A stretch of 64,000 bases of DNA, taken from Mayamaea pseudoterrestris (taxonomy: Eukaryota > Bacillariophyta > Bacillariophyceae > Sellaphorales > Sellaphoraceae). Shown piece after piece: positions 1 to 64,000 of this stretch. The DNA is taken from contig BROI01000007.1 of the NCBI GenBank assembly GCA_027923505.1, positions 558,001 through 622,000 of the forward strand, written 5' to 3'. Position numbers and translations under genes: made by a program. Positions within the stretch are counted from its first letter, which is position 1. Every line of letters begins with the position of its first letter. The notes beneath the pieces are model-generated. The model worked only from the letters and a program-made list of their open reading frames with translations. It did no database searches and was not told the DNA's origin.

Positions 1-1
1 C

Positions 2-1612
2 GGTCGTTGCAGAAACAGAACCCGTCTTGGTTTGCTGATATGCCGAGAGAGCTGCAGCCGCAGCTGCTGCGGCCGCAGACGAACCCGCTTGTAAGGTCGT
101 TTCATTATTCGTAGAACCTGCAGCAGGAGCTTCGGCGCCATTGGCTGTCTTGACAACCTTTGCTTTGTCTTGCTCAACCGCGAGTGCCGCAGCATCCGCC
201 TTGCGCTTCTTCTTCATTTGCGTACCAGCTGCGGACAAGTCAGCCGCTTGCTGCTTCCGAAACTGATCCTGAACTTCTGTAACATCCATCATTTTCATCT
301 TGGATCGCTGATGTGAATTTCGCTCAGCAGCCAGCTGTGACCTTGATGCAGAAGCTGCCGCAACCATCGACGCAGATAAACTAGCTGCTGCTGATCCACT
401 ATTGCCGCTACTCGCAGTTTGATTGCGTTGAAGGCCGCTCTTCTTGTTACGGAGCAAGGCTTGCGCCGCACCAGCCTTGCGCGCCTTGAGAATGGGCTGC
501 GTTCGCACATTTCCAGCGGTTGGCCCTCGACTCGTCGCAGACGACATGCCTGGTCGCGCCAGTGGTTTGGTTGGCATGAGAAACATGGATGACTTCTTCT
601 TGACGGGTTGTTTCGTGGTTGTGCGACTAGCTGCTGCGCCTGCTGGAGCCGTGGAGTCTGCTGATGCAGCCATGGCTGCTTCGGAGGAGGGTCGTGCTGA
701 TCCATTGTTTGCTTGGGGGCTGGCCATGCTAGCGTTTGCCTTGACCGATGCCATGCCGGCGGCAGTGACAGTGTCGTGTGTTTGCTCCTCCATTGCCTTG
801 AGTTCCTCCATTTTGGCATCCATGTGCAAAATCTCGGCTGATTCATTGACTTTAAAATGCTGATGCGGCGCAGTAACTTCTGGAAGTACTTGTTGTAGTA
901 CAGATGGAGACAAGAGGGCGTAGTAGAAGGGAGCTAGCGTAGGATCAGCATCCGCAGTTGCTGCCATGAATCTTTGCGGATTGTTGGCATCTTCTTCGTC
1001 GTCGGAATCAAATTCGTACTGCTCAGTCTGTTTGATGCGCGCATTGACTCTTTGTAATATCTTTTTGCATGTTTTATCCAACACCTTTTTTGCTTCGGTG
1101 CCCATATTTGCTGTCTCTTGAGGCAAGTCTGGTGAAGCATCACTGTCCCTGCTGGCAATTTTGTATTGCACGAGTCCAGCAATGACTCGAACCCACTCGT
1201 CGTAGGTTTTCGTCGTCTGAGCCTCCTGGAGTATCTTGGACACTTCTGCATCCATCTCTTCAATTTCATCCTCGTTACTAATGCTGCGTGCATTGTCGTT
1301 TTCTCCTGCAGAATCGAGCCCAAGCAAGGCAATGAGTATTCGCAACTGCGTCGACTTGTTTGTTTTGACAAGAATTTTTCGGATGCGTCGCAGGTACTGT
1401 CGAGCTGAGTAAGGCTGATTACTGCTAGAACTAGTCGTCGCGCTCACAACGACGCGCAAGGCTGGCGTGACAATCGCCTTGGTCAATTCCAAGCTGGAGA
1501 AGGGCGATCGTAGTTTGCTTTCAATACTTGTCAAAAAAGCATCCAAGTCCCCGACGATATCATCGTCATCATCCGAATCAGAATTGGCATTATTTCCTTC
1601 AGCGTCTGACAT
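2..1612 (-). CDS. NELF-A-like transcription elongation factor, partial at C-terminus
   Basis: One uninterrupted frame runs from the ATG at 1612-1610 to the left edge, about 537 codons with no stop and no visible intron, so the C-terminus is missing. The N-terminus is acidic (SDSDDDDDIVGDLDAFL). A helical region follows (roughly residues 15-200), then a long low-complexity part rich in Ala, Ser, Thr and Lys. In the middle, SKMKMMDVTEVQ followed some 20 residues later by a KKKRK cluster resembles the short conserved 'K-L-L-D-I-S-E-L ... basic' segment of metazoan NELF-A, the RNA-binding subunit of the negative elongation factor that pauses RNA polymerase II. The N-terminal helical part would then be the NELF-C-binding domain. 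The match rests on one short motif plus overall layout, so the family call is tentative; the reading frame itself is firm. It is transcribed divergently from the Kir channel gene. Confidence 0.5.
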   Translation of the reverse strand, partial: MSDAEGNNANSDSDDDDDIVGDLDAFLTSIESKLRSPFSSLELTKAIVTPALRVVVSATTSSSSNQPYSARQYLRRIRKILVKTNKSTQLRILIALLGLDSAGENDNARSISNEDEIEEMDAEVSKILQEAQTTKTYDEWVRVIAGLVQYKIASRDSDASPDLPQETANMGTEAKKVLDKTCKKILQRVNARIKQTEQYEFDSDDEEDANNPQRFMAATADADPTLAPFYYALLSPSVLQQVLPEVTAPHQHFKVNESAEILHMDAKMEELKAMEEQTHDTVTAAGMASVKANASMASPQANNGSARPSSEAAMAASADSTAPAGAAASRTTTKQPVKKKSSMFLMPTKPLARPGMSSATSRGPTAGNVRTQPILKARKAGAAQALLRNKKSGLQRNQTASSGNSGSAAASLSASMVAAASASRSQLAAERNSHQRSKMKMMDVTEVQDQFRKQQAADLSAAGTQMKKKRKADAAALAVEQDKAKVVKTANGAEAPAAGSTNNETTLQAGSSAAAAAAAAALSAYQQTKTGSVSATT

Positions 1613-2024
1613 TTTTATGCAATCAATGAAGCAGCAGGATATGAGTAAGAATATTTGTCATCGAACGCGAGCTTGTTCTCATGGTCGAGAGAAACGCAAC
1701 CGCGCGATGATGACGTCACGACACCGGTCCGACTTGATGACGTTTTGTCCCACTTTTCGATTTGAACGCCATGGAGATTGATGCGACTCCGACCTGCGAC
1801 GAGCTCTCGCGACATCATACTGCACCAACAATTAAACCAAAGGCATGGCTTGGATATACCGGTAGCAATACGCTTCTCTTGAATAAGATCGTCGCATTGG
1901 CTGCTTTCGTTTTAGGGTGAACGACCCATAGCAAAGCTCACAGTCTGTCGTTGAAAGAGCAGTTCAGCAGCACGCGAAACGAAGGCGCGACGACGGGCGA
2001 CATTGCATCACTATAGCGTACATC
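1613..2024. promoter_or_regulatory. Divergent intergenic region with a CRE-like and a TACCGGTA palindrome
   Basis: This 412-bp gap lies between two divergently transcribed genes. It contains a perfect TGACGTCA (1711-1718), about 100 bp upstream of the left gene, and a perfect TACCGGTA (1857-1864). Both octamers recur in other intergenic regions of the window. No coding potential is convincing here. The regulatory role is inferred from position and recurrence only. Confidence 0.35.
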
Positions 2025-3687
2025 ATGTCTGCCAGCACTCCTAACAACCCAATCGCATCCAACGAGGAAGGCGATGGAGTCGCAGAACCTATTTTTGCTG
2101 CTCCCGAGGATGAACCGCCTCGCTTGGTGCTGCGCAACCTTCCGTTTGACCAGTCTCGAAACATTATTCAGGATGAACACAATCATGGAACCACCAAGAT
2201 TGGTCGCTTGATTCGACATGACTTTTTTCACGTTTTGTTGCAGCTTTCAACTTGGAGGCTAATGCTGCTCATGCTGTTCATTTGGACGTTTTTGGTTCTC
2301 TTTTTTGCCGCCATGTATGTTGCGGCAAACAGGGGGCATGGCACGGGGGTCTGCAATTTGGGCTTGCCTGGCGAGCCTTTATACTATTACAGTGCGTTTG
2401 CCTTTTCGCTGCAAACGCAGCAAGCAACTGGGTAAGACGTTTGTTCTTTGTTTTCGCAACGTTCTTGGAAAGTGATACTTGTCTGTGCGCGTGCTGCAAG
2501 CTAAAGTCACATCTCACCCAATTGTTGTGCCTACGACTTACGTAGCTATGGGCTCCCAAACTCGAGCAATGCCTTCTTTGAGGACTGCCCTGCTCTCATT
2601 GCAACAGTATACTTTCAAATGACATCCTCACTGTTTTTCAACGGTGCGTGGCATCAATCTCGACAATGCGCGACGAGTTTTGTGGTTGAACAAGCTGAAA
2701 CTAGCAATTGACGAGACAAGCTGCTCACGCTTTATTTCTATCTGTTCTAAAGCCTTTTTGATCGGTGTCATTATTTCACGAATTTCCAATTCGGCGAATC
2801 GGTCGGTCCAATGCATGTTTTCGAAAAAGGCAATTGTTTCCATGATTGGAGGTCAGCTTCGTTTCCAGTTTCGTGTCTTTGATTTGGATTCTAGACACCC
2901 TGTCGTTGAAGCGAGGGTCAAACTCTTTGCGGTAACCAAGGATCGTCCCGTGCCGCGGCCATTGCGGACGCTCCAACCCAATGACGAACTGGGAGGCATG
3001 CTCTTCCTTTCACTACCGCAGGTTGTCAGCCACCACATTGACAGTTACAGCTTGCTGCATCCACCAGTCTCGCGAGATCCGGCACTGACGGACGAACATC
3101 ATGGCCCAATCTACCATCACAATAATCATGGCCTCGTCTTGCGCCAAGCCGACTCTGCCACTTGCAGTCGCAAGGAGGTGATTTGCTCCATCTGCGGCGC
3201 GACTCATAGCACGCATGAACGCTGGGCTCGCCATGTTGAGTATATGCAGATGATGGAGCGCCAAGAGGATTTTCCAACCGAAGGGACACACCTATCAATT
3301 TCATCGCAGGAGGTGAACGTGGATCGATACCAACCGATGCAAAATATGGCAGTTTTGGAGTCTCACTATCTGGACAATATCAGTGAAGTGATTTGCGTAG
3401 TGGAAGGCATTGATCCATTGACGTCGGGAACATTTACAGCTCTATACAGCTATCGCGCCACCGATATTGTTTGGGACGATGGGGCCATGTTTAGTCCCTG
3501 TCTTCGAGTCGAGAAGGATTTATTTCGCGTCGATTTGAACCGCTTCCATGGCATTACAATAAAACCAAAGGGGCGTTTGCAGCAACTGTCGCTTCGTCTG
3601 CATGATTCGTTTTTTCGCGAGACAGAAGCGGAGCAAGGCAAGCCCATTGCCATTCCTGACCGAATCGCTGAGGAAGAAGATGAGTAA
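2025..3687 (+). CDS. Inward-rectifier (Kir-type) potassium channel, three exons
   Basis: I read this as join(2025..2431, 2546..2643, 2753..3687), giving 479 residues. Both introns are GT..AG (114 and 109 bp), and splicing restores the family signature across each junction. Exon 1 carries the outer helix (about residues 77-100) and the pore helix ending AFAFSLQTQQATG. Exon 2 supplies YG and the start of the inner helix. Exon 3 supplies AFLIGVIISRIS and the Kir cytoplasmic beta-sandwich domain (SKKAIVSMIGGQLRFQFRV). Kir channels are tetrameric plasma-membrane K+ channels gated by their cytoplasmic domain. Two oddities stand out. The selectivity filter reads ATGYG where the family has TIGYG, and the pore-helix Glu is Gln. 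An insertion of about 90 residues (about 277-365) in the cytoplasmic domain holds a CX2CX12H motif. Confidence 0.85.
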
Positions 3688-4139
3688 GACGGCGTTAGGT
3701 TGTTGACTGGTAGCAACGGTGATCTATTTTTGTCTTTAGCTTTTTCTTCTTAAAATGCAATAGCATATATATTAATTGCAGATGCTACAGGTGAACAGGG
3801 TATAATTTGGTGGCACCAATCTCACCATATATGTGTTCCCAAGCATGGCAGAACATAGTTAACAAAACAGACTTTAAGGGTAGTGGTTGAAGGCCACACA
3901 TGAAGCACCATGGAGCTGCTTACTGTGTGGTTTTTTGCCCTTTCATATCTTAAAGCATAGCCAGAACAGCATTGCTGGATAAAGACTTTCGGGTTAGTCT
4001 TGGAAGGCCAGATAGCTGATTACTTCGAACTCTTTGTTGGGCTACCTTTAGATAGATACATCTGCAGACTCAAGCTTTTACTTTTTACTTGTTATTCTCA
4101 ATAAACCATCATCATTATATTGCAAATTTCCAAGCAAAT
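3688..4139. other. Convergent intergenic region, AT-rich
   Basis: This 452-bp stretch lies between the 3' ends of two convergent genes. It is AT-rich and holds an AATAAA-type signal near 4099. I see no open frame, RNA gene or repeat in it. Confidence 0.4.
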
Positions 4140-6269
4140 CTAAACTGTTTGCTTCTCAAAAAATGGGCCAAAGACTTCTGAAATCATGCAACGCGCTGGC
4201 AAGAATTTATCGGCGTCTTCTGGTGTGAGCAGACGTATCGTGTGAGTCACCTTGTCCCTTTCAAACTTTGCTTCAAATTCTTCAGCAACCGCTTTTGAAT
4301 CAATAATGGCTTCATGCTCAATCTCGTAAAAGCTTGCTCGAGGCCAAAGATTGAAGCTACCACAAGCACTCCATTCGCCGTCAATGGTTGCATACTTGGC
4401 ATGTACAAACGACGGAGTATTGCCATTGACAGGGGCGGTCACATAAACCTCCGCGTCAGGCGCGACTGTGAGCAAGTGCCGAAGGGATAAGAACATGTCG
4501 CGCTGCCCACCTCGAAGGTCATTGGAAAAGTAGGAGTTAAAAAGCAGCTTGCAGCGTACACCACGCGCAGCTGCAAGACCAATGGCCTCGTTCACGACAA
4601 GTGGATAGGCAGAGTGGCCGAAGCACATGGTGATGGATGTCGTTGCCTGTTTGATTGCGCCCATTATGACTCGAAAGATAGCATCTTCACCCTCAAAGCT
4701 TGGTAAGGATCGGACAATGGCCACGCGACATGCCTGATCGCTATAGACTTGACGAGAGACCATTTCCGACAAGCGAGCACCGAGCTCAGTCTTGGATACC
4801 GGCAAGTCATGCGAAACATCAGCAGGCAAACAACGTGACGCCGCATCCCACAATGCTTTCGTCGATGCATAGATTTGATCGACAACGTCGCCCACCACAA
4901 GCATGTCAACTTCTGTTGTCGCCGCATTTAGCTGAGGATTTAGGTTGCTTCCACCAATAATACCAACCTTGCGGTCAACGACAATAGCCTTGGAGTGATT
5001 CTTGACGCGATACTTGTGTTTCGCATCGCGGGCACACCACCAGCGAATCTGAAACTTGTCTCCAAACTCGGTGGCCATTTCACAAATCTTGCGCAAAAAG
5101 TCCAACGTGGTCAAGGCTTGCGCATGCGTAAACTCTGGAGCATTGGCAGGACAATGGTCGAGAAACGACGTCAAGGTGACACTGCCACTTCGATCCTGCG
5201 TAAGCTTGGTTGCCGCGTCCTTGTTGACAAAGGCGCTCCTGATGAATGCACTCTCCATAGTCATCAAGTCAAGCAGCAAGTGAACCGTCACGTTGTGCTG
5301 ACGAATGCAGTAGGGAAGCAGATCAAGCATAATGTATCGCTGCGCCGGGTCATTGCCAAAAAAGTAGCAAGTACTAATCTGGATGGATTGTTCGGCTGCC
5401 ATGCAGAGACCCATGGCGCATTCCAAGTACTCGTCGCGCTGTTTCAACAATCGGACGCTGGTGTTTGGAACGTACGCGTCCTTGCAAGTAGCTTCTGGGC
5501 TTGGACATTTCTCTGGAGCGTATGCTGCCTTCCATTCATCAGGGTCAACTACATGGTTCAGAATCGTCGAGGCTTCTTGGAACATGATGGTTTCCAGAGT
5601 GTTGTTGATCAGTGCCTCGGGGATGCATCCTTCGTGAAAGTCCCAGTTGGATATTCCTTCCGTGCGAGCTTCCCTTGACGCAAACTCTCCCAACGTCAAA
5701 AACTCGAGACGAAGCAAAAGCACCTTTTTGATGATGTCGCAGCATTTGAGAACAAATTCCGGAGTCGGCAAGGGAACCGAATTCGTCGCGTAAATGTCAA
5801 GCACTTGATATGGGGTTTTCGGCACGTCCGACCAGATGCGACCAACCGAAACGTCATGCTCCAGTGTAGTACTAGTATAAAATCCAGGTGCTCGACCAAC
5901 TTGCTGCGGCATGAGGCGCAAGGCATCCTCGAGTTTCTCCAAGTGCGCCAAGGTAGTCGCCAAGTCATTCTCATACAGAGGTACTCGGAACTGCTCGAGT
6001 ACTTGAGGGATTGACAGTCGACTAGCGGTAGTATTGGTGCAAGTAGCAGCAGCCGCAGCCGCAGCAGCTAGTACAGCAGTTGCTGCAAAGACAGTGTCTT
6101 GGACTTGCTGGACAGCAGCTTGAACAAGAACCGACTCAACGACGGCGGAAGCGACTGCTGCCTCCGTCGGAGGCATCGGAACCACTGCTGTAACAGCTGC
6201 CGCAGTCATCGTTGGGTCGTTGTCATTCTGCTCAAACACTGAGCTCACGGGAAGGCTTGTTGATAGCAT
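4140..6269 (-). CDS. Phospholipase D-like protein with two HKD motifs
   Basis: This is a 709-residue protein. The open frame reaches 6278, but only through a TTG codon; the first ATG is at 6269. After an Ala-rich N-terminal stretch (about residues 20-75) come two phosphatidyltransferase half-domains. Each has a complete HxK(x4)D motif: NHSKAIVVD around residue 425 followed by GGSN, and VHAKYATID around residue 625 followed by GSFN. In the PLD superfamily the two His residues form a single active site that attacks phosphodiesters through a phosphohistidine intermediate. Members include phospholipase D, cardiolipin synthases and some nucleases. The lack of PX/PH or C2 domains and the sequence around the motifs look closer to cardiolipin-synthase/cls-like members than to classical eukaryotic PLD, but substrate cannot be told. 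It shares a 357-bp upstream region with the divergent deacetylase gene. Confidence 0.8.
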   Translation of the reverse strand: MLSTSLPVSSVFEQNDNDPTMTAAAVTAVVPMPPTEAAVASAVVESVLVQAAVQQVQDTVFAATAVLAAAAAAAATCTNTTASRLSIPQVLEQFRVPLYENDLATTLAHLEKLEDALRLMPQQVGRAPGFYTSTTLEHDVSVGRIWSDVPKTPYQVLDIYATNSVPLPTPEFVLKCCDIIKKVLLLRLEFLTLGEFASREARTEGISNWDFHEGCIPEALINNTLETIMFQEASTILNHVVDPDEWKAAYAPEKCPSPEATCKDAYVPNTSVRLLKQRDEYLECAMGLCMAAEQSIQISTCYFFGNDPAQRYIMLDLLPYCIRQHNVTVHLLLDLMTMESAFIRSAFVNKDAATKLTQDRSGSVTLTSFLDHCPANAPEFTHAQALTTLDFLRKICEMATEFGDKFQIRWWCARDAKHKYRVKNHSKAIVVDRKVGIIGGSNLNPQLNAATTEVDMLVVGDVVDQIYASTKALWDAASRCLPADVSHDLPVSKTELGARLSEMVSRQVYSDQACRVAIVRSLPSFEGEDAIFRVIMGAIKQATTSITMCFGHSAYPLVVNEAIGLAAARGVRCKLLFNSYFSNDLRGGQRDMFLSLRHLLTVAPDAEVYVTAPVNGNTPSFVHAKYATIDGEWSACGSFNLWPRASFYEIEHEAIIDSKAVAEEFEAKFERDKVTHTIRLLTPEDADKFLPARCMISEVFGPFFEKQTV

Positions 6270-6626
6270 TATTGGCAATGTATGCTGTCAATTCAATATA
6301 ATCAGATATTGATAGTGTATAGAGGGCTTTGCTGGTTCTCTCGGATCGTTGCAAGGCTTTGTACGTTGTGATAGAATGAGTGTGGCAGGCAGGAGCGCGA
6401 GGCGCTGCGATTGTGTCGTGTTCCCCGAATGACGAGGGCGCGGGGGTGCGGGGCTTAATTGGCATGCGTTGGAGCTAGCATGCACGAGTGAATAGTATGA
6501 CGACACTTCTTTCAGAGTTCCAGTCGGCCGGTACCGGTACGATAATACCGGGTAGCTCTCAAGTCTCCATTTACATGATCGCAAAATCGTTCATTTCTTT
6601 ACTTTTCTATACATATCAGCGAGACC
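6270..6626. promoter_or_regulatory. Divergent promoter region with a CGGTACCGGTAC palindrome
   Basis: This 357-bp region lies between the divergent PLD-like and deacetylase genes. The segment 6529-6540 contains the perfect octamer TACCGGTA within a longer alternating CGGTACCGGTAC, followed by a half site TACCGGG at about 6546. The same octamer occurs near 1857 and 20339-20415. Binding by a factor is inference. Confidence 0.35.
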
Positions 6627-7904
6627 ATGACTTCGACTTTAACTGACGAAGGATCCAAATTGACAATTATTTTGTCGGATAGCTTGGAAATAATTGAAAG
6701 TGCGAGCAGCGGGGGCGAGCGCACCATTACAGTTTCGACCGACCAACTTCTTTGCGATGCCATGGATGAGTACAATCACACTCGATTCCGTCGGGCTCGC
6801 ATCTTGGAAAGCGTATTGCGAGAGCAGCAACGAGTGGGTAAAGGCACAGGAGGAAGCATGCGTTGGCTTCCTGTGGCAGCTGCAACGAGTATGGACTTCT
6901 ACAAACTTGTTCACACGGAAGGTCTCTTGACCTTTCTCTTGAACGCTTTTCAAGCGTGGGAAAGTCTTGGTCCGCAAGGTCGGGATCTCAAGGGATCTTT
7001 GCCGGTAGAAGAAGTTGAACATTCTACGAAGGCTGGAGGCGATGATGAGCCATGTCCACCGCTTATTCCCATCAACATGCCTCTTCCTCGACTCCCAAAC
7101 AGTCGCCAGCGACCAAGTAAACATGTATTTGGTCAAATGGGATACTACTGCAACGATACCTGTACTCCAGTTTTTGATCACCTGGTTCATGAACTCTTGG
7201 AGGATGCTGGTGTCATGCAGAGTGTACTTGACTTGGCGCTTGTAGAGCGAGATACAAAGTCTACGATTTACGCGGTGCCAACTCATCCGGGCCACCATGC
7301 CGCGCACGATAGTTTTGGAGGATACTGCTACGTGAATCATGTGGCGGCCCTCGCAAAGCAGCTGCAGGAAAAGCTGTCGAAAATGGGAACCATTGGCGCA
7401 AAGATTGCCATTTTGGACGTGGATTACCATTGCGGTAATGGGACTGCCAGCATCTTTCACGACGATTCCAGCGTTTTGCTTGTAAGCTTGCATTGCGATC
7501 CTGACTATGACTATCCATTTCATATTGGATATGCTGACGAAGTTGGAGAAAAGGGTGACTCGTCGAGAACGCTTCATTTGCCGCTTCCTCCCAAGACAAA
7601 ATGGCCCGCCTATCGAGTCGCGTTGGAGCATGGTCTGTCGAGAATCGTCAATGACTTTGACCCACAGGCGCTCATTGTGTCACTGGGGCTTGACACGTAC
7701 GCGGAAGATCCCTGCGCCCTTCGGCTCGCCGGCTTTGAACTACAAGGCAACGACTATGTTGAAATGGGTCGACTCATTGGAGAGCGCAGTGCCAGCATAT
7801 CGACTGTTATTTTTGTGCAGGAGGGAGGATATCGGATGGATGCCGTTCCAGAGGCTGCGAAGAATGTTGTTACGAGCTGTCATGCGAGTCGACAGCTGGG
7901 TTGA
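6627..7904 (+). CDS. Acetylpolyamine amidohydrolase / class II HDAC-family deacetylase
   Basis: A single exon from ATG 6627 encodes 425 residues. The arginase-deacetylase fold signatures are clear: THPGHHAAHDSFGGYCYVNH (about 222-241) with the catalytic His pair, AILDVDYHCGNGT (about 261-273) with the zinc ligands Asp and His, the aromatic-rich SLHCDPDYDYPFHIGYADE, and SLGLDTYAEDP (about 352-362) with the third zinc ligand. The SLHxDP...P...GYADE...G pattern is characteristic of acetylpolyamine amidohydrolases rather than histone deacetylases. The likely reaction is therefore removal of acetyl groups from N-acetylated polyamines. An N-terminal extension of about 100 residues precedes the core. 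The usual HHGNG is HCGNG here: the first His, the zinc ligand, is kept and the second is Cys. No targeting peptide is evident. Confidence 0.8.
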   Translation: MTSTLTDEGSKLTIILSDSLEIIESASSGGERTITVSTDQLLCDAMDEYNHTRFRRARILESVLREQQRVGKGTGGSMRWLPVAAATSMDFYKLVHTEGLLTFLLNAFQAWESLGPQGRDLKGSLPVEEVEHSTKAGGDDEPCPPLIPINMPLPRLPNSRQRPSKHVFGQMGYYCNDTCTPVFDHLVHELLEDAGVMQSVLDLALVERDTKSTIYAVPTHPGHHAAHDSFGGYCYVNHVAALAKQLQEKLSKMGTIGAKIAILDVDYHCGNGTASIFHDDSSVLLVSLHCDPDYDYPFHIGYADEVGEKGDSSRTLHLPLPPKTKWPAYRVALEHGLSRIVNDFDPQALIVSLGLDTYAEDPCALRLAGFELQGNDYVEMGRLIGERSASISTVIFVQEGGYRMDAVPEAAKNVVTSCHASRQLG

Positions 7905-7921
7905 TGAATACTAATATGTCT

Positions 7922-7960
7922 AAATGAATGAATGAATGAGTGAGTGAATGAATGAATGGG
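7922..7960. repeat. Short AATG-type microsatellite
   Basis: About nine tandem AATG/AGTG tetranucleotides lie in the short gap between the convergent deacetylase and kinase genes. Confidence 0.8.
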
Positions 7961-8007
7961 TGCACTATTCGAATAAGTATTATAAGTCGCAGTTTTATTT
8001 AATTATA

Positions 8008-10174
8008 TCACAGTTGCTTAAACAGATAGGCATGCTCGCAGAGTGCGACAATGTTTGGCCGCAGCGATTGCTCGTAAGTGAGACATGCTTGAATGAATTC
8101 CTTGCCTTGCTCCGACACCTGCGGCTGATCCGGAAAGTGGACATGGTGTGCATTCAACATGGTTTGATCCTTGAGAATGCGATCTTGCGATTGCCCCTCT
8201 CCAAACGGCCGTCTTCCATAGAGCATCTGATAGTATATAGTGCCAATGGACCATACATCTACTTTTGAACTGATGCGAACGTTGTCGTCCGTGACAAAAC
8301 ATTCTGGAGGCAAGTACCAATATGTTCCCGCTCCTTGCGAAGTGAGCTCCATACTCTCGGCCGAGTCGACAGTGTCGACGATCTTACTTAACCCAAAATC
8401 TGTAATCTTGGCATCGCCGGCAACATCAAACAAAACTGTAAAGAAGAATGGTGTGTGAGCCACTACTCTGACACCAATCATTGCTCTCAGTGCATACACA
8501 TCAAACTCACTGTTGCCCGGTTTCAGGTCATAATGGATAATACCCTTACGCGCCCCATCTGCAGAGGGCTGGCTCAAATACTGCATTCCCAATAAAATTT
8601 GGAATAAAATGGCACGGGCATCGCGCTCGGCAAGCGACTTCCTCTCCTTCAGTAAGACGTCCAAGTCGCCACCACCGCAGCACTCCAGAACAGTGGCAAA
8701 TGAATTAATATCAATTTCAAATACATCAAATAATGACACGATCCGCGGATGGCGAACATTCTTGTGAATTTCGTATTCTCGAGAAATATGCTTGGTGTAA
8801 TTTTCCTTCTTGCTGTCGGACCATCGAGGATCAAGCTGATGAATCTTGACGGCGACATCACACAGCTCAACTAGGTCATATGCTTTCCAAACCTCTGAAA
8901 AGCCTCCTTTTCCAAGAAGCGACTGCAGGACATATCGATCATGCAGTTTTGGGCGCGATCGAAAGCGAGAATTATCTTCGCTATTGACGCGCTTGAGCCC
9001 ACGAACATGAGCAGCCTTTTCTAAATTCAGAGCCTGCTCTTCTCGGATCAATTCCTGCTCGCGACGGCTAACGTCCGACAAATGGTATTCCACCGATTCA
9101 AGTGCTTCTGCTGCTTCCAGGCGGCTGTTGATTGCAATTCCACCCACTATTTCAGACTCGTCGTTGCAGTTACCTCGCGAAACTCTCTCCCATGCCTTTT
9201 TAGCCGCTTCCTTTCGCAACTCCAATGTATTGCGCTCCTTCTTAAGCTTTGATTTTGTTTCCAGCAGCGTCTTGGTCGCTTGCCCGTCCTGCCAAACTTC
9301 TACAGTTCGCATACCGACACGCTGGATAACAATCTGCCCCAACCGCGCTCCATTGACTGCCAGATTGGCTCGAACCGCCGCAGCGTCTTGCTCCGCCTGC
9401 TTGCGAATACTTTCCTCAACTACGCGCATTAAACGCGAGACTTCCTGCGCCTGCATTTGCTTGGCCGTCGCCAGTTGATTCTGACAGCGCTCCAAGGAAA
9501 CCGTCAAGTTGGCATGTAGAATGCTTCGATGGTTGCGAATGGCCGAGAGTTGTTCCGTCGTTTCCTTGAGAGTTTGCTCAAGTTCCGTACAATGACGCTG
9601 AAGCAGCTGCAGCTGAGTGCGATCATCACTGCCAGAGGCTGTAGATGAAATTGGTTTGGTGGTTGCGTTGGCAGGGATTAAAGCACGTGGAAGAGTCGAC
9701 TCGCGTAAAGGTGGCTCGTCGACTGGCAAGGGCACGTTAGCCTTGGTACTAGAAGGCTTGAAAAAGTTGGAAATGAGTCGGTTATTAGTTGGTCCCTTGG
9801 TTGTGTTGCGCTTTTTGGAATCGCGTGAATTAGTGGTTGGGCTCGTGGCTGGTAGCACGTCCGTCGGAGCAACTGCATCATTCGTCACGGGAGCGACAAC
9901 TGCAGCTTCCATCGTAGCCTCCGCAGACTTTGCTTGCTGCTGGGCAGCCCGTGATCGCTTGCGAGCTTCCGCCTTCTTTGAGTTATCCTTGGCCGGTGCA
10001 TTCGTTTCAACCTTGATTGTCTTGCCCCCAAGATTCTCCTTGACTGATGGTAAATCAAATTTAACAGGGTTGGCTGGCTTTCGCTTCCTTTTATTTTTCC
10101 CGCTAGTTTCTGCTTCATTCGAACCGTTTGTTGGCGGAGATGGAGATTCGCTGATTTGAACGACAGAAGGTGAC

Positions 10175-10206
<32 letters not shown>

Positions 10207-10563
10207 ACTGCTCAAATGAGCCGTAATCAGAGTGTGCGTACTCGCGTTGGATGCGTCCGCCTCTAAAACGGAGTCACCGCCAGCAACCTTGACCATTTGT
10301 CGAGCTGCTGCCAAGTTAACTTCATGCAATGACGTGGAAAGATTGCTGCGACTTCCAGTGTTGCTGTTGTTACTGCTTCCCATGAGAACAGGCGTATCAA
10401 AGCCAAAGGAATGGACCTGCATGTGCGGGGAATTTAGAGTAGGGGTATCAGAATCATAAGGCTCTGTGAAACGAGCTTCGAGCAATTCTAATTTTTGCTC
10501 CAACGAGACACGGTTGGAAACTGGAGATTGCTTCAGTTGCGGCATGATGTTGCTGTTGACCAT
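8008..10563 (-). CDS. TLK: Tousled-like serine/threonine protein kinase
   Basis: I read this as complement(join(8008..8435, 8511..10563)), 826 residues. The frame is open straight through 8436-8510, but that 75-bp piece starts GTGAGT, ends TTTACAG and interrupts the kinase motif DLKPGN|ILF, so it is an intron whose length happens to be a multiple of three. The N-terminal half is low complexity, with a run of nine Gln and basic nuclear-localisation-like clusters. A coiled coil follows (roughly residues 310-520). The kinase domain then shows GKGGFSEVWKAYD, VAVKIHQL, HYDLKPGN, KITDFGLSK and GAGTYWYLPPECF. The last of these, with MELTSQ just before it, is diagnostic of Tousled-like kinases. These nuclear kinases phosphorylate the histone chaperone Asf1 and act in replication-coupled chromatin assembly, a functional neighbour of HIRA further along. 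Confidence 0.9.
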
Positions 10564-11020
10564 GGCAGATTGCTGATTGCTGATTGCTGGAGGTAACGTC
10601 GCCTTATGGACAATGATTGGTGATTATTAGATAGATAGCTAAGAGATGCGAGCTGTCGTGGCAATCTTGAATGCTATCAATAACAACGCAGACTGCTTTG
10701 TGGCTCTCGTCGCATCATTGTGCGGATGGATTTGACAGAACAAATCGGTTGATCGGAGGCGCGGTTGCCGCGCGCTCGCGGCGGGCGTCCAATGCGAGAA
10801 AAGTCGTGGTGCGACACGAGACAGCATGTTCCTTCATTTTGGCGATGAGGCAGTAATTAATCAAGACTATTCCCACTATATTTGTATGTAATTGCTCGTA
10901 CAGAGATTTTCAGACGTTGAGAGATACTTTATTGATTTAAAAGGGCTCGCACGCTGGATAAATTCCTCGCTGCAACATAAAACGATTGCTTCGGCCGAGC
11001 CATCGAATTACCGACACTAT
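10564..11020. other. Intergenic region
   Basis: This 457-bp stretch holds the upstream region of the kinase gene and the 3' flank of the MazG gene. There is an AATAAA on the minus strand near 10935, just past that gene's stop, consistent with its polyadenylation signal. No other feature is seen. Confidence 0.4.
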
Positions 11021-11923
11021 TTACTTGCAACTCTTTGTTGCGTTCATGTCAATGCCACAAACATCCGCCAGCCGAATGAGGTAAATCGTCACATCCGCAA
11101 TTTCCTGGCCCGCCTTGTCGACAAGCTCGGGAGATAGTGGTTGAGCTTCATCCTTGCTCCACTGAAAGAGTTCCGCTAGCTCGCCCAATTCGCCCAAGAG
11201 CGCCAAAAGCAAGCTGCGAGGTAAGTGATACTTGGACCAGCTTCGCTCCGTGGCGAATCGACGAATTGCTGCGGTCAATTCTGGAAGAGCATCGCCGAGA
11301 CTCGCATGCTTGGGCAAAGCGTTTAATGTGACATGTAGTGTCGACTGTCCTTCGTCCTTGGTAATGCCCGTCTCTTTGGAGTATTCCGTGCTATACGAAT
11401 ATATTAAAAGTCAGATCAGAGTTTACTAATGAATGACAAAGATCAAGGCATGAAGCGTAGGAAGTACTTACTACTTGCCAGCCTTGCCGGTGCACAATTC
11501 CGCTGGATACTTTTTTCGATTCAGTTCCATCTTCTTGTAGATACAAGTCGAAAGATCCAATTCCAATCGAGCTGCCGTCTCTTCCAGACCAGTCAGCAGC
11601 TGCGACGTCAATACCGAAAGTTGCGAGCATTCAGCAATCGATCGTCGAGCCTCCTCCGAGACGCCTGCGTCGCTCGTCGAATCCAACGGAACGTTTTCCA
11701 AAAACAAAGCTGACAGCTTGCCAACCAAGACTGAAAGTTGGAAAATGTCATTGCGAATGAGGTGAACTAAATAAGAATCGACAAAATTTTGAAGTGTTGG
11801 CAAAGTCGAGGTCGACGACAACGTTTGATTTTGATGACGAGTTTCTTCATCATTCTTTAACATGTCGTGAACACCACTCAGATGATTGATGCAGACGCTT
11901 GTTGGGGAGGTAGCCGATTTCAT
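11021..11923 (-). CDS. Tandem MazG-like protein; C-terminal dCTP pyrophosphatase (DCTPP1-type) domain
   Basis: I read this as complement(join(11021..11390, 11472..11923)), 273 residues, with an 81-bp intron (GTAAGT..TATAG) that restores KYTEYSK, a segment also found near the DCTPP1 C-terminus. The second domain (about 170-273) has the all-alpha NTP pyrophosphatase core: FATERSWSKYHLPRSLLLALLGELGELAELFQW, split here as FATERSWSKYHLPRS then LLLALLGELGELAELFQW, and EIADVTIYLIRLA, with the EExxE and ExxD magnesium ligands. The first domain (about 50-150) keeps the fold pattern and a KMELNRKKYPAEL tail but has lost those acidic ligands (VLVGKLSALFLEN, SIAECSQLSVL). DCTPP1 hydrolyses dCTP and modified dCTPs to the monophosphate, sanitising the nucleotide pool. 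The start is the ATG at 11923; the frame extends to 11977, but a TTAG acceptor-like site sits just before it. Confidence 0.75.
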
Positions 11924-12219
11924 GACCCTAAGGATGGTGCAGTACTGTATTAATGTGAATGAAAAAAGCGAGATCACTTTTTATACCAGTTGTTCTTCCA
12001 TCGTCCGACAGCGCGCCATGGCAAAGCGAAACGCATTGGCTTTCCGTGTCGAAATGTCACACCACCACCAATTAAAATGTCGGACCGGTAACAAAACACG
12101 TATGCGCCGTGCTCGTATCCACAGAAAAAACTGACCGCCAAAGTCAGCCTACAGTAATGAATGGACAATCCTACGGTAGAGCTTGCTTTAGCTGTTCACA
12201 TGCTCCGAAGCAACTCATC

Positions 12220-12232
12220 AAAAGTAATAAAA
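12220..12232 (-). terminator. RNA polymerase III terminator, two T4 tracts
   Basis: On the minus strand TTTT occurs at 12232-12229 and again at 12223-12220, starting about 10 nt after the 5' half of the permuted tRNA. Such T runs terminate polymerase III. They support one transcript covering both halves. Confidence 0.6.
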
Positions 12233-12241
12233 GTATCGTTT

Positions 12242-12322
12242 CATAAGACCAACACTCTGACCACTGAGTTACACGAGCATCGGGTGTGCTCGAGGAGAGG
12301 GTCGAACTCTCGACCATTGGCT
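12242..12322 (-). tRNA. Circularly permuted tRNA gene, probable tRNA-Ile(UAU)
   Basis: On the minus strand the 3' half (12322-12287) lies upstream of the 5' half (12278-12242), separated by 8 nt. Rejoined, it gives 73 nt. Acceptor stem GCTCGTG/CTCGAGC pairs 6 of 7 (one T-T). D stem ACTC/GAGT, anticodon stem TTGGT/GCCAA (one G-T) and T stem GAGAG/CTCTC are complete. Invariant bases are all present: T8, A14, G15, G18G19, A21, T33, TTCGA in the T loop, C48, and A73 as discriminator. The anticodon loop reads CTTAT then G or A, giving anticodon UAU. If the junction lies one base earlier, the loop is the canonical CTTATAA. Two T4 tracts follow and a TATA-like box precedes. In conventional genes this isoacceptor usually carries an intron. 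In known permuted genes the precursor is circularised by splicing at the anticodon and then opened by RNase P and RNase Z. Confidence 0.8.
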
Positions 12323-12360
12323 TACTTGAACGTAGTGACGCAAAGACGGCCGTGTTTGGG

Positions 12361-12368
12361 TATATAAA
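12361..12368. promoter_or_regulatory. TATA-like box between the permuted tRNA and LSm2
   Basis: TATATAAA on the plus strand lies 93 bp before the LSm2 start codon. Read on the minus strand, TTTATATA lies about 40 nt upstream of the tRNA 3' half. It could serve either gene. In permuted tRNA genes the internal A and B boxes are in inverted order, so an upstream element may matter more. Confidence 0.4.
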
Positions 12369-12460
12369 CGCTGACTATTGATTTAAGTAACGCTCCGACA
12401 GCAACATTTGGGTTCTTCACAAACCGCACGATCATTTTACAGGGAGTCCATGACTTGACC

Positions 12461-12845
12461 ATGGTATGTAAGGCTTCTACTGTCACTTCCCTGTGTTTTC
12501 TTCTCCATATTTGATCTTACACTTGGAATCGTTTTTGCTCTTCAGATTTTTGTTTCCTTCTTCAAAACTCTGGTGGGCAAGGAGGTGGCAGTCGAGCTAA
12601 AGAACGACGTTGTATTGATGGGCGTTTTGCATAGCGTGGATCAATACCTTAACATTAAGCTTTTACAAGTACGAGTGGTCAATCCAGAAAAATATCCACA
12701 GCTGACAGCTTTAGAGAACTGCTTTATTCGCGGGAGTGTTGTGCGATATATTCAGATTCCTAGCGAGTTTGTCGACACGGAATTGCTGCAAGACGCTGCT
12801 AGAAAGGAAAACGCGCCTGCCAGTAGTAAGGCCAAGTCTGGGTAG
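12461..12845 (+). CDS. LSM2: U6 snRNA-associated Sm-like protein LSm2
   Basis: I read this as join(12461..12463, 12546..12845), 100 residues. Exon 1 is only the ATG, followed by an 82-bp intron (GTATGT..CTTCAG). Exon 2 then begins IFVSFFKTLVGKEVAVELKND, which restores the highly conserved LSm2 N-terminus; without splicing this part has no start. The Sm1 motif (VAVELKNDVVLMGVLHSVDQYLNIKL, residues about 14-39) and the Sm2 motif (CFIRGSVVRYI, about 61-71) are complete, and the C-terminus LLQDAARKE is typical of LSm2. It is part of the LSm1-7 ring (mRNA decapping, cytoplasm) and the LSm2-8 ring (U6 snRNA, nucleus). Length matches the family (about 95-100). Confidence 0.93.
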
Positions 12846-13187
12846 ACAAAGCATGAGCGAGGAGATTGACAGTCGGCTGTTATTCATAGACGACAACCTG
12901 CTGCAGGAGCTACAACATCTGGTCACTGGTGTATTGTTTCTCACAATTTGCCGGAAGATCATTCAAGTATTCTTTGATGATGGTGGTAGTATAAGGCAAA
13001 ATACCGCTTAAAACTCCAAAAAATTACTGTCTGTATGATTACTTGCGTCATTAGTGGTACAACGACCAATTCGCGAACGTGTGTAATGCAAAGAATGCTT
13101 CTGTACGCTACCTCAAATTATATATGAATGTTTGATCTATAAATTACTACTTTCTTGGCAGATGGATGTGCAAAATCCATTTGACTA
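12846..13187. other. Convergent intergenic region
   Basis: This 342-bp stretch lies between the 3' ends of LSm2 and the ATG11-like gene. It is AT-rich. I see no gene or repeat in it. Confidence 0.35.
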
Positions 13188-15605
13188 CTACGACTGCAAC
13201 ACTTCAACAGTCAAGACCCAGAACTTTGTGCCGACTGGAAGGCCGTAGGGGTTGGCATCAGTACCAAGCTCACCAGCAACAAGTTCTTCCTGGAAGACAA
13301 TGCGGCCCAAGACGTAGTCAGGCGCGCCCTTGATGCAATCCGTCGACAAAAAGCGATAGGGGCACTTCGTGTGGAACGCAAGGTATGTTCGCTTGCCTCC
13401 AGATCCTCGGCCAGTGGGCATAAACAAGCCAATATCACCAATCTCAAAACTGCTGTGACTAATCTTGTCGCTCAGTCGCTTACTTTCCATTAATGACTGT
13501 TGCCCTTCTTCCTTGGCTAGTCGCACCTGCGCCTTTACAGCGCTGAGTTCCTTACGCAGTGCTGCAACCTCTGCGTCGTCGACAGTTGTTCCGTCCTGCG
13601 CTTTGGCATCATCAATGTATGACCGGGGCGGCTTGCCACCTAGGCGCTCCAATGCTTGACGAAGAACAGCATTCTCATAAGCCAGTGTCTTGGCTTCGGC
13701 GTCGGCTGCTGCTCCGCCGGCTGGATCAAGAATAAGGTCGTTTCCACTTTGGTCTGACGCGCTTACAATCAACTGGTCTTGATTTTGCTGAGCCGCAGCA
13801 GCTAACGCCATCTCGTGGTCACGAACCTGGTGGCTCTCCGTTGTCAGCGTCGAAGCACTACTCACTGGATTGTTATCGTCATTGGCGGCACTGCGCATCA
13901 CTGCATCGGTGAGAGTATCGCCTCTCGGCGACATGCCAACTTCGGGCAGCGCATCTACTTCGTGAGTTGATGGCAGCTGCGGAGTAAATAGTGGTGGAGG
14001 AGAGGCCAGCGTAGGGGCAAATATTTCAAAAAAGGCAGGCATTAAATGACGGCCCGGGCCTCGCAAAAACTTTTCGCGAGCCTTGACTTCGTCGTCGCGC
14101 ATGGCGGCTAGTCGCTCCATCATCGCATTTGAACACGCCGTGACGGCATGGCCAAAAGCACGACGGCGTTGAATCTCGGTAATGAAGCTCCGGTATGAGT
14201 CTGGTAGCTCAGCAACGTGCTCAAGGTGCACCATATTCTCCGACTGCTGCGTCAAGGCATCGCGCAACACCCCGACACTTGAGAGGATACGATGAATCGA
14301 TGATTGTGCAATGCTCACGTCGCGTAAACGATTTTTCATTCGCTTCATGGCATTCGTCTTTGCTTCTGCCACTCGATACATGAACTCCTTCAGTCGCTGA
14401 TCGTCTTCAGCCATGGCTGGTATGAGTCGCTTCGATGACTCGGACATCTCGCGAAACGGAGTGAATGCAGCTTGTACCTGATCATCATTATCTGCATTAA
14501 TCGCATCGATGATCATTCGAACAACCTTCCCATGGTCAGCCGTCAAGGAATCCGAGCGCTCCGATTGTCTGTCTCTGATATCCCTTGCAAAGCCTTCAAC
14601 TTCCGACCACAATGTTTCAATTTCCAATTCGGCCTCGCGATCCAATTTCCCCTCTTGCTCGCGAGTGGCTGGCGTGCCCATTTCGCCAAACGCTTGCTCG
14701 AGCGATTGAAACAAGGTCATAAGGCGCTGATGTGAGTTTGAGCATTGCTGTGCCCAGTTTCTTTCTCGTTCTACGGGGACAGTATCTAGTAACGTTTCCA
14801 TTGAACGACCAGACGCCCTCGCCGTAGACACCAGCGAGGGGTGCAATGGAACTGCAGCCAAATTATTCAAGATCGACTCGAATCGCTGTAGCAAGCTTCC
14901 CTGCGCGGTAATTTTGGCTTGGAAACCAGAGGCAAACTCTGCCCGTGTCCGCGTCGCCGAGTTGAATGTTTCCGAAAGGTTCGAGACTGCAGCACGAAGC
15001 GCTCGCGCCATGACGGCTTGCTCCTGAACGCAAGTTTTACAAGCCGCCAGACGAAGATCTGCGCCATCCGCCAAGGAGCGCCCTTGTACGGAATATAACA
15101 TGAATTGACGCTCGTATGCAGCAAGCGCCTGGTGCAAAGGCGGCGAAGAGACGGGATCGAGCGAAAGCGGACTTGGCCCTGGCGGCTCTTGAGGTACATA
15201 GACATCCATTGGTTCTAAATGGCATGGTGTAGGGTCTGGAGCATGTTCCGACAAGGACTGCTTTGAAAATAAGAATAGTCTGCGAGCGCCAGTACGCTCA
15301 GTTGTTGCAAGTATCTTATGCGGAACTCCAAAATGTTCGGGTATAGGGTCATCTTCCGCATCTCCAAGGCGAAGTGAATTCAAAGTCTCGTCAGATTGCA
15401 AAGTTGAGTCCTTCACCACTTTATATGGTGGCCCTATCAGAAGAATTTGATCGTTTGCAGGAACCGCTGCAGCGAGATGTCCTCGAATATTTGCGACTCT
15501 GGTTTTAATAGAGATCAAAAAATCGCTCGTAAGAAACACAATCACTCCGATCAAACAAACAACAAAGCTTGCAATAGACAACTTTAAAAGCCATATGCGA
15601 AGCAA
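13188..15605 (-). CDS. ATG11: ATG11/FIP200-like autophagy scaffold, 5' end unresolved
   Basis: The open frame encodes about 805 residues. The C-terminus has the claw fold of FIP200/ATG11: FEIGDIGLFMPT, then TYLAFHTKCPYRFLS, VLGRIVFQEE and YGLPVGTKFWVLTVEV (about 715-803). Upstream are long coiled-coil stretches (about 190-520 and 655-710). The N-terminal part TRVANIRGHLAAAVPANDQILLIGPP (about 36-60, split for length) looks like the second half of a ubiquitin-like domain, as in FIP200/ATG11. These proteins scaffold the Atg1/ULK kinase complex and bind autophagy receptors through the claw. The frame has no ATG before residue 133. Its apparent start is TTG, so the true start must be in an upstream exon that I could not place. 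A nearby ATG at 15594 is in another frame. The hydrophobic first 30 residues may therefore be intron read-through, not a membrane segment. Confidence 0.7.
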   Translation of the reverse strand: MLRIWLLKLSIASFVVCLIGVIVFLTSDFLISIKTRVANIRGHLAAAVPANDQILLIGPPYKVVKDSTLQSDETLNSLRLGDAEDDPIPEHFGVPHKILATTERTGARRLFLFSKQSLSEHAPDPTPCHLEPMDVYVPQEPPGPSPLSLDPVSSPPLHQALAAYERQFMLYSVQGRSLADGADLRLAACKTCVQEQAVMARALRAAVSNLSETFNSATRTRAEFASGFQAKITAQGSLLQRFESILNNLAAVPLHPSLVSTARASGRSMETLLDTVPVERERNWAQQCSNSHQRLMTLFQSLEQAFGEMGTPATREQEGKLDREAELEIETLWSEVEGFARDIRDRQSERSDSLTADHGKVVRMIIDAINADNDDQVQAAFTPFREMSESSKRLIPAMAEDDQRLKEFMYRVAEAKTNAMKRMKNRLRDVSIAQSSIHRILSSVGVLRDALTQQSENMVHLEHVAELPDSYRSFITEIQRRRAFGHAVTACSNAMMERLAAMRDDEVKAREKFLRGPGRHLMPAFFEIFAPTLASPPPLFTPQLPSTHEVDALPEVGMSPRGDTLTDAVMRSAANDDNNPVSSASTLTTESHQVRDHEMALAAAAQQNQDQLIVSASDQSGNDLILDPAGGAAADAEAKTLAYENAVLRQALERLGGKPPRSYIDDAKAQDGTTVDDAEVAALRKELSAVKAQVRLAKEEGQQSLMESKRLSDKISHSSFEIGDIGLFMPTGRGSGGKRTYLAFHTKCPYRFLSTDCIKGAPDYVLGRIVFQEELVAGELGTDANPYGLPVGTKFWVLTVEVLQS

Positions 15606-16165
15606 GCAGTCCAGTCATTTCATTACTTCTATTTAACAATAGACCTCTGCAACTTTCTCCTCCAAGGCGCTCCCTGGAATGCTAACGAGACGTGGAACAA
15701 CCGCTCTATTTGACTCCGATTTTCTCCAGCCCGTTTCCACTTACGTCAATTCCGAAGGATGTAGCGATATTTTATAGGTCGTCCCAGTGCACGCAACTAG
15801 CACTCGGATACTAACTGATTGAGATGCGCTAGGGGACGATGCCATCATGGTGGTGATCAGTCCTATGCTTCTCAACGCGCAGCAGTTATTCGTCCATTCG
15901 CCTCTCGCTCGTGATGTGTCGCTTTCTCTCGCGCGCGTCAAGATGCGTGACGACTGACTCGTGACTGCTTTTCAGTCCTAACGAGTCGTAACGGTACTGA
16001 AAAGATCCAATCGGCGACCAGCCGCATTTCATTCACACGATCATCGACAGCACACACGATGCTTCTCCATTCTGCACCTTTGGCAAAGGATCAAACTTAA
16101 GCCTTGTCTTTTCGTAGCAAACACACCAAATTGCATGGAAGTTGGGGACTCAACAAGAACAAAGC
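15606..16165. promoter_or_regulatory. Divergent intergenic region between ATG11-like and NTAQ1 genes
   Basis: About 560 bp lie between the divergent genes. The region should also contain the missing first exon of the ATG11-like gene, on the minus strand just right of 15605. Apart from that I see no convincing open frame, RNA gene or repeat. Confidence 0.3.
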
Positions 16166-16897
16166 ATGAATCAGACAGCCGCTGATCCGAATCAGAACAG
16201 CAGAGGACAATCGGCAGCTGAATCATGTCTGTCGATTGGCAATGACTTGCAACTACGCGTCCCTTACTATTGCGAAGAAAATGTGTGGCGACTTGCGTAC
16301 AAAATGACGCGTGAGCATCCGGATGATCGCTTCTATGTATGCTTTATTTCCAATGAATCCAATACGGTCGCCATGTACAATCAATTGGCTGCTAGTGACG
16401 AACGAGACAAACCTGTCATTTGGGATTACCATGTCATACTGATAAGATGGTGTCATCGCGATGAGCAGGCAGTTGTCCATGATGTCGACAGTCGCTTGTC
16501 ATATCCCCAATCGCTGCGGAAATATCTACTTGGTTCTTTCACAAGCAGCCGCAATATGACTTTTGGGCCTCCATTTGCCCCACTATTCAAGTTGATTCCA
16601 GCCCACCTTTATCTCCATTATTTTGCCAGTGACCGAATGCACATGTTTAATGCAAAGATTCGAACCTGGAATGCTCCACCACCGCCCTACAACTGCATCG
16701 AAGGACGCCCAAATGGACCGTCATTGGATCGCACTGACTCGGCGCACGCCGCCTGTGTTACATTGCAAAACTATTTGAACTTTGCGACTGTAAAGAACGC
16801 GGAAGGTACAGATTCCTTGCGCGATACAATACCCAAAGAAGCCTTTGGGCGAATCTTGTCATTGAATGAGCTGGTATCGTTTGAATTCGAGCACTAA
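16166..16897 (+). CDS. NTAQ1: Protein N-terminal glutamine amidohydrolase
   Basis: The first ATG of the frame is at 16166, giving 243 residues; the frame opens earlier only through TTG. The papain-like catalytic triad of NTAQ1 is present: Cys in PYYCEENVW (about 33), His in VIWDYHVIL (about 92), Asp in VVHDVDSRL (about 111). The family signatures CFISNES, FASDRMHM and PPPPYNCIEG are also present. NTAQ1 deamidates N-terminal glutamine to glutamate, after which arginyl-transferase and N-recognins direct the protein to degradation (Arg/N-degron pathway). Length is slightly above the human enzyme (about 205) because of an N-terminal polar extension and a loop near residue 195. The protein is cytosolic or nuclear; no signal is seen. 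Confidence 0.9.
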   Translation: MNQTAADPNQNSRGQSAAESCLSIGNDLQLRVPYYCEENVWRLAYKMTREHPDDRFYVCFISNESNTVAMYNQLAASDERDKPVIWDYHVILIRWCHRDEQAVVHDVDSRLSYPQSLRKYLLGSFTSSRNMTFGPPFAPLFKLIPAHLYLHYFASDRMHMFNAKIRTWNAPPPPYNCIEGRPNGPSLDRTDSAHAACVTLQNYLNFATVKNAEGTDSLRDTIPKEAFGRILSLNELVSFEFEH

Positions 16898-17312
16898 GTC
16901 GATGCGAGTTACCGCTACATTCTATCCAGCGACGCATGTCATTATCACGTGATCAGCTGCGCTCAGTGCCAGACTATGACATTGCCGGTGGCAATTACAA
17001 GAATGAGCCGGACGGATTGTACTGTACCAGTACATTGTACTTGAGAATGCGCGAAGTTTTTCCCTATGCTAGCAGATTCATTTTGAACACCTTTATGTAA
17101 ACCACAACAAGCTCGAGTACCTTTGTTGTAAAGCTTTGCCAGATTTAAAGGTCCATGCAACGATTGTCGCTTACAGTGTCTCATTGAATCGTGCGCCTGA
17201 TAGCGGGTCAGGTCGCATTCCGTCGCACCACGAAACGATTCGGAACAACGACCGCGTCTTCCTTCGTCGCCCTCCATGCTTCCAAAAGACGACAATCACA
17301 CAACTGGTTACC
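16898..17312. other. Intergenic region
   Basis: This 415-bp stretch lies between NTAQ1 and the next plus-strand gene. An open frame extends through part of it (from 17136) but begins at TTG and shows no domain. I see nothing else. Confidence 0.3.
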
Positions 17313-17759
17313 ATGTACGAAACTCAAACGCTTAATGCAGACCATGCACCAGGTCTTAACAAGCAGCTGCGAGACCGAACCAAATATGCTCTGGCGGTGA
17401 CAGTACTTTTGCTCGTGGCCGGCAAACTCCATTGGGCATGCCTTCCGTCAGCATACTCGATTTACAACTTGAAGGCTGGAACAGCAGTCTCGAGCAAGAA
17501 TGCCAAGTGGATGTTTCTCAGCGTCACGAGCTTTATCGTGAGTTTGACCTGCTTCATCATGGAAGGTGGAGCACGACTCGTTGATGGAGATCGCGACTAT
17601 AGCTTTCAAGCAAGGCTACGCTTCTATAGCTTTGCAGCAAGATCATTCTGGTGGCCAGTTCTGACGCTTTTTCTGATGTGTACCTGGTATCCTACGTTGG
17701 AGACTGTTCGTATTCGTCAAACTTCTGGTCAATTAGCTGTGACGAAGAAGATATGTTAA
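17313..17759 (+). CDS. Small multi-pass membrane protein of unknown function
   Basis: From the ATG at 17313 (preceded by ACC) the frame encodes 148 residues. Hydrophobic segments fit three membrane helices: ALAVTVLLLVAGKLHW (about 28-43), WMFLSVTSFIVSLTCFIM (about 70-87) and SFWWPVLTLFLMCTWY (about 113-128). Between them lie a short Tyr-rich loop (YSIYNLKAG) and a charged loop (EGGARLVDGDRDY). The tail is basic. I do not recognise a family. The helices, a plausible start context and the position between real genes argue that it is a gene, but a missing upstream exon cannot be excluded. Confidence 0.5.
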   Translation: MYETQTLNADHAPGLNKQLRDRTKYALAVTVLLLVAGKLHWACLPSAYSIYNLKAGTAVSSKNAKWMFLSVTSFIVSLTCFIMEGGARLVDGDRDYSFQARLRFYSFAARSFWWPVLTLFLMCTWYPTLETVRIRQTSGQLAVTKKIC

Positions 17760-17888
17760 TCGACGTGTATTCCATCCTTCATCAAACATGTCTACATGCC
17801 CACTAATAGTAAAGAGTTCGTTCATTTAGAAAGGCTTGTATATAAACTAAAGCATCTTTTAGTCTTCATGCAAGTGCCGATGGCATCA

Positions 17889-18729
17889 TCATTCGCCAAA
17901 TGTATCTGCCACTGGATCGTAGATGGCACCTTGTTGCTGTTCAGTCCGGCTGCCATTCCCAGTTTCATCTTCAATCTCAACAATCCCAGAAGTATCGATC
18001 GGCATTCCAGTCTTGATCTTGATATGGTTCAGTAACATGTCAATCGCAACATTCATCGAGTGGGTCGTTGAATTGACAACGAAATCCGCCAGTAATTTGG
18101 TTGGCTCAACGTGGCAATTGTGCATTGGCCGAACCGTCGCATGGTACTGCGCCACAACGTCATTCATGGTCCGTCCCCGCTCGGCCACGTCGCGTTGAAG
18201 GCGGCGAATGAAGCGAATGTCTGCTTCAGCGTCCACAAAGACGCGAACGTCCAGCTCCGCCAATAGTTGGGGATGCGACAAGATGAGAATGCCTTCGACT
18301 AGAATGACCTTGGCTGGTGTCAACGGTAACGTCTCTGTGGTGCGCGAATGCCTTACAAAATCGTAGATTGGGATTTCGACACTTTCTCCACGTTTCAATC
18401 GCTTGACATGCTCTATAAGTAGTTCCGTGTCGAGACTATCGGGATGATCAAAGTTGGTCAGCGCTCGTTTTTCCACAGTCATGTGCGATTGATCCTTGTA
18501 GTAAGAATCATGAAGAATGTAGTTAACATTTTCTTCGCCTCCCAGTTCTAGCAGTAAGCGCCGGGCCAGTGTTGTCTAGAAAACGAGTGAAAATGAGCAG
18601 CAGCCAAGCAATGGGTGAGGTGACTTAAAGAAAGCAGCCGGCAATATAGGTCTATTAACCTCAAAATCAGCCTACCTTTCCCGATCCACTTCCTCCTGCA
18701 ATTCCAACAGCAAGTAGAGGCTGCGCCAT
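17889..18729 (-). CDS. Uridine-cytidine kinase
   Basis: I read this as complement(join(17889..18575, 18676..18729)), 246 residues. Exon 1 (18 codons) encodes MAQPLLAVGIAGGSGSGK. A 100-bp intron (GTAGGC..TTCTAG) then splits the P-loop directly between the Lys and Thr of GKT. Exon 2 continues TTLARRLLLELGG and carries SYYKD, NFDHPDSLD, PIYDFVRHSR, VILVEGILIL, the lid region FIRRLQRDVAERGRT and HNCHVEPTK. All are standard uridine kinase motifs. The enzyme phosphorylates uridine and cytidine to UMP and CMP with ATP in the pyrimidine salvage pathway, in the cytosol. Length is normal for the eukaryotic UCK1/2 type. The C-terminal 35 residues are variable and acidic. Confidence 0.92.
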
Positions 18730-19315
18730 TGTTTACTGCGACTTCCTCTTGCCACAGTACTTGTACAAGCAGTAGGCCAATACTGTTCGTCCGCCTCCAT
18801 CATGGCGTGACGGCGCGCCAAATTCATCCGTTTTCAAAAGAAGTGTCGCATCTAAATGGATGGATGTCGTAGCGTCACCGTACATGCTTTTCTCGCGGCT
18901 GTTAGACGTTCCACGTTGTTCGCCACCTCGATTCGTGCGCACTATTTGCAAGACCAAACTTCAAGGTAATGTTATCTCTGTGATTGAATAGGCCCTTGAT
19001 ATATGCCACATTGGTCCCGATTTCAGAACTTGGATGCCCATTGATATCCACTGGTCTACTCACCCACTACAGTTGAGTTTCTCCGGGTCATCTGTCAATA
19101 TGTCTGAACAGTCATTGAAGACGCCATCCGTTGCGCGCCTATGATACATACGAATGGTGCATGACTAAAATGACCAGTGGATTCTGCGTGCATTTTCGCT
19201 CACAAAACACACTCGACAACAAGACTGCATGCCAGCCTGCACCGATAGGTGAATATCATAGGCAGCAACAAGTAGAGCCTACACACAAATCAAAGTGGAA
19301 TCCAAACATACAACA
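18730..19315. other. Intergenic region upstream of uridine kinase
   Basis: About 586 bp. A 74-codon minus-strand frame (18733-18957) starts at TTG and overlaps the kinase promoter; I do not regard it as a gene. No RNA gene or repeat is seen. Confidence 0.3.
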
Positions 19316-19756
19316 ATGACAAGACTACCTACCCAAAGCCACAATGCTACAAAATTGAGCTGCCGCAAGCGCGAAACCACCGTCAAATTTGCTGCCGACA
19401 CGACGTGTGCAACGGCACACAAAGTGACTGCATGTGACCGCTGCCTTCAATCGACTGGCAATAAGCGAAGATATATGCGAAGAGGCTCTAAGAGCGCTTC
19501 CATGATAATACGAGCCATGCAAAAGGAGATAGTTTCGAACCAACGAGTTCTCGTTTCGCCGGAGCCCCCGCTCAAGGAAATAGGGAGCGATGGCCAAGTG
19601 CGACGACTGTCGCTAATGTCGGCTCTCAAGGTCTCGCTGGATCAGGTCACCATCGATGACCAGACATCAGACGAGGAGAGCAAAGATGACGGCATCTCTT
19701 CATCGGATATACGTCGTCGCACTATCCAAGTCCTTGCCGAGGTGACTGACATGTAG
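19316..19756 (+). CDS. Hypothetical basic protein
   Basis: The frame from the ATG at 19316 encodes 146 residues and ends in a TAG. The N-terminal two-thirds are rich in Lys, Arg and Thr and hold four Cys (CRK, CAT, CDRC). The C-terminal part is acidic, with DDQTSDEESKDDGISSSD. I do not recognise a family. Composition looks like a real regulatory or nuclear protein rather than noise, but there is no homology argument and the start could be further upstream through an intron. Confidence 0.35.
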   Translation: MTRLPTQSHNATKLSCRKRETTVKFAADTTCATAHKVTACDRCLQSTGNKRRYMRRGSKSASMIIRAMQKEIVSNQRVLVSPEPPLKEIGSDGQVRRLSLMSALKVSLDQVTIDDQTSDEESKDDGISSSDIRRRTIQVLAEVTDM

Positions 19757-20598
19757 TCACGTTGTCACGATTTATCATCTCGGACCGTCCAGGCACAGCA
19801 AGGCATTGGAATGCCACTGGTCTTCATAACTCATAACAAACATAACATAGAATTCATGAACATAGACAATCATTATAAGTCACAGATAATATGTGGTTTG
19901 TGCGTTTCATGGGCACCGACCTTGACGTTTATATACACCGCTTAATGACACAAGACAGTAACAGCATAGCTGCTCCAATATCTCTTGTCCAAAAGCAAAA
20001 GTGTAACAGCGCTTTCGGAGGAAAGTCTGAACCCATACGTAGATGAAAACTAGAAGAAGTGGCAACCGAAACTTCACAGCATTTGAAGGCATCTAAGTTG
20101 CTGCGTCAACTTAAACCAGCCAGCAAATAATGCACTTGATTCTCCGGATTAATGTGTTGCATATAGATTTTCGTACGAGCGAGTGCATCAACGAATTGGT
20201 GTGGCGCAAGGAGCCATCTAAACAGCTAACGAAAACGCGAGGCTCTCCCAAAGTTTTTCCATATACTGTTGCGCAAGCTTTGGCAATTAAGCTCGAAAGC
20301 TATGATCACCAGCCTGTCGCGTTCAGGTATAATGCCGGTACCGGTATACACTGCTTCCGGTACGGTGAGGTAGCACGGTTTGTGATAGCTACCATACTTT
20401 CGAGTCGTACCGGTATATTAGTCCCGGTAAGACAGATCTAGCTCTCAGCCAGCCAAGTCGTCGCGAGCGTTATGATGTCGTCGTCGACCATATTTCACAT
20501 GACCGAGATTCCAAGTGTTGGTCTTATCAGATTCGCATTCCATGGTCATCTCAGCTGCAAATGTGCATTGCTATAACATAGATTACAGATAAAGAATT
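19757..20598. other. 842-bp intergenic region with TACCGGTA cluster
   Basis: No supported gene. Two perfect TACCGGTA octamers (20339-20346 and 20408-20415) and several half sites (GCCGGTA 20334, TTCCGGTA 20356, CCCGGTAA 20423) lie within about 100 bp, some 200-260 bp upstream of the next plus-strand gene. An open frame at 20130-20441 runs through this cluster and is probably chance. Confidence 0.4.
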
Positions 20599-21219
20599 AT
20601 GGAAAGCATCCAGCATGAGCAAATCAGCACAATGAGCACTTCGGCATGCTGCTCGTCGGCGCGTGAAACCAGCAAGATGAACTCGGCAACAAAGGCTCTT
20701 GTTCTCTTGATATGTGCAACAGTTCTTGGCTGTTGGAGCCGGCTTGAGGGATCTGACATGACAGAGCGATGTAGTCCTCCTAAATGCACAATAAAATCAG
20801 GTCCAATCTCCCTTGTCGCGGCATTGACTGGCACTGCCCCAACTCAATCCTCTTCCACCAGTCATAACAACAACATTAATTTTCCACTGAGACCGATAAT
20901 AGCTGAACTTGGTGTAATTGCGCTCTTCCAAGTGATTGGGTTTCCCGCCATTGGACGAGCTGGCGTGCTGCTGCGACGAGTCAAGCTCATGCGCCTCGGC
21001 CGTTCGCTTCACGTGCCGGCACCGTTGCTGAGACAGCTCTCGCGACAAGCGAAACATTTGACGCGGGTCAGTACCAAGGTTTGGAAGACGGCGGAGACTG
21101 TATATTCCAAGACGTCGCTCTCGAAGCTGGTGCAACGGATCAAAAAGATGCTCAAGATATTTTCGCATGCACACGAGGAGGAAGAGCTGGAGGCGTCTGC
21201 TTCGCATACCGGTACTTGA
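20599..21219 (+). CDS. Hypothetical protein with N-terminal hydrophobic segment
   Basis: From the ATG at 20599 the frame encodes 206 residues. A hydrophobic stretch ALVLLICATVLGCW (about 33-46) could be a signal anchor. A second hydrophobic segment (IIAELGVIALFQVIGFPAIG, about 99-118) is followed by a strongly basic, probably helical region (RRVKLMRLGRSLHVPAPLL and on to about residue 185) and an acidic tail. No family is recognised. It could be an organelle membrane protein with a basic matrix tail, but that is a guess. The gene's last codons contain a TACCGGTA octamer. Confidence 0.4.
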   Translation: MESIQHEQISTMSTSACCSSARETSKMNSATKALVLLICATVLGCWSRLEGSDMTERCSPPKCTIKSGPISLVAALTGTAPTQSSSTSHNNNINFPLRPIIAELGVIALFQVIGFPAIGRAGVLLRRVKLMRLGRSLHVPAPLLRQLSRQAKHLTRVSTKVWKTAETVYSKTSLSKLVQRIKKMLKIFSHAHEEEELEASASHTGT

Positions 21220-21386
21220 AGCCGTCGCTTTGACTTATATACATGGTTTACATCCAAATTGATGGATGGACGAGTTTATTAGAATCATAATTGTTTGGAG
21301 AATACGTTTACGAAAACTTTATTCTACGTTTGGTACTTCTTCGTGGCGACATGTCTTTCGTTTGAGCTCCCTATAAATCGCAATCT

Positions 21387-22258
21387 TTAACTCGACTTTT
21401 CATCCTCCACATCTCCGCTCCGCTTATCCAAAATGTGATCGATTACTCCAAACTCTAGAGACTGCGTCGCATCCATAAAGTAGTCGCGATCCATGACGCG
21501 CTCAATCACCTCCAGTGGCTGCTTGGTATGCTCAGCCATGATGCGATTCAAATTGGCGCGGGTCCGAAGTATTTCCGTCGCTTGAATCTCAATATCGGCA
21601 GCCATGCCTTGGGCGCCACCACTATAAGATCATATATGGACAATATTGTTGAGAACGACGCTTTAAAGACACATGGATTGAGACAAGACAATCTGTATTA
21701 TACGTACCTTGGTTGATGCAGCATGATTCTAGCATTGGGCAATGCAAACCTACAACCAGGAGCACCTCCAGCAAGCAAGAGGCTCCCCATGGAGGCAGCT
21801 TGTCCCATGCAAATGGTATGAACATCGCTGCGAATGTATTGCATCGTATCGTACATGGCCATACCAGCCGTGACAAGGCCGCCCGGGCTGTTAATGTACA
21901 TGTACACAGGTTGGTTCGGTTGCTCGGACTCGAGGAAGAGCAGCTGTGCCGTAACAAGCGATGCCATTTGGTCCGTGACTTGGCCATGTACACAAATGAT
22001 TCGCTCGCGCAAGAGACGAGAGTAAATGTCAAAGGATCGTTCGCCGAGGGCGCCACTCTCGAGAACAATGGGAACCGTGTAGTTTCTGCGAGCAATTGAA
22101 GAGATACCAGTATTTGGCGTTTGGGCCGATTTGCTACTGACAGGATACTTGTGCATTGAGCATGATGCTGTCGTACATGCGGATTGCCAACGTTGATTGA
22201 TAGTGAATGCGTCGATGCATTGCTTTACATTTCGCGTGGAAATGCGAAAGTTCATCAT
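21387..22258 (-). CDS. CLPP: ATP-dependent Clp protease proteolytic subunit, mitochondrial type
   Basis: I read this as complement(join(21387..21621, 21708..22258)), 261 residues, with an 86-bp intron (GTACGT..TTATAG) that splits the HQPS Ser codon. The N-terminal 50-odd residues are basic, hydroxylated and acid-poor ([10 protein letters not shown]), like a mitochondrial presequence. The mature part begins near [20 protein letters not shown], and the catalytic triad is complete: Ser in GQAASMGS, His in MLHQPS, Asp in MDRDYFMDA. Also present are YINSPGG and the hydrophobic pocket. ClpP forms a 14-mer barrel that degrades proteins unfolded by ClpX in the matrix. It is divergently transcribed from alpha-SNAP across a 337-bp gap. 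Confidence 0.93.
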
Positions 22259-22595
22259 ATCTCAAACCTCGTCTGCCTTGATAATTCACTAAATAGATCC
22301 AACGTTGTTGATCTCTGGACTTGTTCGGATCTTCGCCTATTGGATCCACTTTAAAAGAAGGAGCGCATGCCATCAGAAGATATTCCATGGTCGCGATGAC
22401 GCCCGCAAGGATATTTGTCGGAACGGTAGTCAGTTGTTCGGTCTTTCGTCGCAAGTGACGTCATCGTCGCGGCGGAATCCAAGCGAACCACCATGACGAT
22501 CATGCCTTTAATAGTCACTCATCGCTTATTACCCCAGTTGCAGTGCCATCTTCCTGGCATCCTTTATCGTTGTGTAGATAAAGAAGAGAATAAAT
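22259..22595. promoter_or_regulatory. Divergent promoter region with CRE-like TGACGTCA
   Basis: This 337-bp gap lies between ClpP (-) and alpha-SNAP (+). It holds a perfect TGACGTCA at 22456-22463, about 140 bp before the alpha-SNAP start. The same octamer occurs in two other upstream regions of the window. bZIP binding is inferred from the motif only. Confidence 0.35.
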
Positions 22596-23750
22596 ATGTC
22601 GGCCATGGCGCAGAAACAAAAGGTTAAAGCCGAGGAGCTCTTGGCGGAAGCAGCCAAAACACTCGTCAAGAAATCCTGGTTTGGCTCCAACAAGGAACGA
22701 AACGCCGAGGATGCCGTTGAATTGTACATGCAAGCCGCCAATGCTTATAAAGTTGGAGGCATGAGTCAGGAAGCTGGCGAGACTTACTGCAAAGCTGGAG
22801 AATTGCATCGCGATGTTTTGAAGAATGAAGGAGAGGCTGCCAAGGCGTATAGTCAAGCTGGTGAGTGCATCGTGAAAGTGTTGTTGCGTGATGAGCTCTT
22901 GCTTCTACCAATCATCAAGGGATTGAGCAGCTGCGATGACGTTTCTGCATTACCGGAACTTGTTTGCGAAGGAGTATTGAAAACGCGCTCGTCGCTTTTC
23001 TCATTTTTTTATAAGTGATCTGTGTGAAATGGTCTCACATTCATGCTCTCTTATCGCACATTTGCAGGCCAGTGCTACAAGAAGAGCAGTGCCGTCGATG
23101 CCGTCCAAGCCTTTCAGTCGGCAGCATCCCTTCTCACGGACGCGGGTCGCCTCACGCAGGCTGCCAAGATTTACAAGGAATGTGCCGAGCTTTTTGAAAA
23201 CGAAGAGGTGGGCGAGCAGGATGGTAAATCGGCCATTGTCATGGCAATCGAATTGTACGAGCGTGCTGCCGAACTGTTTGAAATGGATCAAGGCAATAGT
23301 CAATCGAGCCAGTGCCAGGCCAAGGTGGCGGAGCTTTGTAGCGCGGCATTGGATCCGCCTGACTTGACTCGGGCGGCGCAGATCTACGATGCACTTGGTC
23401 GCAAGTGTCTTGATTCCAACTTGCTCAAGTTCAACGCCAAGGTTTACTTTTTGCAGGCGGTGCTCTGCCACTTGGGCAATAGCGATGCCATTGGTGCAAA
23501 CCAGGCCTTGTCGCGATATGAATCACTCGACTATACGTTGGCCGACTCGCGCGAAGGCAAGTTTGCTCGATCGTTGATCGAGTGTGTTGAAGGCTATGAC
23601 GGTGAAGGCTTTGGAGCTGCCTGCCAAGACTACGATCGCATCTCCAAGTTGGATCCATGGAAGACAAGCATTCTTGTCAGAGTCAAGCGAAGCATTCAAG
23701 ACGAGGCGGGTGGTGGTGAGGACGAGGATGACGAATTTGATCTGACGTAA
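22596..23750 (+). CDS. Alpha-SNAP vesicle fusion adaptor
   Basis: I read this as join(22596..22860, 23068..23750), 315 residues, with a 207-bp intron (GTGAGT..TTGCAG) restoring YSQAGQCYKK. The protein is a series of TPR-like helical hairpins typical of alpha/gamma-SNAP: N-terminal KAEELLAEAAKTL, KKSWFGSNKERNAEDAVELY with the membrane-binding loop, then AIELYERAAELFEMD and RAAQIYDALGRK. The acidic C-terminus has the conserved DPWKTSILVRVKRSI and ends DEDDEFDLT. Alpha-SNAP bridges SNARE complexes and the ATPase NSF, stimulating SNARE disassembly after fusion. Length (about 295 in relatives) and layout are normal. A second in-frame Met sits at position 4. Confidence 0.93.
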
Positions 23751-23942
23751 TTTAGCTTACAAAGCTACTCATTAAGCGTTCATGTAGGTTGCAGCTACAC
23801 ATTGTTACTTACAGTTACAATCAATAGAGGTTTCAAGTTTTCACTTATGCATTGAGGGGCGGCCATCGACAGCTCGCTCCGCTACATATGTCTTTAATTT
23901 TTGATTATGAAAGAATAAAATTTACGCTCGATTCAACATCAG

Positions 23943-26516
23943 TTACATATTCCGACTCGCCAAGGCTTCTGTAAGTTTTGGTAGCCAGTAATCCTCAATA
24001 CGTTGGTTGACAAAACAATTGTACGAGAGTCCGTCCTGGTCATATGCATCATCGCCTTTTTTCTTGGTACTGTTGGGCCAAGGCACTGCTACCAAGCACC
24101 CCAGCCACTTCTTGTCAAAGTCTTTGTGACAGTGCCCTCGCCATCGGTTGGTTTGGTCGGGTTTGATCGTTTTGGTATGAACCATGAGTGCTTCATGCAA
24201 TTCGTCAGTCACGCGTTCGCTGGGAGAGTGCTCCTCGTGTCGACGTATTCTCCACTCTGTCCCGTTTCGGCGCTTGCTCTCGGCGTAGGTTACGAGGATG
24301 GAATCGGGGACGGTACTATAATGCACAAAGTGATAATGGACGTATGATGGCCGGTAAATTTGTTTCCTGGCCCGCTCTGCCCAGTTTGGCTTGGGGAATT
24401 CTTCAGGATCACAGTTGTATGCTTGAAGAAATGTAACATCGTCGCGTTTCTTTAGCGACTTGCCGTGATCAGCTGGGTGACATGATTCCGGCCGCAACTT
24501 TCCTCTCGTACTGCGAAAAGTTAAGACATTTGTCCCGCCATTTGCGGCGTCGGAAAGAACATCTTTCAGGCTCGTGTAGTTCCCCATGGGAACAAGGTAT
24601 TCATCCGAGTCGAATGACGATATCCATTCAGTGAATGGTCCATACCGCGTTCGGCAGCTATTTTCCGCAGCATATTGACTTGATCGCTCGCCAGTGTTGT
24701 CGTGCGCCGGAACATTATTGTTGCAAATGATGGAAGGCCAGTCAATGTATGTCACTTTACCAGGAAACCGATCTGCTACCTCTCGCAGTGACGTTTCATT
24801 GGTTTGTGCTCCACTGTTATCGTACAGGTAAATTTGGTCAAAGCCCACTAGCAAATGAAACTCAATCCACTCATTCATTCGAGCAAACGTATCGGAAGTA
24901 ACGTCCGATGCGCGGGAGGCGCCGCGTGTTTTGAATTGTGCCGAAGCCCAGACGCAGGCAGACAAATAGTGTGGTTTCTTATGTTGCTTAAAGACGTCAG
25001 GAACAAGTTCAGTTTCACCTTTTCCATCGCTTAACTGTGGCGGTAAGCAAATGGGTATATTTTCCCACCGGCCACTAGCTTGGACGTGCGGAAGAACATT
25101 TCTGGGGCCCCATCGCTCAGTCGCGTTGAACCCTTTCACTCCCCATATGCGTCTTGGTCCGATCTGCTCCTCTGTGAGCCAGTGTTCGTCGTACCGGACG
25201 GAAGTTCGAATGGGCACTAGGTTAACATAAACTGTTGGCGTGCCATCACTTAAAATTAACTCTCCGCTGGCGACGCGTTCTCTTAATTTATGCTCATCGG
25301 GGACTGGACAATGAAATCGAATGTTGCTAGTCCAGAAGAAGATTGTATCCTTGCCCTTGGCGGTCAGCATGGCATCTACGTTCTTCCGGTAGGATACAAG
25401 CTCATAGTTGAAGGGATACTGACTCAAAGTCTCGCCGAGGTAGATTGTCTGTGGTTTGTTGTAGTCGTCAAAGGTCGTTGCATGAAATTGGCATACGAAA
25501 CGAGTGAACATGCCATCGCCAGAAGACTCATTATGGGATGCGAGTCGGTACCTTGATGCAGCCTGCGTTTCCTCATCCGACAATGACGGTTGCCACAAAT
25601 CCGGTGCCAGCGTCCTCGCCATCTTCTCCGTTATCCTTTCGACGCTGATTGGCTGCATCAAGGCAACTTGAGGCGTCAATCGATTCACATCCTTGGTGTA
25701 CTTGGTTCCAGTCCGACACCGTCGTTTGTTCTGTGCGACAAACTCAATGCGACTTCCATCCTGACTCGGAAAGACGTCATGTATCCATGATAGCCACGGA
25801 TCCGACTCGACGGGGCAGTGAGGCAGCTCCTGCTGCGCAAAGTTTTCGGGCGTGGCTTCATCGGCCACGTTCCAAACAACTGGATTGCCGTTTGGATCAA
25901 TCTCCAAACCTCGATCGACCGGAAACCTACCAGGCATGTCGTGGCAGCTTTGAACCTTTTTGTAAACCACTTTCTGTAGCTGGTGAGGCGTCTGTTTGCG
26001 GAGGGGTAGAGGCATTATAAAGTTCGGAGGAGTGCCCTTGTCTCGTTCATTCGCCAAATCTCCACGGCTTCCAGTTCCAGGAATTGTGTCGTTTAGTGGA
26101 GGCTCAATGAAAGCAGTGATTGGCTTGAAGATAGCTTTTGACCCATATTGTTTTAGAGCAGCTTCTGCCTTGGCTCTGTCAAACTGAAACGATGTGCTTG
26201 ATGATGACTGTCGACGTGTCGTGATTTCAGTCTTGGCGATGATCGTTTCTCCCCCCTCGTCTATCCCTCGATGTATCACGAGAAATGAGTACATGGAGAA
26301 GAAAAGGTACAGTACAACTATAAGCATTGTACTGCCGATAACTCGCTGTGTCAATGTAAACGTTGTGCCTTTGGTGTGATGCCTCCATCGAGTTGCGCCC
26401 TGTTTGCGTCGATCATGGCTGTTGCCAGCTGGCCTGGCTGGATCCACTGCAGCCTGCAGACGATATGCTGTCCCAGCTCCCGGCCTTCTTGAAGATACAG
26501 ATCGGCTCTGCAACAT
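23943..26516 (-). CDS. GT92-family (DUF23) type II membrane glycosyltransferase
   Basis: A single exon encodes 857 residues from the ATG at 26516. After a basic cytoplasmic tail a membrane anchor (about 60-83, MLIVVLYLFFSMYSFLVI) fits a type II Golgi protein. The catalytic region holds LSACVWASAQF, then MNEWIEFHLLVGFDQIYLYDN (about residues 555-575; only part given here as EWIEFHLLVGFDQIYLYDN), KVTYIDWPS, and SSFDSDEYLVP with the DxD metal-binding motif, followed by RPSYVHYHFVHYS. This set is characteristic of GT92 (DUF23), whose studied members transfer galactose onto beta-linked glycans. Donor and acceptor here are unknown. An N-terminal extension of about 450 residues is present. A copy of its 5' end recurs, degraded, at 38289. 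Confidence 0.8.
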   Translation of the reverse strand: MLQSRSVSSRRPGAGTAYRLQAAVDPARPAGNSHDRRKQGATRWRHHTKGTTFTLTQRVIGSTMLIVVLYLFFSMYSFLVIHRGIDEGGETIIAKTEITTRRQSSSSTSFQFDRAKAEAALKQYGSKAIFKPITAFIEPPLNDTIPGTGSRGDLANERDKGTPPNFIMPLPLRKQTPHQLQKVVYKKVQSCHDMPGRFPVDRGLEIDPNGNPVVWNVADEATPENFAQQELPHCPVESDPWLSWIHDVFPSQDGSRIEFVAQNKRRCRTGTKYTKDVNRLTPQVALMQPISVERITEKMARTLAPDLWQPSLSDEETQAASRYRLASHNESSGDGMFTRFVCQFHATTFDDYNKPQTIYLGETLSQYPFNYELVSYRKNVDAMLTAKGKDTIFFWTSNIRFHCPVPDEHKLRERVASGELILSDGTPTVYVNLVPIRTSVRYDEHWLTEEQIGPRRIWGVKGFNATERWGPRNVLPHVQASGRWENIPICLPPQLSDGKGETELVPDVFKQHKKPHYLSACVWASAQFKTRGASRASDVTSDTFARMNEWIEFHLLVGFDQIYLYDNSGAQTNETSLREVADRFPGKVTYIDWPSIICNNNVPAHDNTGERSSQYAAENSCRTRYGPFTEWISSFDSDEYLVPMGNYTSLKDVLSDAANGGTNVLTFRSTRGKLRPESCHPADHGKSLKKRDDVTFLQAYNCDPEEFPKPNWAERARKQIYRPSYVHYHFVHYSTVPDSILVTYAESKRRNGTEWRIRRHEEHSPSERVTDELHEALMVHTKTIKPDQTNRWRGHCHKDFDKKWLGCLVAVPWPNSTKKKGDDAYDQDGLSYNCFVNQRIEDYWLPKLTEALASRNM

Positions 26517-26780
26517 GAGGCTGATGTAATAATTAGTCTTTTGCGTCGAGGTTTGGTCACGGTTGATCGTTCCAAAAAATGAAGAGAATTTTAGTACCGC
26601 TACGATGTTTGTGTAACGCTACGACCTTTGCGACGGAAACGCACACCTTCCGTTTCACTCCGTGCTGATGACCATGGCACAACACGCGCGGCGCTGTTGC
26701 AGTGTTTTACTTACCAAGACTTGTGACCGCAAAAGTCGACTTTTTCATTGTAGCTTGATTAAGTCACAACTATCAGCATC
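26517..26780. promoter_or_regulatory. Divergent promoter region GT92/KIN17
   Basis: This 264-bp gap lies between divergent starts. It is present again, with many small deletions, at about 38764-39004. I recognise no specific motif. Confidence 0.3.
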
Positions 26781-27956
26781 ATGGGGAAGCACGAGAAAGG
26801 CTCCGTCAAGGACATTGCGAAACAAATTAAATCCAAAGGCTTGCAAAAACTCAAATTCTACTGCCAACTCTGCGAGAAGCAGTGTCGCGACGCCAATGGC
26901 TTCAAATGCCACTTGACAGGAGACTCTCACTTGCGCCAAGTCAAGCTGTTCAGCAGTAATGCGCAAGGAGTCATGGATCGCTACAGCAAGGAGTTTGAAA
27001 AAATGTTTCTCGACAATTTACGCATGCGACATCAAACCGTCAAGGTTTCGGCCAATAATGTTTACCAGCAAGTTATTCAAGACAAGCAACATATACATAT
27101 GAATGCGACTATTTGGGCGACGCTGACTGACTTTTGCAAGTACCTCGGGAAAACTGGCAAGTGTATTGTTGAGGAAACGGAGCGCGGCTGGATGATTCAG
27201 TACATTGATCGAGATCCAAGCAAGGCTGCCAAGGCGCTTGAACTGCAGAAACGCACAGAAGCGGAGCAAGCGGCGGAAATGGCACTGCAGGAAAAGTTTC
27301 AGCGGCAGCGAGAGGAAGCGGCAAAGCAGCTGGATGCGAGTGTTGTGGAGGCAGCAACACCGAGCGCACTCGACACTAACGCGAATATTAATGTCAATTT
27401 GGAGATTCGCAAACCTTTAAAAAAGGTTAAGACAGGGGCAAGTACGAATGTTGGAGCGGTGTTTGGAGAAGATGACGAGGGTTCCGAGAGCGACGACGGT
27501 CCTCCCTCGGGTCCACCGCTTCCACCAGCATTTTTGGAAAGTAAGAAGCGTTCACGTACAGAACCAGAATCTAGTCAATCAGCAGCTGTCGCTGCTGCAG
27601 CTTTACTAAAGGATAGCGATGATGGCTGGCTCTTGGACAATATTCTTGTCCGCATTATCAACAAAAAGTCGAAATACTTTAAACAAAAGGCAATCGTCAA
27701 GCGGGCTGGTCGATTGGCGCAGTTGACTCTGTTAGACGACTCTAACAAGAGTTTGGAAGTCAAACAAAAGCATTTGGAGACCGTCGTGCCAAAGCAAACG
27801 GGATCGCGTGTGCGGTTGCTGCAGGGAAGACATCGGGGTCAAGTGGCAACAGTTCAAGCGCTCGACAAGCATGAGTTTCGAGCAACGCTCCAGCTTGCGA
27901 ATGCTGTGGTTTTGCAAAATATTGATTACAATGACTTTTCGCAAGTAGCAGAATAG
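26781..27956 (+). CDS. KIN17: KIN17 DNA/RNA-binding protein
   Basis: A single exon encodes 391 residues. The N-terminus MGKHEKGSVKDIAKQIKSKG matches the family start. The C2H2 zinc finger follows at about 28-50 (FYCQLCEKQCRDANGFKCH, then H in SHLRQ). A winged-helix region (about 55-150) contains HIHMNATIWATLTDFCKYLG and the conserved IQYIDRDP. The middle is charged and low complexity. The C-terminus has a tandem SH3/KOW region (WLLDNILVRIINKK to HLETVVP, then GRHRGQVATVQALDK). KIN17 proteins act in replication, DNA damage response and pre-mRNA processing in the nucleus. The gene is intact here. A second copy at 39005 is broken. Confidence 0.93.
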   Translation: MGKHEKGSVKDIAKQIKSKGLQKLKFYCQLCEKQCRDANGFKCHLTGDSHLRQVKLFSSNAQGVMDRYSKEFEKMFLDNLRMRHQTVKVSANNVYQQVIQDKQHIHMNATIWATLTDFCKYLGKTGKCIVEETERGWMIQYIDRDPSKAAKALELQKRTEAEQAAEMALQEKFQRQREEAAKQLDASVVEAATPSALDTNANINVNLEIRKPLKKVKTGASTNVGAVFGEDDEGSESDDGPPSGPPLPPAFLESKKRSRTEPESSQSAAVAAAALLKDSDDGWLLDNILVRIINKKSKYFKQKAIVKRAGRLAQLTLLDDSNKSLEVKQKHLETVVPKQTGSRVRLLQGRHRGQVATVQALDKHEFRATLQLANAVVLQNIDYNDFSQVAE

Positions 27957-28341
27957 TAGATTGAACAAACTTTTCCGTTCGTCTCGCTAGGAGTGCTCGT
28001 TCGCAATGCAACGGCTCCTCGCACTGGGGCATTGTGGTCTTTTCTTCGAGTCATGTTATGAATTGCAGAACGGTTTATATATAAAACAGCGGCTTTACTG
28101 TATAGAGATGTTATGTGCACTAAAACAACTTCAAAGGCATACCGTATGCGACGCGACGTAGCTGCTTTCCAACTTCGGTAGCGGTGCGACACTCTTGAAA
28201 GAAACGCAGCCGCACAACACAAATCCACACGGCGACCAATAACGCAACAAATCCTTGCCTTCCCTCTTGCTAACACAGCTACTTTGATTCCGACTCTCTT
28301 ATCGGTGACCATATTAATTCTTTCTATATATCCTTAAAAGA
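27957..28341. other. Intergenic region KIN17-HIRA
   Basis: This 385-bp stretch lies between two plus-strand genes. It is repeated almost exactly at 40128-40511. I see no gene or structured element; small frames on the minus strand are shadows. Confidence 0.3.
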
Positions 28342-31300
28342 ATGGTGATCGTCGAATTTCCTCTTTGGGTCGCGCACTCGACGGAAGCTTCCTCCACAAC
28401 ATCTGCAACGCATGATTCTGCGCACAATGTCAAGGCTGCCCAAGCCTTGAACATGCTGCAGACGAAAAAGTCTGCCATGTACGGGGTCGACTGCCATCCG
28501 GACGGAACGCGATTTGCCACGGCAGGTGGAGACGGAACAGTGCGAATATGGAGTACGGCTCCACTCTTTTCCAACAAGCATCGAGGAAAAATTGCAAATG
28601 AACTCGCGCATCAAAGCAACAGCAACAGTCTCACCATGGGTGGAGGAGGTTTGGTGACTTCATTCGTGAGTAGCAGCAGTAGTAGCAGTGGAAGTGATCA
28701 TGATGATTTGACCTCGCCGATAAACGGAAGCGGCAATCTGCAGAATGCAAGTCGGGAGTCAACAGGCAGCAATAAACCAAGCAGCAGTGACGAGGAAGAA
28801 CAGATTCGCGACTTGAATAGCCTGGTACGACGCAAAAAGGATGGTCAATCACCCGCACGACCTTTGCGGCCACAAGCAAGTCCTCCTTTGAAGGCAGCGA
28901 CAAAGAGCCAATTTGCTCAAAAGCTCAACACTAAAAGCAATGAACCGCCACGCTTGCTTGCCACCCTGTCGGCGCATACGGGATCTTCCGTTTTGGCGGT
29001 GCGTTTCTCAACGACGGGCAAGTATTTGGCGTCGGCTGGCGATGACGCTGTCGTTTGCATCTACGAGCGATCCAATGTTGCGTCGGCAGCGTCGGGCAAT
29101 CTGACGGGGCATTACAATCATCATCACCATCATGCTCATGCGGAACATTGGATTCGAATACACTGCTGTCGGGGGCATGAACTGGATGTAGTTGATTTAG
29201 CTTGGGCTCCGGATGATTCCTATTTGGTGTCGTGCTCGCTTGACAGTCAAACGCCAATCATTGTTTGGAAGATTGCCGATGATTTTGACAGCCGAAATAG
29301 CAGCAAGGGCATTATCAAGAGCCCGTACAAGGTTCTTGGACGAGGAGTTCATACAAGTACCGTCAAGGGTGTATGTTTTGATCCAGCTGGTTCGTACATT
29401 GCGAGTTCGGGGGACGATCCTGCGGTTTGCATTTGGCGCGCACACGACGATTGGGGGCTGGAGCAGCGGATCGACGCTTCCTCCGGCATTTTTCGGCAGT
29501 GGCATGCCAATGATGACTCTGTCAGCTTGTCGAGTCAGTCCTTGTTTCGTCGCATTAGTTGGGCAACGGATGGCGCTTTCTTATGTTCGACGAACTCTGT
29601 CGTGAAGAATAAGCATGTTGCGTCAACAATAAGTCGTCAAAGTTGGAACGTGAGCTCTGGCTCGCATGTTTCGACAGGTGCTGCGAACCTTGTTGGTCAC
29701 AAGCAGCCGGTCGTTGTGAGTCGGCACGCGCCTCAAATGCTCAGCGCCAAGAAGCGGCGCGAAAGAGCTCTTCAGAATGACGAAATTGAACATGAAGCTG
29801 ACGATGAAGCGGAAGACGATGAAGACGAAGAGCCACAACATGCAATGCTATTGGCACTAGGTGACAAGCGCGGGTTCGTGACAGTATGGAGCACTAAGAA
29901 GTCGCGTCCAATTTTCAAGTTGCAATGCAGCGAAAGTCGATGTACAGTGACGGATTTGTCTTGGCTAAAGTTACCCACGAGTGACAATCTTGTTCTTCTA
30001 ATATCCTTATTGGATGGCCAGTTAGTTGCTGTCAATTTTGCAGTGCCGTCAGAGCTTGGCGCGTTGTTGAGTAAAAAAGATCAGGCTAGAGTGTTTCAAT
30101 TGAGATATGGAATTGATGCAGACGATAACCGACTGTTCGTTGGCCGGAGCACAGGCATTAAAATAGTGGAGAACCCACTGCAGATGACACTAGAAGATCA
30201 GGATATGAATGACGCTGATGGAGGCGATAATCCTTTTCCAGATGACGTCGATAATGATAAGGAAGAGCTGAGTGCGCCCCAGCAGGAAACGCAAGCGAAA
30301 CAGAAGGAGAGTCGGATAGGTGGCAAGAAACGAGTGCAGCCAATGCTTGTCAGTTTGACTACAGCGCCAGAGAAGCGAGCTCGAGTCGATAATTCAAGGG
30401 ATAAAGAGCTGCAGGAGAGACGGAAATCGCTTGATCCAGTGCAAAATGCACTTGACGCCGCAGAAAAAGCTAATGCAGCCATTCAGGCTGCTCATGCGCA
30501 AAAGGAAAGGACAAGTCATAACGACGCTACAATTGCCCAGACAAATGCTCCATCAAATATCACTTTGACAGCACCTGCTCGCCCAGCGCAGCTACCTGCT
30601 ACCAATTCGTTCGCGTTGCCTTTTAGCACCGAGACATCTCATTCCGCCGAGCTTCCTCTCAGGAATGACTTCATTGCCTCCCACTCGGACCCTCCAGCAT
30701 CGTTTATGGTTGAGTGCAAGAACTCCAACAAAACTCCTTCAGGTTCGATAGGGTCGTCAATGCCATGCATTGACATTGCAATTAGCTCTGTAGGGAAGGT
30801 GTCATGGAAAGAGCAGATCGCCGGCACATCATGTTGTGCCATTGCTGCGTCGCTTGATTTTCTTGCAGTCGGGACTAGTGACGGTACAATCCAGCTCTAC
30901 AGCACCTCACCCAGTATGGGCTGGGCGTGTGGTGTTGCATTCAGGTCGCATCCTACGATTGTGATCGGTCAAGCGCCAGTTAACCTTAGGTTAAACGATC
31001 AGACAGCGGCAACTGGCGAGAAGACTGTGTCAATGATGATTGTGAGCGCTGACGGGGGCTTTGCAGTTTACACGCTACTACCACAGCTCAAGCTGCAATA
31101 CAAGGGCACTATTGTTCCTGCTATGACGCACATGACACATAGTGCCTGTGTCAGACAAGGCTTGGCAGTTCCAAACCTTTCAAGAATTCAAGTAACTGAG
31201 TCAGGCCATTTACTGATGTTACTATCTTTGGAACCCGCCACGCCTCGTACAGACGCCAACGGGAATTATGCCTCACGTTCAATGGCAAGTGCACTGGAAA

Positions 31301-31896
31301 GTATTGGTGGTTCTGTCCAAGCATTTGTGTATAATGTTGACGCTGAACTCTGGATGCGGGTTTCGGATAGTCGCTTCCTACTGTCAGACTTTTACAGTGT
31401 GAACCCCTCTCGAAATAACGAAAGAGGACGACTTATACAATGGGACGACCTTGTTCGAATCGGAAGTGCGCAGTCACAGCTCAAGGCAAATCGTCGATTG
31501 AACGCTGACAGCGGCGAGGTCCGCACAATATACAATAGCGACGAAGAAAGTATCTTTGAAGCAACCAGAGTACATTGTGAGGATCGCATGGCTTGCGCCA
31601 TGGCTTTTGGAGAAGCAAATGAATTCGAGCATTGGCTTCGATTGTACATCCGCACGTTGACGCGCTCGGGAAATGTTGATGTGGTGCGCATTGTCGTTGA
31701 CATGCTCAAAACTGACGAAGACCGACCCTTGCTTGGCTCCGACAGGATGGGTTGCTGGTGGATGTCACAGGCATCGTCCATTCTGGGACTTGGACGAACA
31801 ACTCTTCTCAAGTCGATTGTAATTCCAGAGCTCAGCAAGAATCGATCGTTGCAACGACTCACGAACGAAATCAACCTGGAAGTTTCCAATTTGTGA
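28342..31896 (+). CDS. HIRA: HIRA histone chaperone subunit
   Basis: A single exon encodes 1184 residues. The N-terminal WD40 propeller is clear, with VDCHPDGTRFATAGGDGTVRIWS (about 49-71, split), HTGSSVLAVRFSTTGKYLASAGDD, HELDVVDLAWAPDDSYLVSCSLD and HTSTVKGVCFDPAGSYIASSGDD. The first two blades are separated by a Ser-rich, acidic insertion of about 110 residues. A B-domain-like stretch GGKKRVQPMLVSLT (about 654-667) binds Asf1 in relatives. The C-terminal HIRA domain (about 790-1184) ends in helical repeats. HIRA, with UBN1 and CABIN1, deposits histone H3.3-H4 independently of replication. It is of normal size with long acidic linkers. The second copy (40512-44069) is interrupted by frameshifts. 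Confidence 0.92.
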   Translation: MVIVEFPLWVAHSTEASSTTSATHDSAHNVKAAQALNMLQTKKSAMYGVDCHPDGTRFATAGGDGTVRIWSTAPLFSNKHRGKIANELAHQSNSNSLTMGGGGLVTSFVSSSSSSSGSDHDDLTSPINGSGNLQNASRESTGSNKPSSSDEEEQIRDLNSLVRRKKDGQSPARPLRPQASPPLKAATKSQFAQKLNTKSNEPPRLLATLSAHTGSSVLAVRFSTTGKYLASAGDDAVVCIYERSNVASAASGNLTGHYNHHHHHAHAEHWIRIHCCRGHELDVVDLAWAPDDSYLVSCSLDSQTPIIVWKIADDFDSRNSSKGIIKSPYKVLGRGVHTSTVKGVCFDPAGSYIASSGDDPAVCIWRAHDDWGLEQRIDASSGIFRQWHANDDSVSLSSQSLFRRISWATDGAFLCSTNSVVKNKHVASTISRQSWNVSSGSHVSTGAANLVGHKQPVVVSRHAPQMLSAKKRRERALQNDEIEHEADDEAEDDEDEEPQHAMLLALGDKRGFVTVWSTKKSRPIFKLQCSESRCTVTDLSWLKLPTSDNLVLLISLLDGQLVAVNFAVPSELGALLSKKDQARVFQLRYGIDADDNRLFVGRSTGIKIVENPLQMTLEDQDMNDADGGDNPFPDDVDNDKEELSAPQQETQAKQKESRIGGKKRVQPMLVSLTTAPEKRARVDNSRDKELQERRKSLDPVQNALDAAEKANAAIQAAHAQKERTSHNDATIAQTNAPSNITLTAPARPAQLPATNSFALPFSTETSHSAELPLRNDFIASHSDPPASFMVECKNSNKTPSGSIGSSMPCIDIAISSVGKVSWKEQIAGTSCCAIAASLDFLAVGTSDGTIQLYSTSPSMGWACGVAFRSHPTIVIGQAPVNLRLNDQTAATGEKTVSMMIVSADGGFAVYTLLPQLKLQYKGTIVPAMTHMTHSACVRQGLAVPNLSRIQVTESGHLLMLLSLEPATPRTDANGNYASRSMASALESIGGSVQAFVYNVDAELWMRVSDSRFLLSDFYSVNPSRNNERGRLIQWDDLVRIGSAQSQLKANRRLNADSGEVRTIYNSDEESIFEATRVHCEDRMACAMAFGEANEFEHWLRLYIRTLTRSGNVDVVRIVVDMLKTDEDRPLLGSDRMGCWWMSQASSILGLGRTTLLKSIVIPELSKNRSLQRLTNEINLEVSNL

Positions 31897-32413
31897 TGCT
31901 ATAATAAATGATGATGATAGCTTTGTTTGTTTATCTAGATTGTAGGCGATACGAGATACACATACCCAGCCAATAAGGGCGACTAGCAACATAAGAAGAG
32001 TACGACATAGATGGGACGTGATCGCTCCACAGTTGAGATTTGGGGACCAGTTGCGACTTTAAAGTGCAAAAATTAGCTAAACTCGTTTTGATGAAAAGAA
32101 TGATGATGATTCGATTACCTCTCCCATCGCTGTACCGAAACTAAAAATTTGCTTGCACCTCCGATATTGCTGGCCCAAATGACCAGGAGGCATGTGCAAA
32201 AGTATAGCATCAAGTGCAGGATCAAGTACGGCAAGGGCGATAATCTATTTTGCACACGAGTCTGATCCGTACAGGGATGTGCTCAAGTAAAATATTTATG
32301 AGCAAGTATATAAAAGGCCAGCACCAACTTTTTCAGTAAATCGGACAATTTGCTTCAAGAATACTATGTAAAAATGTACAAAACATATCACTAGCTTAAC
32401 GGTTGTCGATAAA
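31897..32413. other. Convergent intergenic region HIRA / hydroxylase
   Basis: This 517-bp, AT-rich stretch is repeated near-identically at 44070-44586. No gene is supported. It contains an ATGATGATGA microrepeat near 32100. Confidence 0.3.
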
Positions 32414-33410
32414 TTATTCAACGCCGCCTCCCGTCAGTGACTTCCACAAGCCAGCGAGTCCACCAACTTGCTCCTGCAGTGAACGAGGTTTACGAATCGG
32501 CACCTGTCCATTTTCAAACTTGTTTCTTAAATCGTAAACAAACTCCAGAGCCGACCGCTCCGCTTCCGTCAACTCTGGATGCCAAAAGTCAATGATCAAT
32601 ACATGCCGATCTTGCTCGGTGGGATTGCCGGTGGAATGAACAAAGGATGTATCAATCGTGGTCAGCTTGCCTTGCGCCCAGCCCCTGCGCACACCTCCCA
32701 CTTCCATCCAGACCAAGATGCGAGGTCAAAATAAAGTTGCGTCCATCGCTATGTGGTTGCACGCCGGTTCCTGGTGTTTGCTTCGCAAAGCAAACGCCTC
32801 GCACCGCCAGCGGAATTTTCAGCGACTTTAACAAGCGAAAGGTTTCCGGAAATTGGAGGCACGTTTCCGTGTTCCATACGCCAAGTCGCTGCAGTCGCAC
32901 GGCGCTCCAACCTTGGCCCATGACTTGGTTCTGCCAAATGGAGTCTGTGGCAAAGACCATGGAAGTGTTGAGTTTCGTTTCGTATTCGGCTTGGATAATG
33001 TGAGCGCTTGCTTCCAAGTCTTGCGCCCATGGGAACAGCTGCAAGTCTTCTGCTGCGTTCCAAAACGGTTTCGTTGTTAATCCATCGACATGTTCCTCCG
33101 ATGGCTCGTGGCCTGCAGCGCTTGGTGTTGGTAGGGAAAGTTTCCCCTGGGCTCTTGCCGCAAAGGTTCGAATGCGATCAATGTCTTGGTTTTGCTTGCG
33201 CCAAAAGTTCTCAATGTCATCAAGGCCATCGTCTACATCCTCCCAAAATTGCATCTGCCGTTCCGTCAAGACATTGCATGACAAATGGCAGTGCCTTGTT
33301 GATGCGTGACGATTGTTCGTTACAAGAGTTGTGAACCCTGCCGATTTGCTGATGTGGAAAAGCAGCATGCATGCGGCAGAGCGCGACAATCTCATCGTCC
33401 ATCTTCTCAT
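32414..33410 (-). pseudogene. Aspartyl/asparaginyl beta-hydroxylase-like gene with an internal frameshift
   Basis: Two overlapping frames make up one protein. The first (33410 to about 32705) has a probable N-terminal signal or anchor (ACMLLFHISKSAG). It continues to VQPHSDGRNFILTSHLGL, which carries the HxD iron ligands and the 2-oxoglutarate fold typical of the aspartyl beta-hydroxylase family. The second (about 32716 to 32414) continues EVGGVRRGWAQGKL, FVHSTGN with the distal iron His, and RHVLIIDFWHPEL with the 2-oxoglutarate Arg. The spacing between HLGL and the RGW motif is several residues shorter than in relatives and the frame changes there, so a small deletion that is not a multiple of three is likely. 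The identical break occurs in copy B, so it predates the duplication or is systematic. The family oxidises Asp/Asn in target proteins using Fe(II) and 2-oxoglutarate. An unusual splice cannot be fully excluded. Confidence 0.65.
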
Positions 33411-33603
33411 ATTTGTAGTGGTTGATGCTGGTCAATGCGCTGTACTTGCGCAGTAAGGCTGTAACGGTTGCTTCTCGCCGCAAAATCGGATGCAAAACAA
33501 ACAACAAAACTGTGAAGTCGACGGCCGAAAAGAAGAACCGGTGAGACACGGGCCTCATCGTGATCACCGCGCGCGTTCATCGCGTCCTTGGTGTTGAGCA
33601 TGG

Positions 33604-36600
33604 ATGAGAACCCAAACCGAAGCGACAGCGGTGACGTCACGAAGACGGTCACGTTTAAGTAAGCGCGGTAAGCGGCAACCGAAGGAGTGGATCGAGGACG
33701 ATCACTTCTTGGAGAAAATAAGTAAAGTGGTTTTATTGACTCTGTTCTGCTTACATAGTGTCGCGGGCGGATTCATCCCTTTCCGCGCGCGAGCGGTGGA
33801 GAGTGCGACCTCCGCTCCGCCAGCAAGCGAAGGAAACCGACGCAACCGTCATTATCGTCGTGGGAATCGTGCTGGGAATCGTTCCGGGAATCAAGGCAAT
33901 GGTAGCAGACTCAACGGACCGAGTCGTGCGCCGAGTGGAAATTTCCAAGGAAGCGAGCCGACGCTCGCTGGATTCATCTACGACTACAACGGTTCGCGCG
34001 ATCCCGATGGATTCATCCGTACGACGAACGAGATCATCACTTTCGTCGGGCGCTCCTACAAGAAATATACCAAGGAGCTGCTCAAGGGCATGCGCAACGT
34101 GGAACTGGAGATTCCTGACGAGCCTGCGCGTCCAACGAAGGATGCCGACACGACGGACTCGGACTGGTCCATAATGCTCGAGGAATACAAGGCCGACAAG
34201 AAAGAGCATGTCGAGCGCGTGCGTGTGTACTCCGACTTCCTTGCTGGTCTCTACGCCGTGTTGTATGGACAATGCACGGAGCGTATGAAGGATCGTGTCA
34301 AGTCGCACGCCAAGTTCCGAGACGCCGAGGAGGACACGGACGGAATTAAGTTGCTGGCGATTATCAAGGAGATCTCGCATACGTACGAAGGGCGCTGCAA
34401 ACTTGTGGATCAAGTCGTGGACATTCAAGCTGAGTTGTTCGGACGTACTCAAGGAGCGCGCGAAAGCCTGCAGAAATATTACGAAAGCATGGTCACGCTG
34501 GCAGACGTGGCGAAGGCGGTTGGCGTCACGATGCACAACGAGATCGTGGCATTGAACATTGCCAAGGATGACAATCGTAACAAGGCGACCAAGGAGGATA
34601 TCAAGGCCGCCGAAGAGCTCGAGCTTGCGATGCTTTTCGTGCGTGGCGCAACGGGCGAATACGCTGGGTATTGCAAGCACTTGCGCAACTGCTACCTCGA
34701 CGGGCACGACAATTTCCCGTTGACGATCCACGATGCATACAACATCATGCAGCGTCGTGAGCATGCGGATGGAGAAGCCACGTTGCCAACGAACGAGGGC
34801 GTGGCGTTTCACACGACTGGTACAGCGCGTGACCCTCCTAGATGCTGGACCTGCCAACAGGTTGGTCATGTGCAGCGAGACTGTCCTACGAGAACGGAGT
34901 CTACGGAGAGTGCGCCGGCTGCAGAGGCTAGCGGGGCGCAGCACTTCACGCTGGGTAGCGAGGAAGATAGCGATGACGACGACGAGGTCGGATACATGTT
35001 CGCGCAGCCGCCGAAGGTGAACATCTCGAAGAAGGCTGTGCTCTTGGACAATCAGTCGACAGTGGATCTGTTCTGCAACGCCAAGATGCTGACGAACATT
35101 CGCCCGGTGCCAACGTGGATGGTGATCAAGTGCAACGCCGGTACAGTAAGGACGAACATGATGGGCGACCTGGAGGGCTATGGTCCGGTGTGGTGGTATC
35201 CGCAGGGACTGGCGAACATTTTGAGTTTGGCGCAAGTCCGCAAGAAGTTTACCGTGGAGTATCTCATGCACGGCGTGGAGCGTCCAATGTTTGTCGTGGA
35301 GAAGCCGGACGGTAAGCAGCGCGAGTTTGTCGAGACTGACTCTGGGCTGTATGTTTGCGAGAGCTTTTCGAAGGGCAAGCGCGGTGATGTCAAGGATGGA
35401 GTGGCGATGTTGACTACGGTAGACGATAACCGTACTAACTACACCAATGATGACTATTTACGCGCTGTTAGAGCTAGGGAACTGCAAATCAAAATTGGAC
35501 GGCCAAGCCTCAAGGATTACCTGCGCATCGTTACTAGCAATCAGTTGCCGAACTGTCCTGTGACGAAAGCCGACATCCTGGCTGCTGAGCACATCTTTGG
35601 ACCAGATGTTGGCTCGTTAAAAGGAAAGACGACGCGTCGCGCGTCGCATCTGGTGAAGCCAGCAATTGTTGAGCAGCTTCCACCGGCTATCATGAGTCGC
35701 TATCGAGACGTTACTCTTTGTGCTGACATCATGTATATCAACAAGGTCCCTATGTTGGTGACGTTCTCCCGCAGCATTCGTTTTGCTACGGTCGAGGTGA
35801 TTCAAAACCGTACGCTTCCGGTTATGTTGAAGGCAATCGAGTCTGTGTTGAAGATTTACGCACGCGGTGGGTTCCGTGTCGTCGCGGCTCTGATGGATGG
35901 GGAGTTTGCTCCAATGCTGGGCGCGTTGGCTGATCTCGGAGTGGCGCTCAATGCGACGTCTGAGGATGAGCACGTTGGCGAAATCGAACGGTTTATCCGT
36001 GTCGTGAAGGAACGGGTGCGCGCGACATACAACACATTGCCGTTTAAGCACGTGCCAGCACGCTTGGTTATCGAAATGACGAAGTCTGCCGTGTTTTGGT
36101 TGAATGCGTTTCCGCACGAGCGTGGCATTTCCAAGGATCTCAGTCCACGCACCATTGTGACTGGTCAGACAGTTGACTTTAATCGACATTGCAAGTATGA
36201 ATTCGGTCAGTATGTGCAAACGCATGAGTCGCACAGCAATGACATGCAGGCGCGCACGATTGGTGCGCTGGCTCTGCGCCCGACTGGTAATGTGCAGGGT
36301 GGGTTTTATTTCCTCAGTTTGTCTTCGGGCAAAATTCTGAATCGTGGCCACGCTACGCCTTTGCCCATGCCTGATGATGTCATTGAGCGCGTGCATCGTC
36401 TCGCTCGTCAACAGAAGGCCAATCCGGGCATCGTGTTCATGGACCGCCACCGTGTTGCGGAGGCTGCTGAGCCCGTCATGTGGCACGATGATGACGACGA
36501 GGATGATGATGACTCTGATTACGATGACGACGCTTCTCGCGGCGACGACGACTCTGCCGGCGGAAGCGAAGGAGTGAATGCGACCGATGACGATGACGAT

Positions 36601-38214
36601 GACAGCGACGACGACGATGGTGCTGACGGGGCAATCGAAGGAGTGCCGGGCGATGAGGCTGGTGATGGTGAGGCCATTGACGGCGAACTTGACGACGCGC
36701 CGGCCGTGGATGATGGCGAAATTGAAGGAGTGCCCGATGAAGGCGACATTGAAGGAGTGCCAGCTGCTGCAGACGAAGAGGATTTCGATGCGCGCTATGG
36801 CCCACGCACTGGTCGGTATGGCCTGCGTGCGCGCAAACCTCGATCGTTCGCTCATTTGTTCACGCTCGACGCTGCAGAGGAAGTGTCGGAGCCACTCGTC
36901 ACGGCACAGATGAACATGCGACAAGGTTTAAAGGCTTTCGGCGATGCTGGAGTGGAGGCAGTGCGCAAGGAAATGCAGCAGCTACACGACAGGCACGTCA
37001 TGAAGGCAGTCCCCCAGTGCACTCTGACTCCGCAGCAGCGCAAGGACGCGCTGGCGTATTTGATGTTTCTCAAGCGCAAGCGATGCGGGACAGTGAAGGG
37101 ACGCGGTTGCGCGGATGGACGCAAGCAACGAGCATACACTGCAAAGGAAGACGCAGCATCTCCAACGATAGCGACAGAGGCCATATTTCTGACGGCTATC
37201 ATTGACGCTATGGAAGGGCGCGAGGTTGCTGTAGTTGATGTACCAGGTGCTTTCATGCAAGCGGAAATGGATGAGTTGGTGCACGTACGTTTCACTGGGA
37301 AGATGGTGGAGCTACTGTTGGAAATTGATCGCGAGATGTACGAGCCTTGCGTCACAATGGAGAATGGCGAGAAAGTCATGTACGTCGAATTACTCATGGC
37401 GCTTTATGGTACGCTTCGAGCAGCACGACTATTCTGGGAGAAGCTGTCTGCAAAATTGCTTGAGTGGGGCTTCGAGAAGAACCCGTACGATCCGTGTGTG
37501 TGTAACAAGATTGTCAATGGAAAGCAAATCACCGTGGGATGGCACGTGGACGATTTGAAGATTTCACACGTCGACGTGAGCGTAGTGGATGAGTTCATCG
37601 CACAGATGGATGAGGAGTTCGGCAAGGAGACTCCAATGAATAAGTCACGCGGAAAAGTGCACGACTACCTCGGCATGGTATTGGACTATACTAAGCCTGG
37701 AGAAGTAGCAATCAACATGGTTGACTATGTGAAGAACATCCTTCATCATGCGCCGGACGACATGGATGGAACGGCAGCTACTCCGGCCGCCAGTCACTTG
37801 TTTCAGATCTCGGAAAATCCAGTCATGTTGAGCGAAGCAAAGAAGCAGATTTTTGTGACGATTGTGATGCAATGTCTGTATCTGAGTCAGCGAGCGCGAC
37901 CGGATATTCGCACAGCGATTTCTTTCTTGAGCACGAGGCTGCAGCAGCCTGACGAAGACGACTATAAGAAGGCTGCAAGAGTGATTAAATATTTACGCGG
38001 AAGCGTGGACATGGTGTTGACGCTGAAGGCGGACCAGTCCGGGATAGTCCAGTGGTGGGTGGATGCGTCGTACGCGGTACACCCAGACATGAAGGGTCAC
38101 ACTGGTGGAACAATGACACTTGGTCAAGGATCAGTGTACAGTACGTCGGCTAAACAGAAGTTGGTAACAAGAAGAGAGAGCTACCGCAGTTGCTGTGGAC
38201 AGGATATTTTCTGA
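33604..38214 (+). CDS. Copia gag-pol polyprotein (copy 1)
   Basis: The frame is open for 1536 codons. Visible domains in order: gag helical region (about 90-400), CCHC zinc knuckle CWTCQQVGHVQRDC (about 413), an aspartic protease segment reading LLDNQSTVD (about 480) where the usual motif is DSGA/T, integrase catalytic core (CADIMYI about 707, LMDGEF about 764, GEIERF about 793), an acidic linker with four IEGVP repeats (about 960-1060), reverse transcriptase (VVDVPGAFMQAEMDE about 1210, GWHVDDLKI about 1311) and RNase H (WWVDASYA about 1484). The start is doubtful. Copy 2 begins MSSTSNTP, but that stretch is lost here in a 79-bp net deletion around 33750-33830, so the frame opens at an upstream ATG. 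Near 38165 a deletion shifts the frame, and RNase H continues in another frame to the junction. Confidence 0.75.
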   Translation: MRTQTEATAVTSRRRSRLSKRGKRQPKEWIEDDHFLEKISKVVLLTLFCLHSVAGGFIPFRARAVESATSAPPASEGNRRNRHYRRGNRAGNRSGNQGNGSRLNGPSRAPSGNFQGSEPTLAGFIYDYNGSRDPDGFIRTTNEIITFVGRSYKKYTKELLKGMRNVELEIPDEPARPTKDADTTDSDWSIMLEEYKADKKEHVERVRVYSDFLAGLYAVLYGQCTERMKDRVKSHAKFRDAEEDTDGIKLLAIIKEISHTYEGRCKLVDQVVDIQAELFGRTQGARESLQKYYESMVTLADVAKAVGVTMHNEIVALNIAKDDNRNKATKEDIKAAEELELAMLFVRGATGEYAGYCKHLRNCYLDGHDNFPLTIHDAYNIMQRREHADGEATLPTNEGVAFHTTGTARDPPRCWTCQQVGHVQRDCPTRTESTESAPAAEASGAQHFTLGSEEDSDDDDEVGYMFAQPPKVNISKKAVLLDNQSTVDLFCNAKMLTNIRPVPTWMVIKCNAGTVRTNMMGDLEGYGPVWWYPQGLANILSLAQVRKKFTVEYLMHGVERPMFVVEKPDGKQREFVETDSGLYVCESFSKGKRGDVKDGVAMLTTVDDNRTNYTNDDYLRAVRARELQIKIGRPSLKDYLRIVTSNQLPNCPVTKADILAAEHIFGPDVGSLKGKTTRRASHLVKPAIVEQLPPAIMSRYRDVTLCADIMYINKVPMLVTFSRSIRFATVEVIQNRTLPVMLKAIESVLKIYARGGFRVVAALMDGEFAPMLGALADLGVALNATSEDEHVGEIERFIRVVKERVRATYNTLPFKHVPARLVIEMTKSAVFWLNAFPHERGISKDLSPRTIVTGQTVDFNRHCKYEFGQYVQTHESHSNDMQARTIGALALRPTGNVQGGFYFLSLSSGKILNRGHATPLPMPDDVIERVHRLARQQKANPGIVFMDRHRVAEAAEPVMWHDDDDEDDDDSDYDDDASRGDDDSAGGSEGVNATDDDDDDSDDDDGADGAIEGVPGDEAGDGEAIDGELDDAPAVDDGEIEGVPDEGDIEGVPAAADEEDFDARYGPRTGRYGLRARKPRSFAHLFTLDAAEEVSEPLVTAQMNMRQGLKAFGDAGVEAVRKEMQQLHDRHVMKAVPQCTLTPQQRKDALAYLMFLKRKRCGTVKGRGCADGRKQRAYTAKEDAASPTIATEAIFLTAIIDAMEGREVAVVDVPGAFMQAEMDELVHVRFTGKMVELLLEIDREMYEPCVTMENGEKVMYVELLMALYGTLRAARLFWEKLSAKLLEWGFEKNPYDPCVCNKIVNGKQITVGWHVDDLKISHVDVSVVDEFIAQMDEEFGKETPMNKSRGKVHDYLGMVLDYTKPGEVAINMVDYVKNILHHAPDDMDGTAATPAASHLFQISENPVMLSEAKKQIFVTIVMQCLYLSQRARPDIRTAISFLSTRLQQPDEDDYKKAARVIKYLRGSVDMVLTLKADQSGIVQWWVDASYAVHPDMKGHTGGTMTLGQGSVYSTSAKQKLVTRRESYRSCCGQDIF

Positions 38215-38288
38215 AGGCGCAAGGTTTCGGGGTCAAGGACACGAAATTGTATCAAGACAATATGAGTTCAATGCTGTTGGAAAAGAAT
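33604..38288 (+). mobile_element. Ty1/copia-type LTR retrotransposon, copy 1, 3'-truncated
   Basis: This element carries a gag-pol frame and stops at the duplication junction inside the RNase H region, so its 3' end and 3' LTR are missing. No 5' LTR can be defined, because no partner LTR is in the window. The element body may begin later than 33604: the first ~150 bp could be LTR or host flank. It is near-identical to the element at 46002 over 2.1 kb. Confidence 0.85.
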
Positions 38289-38763
38289 GTAGAGGCATTA
38301 TAAAGTTCGGAGGGGTGCCCTTGTCTCGTTCATTCGCCAAATCTCCACGGCTCCAGTTCAGGAATTGTGTCGTTTGTGGAGGCTCAATGAAACATTGGGT
38401 TTCGCTTTTGACCATATTGTTTTAGAGCACTTCTGCCTTGGCTCTGTCAAACTGAAACGTTGACTTGATGATGACTGTCGACGTGTCGTGATTTCAGTCT
38501 TGGCGATGATCGTTTCTCCCCCTCGTCTTCCCTCGATGTATCACGAGAAATGAGTACATGGAGAAGAAAAGGTACAGTACAACTATAAGCATTTACTGCC
38601 GATAACTCCTTTGTGTCAATGTAAACGTTGTGCCTTTGGTGTGATGCCTCCATCGAGTTGCCCCTGTTTCGTCGATCATGCTGTTGCCACTGCCTTGGAT
38701 CCATACACCTGCAAGATATACTGTCCCAACTCCCGCCTTCTGAAGAACAGATCGTTGCAACAT
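38289..38763 (-). pseudogene. GT92 glycosyltransferase remnant (5' end only)
   Basis: This corresponds to 26006-26516 of the intact gene, the cytoplasmic tail, membrane anchor and start of the stem. Numerous 1-10 bp deletions destroy the frame, and the catalytic part is absent because the copy is cut at the junction with copia sequence. The ATG equivalent is at 38763. It cannot encode a functional enzyme. Confidence 0.85.
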
Positions 38764-39004
38764 GAGTGATGTAATAATTGTCTTTTGCGTCGATTTGTCA
38801 GTTGATCGTTCAAAAAATGAAAAATTTTTAGTCCTTCTTTTGTCGCTACGACCTTTGCGGGAAACGCACACCTTCCGTTTCACTCCCGTGCCTTTGATGA
38901 CCATGGCACAACACGCGCGACGCTGTTGCAGTGTTTTCTGACCAAGACTTGTGACCGCAAATCGACTTTTTCATTGTAACGATTAAGTCACAACTATCAG
39001 CATC

Positions 39005-40127
39005 ATGGGGAAGCACGAAGGCTCCGTCAAGGACATTGCGAAACAAATTAAATCAAAGACTTGCAAAAACTCAAATTCTACTGCCAACTCTGCGAGAAAC
39101 GGTGTCGCGACATAATGGCACAAATCCATGACAGGAGACTCTCGCGCGCCAATCAACTGTTCACAATGTCGCAGAGTCATGGATCGCTTACAACAGGTTT
39201 GAAATATGTTTCTCGACAATTTACGCATGCGACATCAAACCGTCATTTCGGCCAATAATGTTTACCAGCAAGTTATTCAAGACAAACAACATCTCCATAT
39301 GAATGCGACTATTTGGGCGACATGACTGACTTTGCAAATTCCTCAGGAAAACTGGCAAGTGTATTGTTGAGGAAACGGGCGCGGCTGGAGATCATTGATC
39401 AGAGATCAAACAAGCTCCGCTTGAACCGCGCAAAACGCACAGAGGAACAAGCGGCGGCGAAATGGCACTGCAGGAAAAGTTTCAGCGGCACGAGAGGGAC
39501 AGCAACGCCTGGATGCGAGTGTTGTGGAGGCAGCAACACCGAGCGCACTCGACACTAACGCGAATATTAATGTCAATTTGGAGATTCGTAAACCTATAAA
39601 AAAAGGTAAAGACAGGGTACGAATGTTGGAGCGTGTTTGAGGAGATGACGAGGGTTTCGAGAAGCGACGACGGTCCTCCTCGGGTCACCGCTTCCACCAG
39701 CATTTTGGAAAGTAAGAAGCGTTCACGTACAGAACCAGAATCTAGTCAATCAGCAGCTGTCGCTGCTGCAGCTACTAAAGGATAGCGATGATGGCTGGCT
39801 CTTGGACAATGTTCTTGTCCGCATTATCAACAAAAAAGTCGAAATACTTTAAACAAAGGCAATCGTCAAGCCGGGCTGGTCGATTGGCGCAGTTGACTCT
39901 GTTAGACGACTCTAACAAGAGTTTTGGAAGTCAAACAAAAGCATTTGGAGACCGTCGTGCCAAAGCAAACGGGATCGCGTGTGCGGTTGCTGCCGGGAAG
40001 ACATCGGGGTCAAGTGGCAACAGTTCAAGCGCTCGACAAGCATGAGTTTCGAGCAACGCTCCAGCTTGCGAATGCTGTGGTTTTGCAAAATATTGATTAC
40101 AATGACTTTTCGCAAGTAGCAGAATAG
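39005..40127 (+). pseudogene. KIN17 pseudogene copy
   Basis: This is colinear with 26781-27956. The start MGKHE is kept, but many small deletions break the frame through the zinc finger, winged helix and linker. Only the last 67 codons (39924-40127, from EVKQKHLETVVP) match the intact gene in frame, with a Q to P change in GRHRG's preceding residue. The damage is concentrated before about 39790. Confidence 0.88.
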
Positions 40128-40511
40128 TAGATTGAACAAACTTTTCCGTTCGTCTCGCTAGGGTGCTCGTTCGCAATGCAACGGCTCCTCGCACTGGGGC
40201 ATTGTGGTCTTTTCTTCGAGTCATGTTATGAATTGCAGAACGGTTTATATATAAAACAGCGGCTTTACTGTATAGAGATGTTATGTGCACTAAAACAACT
40301 TCAAAGGCATACCGTATGCGACGCGACGTAGCTGCTTTCCAACTTCGGTAGCGGTGCGACACTCTTGAAAGAAACGCAGCCGCACAACACAAATCCACAC
40401 GGCGACCAATAACGCAACAAATCCTTGCCTTCCCTCTTGCTAACACAGCTACTTTGATTCCGACTCTCTTATCGGTGACCATATTAATTCTTTCTATATA
40501 TCCTTAAAAGA

Positions 40512-43500
40512 ATGGTGATCGTCGAATTTCCTCTTTGGGTCGCGCACTCGACAGGCTTCCTCCACAAACATCTGCAACGCATGATTCTGCGCACAATGTC
40601 AAGGCTGCCCAAGCCTTGAACATGCTGCAGACGAAAAAGTCTGCCATGTACGGGGTCGACTGCCATCCGGACGGAACGCGATTTGCCACGGCAGGTGGAG
40701 ACGGAACAGTGCGAATATGGAGTACGGCTCCACTCTTTTCCAACAAGCATCGAGGAAAAATTGCAAATGAACTCGCGCATCAAAGCAACAGCAACAGTCT
40801 CACCATGGGTGGAGGAGGTTTGGTGACTTCATTCGTGAGTAGCAGCAGTAGTAGCAGTGGAAGTGATCATGATGATTTGACCTCGCCGATAAACGGAAGC
40901 GGCAATCTGCAGAATGCAAGTCGGGGAGTCAACAGGCAGCAATAAACCAAGCAGCAGTGACGAGGAAGAACAGATTCGCGACTTGAATAGCCTGGTACGA
41001 CGCAAAAAGGATGGTCAATCACCCGCACGACCTTTGCGGCCACAGCAAGTCCTCCTTTGAAGGCAGCGACAAAGAGCCAATTTGCTCAAAAGCTCAACAC
41101 TAAAAGCAATGAACCGCCACGCTTGCTTGCCGCCCTGTCGGCGCATACGGGATCTTCCGTTTTGGCGGTGCGTTTCTCAACGACGGGCAAGTATTTGGCG
41201 TCGGCTGGCGATGACGCTGTCGTTTGCATCTACGAGCGATCCAATGTTGCGTCGGCGGCGTCGGGCAATCTGACGGGGCATTACAATCATCATCACCATC
41301 ATGCTCATGCGGAACATTGGATTCGAATACACTGCTGTCGGGGGCATGAACTGGATGTAGTTGATTTAGCTTGGGCTCCGGATGATTCCTATTTGGTGTC
41401 GTGCTCGCTTGACAGTCAAACGCCAATCATTGTTTGGAAGATTGCCGATGATTTTGACAGCCGAAATAGCAGCAAGGGCATTATCAAGAGCCCGTACAAG
41501 GTTCTTGGACGAGGAGTTCATACAAGTACCGTCAAGGGTGTATGTTTTGATCCAGCTGGTTCGTACATTGCGAGTTCGGGGGACGATCCTGCGGTTTGCA
41601 TTTGGCGCGCACACGACGATTGGGGGCTGGAGCAGCGGATCGACGCTTCCTCCGGCATTTTTCGGCAGTGGCATGCCAATGATGACTCTGTCAGCTTGTC
41701 GAGTCAGTCCTTGTTTCGTCGCATTAGTTGGGCAACGGATGGCGCTTTCTTATGTTCGACGAACTCTGTCGTGAAGAATAAGCATGTTGCGTCAACAATA
41801 AGTCGTCAAAGTTGGAACGTGAGCTCTGGCTCGCATGTTTCGACAGGTGCTGCGAACCTTGTTGGTCACAAGCAGCCGGTCGTTGTGAGTCGGCACGCGC
41901 CTCAAATGCTCAGCGCCAAGAAGCGGCGCGAAAGAGCTCTTCAGAATGACGAAATTGAACATGAAGCTGACGATGAAGCGGAAGACGATGAAGACGAAGA
42001 GCCACAACATGCAATGCTATTGGCACTAGGTGACAAGCGCGGGTTCGTGACAGTATGGAGCACTAAGAAGTCGCGTCCAATTTTCAAGTTGCAATGCAGC
42101 GAAAGTCGATGTACAGTGACGGATTTGTCTTGGCTAAAGTTACCCACGAGTGACAATCTTGTTCTTCTAATATCCTTATTGGATGGCCAGTTAGTTGCTG
42201 TCAATTTTGCAGTGCCGTCAGAGCTTGGCGCGTTGTTGAGTAAAAAAAGATCAGGCTAGAGTGTTTCAATTGAGATATGGAATTGATGCAGACGATAACC
42301 GACTGTTCGTTGGCCGGAGCACAGGCATTAAAATAGTGGAGAACCCACTGCAGATGACACTAGAAGATCAGGATATGAATGACGCTGATGGAGGCGATAA
42401 TCCTTTCCAGATGACGTCGATAATGATAAGGAAGAGCTGAGTGCGCCCCAGCAGGAAACGCAAGCGAAACAGAAGGAGAGTCGGATAGGTGGCAAGAAAC
42501 GAGTGCAGCCAATGCTTGTCAGTTTGACTACAGCGCCAGAGAAGCGAGCTCGAGTCGATAATTCAAGGGATAAAGAGCTGCAGGAGAGACGGAAATCGCT
42601 TGATCCAGTGCAAAATGCACTTGACGCCGCAGAAAAAAGCTAATGCAGCCATTCAGGCTGCTCATGCGCAAAAGGAAAGGACAAGTCATAACGACGCTAC
42701 AATTGCCCAGACAAATGCTCCATCAAATATCACTTTGACAGCACCTGCTCGCCCAGCGCAGCTACCTGCTACCAATTCGTTCGCGTTGCCTTTTAGCACC
42801 GAGACATCTCATTCCGCCGAGCTTCCTCTCAGGAATGACTTCATTGCCTCCCACTCGGACCCTCCAGCATCGTTTATGGTTGAGTGCAAGAACTCCAACA
42901 AAACTCCTTCAGGTTCGATAGGGTCGTCAATGCCATGCATTGACATTGCAATTAGCTCTGTAGGGAAGGTGTCATGGAAAGAGCAGATCGCCGGCACATC
43001 ATGTTGTGCCATTGCTGCGTCGCTTGATTTTCTTGCAGTCGGGACTAGTGACGGTACAATCCAGCTCTACAGCACCTCACCCAGTATGGGCTGGGCGTGT
43101 GGTGTTGCATTCAGGTCGCATCCTACGATTGTGATCGGTCAAGCGCCAGTTAACCTTAGGGTTAAACGATCAGACAGCGGCAACTGGCGAGAAGACTGTG
43201 TCAATGATGATTGTGAGCGCTGACGGGGGCTTTGCAGTTTACACGCTACTACCACAGCTCAAGCTGCAATACAAGGGCACTATTGTTCCTGCTATGACGC
43301 ACATGACACATAGTGCCTGTGTCAGACAAGGCTTGGCAGTTCCAAACCTTTCAAGAATTCAAGTAACTGAGTCAGGCCATTTACTGATGTTACTATCTTT
43401 TGGAACCCGCCACGCCTCGTACAGACGCCAACGGGAATTATGCCTCACGTTCAATGGCAAGTGCACTGGAAAGTATTGGTGGTTCTGTCCAAGCATTTGT

Positions 43501-44069
43501 GTATAATGTTGACGCTGAACTCTGGATGCGGGTTTCGGATAGTCGCTTCCTACTGTCAGACTTTTTACAGTGTGAACCCCTCTCGAAATAACGAAAGAGG
43601 ACGACTTATACAATGGGACGACCTTGTTCGAATCGGAAGTGCGCAGTCACAGCTCAAGGCAAATCGTCGATTGAACGCTGACAGCGGCGAGGTCCGCACA
43701 ATATACAATAGCGACGAAGAAAGTATCTTTGAAGCAACCAGAGTACATTGTGAGGATCGCATGGCTTGCGCCATGGCTTTTGGAGAAGCAAATGAATTCG
43801 AGCATTGGCTTCGATTGTACATCCGCACGTTGACGCGCTCGGGAAATGTTGATGTGGTGCGCATTGTCGTTGACATGCTCAAAACTGACGAAGACCGACC
43901 CTTGCTTGGCTCCGACAGGATGGGTTGCTGGTGGATGTCACAGGCATCGTCCATTCTGGGACTTGGACGAACAACTCTTCTCAAGTCGATTGTAATTCCA
44001 GAGCTCAGCAAGAATCGATCGTTGCAACGACTCACGAACGAAATCAACCTGGAAGTTTCCAATTTGTGA
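40512..44069 (+). pseudogene. HIRA copy with multiple frameshifts
   Basis: This is near-identical to 28342-31896 but interrupted. Breaks are a small indel cluster at about 40552-40566, a G insertion near 40925, a deletion near 41044, an A insertion in an A run at 42241-42248, a T deletion near 42407, an A insertion near 42633, a G insertion near 43160, a T insertion near 43398 and a T insertion near 43564. Most fall in homopolymers. The WD40 part 41057-42259 and C-terminal part 43440-44069 remain open. Taken as true sequence, the copy is non-coding. Homopolymer indels are also the usual long-read consensus error. Confidence 0.85.
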
Positions 44070-44586
44070 TGCTATAATAAATGATGATGATAGCTTTGTT
44101 TGTTTATCTAGATTGTAGGCGATACGAGATACACATACCCAGCCAATAAGGGCGACTAGCAACATAAGAAGAGTACGACATAGATGGGACGTGATCGCTC
44201 CACAGTTGAGATTTGGGGACCAGTTGCGACTTTAAAGTGCAAAAATTAGCTAAACTCGTTTTGATGAAAAGAATGATGATGATTCGATTACCTCTCCCAT
44301 CGCTGTACCGAAACTAAAAATTTGCTTGCACCTCCGATATTGCTGGCCCAAATGACCAGGAGGCATGTGCAAAAGTATAGCATCAAGTGCAGGATCAAGT
44401 ACGGCAAGGGCGATAATCTATTTTGCACACGAGTCTGATCCGTACAGGGATGTGCTCAAGTAAAATATTTATGAGCAAGTATATAAAAGGCCAGCACCAA
44501 CTTTTTCAGTAAATCGGACAATTTGCTTCAAGAATACTATGTAAAAATGTACAAAACATATCACTAGCTTAACGGTTGTCGATAAA

Positions 44587-45582
44587 TTATTCAACGCCGC
44601 CTCCCGTCAGTGACTTCCACAAGCCAGCGAGTCCACCAACTTGCTCCTGCAGTGAACGAGGTTTACGAATCGGCACCTGTCCATTTTCAAACTTGTTTCT
44701 TAAATCGTAAACAAACTCCAGAGCCGACCGCTCCGCTTCCGTCAACTCTGGATGCCAAAAGTCAATGATCAATACATGCCGATCTTGCTCGGTGGGATTG
44801 CCGGTGGAATGAACAAAGGATGTATCAATCGTGGTCAGCTTGCCTTGCGCCCAGCCCCTGCGCACACCTCCCACTTCCATCCAGACCAAGATGCGAGGTC
44901 AAAATAAAGTTGCGTCCATCGCTATGTGGTTGCACGCCGGTTCCTGGTGTTTGCTTCGCAAAGCAAACGCCTCGCACCGCCAGCGGAATTTTCAGCGACT
45001 TTAACAAGCGAAAGGTTTCCGGAAATTGAGGCACGTTTCCGTGTTCCATACGCCAAGTCGCTGCAGTCGCACGGCGCTCCAACCTTGGCCCATGACTTGG
45101 TTCTGCCAAATGGAGTCTGTGGCAAAGACCATGGAAGTGTTGAGTTTCGTTTCGTATTCGGCTTGGATAATGTGAGCGCTTGCTTCCAAGTCTTGCGCCC
45201 ATGGGAACAGCTGCAAGTCTTCTGCTGCGTTCCAAAACGGTTTCGTTGTTAATCCATCGACATGTTCCTCCGATGGCTCGTGGCCTGCAGCGCTTGGTGT
45301 TGGTAGGGAAAGTTTCCCCTGGGCTCTTGCCGCAAAGGTTCGAATGCGATCAATGTCTTGGTTTTGCTTGCGCCAAAAGTTCTCAATGTCATCAAGGCCA
45401 TCGTCTACATCCTCCCAAAATTGCATCTGCCGTTCCGTCAAGACATTGCATGACAAATGGCAGTGCCTTGTTGATGCGTGACGATTGTTCGTTACAAGAG
45501 TTGTGAACCCTGCCGATTTGCTGATGTGGAAAAGCAGCATGCATGCGGCAGAGCGCGACAATCTCATCGTCCATCTTCTCAT
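44587..45582 (-). pseudogene. Second copy of the aspartyl beta-hydroxylase-like gene
   Basis: This is near-identical to 32414-33410 and has the same frame change after HLGL. In addition one G is missing near 45028 (GGAAATTGAGG against GGAAATTGGAGG in copy A), which adds a second frameshift. The HxD and distal His motifs are preserved but in three different frames. Confidence 0.75.
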
Positions 45583-46001
45583 ATTTGTAGTGGTTGATGC
45601 TGGTCAATGCGCTGTACTTGCGCAGTAAGGCTGTAACGGTTGCTTCTCGCCGCAAAATCGGATGCAAAACAAACAACAAAACTGTGAAGTCGACGGCCGA
45701 AAAGAAGAACCGGTGAGACACGGGCCTCATCGTGATCACCGCGCGCGTTCATCGCGTCCTTGGTGTTGAGCATGGATGAGAACCCAAACCGAAGCGACAG
45801 CGGTGACGTCACGAAGACGGTCACGTTTAAGTAAGCGCGGTAAGCGGCAACCGAAGGAGTGGATCGAGGACGATCACTTCTTGGAGAAAATAAGTAAAGT
45901 GGTTTTATTGACTCTGTTCTGCTTAATCATTAGTGTCGCTTCAAGGGCGCGCAAGATATATTCTAGATCCAACATTTTCTCCAAGAAGGGAGTGAAAAGA
46001 C

Positions 46002-48212
46002 ATGTCTTCGACGAGCAATACTCCGACGACAGGAGCGGCGTCGAGCGGTGGAGGTGCGCCTCCCGCTCCGCCAGCAAGCGAAGGAAACCGACGCAACCGT
46101 CATTATCGTCGTGGGAATCGTGCTGGGAATCGTTCCGGGAATCAAGGCAATGGTAGCAGACTCAACGGACCGAGTCGTGCGCCGAGTGGAAATTTCCAAG
46201 GAAGCGAGCCGACGCTCGCTGGATTCATCTACGACTACAACGGTTCGCGCGATCCCGATGGATTCATCCGCACGACGAACGAGATCATCACTTTCGTCGG
46301 GCGCTCCTACAAGAAATATACCAAGGAGCTGCTCAAGGGCATGCGCAACGTGGAACTGGAGATTCCTGACGAGCCTGCGCGTCCAACGAAGGATGCCGAC
46401 ACGACGGACTCGGACTGGTCCATAATGCTCGAGGAATACAAGGCCGACAAGAAAGAGCATGTCGAGCGCGTGCGTGTGTACTCCGACTTCCTTGCTGGTC
46501 TCTACGCCGTGTTGTATGGACAATGCACGGAGCGTATGAAGGATCGTGTCAAGTCGCACGCCAAGTTCCGAGACGCCGAGGAGGACACGGACGGAATTAA
46601 GTTGCTGGCGATTATCAAGGAGATCTCGCATACGTACGAAGGGCGCTGCAAACTTGTGGATCAAGTCGTGGACATTCAAGCTGAGTTGTTCGGACGTACT
46701 CAAGGAGCGCGCGAAAGCCTGCAGAAATATTACGAAAGCATGGTCACGCTGGCAGACGTGGCGAAGGCGGTTGGCGTCACGATGCACAACGAGATCGTGG
46801 CATTGAACATTGCCAAGGATGACAATCGTAACAAGGCGACCAAGGAGGATATCAAGGCCGCCGAAGAGCTCGAGCTTGCGATGCTTTTCGTGCGTGGCGC
46901 AACGGGCGAATACGCTGGGTATTGCAAGCACTTGCGCAACTGCTACCTCGACGGGCACGACAATTTCCCGTTGACGATCCACGATGCATACAACATCATG
47001 CAGCGTCGTGAGCATGCGGATGGAGAAGCCACGTTGCCAACGAATGAGGGCGTGGCGTTTCACACGACTGGTACAGCGCGTGACCCTCCTAGATGCTGGA
47101 CCTGCCAACAGGTTGGTCATGTGCAGCGAGACTGTCCTACGAGAACGGAGTCTACGGAGAGTGCGCCGGCTGCAGAGGCTAGCGGGGCGCAGCACTTCAC
47201 GCTGGGTAGCGAGGAAGATAGCGATGACGACGACGAGGTCGGATACATGTTCGCGCAGCCGCCGAAGGTGAACATCTCGAAGAAGGCTGTGCTCTTGGAC
47301 AATCAGTCGACAGTGGATCTGTTCTGCAACGCCAAGATGCTGACGAACATTCGCCCGGTGCCAACGTGGATGGTGATCAAGTGCAACGCCGGTACAGTAA
47401 GGACGAACATGATGGGCGACCTGGAGGGCTATGGTCCGGTGTGGTGGTATCCGCAGGGACTGGCGAACATTTTGAGTTTGGCGCAAGTCCGCAAGAAGTT
47501 TACCGTGGAGTATCTCATGCACGGCGTGGAGCGTCCAATGTTTGTCGTGGAGAAGCCGGACGGTAAGCAGCGCGAGTTTGTCGAGACTGACTCTGGGCTG
47601 TATGTTTGCGAGAGCTTTTCGAAGGGCAAGCGCGGTGATGTCAAGGATGGAGTGGCGATGTTGACTACGGTAGACGATAACCGTACTAACTACACCAATG
47701 ATGACTATTTACGCGCTGTTAGAGCTAGGGAACTGCAAATCAAAATTGGACGGCCAAGCCTCAAGGATTACATGCGCATCGTTACTAGCAATCAGTTGCC
47801 GAACTGTCCTGTGACGAAAGCCGACATCCTGGCTGCTGAGCACATCTTTGGACCAGATGTTGGCTCGTTAAAAGGAAAGACGACGCGTCGCGCGTCGCAT
47901 CTGGTGAAGCCAGCAATTGTTGAGCAGCTTCCACCGGCTATCATGAGTCGCTATCGAGACGTTACTCTTTGTGCTGACATCATGTATATCAACAAGGTCC
48001 CTATGTTGGTGACGTTCTCCCGCAGCATTCGTTTTGCTACGGTCGAGGTGATTCAAAACCGTACGCTTCCGGTTATGTTGAAGGCAATCGAGTCTGTGTT
48101 GAAGATTTACGCACGCGGTGGGTTCCGTGTCGTCGCGGCTCTGATGGATGGGGAGTTTGCTCCAATGCTGGGCGCGTTGGCTGATCTCGGAGTGGCGCTC
48201 AATGCGACGTCT
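46002..48212 (+). mobile_element. Ty1/copia-type retrotransposon, copy 2, cut by a younger element
   Basis: The frame begins at ATG 46002 (MSSTSNTPTTGAASSGGG) after a purine-rich leader and gives gag, zinc knuckle, protease-like DNQST and integrase up to the segment LGVALNATS. It stops exactly at the 5' LTR of the next element (48213), upstream of the integrase Glu. Reverse transcriptase and RNase H are absent. Three single-base differences from copy 1 are visible over 2.1 kb, one of which changes Leu to Met. The frame reads on 57 bp into the LTR before a stop. Confidence 0.85.
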
Positions 48213-48523
48213 TGCAGGATGCGAACGAAAACAGCGAAAATCGGGCAAGTCACACCGAATGTCCGATAGGGTGACACAGCGGCACTCGCGGCTCACCACA
48301 GCCTCACGATCGCGTGATGCGTGGCAGCGACGGCTTCGAAGCGATTCAACGAGTATATTGCTGAAACTAGTGCGATATAGAGTAGAAACAAGCAGACTTA
48401 CTAAGCTTGAAGAGTTAAGAAAGCGATTTATTCGTCTCTCGTATTGTAGCAACTGCAAGCTTGGATTGGCCATCCAAGGACAGCTACAAGCGAAAGGTGC
48501 AACGATTTGATTTACAAGTTACA
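48213..48523 (+). repeat. 5' LTR of element 3
   Basis: 311 bp, TG...CA ends, matching 54485-54795 base for base as far as I can see. Immediately downstream comes AGATTAACAC, with no clear match to a tRNA 3' end, so the primer site is unresolved. Confidence 0.9.
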
Positions 48524-48673
48524 AGATTAACACTGTCTTGAGACTCATTGCCTCGGCATAGAGACTTTATCGACGAAGAGTACTATTGATTTACGAAGTA
48601 ACGTGGACGCACGTTGGTTCTTGGCCCGGAAAGTTCCGCAGGTGATAGCAAGAACATTGTCACGACGACAACG

Positions 48674-51600
48674 ATGGCGGAAACTCGCGCGCAGAAAGAC
48701 GCGGCGTTTGCGCATGTTTACGAAGAGAACGTAGGCGTTTTCCAAGATCCCCAGTTCAAGGAGTTATTCGACGAACTCGGAGTAGAATCGCTTACGCAAT
48801 TGATCGAGATGGAGTACGACGATTTCGCGACGAAGTGGAACGTCACGACGACGACAACGACGACGACTGACGATGGCGACAATGTCACGCAGGAAACGAG
48901 CGAACACTCGCTAACGAAGATGAAACAACGCACGATCACGAACGCGATCGAATGGTATTTGGCGCAAGAGTCGCCGGACATCAAGACATGGTCGCAACTG
49001 ACCACCGAAACGCTGGCGACGTTCGTCACAGCACGAGCGAAGGAACGAGTCCAAGCGCGCAACATTGCGAGCGTGGGCAGCGGAAGCGGAGCGAAACCTC
49101 CAGCGAAGGAAAGCGAAACGGAATCCAAGAAGGACGAATCCAAGGACTCCACGCTAACGAACGAAGGCGACGAGTCGAAGCCCGACTCGGCCGACAAGGT
49201 GCCACCGACGAGCGTGGACGTGGACACGAAGCAGTCACCGACATCCGTACTGGACCTCGGCGACGACGAAGACGACGAGAAGTATTCAGACCAATTTACG
49301 AAGTCTATCAAGTTCTCGGCGAGGGATTGTAAAGAAATGAAGCTGGATTCCTCGTGGAAACAGTGGATTTCCGAGTTGAAAGTCATCGCTACATTGCACG
49401 ACTTCCACGAAGTCTTTGACGACGATTATGACCCGAAGGAAAAGGGACCGAAGGAACAGAAGGCGTATGCAAAGAAGAATGTGTTTGTATACAGGATCTT
49501 TCTCACGCACTGTCGAACTCCGTCTGCATCACTCGCAGTACAGCAGTTCAAGAAGACGATGGACGGACGCGAAGTCTACCAACGATTGCGAACGCGATAC
49601 GAAGAAGGCGCTACTGCTCACATCGAGAAGGAACGCGCGCGAACGGAACTGCAGGGAATGCGGCTGACCGAGAAGTGGTCAAGGCCGACGATCGAATTTC
49701 TCGCACTGTTCTACAAGAAAGTCATCTGGCTGCTCGAAATGGACGCAGAAGCTCTGACAGGTTTACAACGATACGACATGCTACGCGACGCTTTCTCTGA
49801 GCACACTGGATTCAGCGCCTCACTAGCAGGTTTTGACGGAATGATTGCCATCAAGAAACACATGGGGCAACACGACTCGGAAGACAATTTCGCGCAGTTG
49901 TACGCGCACTTAGAAGAGTGCTGCATCAAGTATGACAAGAAACACCCATCGACGACGAAGACTAAGCGCACAATCAATCAAGCGCAGTCTAGTGGAACGA
50001 AAGGAGGCGGCGGCGGCAATGGCGGCGCGACTCCAAGCGGCTTATCGGCGGAACGATTTGCAGCGATCATGAAGAAACCTCACGCGAGCGTGAAGGATGA
50101 AGTCTGGTTGGAGATGAAGTTTGATCAGCGAAAGCAGTTGAAGGACAAGCGTGCGACGGCGCCCAAGACACCCGAAAACGGATGGCGACCGCGCAACCAA
50201 CGAGGCACGGCTACGACGCAGACGCAAGTCAACGCGGCGCATCAAGAGCGTCACGCGACGGAATCTGTAGCGAACGATCACGCAAGCGTTCCTGGCACGA
50301 TTAATATTCAGCCAGGCAATAGTGGAATGTCAGTCCAAACGGCTGCACGATCGGTTCTGCAAGCGAACAATGCGAGTACTACAACTCAGCAAGTGACAGG
50401 ATCGTTGACGACTGATAACACCGGACGAGGTACATTCAGCTTCAACATGCATCGTCGTATGCGCGTCAATCGCGCACACTACGAGCGGATCAACGAAGGC
50501 GCGCTCATCGACAGCGGCGCGAACGGAGGCTTATGCGGAGGAGACATGCTCGTCGTTTCGGAAACGAACGCCGAGGTGGATGTGACTGGTATTGACGATC
50601 ATATTGTCCCAGCTCTCAAGATTGGCACTGCAGCCGGACTGGCTAAGACCCTTAGTGGCGAAACCATTCTGCTTTTGTGTCACCAGTATGCTTTAAAGCG
50701 AGACGGACCGACGATTCATTGCCCGAATCAATTGCGCGCAATGGGACATCGTGTCGACGATATTCCGACCATGTTTGGCGGAACGCAACGAATTACGACA
50801 AACATTGGAGGCTACGTTTTGCCATTGGCGATTCGCGATGGCCTGGTGTACTTGGACGTGACGAAACCCACGTTCGATGATTTGGATAAGTACCCGACTG
50901 TCATCATGACGTCGGACGTGCCGTGGGACCCGACTGTTTACGATGTCGAGCACGCGCACGACGATTTCGACGAACGCGATCACGATTATGGATCTTTCGA
51001 CGAACGATTCGACGATGACGGTATCACGCACCGCAATCGTCACACGCCGACACGCACTGGCGACGAACTTGACGTACTGATCAATCGGTGCGTGCGACAC
51101 GCTCAGTTTTCACGCGTTAATTTGCGGAAGCTACGAAGCAAGGAACCGGACTATAATGCTCTTCGGCCGTACCTCGGATGGGTCCCGACTGAGCGAGTTC
51201 AACAGACTTTACGTCACACGGAAGCATGGTATCATCTCAGCGAACATCCGCGATTACCATTTCGACACCTCACGAAGTCACGATTTCCGGCCGCGAACGT
51301 TCAGCGGTTGCGCGAACTATTCGCCACGGACACGATACACTCTGACACGCCAGCTTTGGATGATGGAATTCTAGGGCATGGGGGAGCTACTAAGATGCAG
51401 CTCTTTGTTGGACGAGAAAGTTTTTACACGCGCGGCTACCCGATGAAGTCGGAGAGCGAAATGTCAAACGCGTTAGAGGATTTTATCCGCGAAGTGGGCG
51501 CTCCTAACGGACTGCTCAGCGACAATGCCAAGTCGGAGACTGGCAAGGCTGTGAGGGATCTCTGTCGGATGTACAATATTCCTCAAGTGACCACAGAACC

Positions 51601-54466
51601 GGGTCATCCAGAACAAAATCCATGCGAACGTCACACGTCGCACATTAAGCCAATGATGGAGAACCTCCAACGAGATTCGGGTTCGCCAGGGCATTGCTGG
51701 GTTTTGCTGATTAAATTCGTAATCATGATTCTGAACGTCCTCGCGACGAAATCGCTGGGATGGCGCACTCCAACGGAAGTTGCGTTCGGAAATTTGCCGG
51801 ATATTTCGCCTTTGTTACATTTCAAGTGGTGGGAACCGGTCACGTTTGAGGCGCAGGGGAGTTTTCCCTCGGCGGTACGATCTGGCAACGGCCGATTCGT
51901 GGGCATCGCAGAGAATAGCGGTCCGCACATGACTTTTCTCGTTCTGACGGACGACACGCTTCAGGCGATTCCGCGCTCCAACGTGGTCTCGCGCAGCTAC
52001 TTGTTACCACGAGAGTTGCCTTCCTTCCCTGAGTCTGGAGGGGAGATTTCTGAAGAAGCTACACGCGCAAGCGAGCGAAATTTTGAAACTCCAGATCTCG
52101 CGACAGGACGCTACCATAGCACGAATGCGACAGAAAGTAGTCACGACAACTACGAAGGAAACGACGACGAAACGATTCCGATGGCGAACCACGCCAACGT
52201 ACCAGCGAAGTTCTTCAGAAGGGCTGAGCAAGAATCAGGGAATAAATGCCCTCTGTTCTCTCCAAGCGAACTCATCGGACGCACGTTCGTAAGGGAACAC
52301 GAAAACGGTCAGAAAATGCGAGCGACTGTATGCGAATATATCGAAGTACGCGATAACGAGCTACTCGAAACGACGAAAGGTTTCCTGATCCAGATGGGAG
52401 AGGAGCCAGCGAAAGACTTAATAAGTTACAACGAACTGTCGGATTTAATCGAACGACAGATGGACGAAGATATACGAAACGATCCGGCGACTCAGTGGGT
52501 ATTCACGAAGGTAATCGGACACGAGCTTAATTTGAAACCGAACGATCCGACATACAAAGGAAGTTCAAGTAACGTTCTCGTCGAATGGACTGACGGAACG
52601 ACGACGTGGGAGCCTCTCGCGATCATGAAGAAGGACGATCCGATAACGATCGCAGAGTATGGACTCAAGCACGGCTTACTCGACAAGCCAGGATGGAAGC
52701 AGCTGGAGCATTACACTCGGAAGCGAAAGAAGTTTCGACAGATGGTGACAGCAGCGAAACGAAAATCGAAAGCAAACGGCGTACGCTACAAATTCGGCGT
52801 AAGGTTGCCGCGCAATTATAAAGATGCGAAAGCTCTCGACGAGATCAACGGCAACACGCTGTGGACGGATGCGATTCGAACGGAATTAAATCAGATAAAT
52901 GATTACGACACGTTCGCAGATCAAGGAGTCGGTAAGGTTATGCCGGCGCCGTGGAAACGAATAAACGTGCACATGATATTCGATGTCAAGCACGATTTGC
53001 GACGGAAAGCACGACTCGTCGCAGGAGGACATATGACAGAGCCGCCGAAGGATTCAGTTTACTCGGGCGTTGTGTCATTGCGAAGTCTACGAATGGTAGC
53101 GATGTTAGCGGAACTCAACGGTCTGGAACTGTGGGCAGCTGACGTCGGCAACGCATACTTGGAAGCGAAAACGAAAGAGAAGGTTTATATCGTGGCAGGT
53201 CCGGAGTTCGGGGAGCTCGAGGGTCACACGCTCACGATCGTGAAGGCACTATACGGTCTTCGCACGTCAGGCGCACGCTGGCACGAGCACTTTGCAGACA
53301 CGCTCCGCGACATTGGCTTCATGCCGTGTATCGCAGAACCGGACGTGTGGATGCGCGATAAAGGCACGCACTACGAATACGTTTGTGTGTATGTCGACGA
53401 TTTAGCGATAGCGATGAAGAATCCGAAGGAACTAACGGATCTTTTAATTGAGAACTACAACTACAAGTTGAAGGGCGTCGGTCCATTGGCATATCATTTG
53501 GGCGCAGACGTTTGGCGAGACGACGACGGCGTACTCTGCTTCGGAGCGAAGAAGTACGTCACAAGACTACTAGCGAACTACAAAGAAATGTTCGGCGAGG
53601 AACCGCGACCGCAGACAAGTCCACTACGCGACGGCGATCATCCGGAACTCGACGAAACGAAAGAACTTGACGACGACGGAATTGCGAAGTATCAATCGAT
53701 AATTGGTGCGTTGCAATGGGCAGTAAGTTTATGTCGATTCGACATTCACTGTGCTGTCATGACTATGGGGAGATTCCGAGCTGCGCCACGAGCGGGGCAC
53801 TTGGAACGGTTGAAGCATATTTGCGGATACTTACGACGATACCCGGATGGAGCGATTCGATTCAACGTTTCGATTCCAACGGACGAGCGATACGCGACAG
53901 TTGACAAGATGGATTGGGATTACAGTGTGTACGGCAAGATCTGCGAAGAGCTTCCGTGGAACATGCCCACGCCGCGCGGCAAGGCGGTGCGAATGTCAAC
54001 GTTCGAAGATGCGAACCTGTACCACGATTACACGACGGGACGGGCAGCGATGGGCATGCTACACATGTTGAATGGAACAGTCGTCGATTGGTTTTCGAAA
54101 CGCCAAGCGACGGTCGAGACGGCGACGTACGGCTCGGAGTTTGTAGCAGCGAGAGTGAGCACGGAGCAGATCATGGATCTCCGCTTCACGCTACGCATGT
54201 TGGGAGTTCCGCTCGACGGACCTTCATGGATGTTTGGAGACAACAAGTCGGTAACGCAAAGCAGCAACTTACCGCACTCTAGTCTGACGAAGCGACACAA
54301 TGCACTGGCATTTCACCGTGTACGCGAAGCGATTGCGGCGGGAATTATTAATTTCAACCACATCATGGGAACGACAAACCCGGCGGATGTACTTACCAAG
54401 TTTCTTCCACGGGCTACGGCAAGCAAGCACTTAAAGAACCTGCTCTTCAAGGAATCGAACTATTAG
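48674..54466 (+). CDS. Copia gag-pol polyprotein (element 3), intact
   Basis: From the first ATG (48674) the frame encodes 1930 residues without a stop. In order: acidic N-terminus and gag (about 1-560) with no CCHC zinc knuckle; protease ALIDSGANGG (about 609); integrase with ATDTIHSD (about 890), LLSDNAKSE (about 947) and GHPEQNPCER (about 975); a chromodomain-like segment VEWTDGTTTWEPL (about 1303) before the reverse transcriptase; reverse transcriptase with ADVGNAYLEA (about 1490) and YVDDLAIA (about 1570); RNase H with FEDANLYHD, ETATYGSEF and GDNKSVT (about 1775-1860). The catalytic residues I can identify are in place, so the element looks autonomous. It belongs to a different copia lineage from the two elements to its left, which have HVDD and a poly-acidic linker. 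Confidence 0.9.
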   Translation: MAETRAQKDAAFAHVYEENVGVFQDPQFKELFDELGVESLTQLIEMEYDDFATKWNVTTTTTTTTDDGDNVTQETSEHSLTKMKQRTITNAIEWYLAQESPDIKTWSQLTTETLATFVTARAKERVQARNIASVGSGSGAKPPAKESETESKKDESKDSTLTNEGDESKPDSADKVPPTSVDVDTKQSPTSVLDLGDDEDDEKYSDQFTKSIKFSARDCKEMKLDSSWKQWISELKVIATLHDFHEVFDDDYDPKEKGPKEQKAYAKKNVFVYRIFLTHCRTPSASLAVQQFKKTMDGREVYQRLRTRYEEGATAHIEKERARTELQGMRLTEKWSRPTIEFLALFYKKVIWLLEMDAEALTGLQRYDMLRDAFSEHTGFSASLAGFDGMIAIKKHMGQHDSEDNFAQLYAHLEECCIKYDKKHPSTTKTKRTINQAQSSGTKGGGGGNGGATPSGLSAERFAAIMKKPHASVKDEVWLEMKFDQRKQLKDKRATAPKTPENGWRPRNQRGTATTQTQVNAAHQERHATESVANDHASVPGTINIQPGNSGMSVQTAARSVLQANNASTTTQQVTGSLTTDNTGRGTFSFNMHRRMRVNRAHYERINEGALIDSGANGGLCGGDMLVVSETNAEVDVTGIDDHIVPALKIGTAAGLAKTLSGETILLLCHQYALKRDGPTIHCPNQLRAMGHRVDDIPTMFGGTQRITTNIGGYVLPLAIRDGLVYLDVTKPTFDDLDKYPTVIMTSDVPWDPTVYDVEHAHDDFDERDHDYGSFDERFDDDGITHRNRHTPTRTGDELDVLINRCVRHAQFSRVNLRKLRSKEPDYNALRPYLGWVPTERVQQTLRHTEAWYHLSEHPRLPFRHLTKSRFPAANVQRLRELFATDTIHSDTPALDDGILGHGGATKMQLFVGRESFYTRGYPMKSESEMSNALEDFIREVGAPNGLLSDNAKSETGKAVRDLCRMYNIPQVTTEPGHPEQNPCERHTSHIKPMMENLQRDSGSPGHCWVLLIKFVIMILNVLATKSLGWRTPTEVAFGNLPDISPLLHFKWWEPVTFEAQGSFPSAVRSGNGRFVGIAENSGPHMTFLVLTDDTLQAIPRSNVVSRSYLLPRELPSFPESGGEISEEATRASERNFETPDLATGRYHSTNATESSHDNYEGNDDETIPMANHANVPAKFFRRAEQESGNKCPLFSPSELIGRTFVREHENGQKMRATVCEYIEVRDNELLETTKGFLIQMGEEPAKDLISYNELSDLIERQMDEDIRNDPATQWVFTKVIGHELNLKPNDPTYKGSSSNVLVEWTDGTTTWEPLAIMKKDDPITIAEYGLKHGLLDKPGWKQLEHYTRKRKKFRQMVTAAKRKSKANGVRYKFGVRLPRNYKDAKALDEINGNTLWTDAIRTELNQINDYDTFADQGVGKVMPAPWKRINVHMIFDVKHDLRRKARLVAGGHMTEPPKDSVYSGVVSLRSLRMVAMLAELNGLELWAADVGNAYLEAKTKEKVYIVAGPEFGELEGHTLTIVKALYGLRTSGARWHEHFADTLRDIGFMPCIAEPDVWMRDKGTHYEYVCVYVDDLAIAMKNPKELTDLLIENYNYKLKGVGPLAYHLGADVWRDDDGVLCFGAKKYVTRLLANYKEMFGEEPRPQTSPLRDGDHPELDETKELDDDGIAKYQSIIGALQWAVSLCRFDIHCAVMTMGRFRAAPRAGHLERLKHICGYLRRYPDGAIRFNVSIPTDERYATVDKMDWDYSVYGKICEELPWNMPTPRGKAVRMSTFEDANLYHDYTTGRAAMGMLHMLNGTVVDWFSKRQATVETATYGSEFVAARVSTEQIMDLRFTLRMLGVPLDGPSWMFGDNKSVTQSSNLPHSSLTKRHNALAFHRVREAIAAGIINFNHIMGTTNPADVLTKFLPRATASKHLKNLLFKESNY

Positions 54467-54473
54467 GTATGAC

Positions 54474-54484
54474 TTGAGGGGAGT
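54474..54484 (+). other. Polypurine tract of element 3
   Basis: TTGAGGGGAGT directly precedes the 3' LTR. Such tracts prime plus-strand synthesis. Confidence 0.7.
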
Positions 54485-54795
54485 TGCAGGATGCGAACGA
54501 AAACAGCGAAAATCGGGCAAGTCACACCGAATGTCCGATAGGGTGACACAGCGGCACTCGCGGCTCACCACAGCCTCACGATCGCGTGATGCGTGGCAGC
54601 GACGGCTTCGAAGCGATTCAACGAGTATATTGCTGAAACTAGTGCGATATAGAGTAGAAACAAGCAGACTTACTAAGCTTGAAGAGTTAAGAAAGCGATT
54701 TATTCGTCTCTCGTATTGTAGCAACTGCAAGCTTGGATTGGCCATCCAAGGACAGCTACAAGCGAAAGGTGCAACGATTTGATTTACAAGTTACA
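54485..54795 (+). repeat. 3' LTR of element 3
   Basis: 311 bp, TG...CA ends. The next base on is satellite DNA. Confidence 0.9.
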
Positions 54796-56068
54796 ATCTG
54801 CAGGCTGAGACTGGTGACAAATTGTCACCAAATACATTGCCGTCCCCTGAGACACTAGCCAGGCATACCATCTTGTTGCGCAGCCTGAATAATGATGTTG
54901 GCACCATTCTGGTGTCATTTGGGTGTATACATGGCCTGCTGTAGGGGCGTTTGAATGTCACGGCATCTGCAGGCTGAGACTGGTGACAAATTGTCACCAA
55001 ATACATTGCCGTCCCCTGAGACACTAGCCAGGCATACCATCTTGTTGCGCAGCCTGAATAATGATGTTGGCACCATTCTGGTGTCATTTGGGTGTATACA
55101 TGGCCTGCTGTAGGGGCGTTTGAAGGTCACGGCATCTGCATGGCTGAGACTGGTGACAAGTTGTCACCAATATCATTGCCGTCCCCTGAGACACTAGCCA
55201 GGCATACCATCTTGTTGCGCAGCCTGAATAATGATGTTGGCACCATTCTGGTGTCATTTGGGTGTATACATGGCCTGCTGTAGGGGCGTTTGAAGGTCAC
55301 GGCATCTGCGGGCTGAGACTGGTGACAAGTTGTCACCAAATACATTGCCATCCCCTGAGACACTAGCCAGGCATACCATATTGTAGTGCGGCCTGCATAA
55401 TGATGTTGGCACCATTCCAGTGTCAATTGGGTGTATACATAGCCTGCTGTAGGGGCGTTTGAATGTCACGGCATCTGCAGGCTGAGACTGGTGACAAGTT
55501 GTCACCAATATCATTGCCGTCCCCTGAGACACTAGCAGCCAGGCATACCATCTTGTAGCGCAGCCTGAAAAATGATGTTGGCACCATTCTGGTGTCATTT
55601 GGGTATACATGGCCTGCTGAAGGGGGTTTGAATGTCACGGCATCATGCGGGCTGAGACTGGTGACAAGTTTTTCCCCTGGACACTAGCCAGGCATACCAT
55701 CTTGTAGCGCAGCCTGACATGATGTTGGCACCATTCTGGTGTATTTTGGGCACCTACAGGGCCTGCTGTAGGGGCGTTTGAATGTCATGGCATCTGCAGG
55801 CTGAGACTGGTGACAAGTTGTCACCAAATACATTGCCATCCCCTGAGACACCAGCCAGTCAAAAAAATTTGTAGCGCAGCGTGAAATAAGGATGTTGGCA
55901 CCATTCTGGTGTCATTTGGGCCTTACAGGGCTTGCTGTAGGGGCGTTTGAATGTCATGCGGGCATCTGCAGGCTGACACTGGTGCCAAGTTGTCACAAAT
56001 ATAATTGCCGTCCCCTGAGACACCAGCCAAGCATAGCATCATGTAGCGCAGCCTGAATAATGATGTTG
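54796..56068. repeat. 169-bp satellite array, variant block 1
   Basis: The landmark TCTGCAGGCTGAG recurs at 54797, 54966 and 55135, a period of 169 bp. This block has its own variants: ACACTAGCCAGGCATACC, GTGTATACATGG and sometimes TTGTTGCG. Monomers become more diverged and contain small deletions after about 55600. No gene is supported. Confidence 0.95.
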
Positions 56069-56376
56069 AGTTGCCACCTCGTCTTATGACAAGACGGTTA
56101 GCTACCTGTGTTTTGTATGCATTTAATCCTGTGCAGGGTTGAGTCACACTTGTGACCGAATCCTCACATACATGAGTGAAATCGCTGACGATCGAGGCGT
56201 GAACCTCGACCGTGAACCCAGTGAGAACGAGAAAGAAGCGCACGAGTAGAGTAGCGAGTAACATGCACTATTCTAGCAATTGAGTTTGTTTGTTTGCTTT
56301 ACGCTGGACGAAGAGGTTGATCGCTCCGAGTCCATTGTAGTCGCTGGAATAAAGGTTCGTCTGATATTATCGTGTC
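56069..56376. mobile_element. Solo-LTR-like insert in the satellite
   Basis: About 308 bp without satellite similarity interrupts a monomer after GATGTTG, and satellite resumes at CACCAAATACATT. With the overlapping bases the unit runs from TGTTGAGTTG to GTGTCACA, so it has TG...CA ends like a copia LTR. No internal coding sequence and no obvious target duplication is seen. It is unlike the LTR of element 3. Confidence 0.4.
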
Positions 56377-58709
56377 ACACCAAATACATTGCCATCCCCT
56401 GAGACACCAGCCAAGCCTACCATCTTGTAAGGCAGCCTGAATAAGGATGTTGACACCATTCTGGTGTATTTTGGGCACATACAGGGCTTGCTGTAGGGGT
56501 GTTTGAATGTCATGGCATCTGCGGGCTGAGACTGGTGACTAGTTGTCACCAAATACATTGCCATCCCCTGAGACACCAGCCAAGCCTACCATCTTGTAGC
56601 GCAGCCTGAATAATGATGTTGGCACCATTCAGGTGTATTTTGGGCACCTTCAGGGCTTGCTGTAAGGGCGTTTGAATGTCACGGCATCTGTGGGCTGAGA
56701 CTGGTGACAAGTTGTCACTGAATACATTGCCATCCCCTGAGACACCAGCCAAGCCTACCATCTTGTAGCGCAGACTGAATAATGATGTTGGCACCATTCC
56801 GGTGTATGAATGTCGCGGCATCTGCGGGCTGAGACTGGTGACAAGTTGTCACCACATACATTGCCATTCCCTTGACACAGCAGCCAAGCCTACCATCTTG
56901 TAGCGCAGCCTGAATAAGGATGTTGACACCATAATGGTGTAGTTTGGGCACCTACAGGGCTTGATGTAGGGGCGTTTGAATGTCACGGCATCTGCGGGCT
57001 GAGACTGGTGACAAGTTGTCACCAAATACATTGCCATCCCCTGAGACACCAGCCAAGCCTACCATCTTGGCGCGCAGCCTAAAAAATGATGTTGACACCA
57101 TTCTGGTGTATTTTGGGCACCTACAGGACTTGCTGTAGGGGCGTTTGAATGTCACGGCATCTGTGGGCTGAGACTTGTGACAAGTTGTCACCAAAACATT
57201 GCCATCCCCTGAGACACCAGCCAAGCCTTCCATCTTGTAGCGCAGACTGAATAATGATGTTGGCACCATTCTGGTGTATTTTGGGCACCTACAGGGCTTG
57301 CTGTAGGGGCGTTTGAATGTCGTGGCATCTGCGGGCTGAGACTGGTGACAAGTTGTCACCAAATACATTGCCATTCCCTAAGACACCATCCAAGCCTACC
57401 AACTTGTAGCACAGCCAAAAGGATGATGTTGGTATCATTCTGGTGTATTTTGGGCACCTACAGGGCTTGCAGTAGGTGCGTTTGAATGTCACAGCATCTG
57501 AAGGCTGAGACTGGTGACAAGTTGTCACCAAATACATTGCCATCCCCTGAGACACCAGCCAAGCCTACCATCTTGTAAGGCAGCTTGCATAAGGATGTTG
57601 ACACCATTCTGGTGTATTTTGGGCACCTACAGGGCTTGCTGTAGGGGCGTTTGAATGTCGTGGCATCTGCGGGCTGAGACTGGTGACAAGTTGTCACCAA
57701 ATACATTGCCATCCCCTGAGACACCAGCCAAGCCTACCATCTAGTAGCGTAGCCTGAGTAATAATGTTGGCACCATTCTGGTGTATTTTGGGCACCTACA
57801 GGGCTTGCTGTAGGGGCGTTTGAATGTCACGGCATCTGCGGGCTGAGACTGGTGACAAGTTGGCACCAAATACATTGCCATCCCCTGAGACACCAGCCAA
57901 GCCTACCCTCTTGTAGCGCAGCCTGTATAATGAAGGTGGCACCATTCTGGTGTATTTTAGGCACTTACAGGGCTTGCTGTAGGGGCATTTGAATGTCATA
58001 GCATCTGCGGGCTGAGACAGGTGACAAGTTGTCACCAAATACATTGCCATCCCCTGAGACACCAGCCAAGCCTACCATCATGTAGTTCAGCCTGAATAAG
58101 GATGTTGGCACCATTCTGGTGTATTTTAAGCATCTACAGGGCTTGCTGTAGGGGCGTTTGAATGTCACGGCATCTGCGGGCTGAGACTGGTGACAAGTTG
58201 TCACCAAATACATTGCCATCCCCTGAGACACCAGCCAAGCCTACCATCTTGTAGCGTAGCCTGAATAAGGATGTTGGCACCATTCTGGTGTATTTTGGGC
58301 ACCTACAGGGCTTGCTGTAGGGGCGTTTGAATGTCCAGCATCTGCAGGCTGAGACTGGTGACAAGTTGTCACCAAATACATTGCCATCCCCTGAGACACC
58401 AGCCAAGACTACCACCTAGTAGCGCAGCCTGATTAATTATGTTTACACCATTCTGGTGTAGTTTGGGCTTCTACAGGACTTGCTGTAGGGGCGTTTGAAT
58501 GTCACAGCATCTGCGGGCTGAGACTGGTGACAAGTTGTCACCAAATACATTGCCATCCCCTGAGACACCAGCCAAGCCTACCATCTTGTAGCGCAGCCTG
58601 AATAATGATGTTGGCACCATTCTGGTGTATTTTGGGCACCTACAGGGCTTGCTGTAGGGGCGTTTGAATGTCACGGCATCTGCGGGCTGAGACTGGTGAC
58701 AAGTTGTCA
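56377..58709. repeat. 169-bp satellite array, block 2
   Basis: About 14 monomers of 169 bp. Each holds GTGACAAGTTGTCAC, CACCATTCTGGTG and CTACAGGGCTTGCTGTAG or close variants. Open frames of 88 codons recur every 169 bp on the minus strand simply because the monomer lacks stops in some frames over about 1.5 units. Confidence 0.95.
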
Positions 58710-59759
58710 TTGACCTGTCAAACGCCCCATGCCCTGGCCACCCAAATACCCAATGAGTCAGGCAAAACATGTCTAGGGTATGCCATGGATAGGTGCAGAG
58801 TCGCAAATGGTGAAAAGGAATGCCTGGAGGCTGACACCACGGGTACAGCCTCCACTGTGGCTATGGCCAACACCACAAGTTTTAGATTCTGACCTTTCAA
58901 ACGCCCCATGCCCTGGCCGCCCAAGTACCCAATGAGTCAAGCAAATCATGTCCAGGGTATGCCATTGACAGGTGCAGAGTCTTAAATGGTGCAAAAGGAC
59001 TGCCTGGAGGCTGACACCATGGGTATGGCCTCCACTGTGGGTATGGCCAACACCACAAGTTGCAGATTCTGAACTGTCAAATACCCCGTGCCCTGGCCAC
59101 CCAAATACCCAATGAGTAAGGCAAAACATGTCTAGGGTATGCCATTGACAGGTGCAGAGTCTCAAACGGTGAAAAATAGACAGCCTGGAGGCCTACACCA
59201 TGGAATGGTCTATGGAATCATAACACTACAATGCCCCATGCCCTGATCACCCAACAACCCAAAGAGTCAGGCAAAACATGTCCGGGGTGTGCCATTGACA
59301 TAACGATGGTCTGAAATATTGCAAAACGGACTGACTGGAGGCCTACACCATGGAATGGACTGCAGGCTGGGGGTGGCCAACACCCCAAATTATGGAATCA
59401 TACCACTACAATTCCCCATGCCCTGGCCACCCAACAACCCAATGAGTCAGGCAAAACATGTCCAGGGTGTGCCATTCACATGTGGATGGCCTGAAATGGT
59501 GCAAAACGGACTGCCGGGAGGCCTACACCACGGAATGGTCTGCATGATGGGTGTGGCCAACACCCCAAAATATGGAATCATACCACTACAATGCCCCATG
59601 CCCTGGCCACCCAACAACCCAATGAGTCAGGCAAAACATGTCCAGGGTATGCCATGGACATGAGAATGGTCTGAAATGGTGCAAAACGGACTGCCCGGAG
59701 GCCTACACCATGGAATGGTCTGCAGGATGGGGGTGGCCAACACTCTAAATTAAAATTAT
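58710..59759. repeat. 180-bp repeat B, block 1
   Basis: Six units marked by CCCCATGCCCTGG at about 58725, 58904, 59084, 59234, 59414 and 59594 (spacings about 180, once 150). Units contain AATGAGTCAGGCAAAACATG and GCCTGGAGGC-type segments. Sequence is unrelated to the 169-bp satellite. It joins the satellite within GTTGTCA on the left and at GAGACTGG on the right. Confidence 0.92.
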
Positions 59760-61300
59760 GAGACTGGTGACAAGTTGTCACCAAATACATTGCCATCCCC
59801 TGAGACACCAGCCAAGCCTACCATCTTGGCGTGCAGCCTCATTAATGATGTTAGCACCATTCTGGTGTATTTTGGGCACCTACAGGGCTTGCTGTAGGAG
59901 CGTTTGAATGTCATGGCATCTGCGGGCTGAGACTGGTGACAAGTTGTCACCAAATACATTGTCATCCCCTGAGACACCAGCCAAGCCTATCATCTTGTAG
60001 CGCAGCCTGAATAATGATGTTGGCACCATTCTGGTGTATTTTAGGCACCTACAGGGCTTGCTGTAGGGGCGTTTGAATGTCATGGCATCTGTGGGCTGAG
60101 ACTGGTGACAAGTTGTCACCAAATACATTGCCATCCCCTGAGACACCAGCTAAGCCTACCATCTTGTAAGGCAGCTTGCATAAGGATGTTGACACCATTC
60201 TGGTGTATTTTGGGCACCTACAGGGCTTGCTGTAGGGGCGTTTAAATGTCGTGGCATCTGCGGGCTGAGACTGGTGACAAGTTGTCACCAAATACATTGC
60301 CATCCCCTGAGACACCAGCCAAGCCTACCATCTAGTAGCGTAGCCTGAGTAATAATGTTGGCACCATTCTGGTGTATTTTGGGCACCTACAGGGCTTGCT
60401 GTAGGGGCATTTGAATGTCACGGCATCTGCGGGCTGAGACTGGTGACAAGTTGTCACCAAATACATTGCCATCCCCTGAGACAGCAGCCAAGCCTACCCT
60501 CTTGTAGCGCAGCCTGAATAATGAAGGTGGCACCATTCTGGTGTATTTTAGGCACTTACAGGGCTTGCTGTAGGGGCATTTGAATGTCACAGCATCTGCG
60601 GGCTGAGACAGGTGACAAGTTGTCACCAAATACATTACCATCCCCTGAGACACCAGCCAAGCCTACCATCATGTAGTTCAGCCTGAATAAGGATGTTGGC
60701 ACCATTCTGGTGTATTTTGGGCACCTACAGGGCTTGCTGTAGGGGCGTTTGAATGTCACGGCATCTGCGGGCTGAGACTGGTGACAAGTTGTCACCAAAT
60801 ACATTGCCATCCCCTGAGACACCAGCCAAGCCTACCATCTTGTAGCGTAGCCTGAATAAGGATGTTGGCATCATTCTGGTGTATTTTGGGCACCTACAGG
60901 GCTTGCTGTAGGGGCGTTTGAATGTCCAGCATCTGCAGGCTGAGACTGGTGACAAGTTGTCACCAAATACATTGCCATCCCCTGAGACACCAGCCAAGAC
61001 TACCACCTAGTAGCGCAGCCTGATTAATTATGTTTACACCATGCGGGTGTAGTTTGGGCTTCTACAGGACTTGCTGTAGGGGCGTTTGAATGTCACAGCA
61101 TCTGCGGGCTGAGACTGGTGACAAGTTGTCACCAAATACATTGCCATCCCCTAAGACACCAGCCAAGCCTACCATCTTGTAGCGCAGCCTGAATAAGGAT
61201 GTTGGCACCATTCTGGTGTATTTTAGGCACCTACAGGGCTTGCTGTAGGGGCGTTTGAATGTCACGGCATCTGCGGGCTGAGACTGGTGACAAGTTGTCA
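59760..61300. repeat. 169-bp satellite array, block 3
   Basis: About nine monomers. From about 60146 on, this block repeats block 2 (from about 57555) at an offset of 2591 bp, down to shared private variants such as ATCATGTAGTTCAG and TTAATTATGTTTACACC. Confidence 0.95.
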
Positions 61301-62345
61301 TTGACCTGTCAAACGCCCCATGCCCTGGCCACCCAAATACCCAATGAGTCAGGCAAAACATGTCCAGGGTATGCCATGGATAGGTGCAGAGTCGCAAATG
61401 GTGAAAAGGAATGCCTGGAGGCTTATACCACGGGTACAGCCTCCACTGTGGCTATGGCCAACACCACAAGTTTTAGATTCTGACCTGTCAAACGCCCCAT
61501 GCCCTGGCCGCCCAAATACCCAATGAGTCAAGCAAATCATGTCCAGGGTATGCCATTGACAGGTGCAGAGTCTCAAATGGTGCAAAATGGACTGCCTGGA
61601 GGCTGACACCATGGGTATGGCCTCCACTGTGGGTATGGCCAACACCACAAGTTGCAGATTCTGAACTGTCAAATACCCCGTGCCCTGGCCACCCAAATAC
61701 CCAATGAGTAAGGTAAAACATGTCTAGGGTATGCCATTGACAGGTGCAGAGTCTCAAACGGTGAAAAATAGACAGCCTGGAGGCCTACACCATGGAATGG
61801 TCTATGGAATCATAACACTACAATGCCCCATGCCCTGATCACCCAACAACCCAAAGAGTCAGGCAAAACATGTCCGGGGTGTGCCATTGACATAACGATG
61901 GTCTGAAATATTGCAAAACGGACTGACTGGAGGCCTACACCATGGAATGGACTGCAGGCTGGGGGTGGCCAACACCCCAAATTATGGAATCATACCAATA
62001 CAATTCCCCATGCCCTGGCCACCCAACAACCCAATGAGTCAGGCAAAACATGTCCAGGGTGTGCCATTCACATGTGGATGGCCTGAAATGGTGCAAAACG
62101 GACTGCCGGGAGGCCTACACCACGGAATGGTCTGCATGATGGGTGTGGCCAACACCCCAAAATATGGAATCATACCACTACAATGCCCCATGCCCTGGCC
62201 ACCCAACAACCCAATGAGTCAGGCAAAACATGTCCAGGGTACGCCATGGACATGAGAATGGTCTGAAATGGTGCAAAACGGACTGCCCGGAGGCCTACAC
62301 CATGGAATGGTCTGCAGGATGGGGGTGGCCAACACTCTAAATTAT
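61301..62345. repeat. 180-bp repeat B, block 2
   Basis: A near-identical copy of 58710-59759 at an offset of 2591-2592 bp, including the same short 150-bp unit. Confidence 0.92.
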
Positions 62346-63526
62346 GAGACTGGTGACAAGTTGTCACCAAATACATTGCCATCCCCTGAGACACCAGCCA
62401 AGCCTACCATCTTGTAGCGCAGCCTGAATAATGATGTTGGCACCATTCTGGTGTAATTTGGGCACCTACAGGGCCTGCTGTAAGGGCGTTTGAATGTCAC
62501 GGCATCTGCGGGCTGAGACTGGTGACAAGTTGTCACCAAATACATTGCCATCCCCTGAGACACCAGCCAGGCATATCATCTTGTAGCTCAGACTGAATAA
62601 TGATGTTGGCACCATTCTGGTGTAATTTGAGCACCTACAGGGCCTGTGTTAGGAGAGTTTGAATGTCACGGCATCTGCAGGCTGAGACTGGTGACAAGTT
62701 GTCACCAAATACATTGCCAACCCCTGAGACACAAGCCCAGATTACCATCTGGTAGCGCAGCCTGAATAAGGATGTTGGCTCCATTTGGGTGTATTTTGGG
62801 CACCTACAGGGCTTGCTGTAGGGGCGTTTGAATGTCACGGCATCTGCAGGCTGAGACTGGTGACAAGTTGTCACAAAATACATTGCCATTCCCTGAGACA
62901 CCAGCCAGGCATACCATCTTGTAGCGCAGCGGAATTATGATGTAGGCACCATTTTGGTGTAATTTGGTCAACTACAGGGCTTGTTGTAGGGGCGTTTGAA
63001 TGTCACAGCATCTGCGGGCTGAGACTGGTGACAAGTTGTCACCAAATACATTGCCATCCCCTGAGACACCAGCCAAGCATACCATCTTGTAGCGCAGCCT
63101 GAATAATGATGTTGGCACCATTCTGGTGTAATTTGGGCACCTACAGGGCCTGCTGTAGGGGCGTTTGAATGTCACGGCATCTGCGGGCTGAGACTGGTGA
63201 CAAGTTGTCACCAAATACATTGCCATCCCCTGAGACACCAGCCAAGCCTACCATCTTGTAGCGCAGCCTGAATAATGATGTTGGCACCATTCTGGTGTAT
63301 TTTGGGCACCTACAGGGCTTGCTGTAGGGGCGTTTGAATGTCACGGCATCTGCGGGCTGAGACTGGTGACAAGTTGTCACCAAATACATTGCCATCCCCT
63401 GAGACACCAGCCAGGCATATCATCTTGTAGCGCAGCCTGAATAATGATGTTGGCACCATTCTGGTGTAATTTGGGCACCTACAGGGCTTGCTGTAGGGGC
63501 GTTTGAATGTCACGGCATCTGCGGGC
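62346..63526. repeat. 169-bp satellite array, block 4
   Basis: About seven monomers, several close to the consensus, ending abruptly inside a monomer at CATCTGCGGGC. Confidence 0.95.
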
Positions 63527-64000
63527 CAATGACAAGTCGCAGAGCGGCGAAGTCAAGAGCCCGAACCCTAATTAGCTTGTGTCGAGTCCGCAGCTGTCGT
63601 ATGTGACATGTGAATGAAGAAAGTGCGCAACCGTCGTGTGGATGCGTTGTATGAATGGAACGACCAGTTACGACTGATGTAATGTGATTGAAAGAAACGG
63701 ATTGATCGGATGATCTTCCGAGTGGTCGATGTAGCGATGTAGCGATAAGCTCACAATATAGAACTACTAGTTTGCGACGAGAGTGCAGTCGTATTCGTGT
63801 AGTGGCGAGCGCAAGACTATTCGACGAGCCATCTCCATCAAGAGCTGTACAGACCGTGGCCAAGGACCCTGTATCGGAGCTTTTTGGAGGTAAGACGTTG
63901 ACTGCGAAATCGTCAACGGTGTTAGATTAACATTTCAGTGCTTTGAGAGCGAGAACGAGCGAGGGAGCTATCGTGACACATTCGTCTGCAGCGAGTCCGA
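63527..64000. other. Unclassified sequence at the right edge
   Basis: 474 bp unlike the satellite. It begins TGACAAGTCGCAG a few bases after the satellite ends and has no long plus-strand frame. An LTR of another retrotransposon running off the edge is possible, but there is no partner repeat in the window. A minus-strand frame of 117 codons (63510-63863) has no recognisable content. Confidence 0.3.

Follow-up and report, generated by a model that had tools for sequence, protein, structure and literature searches.

A probable circularly permuted tRNA-Ile(UAU) gene in the nuclear genome of a fucoxanthin alga

The minus strand of the 64-kb stretch of DNA analysed here (the window), which lies on contig C7 of an assembly of 30.63 Mb in 41 contigs, carries a tRNA gene whose 3′ half precedes its 5′ half. 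We regard it as very probably a type II (37/38) circularly permuted nuclear tRNA-Ile(UAU) gene of a fucoxanthin alga, most likely a diatom. An initial annotation of this DNA had already put forward a permuted tRNA-Ile(UAU), and this interpretation is supported by a rotated tRNA model, by ARAGORN run on circularised sequence and by another permuted gene elsewhere in the genome. The gene is of a known kind and its isoacceptor is new; as to its lineage, among the open-licence papers searched we met with no description of a permuted tRNA gene in the nucleus of a diatom or another stramenopile. Judging from the sequence, the cell probably has to circularise the RNA and then re-cut it.

Architecture of the locus and recognition of the tRNA

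On the minus strand the order of elements is TATA box, leader, 3′ half, spacer, 5′ half and T runs, with the following features (basis in brackets).

12366-12361, minus: TATATA box, beginning 44 nt upstream of the 3′ half (sequence)
12332-12325, minus: leader side of the splice motif, CGTT (12332-12329) and CAAG (12328-12325) (pairing)
12324-12322, minus: leader-side 3-nt bulge TAA, with the predicted cut between 12323 and 12322 (pairs; 37/38 rule)
12322-12287, minus: 3′ half of tRNA-Ile(UAU), 36 nt, with A38, anticodon 3′ strand, variable loop, T-arm, acceptor 3′ strand and A73 (sequence, rotated model, circular ARAGORN)
12286-12279, minus: spacer, 8 nt, CACCCGAT, linking both acceptor ends (sequence)
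12278-12242, minus: 5′ half of tRNA-Ile(UAU), 37 nt, with acceptor 5′ strand, D-arm, anticodon 5′ strand and anticodon TAT (12245-12243) (sequence, rotated model, circular ARAGORN)
12247-12237, minus: trailer side of the splice motif, CTTA (12247-12244, positions 32-35), bulge TGA (12243-12241) and AACG (12240-12237)
between 12242 and 12241, minus: predicted trailer-side cut (37/38 rule)
12232-12229 and 12223-12220, minus: two TTTT runs, likely RNA polymerase III terminators (sequence)

The sequence and circular ARAGORN confirm the position of the two halves and of the 8-nt spacer as first annotated, and the TTTT tracts and TATA-like box claimed at the same time are present. The spacer follows A73 directly, so that CCA is not encoded, and contains no T run; its length falls within the range of 1-74 nt published for permuted tRNA genes (PMC3978253). 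A TATA box and T runs flank both permuted genes of this genome. The weight of the TATA box is uncertain, as among the 10 conventional genes with long flanking sequence just 2 have one ≤70 nt upstream. Divergent from the tRNA gene, a gene that reads as LSm2-like (named by eye) starts at ~12450 on the plus strand, ~130 nt from the tRNA 3′ half.

When joined, the halves give a complete cloverleaf of 73 nt with eukaryotic consensus bases. The ARAGORN drawing reproduces the pairing originally claimed, namely acceptor 6/7, D 4/4, anticodon 5/5 (including one T.G) and T 5/5, with A73, and in the circular ARAGORN call the anticodon UAU is preceded by U33. The acceptor mismatch is T6.T67. As we read it, tRNA-Ile(AAT), a conventional gene of the same genome (L013), has this mismatch too, and T6.T67 therefore looks native to the Ile tRNAs and not a sign of decay. 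Plain folding of the joined 73-mer gives a lowest-energy structure in which the T-arm is swapped for another hairpin.

Linear ARAGORN finds no tRNA within the window, and Rfam at gathering scores has no match there. In the surrounding 2.5 kb, the sole Rfam family with E up to 5 is YrlA (E 0.048), whose tRNA-like arms stand in similar order. That the locus encodes a Y-RNA-like non-coding RNA of this type is nevertheless scarcely credible, since the match scores 23.7 bits where the gathering score is 69, and the anticodon stem and loop close into a full tRNA. YrlA is a bacterial family.

Treated as a circle, the 81-nt unit is called tRNA-Ile(tat) by ARAGORN. Across 1,022,585 window segments of 76-104 nt, circular ARAGORN made 393 calls. 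Of these, 392 come from segments that begin at 12150-12330, a part of them with a partial or different anticodon. In ten dinucleotide shuffles of the window the counts were 1, 1, 2, 2, 6, 7, 7, 8, 10 and 24. The method alone is unspecific, with 1-7 calls in each of the loci L049, L051, L065 and L069, and with 459 calls, many of different anticodons, at the second permuted locus described below. We also built a model from conventional tRNAs of the same genome rotated in silico: 31 sequences were first aligned, ten were left out (nine for misalignment in their first column, one as a near duplicate), and the 21 kept were given a hand-written structure. The model contained neither permuted candidate, but did contain the related Ile(AAT). 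Over 67,047 bases (the window plus the second locus), it scored the Ile locus at 63.1 bits (E 4e-18) and the second locus at 66.8 bits (E 2.6e-19), E-values being rough; the next-best match within the window reached 12.7 bits.

A second permuted gene and the tRNA gene set

The second permuted gene encodes tRNA-Cys(GCA) and lies on another contig (L050; C2:1490015-1490096, plus strand). Its 3′ half is followed by a 9-nt spacer, TCTTCCGAT, and the 5′ half; the acceptor pairs at 7/7 with U73, TATATA stands upstream and T runs downstream. Both spacers end in CCGAT. At neither the Ile nor the Cys locus is a tRNA called in linear mode, and Rfam gives no match there at its gathering scores. Further permuted genes were sought with three pattern screens that combined a TTCGA T-loop, one of three D-loop forms and a spacer below ~30 nt. 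These returned 26, 38 (repeated sequences among them) and 7 rows, against 24, 13 and 11 for a control pattern. Acceptor pairing was scored on 26/26, 33/38 and 6/7 of these rows, four exact and two near repeats being left out; only tRNA-Cys(GCA) reached 7/7, the next best being 5/7. The window gene itself, with A10, fails the screen patterns, and other permuted genes may therefore remain.

Among conventional genes, Rfam gave 48 matches in the 63 of 802 candidates that were scored, and of the 48 loci 47 also receive an ARAGORN gene call; neither Ile(UAU) nor Cys(GCA) is among them. Used as a DNA query of the assembly, the joined Ile sequence has two matches, both halves at the window locus in swapped order, and the joined Cys sequence likewise matches only its own two halves at C2:1490015-1490096. 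The joined Ile query did not report Ile(AAT), and diverged copies could escape it in the same way. Absence of a conventional Ile(UAU) gene is thus unproven, since 63 of 802 candidates were scored and the DNA query misses diverged copies; within the reach of these searches, which is that of close copies, neither of the findings named in advance as refuting the permuted reading, an intact gene of conventional layout or a pair of separate, degraded copies, was encountered. AUA codons are in use, making up 38 of the 245 Ile codons in nine window ORFs.

The same searches (Rfam subset, ARAGORN, pattern screens and DNA query) did not locate Trp, Gly-GCC, Arg-ACG or Leu-CAA, nor Gly-CCC and Arg-CCG, the codons of the last two being readable by other tRNAs. 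A DNA query with plant sequences for five tRNAs (Trp, Gly-GCC, Arg-ACG, Leu-CAA and Gly-CCC) hit four places, all known Gly or Asp genes; as it reached genes at 79-89% identity, close copies should be detectable. Some conventional genes appear to hold introns: we interpret L039, a Phe gene according to ARAGORN, as a Tyr(GTA) gene interrupted by an intron at 37/38, and L045 and L047 as intron-bearing Met genes. In addition, tRNA-Lys(CTT) and tRNA-Asp(GTC) each occur as a tandem pair with copies ~160 nt apart (L009/L010, C11:280506 and 280663; L018/L019, C33:121530 and 121697). A second tRNA-Val(TAC) (L048, C22:145217-145288), which looks decayed, has an altered 3′ acceptor strand and receives no ARAGORN call, stands ~3 kb from an intact tRNA-Val(TAC) (L014, C22:148154).

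Over 75 sources, the only other high score of the rotated model, 70.9 bits, fell on the tandem Lys pair, in which the 3′ half of the first copy lies ahead of the second copy's 5′ half, an arrangement that has been proposed as an intermediate; the remaining matches were all ≤32.7 bits. As the Lys pair scores so high, the model alone cannot separate a permuted gene from a tandem pair. The Ile locus might be a dead relic of tandem tRNA genes instead of a working permuted gene, a reading to which the existence of tandem identical genes in this genome lends some colour, as does the proposal that tandem duplication is the route to permuted genes (PMC3978253). We nonetheless consider it very unlikely: the halves pair across each other with no visible decay, a splice motif is present, and the window holds no outer halves, each half matching itself, plus one 22/36 match for the 3′ half. 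A dead relic might, moreover, leave the genome without Ile(UAU) and Cys, because no other close gene was found for either.

The splice junction, position 37 and proposed maturation

Under the 37/38 rule, a 4-bp helix (positions 32-35 with leader positions -3 to -6) is bounded by 3-nt bulges on both sides and continued by an outer helix. At the Ile junction the bulge-helix-bulge (BHB) in this 3-4-3 register forms 7 of 8 pairs (~0.005 in random flanks), with 3/4 in the central helix (an A.C mismatch) and 4/4 in the outer helix. This register pairs CGTT with AACG and CAAG with CTTA; the TTCA/TGAA pairing initially offered as part of the splicing helix is not in the canonical register. The Cys junction has 4 + 1 pairs (5/8, P 0.18), the Tyr intron junction 5/8 (0.18) and the Met intron 4/8 (0.28), each alone not above chance, which leaves Ile with the best motif among the four junctions scored. 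The 32:-3 pair is present in all four, that is, in both permuted genes and in the Tyr and Met introns, with exon ends that we set ourselves. In energy terms the motif contributes just 0.5 kcal/mol: the precursor with cloverleaf and splice motif is at -18.8 kcal/mol and with the cloverleaf alone at -18.3, while its free fold adopts another pairing at -30.8 kcal/mol; against shuffles, the folding energy has z -1.2.

The junctions also bear on the notion that an error of assembly or sequencing swapped the halves, which we hold to be extremely improbable. Two different tRNAs on two contigs have the same architecture, with 8- and 9-nt spacers, a TATA box and the 32:-3 pair, and a splice motif is not expected from a mis-join.

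If cut canonically at 37/38, the 5′ half carries G at position 37, which is odd for an Ile(UAU) isoacceptor; the conventional Ile(AAT) of the same genome has A37. The modification t6A37 has been described for Ile(UAU) (PMC9602550). A variant of the permuted reading, rather than an alternative to it, is that the gene is permuted and expressed, but joined at 36/37, which would yield the A37 needed for t6A. The bases permit this joining, with the same 73-nt length and the loop CUUAUAA. We think it rather unlikely, since by our own reading of the sequence Ile would then lose the 32:-3 pair and the 3-4-3 spacing, and the other three junctions of this genome are readable at 37/38.

For the permuted gene joined at 37/38, maturation may be pictured as follows. 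RNA polymerase III would produce a single transcript of leader, 3′ half, spacer, 5′ half and trailer; the tRNA-splicing endonuclease would remove leader and trailer at the bulge-helix-bulge, and a ligase would connect position 37 to position 38, closing a circular pre-tRNA. The 8-nt spacer would then be excised by RNase P and tRNase Z, CCA would be added, and the finished tRNA would decode AUA codons. In the algal pathway as reviewed, one RNA is transcribed, the endonuclease cuts it at the BHB, ligation yields a circle, RNase P and tRNase Z take out the spacer, and CCA is added (PMC3978253). The genome encodes a tRNA-splicing endonuclease domain (one match, 52.8 bits), which is exon-sized and has an internal stop if read without introns. 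The permuted gene may have arisen from an intron-bearing ancestor, as the initial annotation proposed.

The host genome, known permuted genes and implications

The assembly contains 53 matches to the light-harvesting family PF00504, some on C7 and C2, the contigs of the permuted genes. For one light-harvesting locus (L087), the best solved matches are FCPI-3, Lhcf6 and Pt17531-like proteins, and another (L082) matches fucoxanthin proteins; we take these entries to be diatom proteins and the leader of L087 to be an ASAFAP-type motif. When 32 light-harvesting loci were compared with two reference fragments, the best identities were 79 and 83%, so that among these loci nothing points to either of the two species from which the fragments come. 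A search for 5.8S rRNA gave no match in the assembly (39 of 1292 candidates scored), and rDNA may be missing from it.

The window itself has further features of interest. It holds a ~10-kb direct duplication (26006-35968 and 38289-48221, spacing ~12.25 kb; 97.3% identity over 7787 bases and 99.6% over 2186), with a HIRA-like WD40 gene; the first copy has this gene as a single open frame, the second as several shorter ones. Behind the first copy stands a Copia-type element (reverse transcriptase in 33604-38214), whose first part also stands behind the second. At 54796-63526 lies a satellite array of ~169-bp units interleaved with ~180-bp units as a higher-order repeat, possibly centromeric or subtelomeric.

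Outside this genome, nothing matching the Ile order was found in the bacterial and archaeal genomes searched. One viral-contig match to this order (L094) proved to be phage-like coding DNA that contains no tRNA and is not matched by the model, and was put down to chance; a second viral scan gave at least 120 stretches, which may be tandem tRNA arrays.

Permuted tRNA genes have been reported from the red alga Cyanidioschyzon merolae, green algae, green-derived nucleomorphs and one archaeon (PMC3978253, PMC4494063, PMC12633428). Among the 34 permuted genes in the table of the review, none is Ile(UAU) and none is from stramenopiles (PMC3978253); later additions are another chlorarachniophyte nucleomorph (PMC4494063) and Auxenochlorella (PMC12633428). 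The genes of C. merolae are like the one described here in having the 3′ half first, a short spacer, a junction BHB, an upstream TATA-like box and a downstream T run, and six of the 11 have a type II junction, as here (PMC3978253); its Ile(UAU), in contrast, carries three introns (PMC9602550). In prasinophyte green algae, the junction is mostly type II 37/38 and Cys(GCA) is permuted in O. lucimarinus, O. tauri and M. pusilla, although these belong to the green lineage, have no permuted Ile, and have three Cys spacers of 12-38 nt versus 9 here (PMC3978253). Chlorarachniophyte nucleomorphs likewise have type II junctions in permuted tRNA-Ser genes (PMC4494063) and very short spacers, 5 nt in B. 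natans (PMC3978253), but are relict green-algal nuclei with Ser only (PMC4494063). In Auxenochlorella, a green alga by contrast, permuted genes were detected through an incomplete tRNAscan-SE set (PMC12633428). Thermofilum pendens also has swapped halves, in a gene that is single-copy for its anticodon, as the Ile gene may be, and differs in being an archaeon, with a junction at 59/60 and CCA encoded (PMC3978253).

Beyond this one genome, it is quite conceivable, if somewhat short of probable, that in diatoms, or in one of their branches, permuted or otherwise disrupted genes are the only source of some essential tRNAs: Ile for AUA, Cys and perhaps also some of Trp, Gly-GCC, Arg-ACG and Leu-CAA. 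If true, a major phytoplankton group would rely on circular pre-tRNAs, overlooked since linear tRNA finders miss them. The present finding also means that tRNA sets from such finders may be incomplete in related algae. A diatom nucleus is a separate place on the tree for permuted genes, with Cys common to it and the prasinophytes, and the genes described here bear on whether such genes had many origins or travelled with an algal endosymbiont. Furthermore, the co-occurrence of tandem pairs and permuted genes in one genome makes the tandem-duplication model testable.
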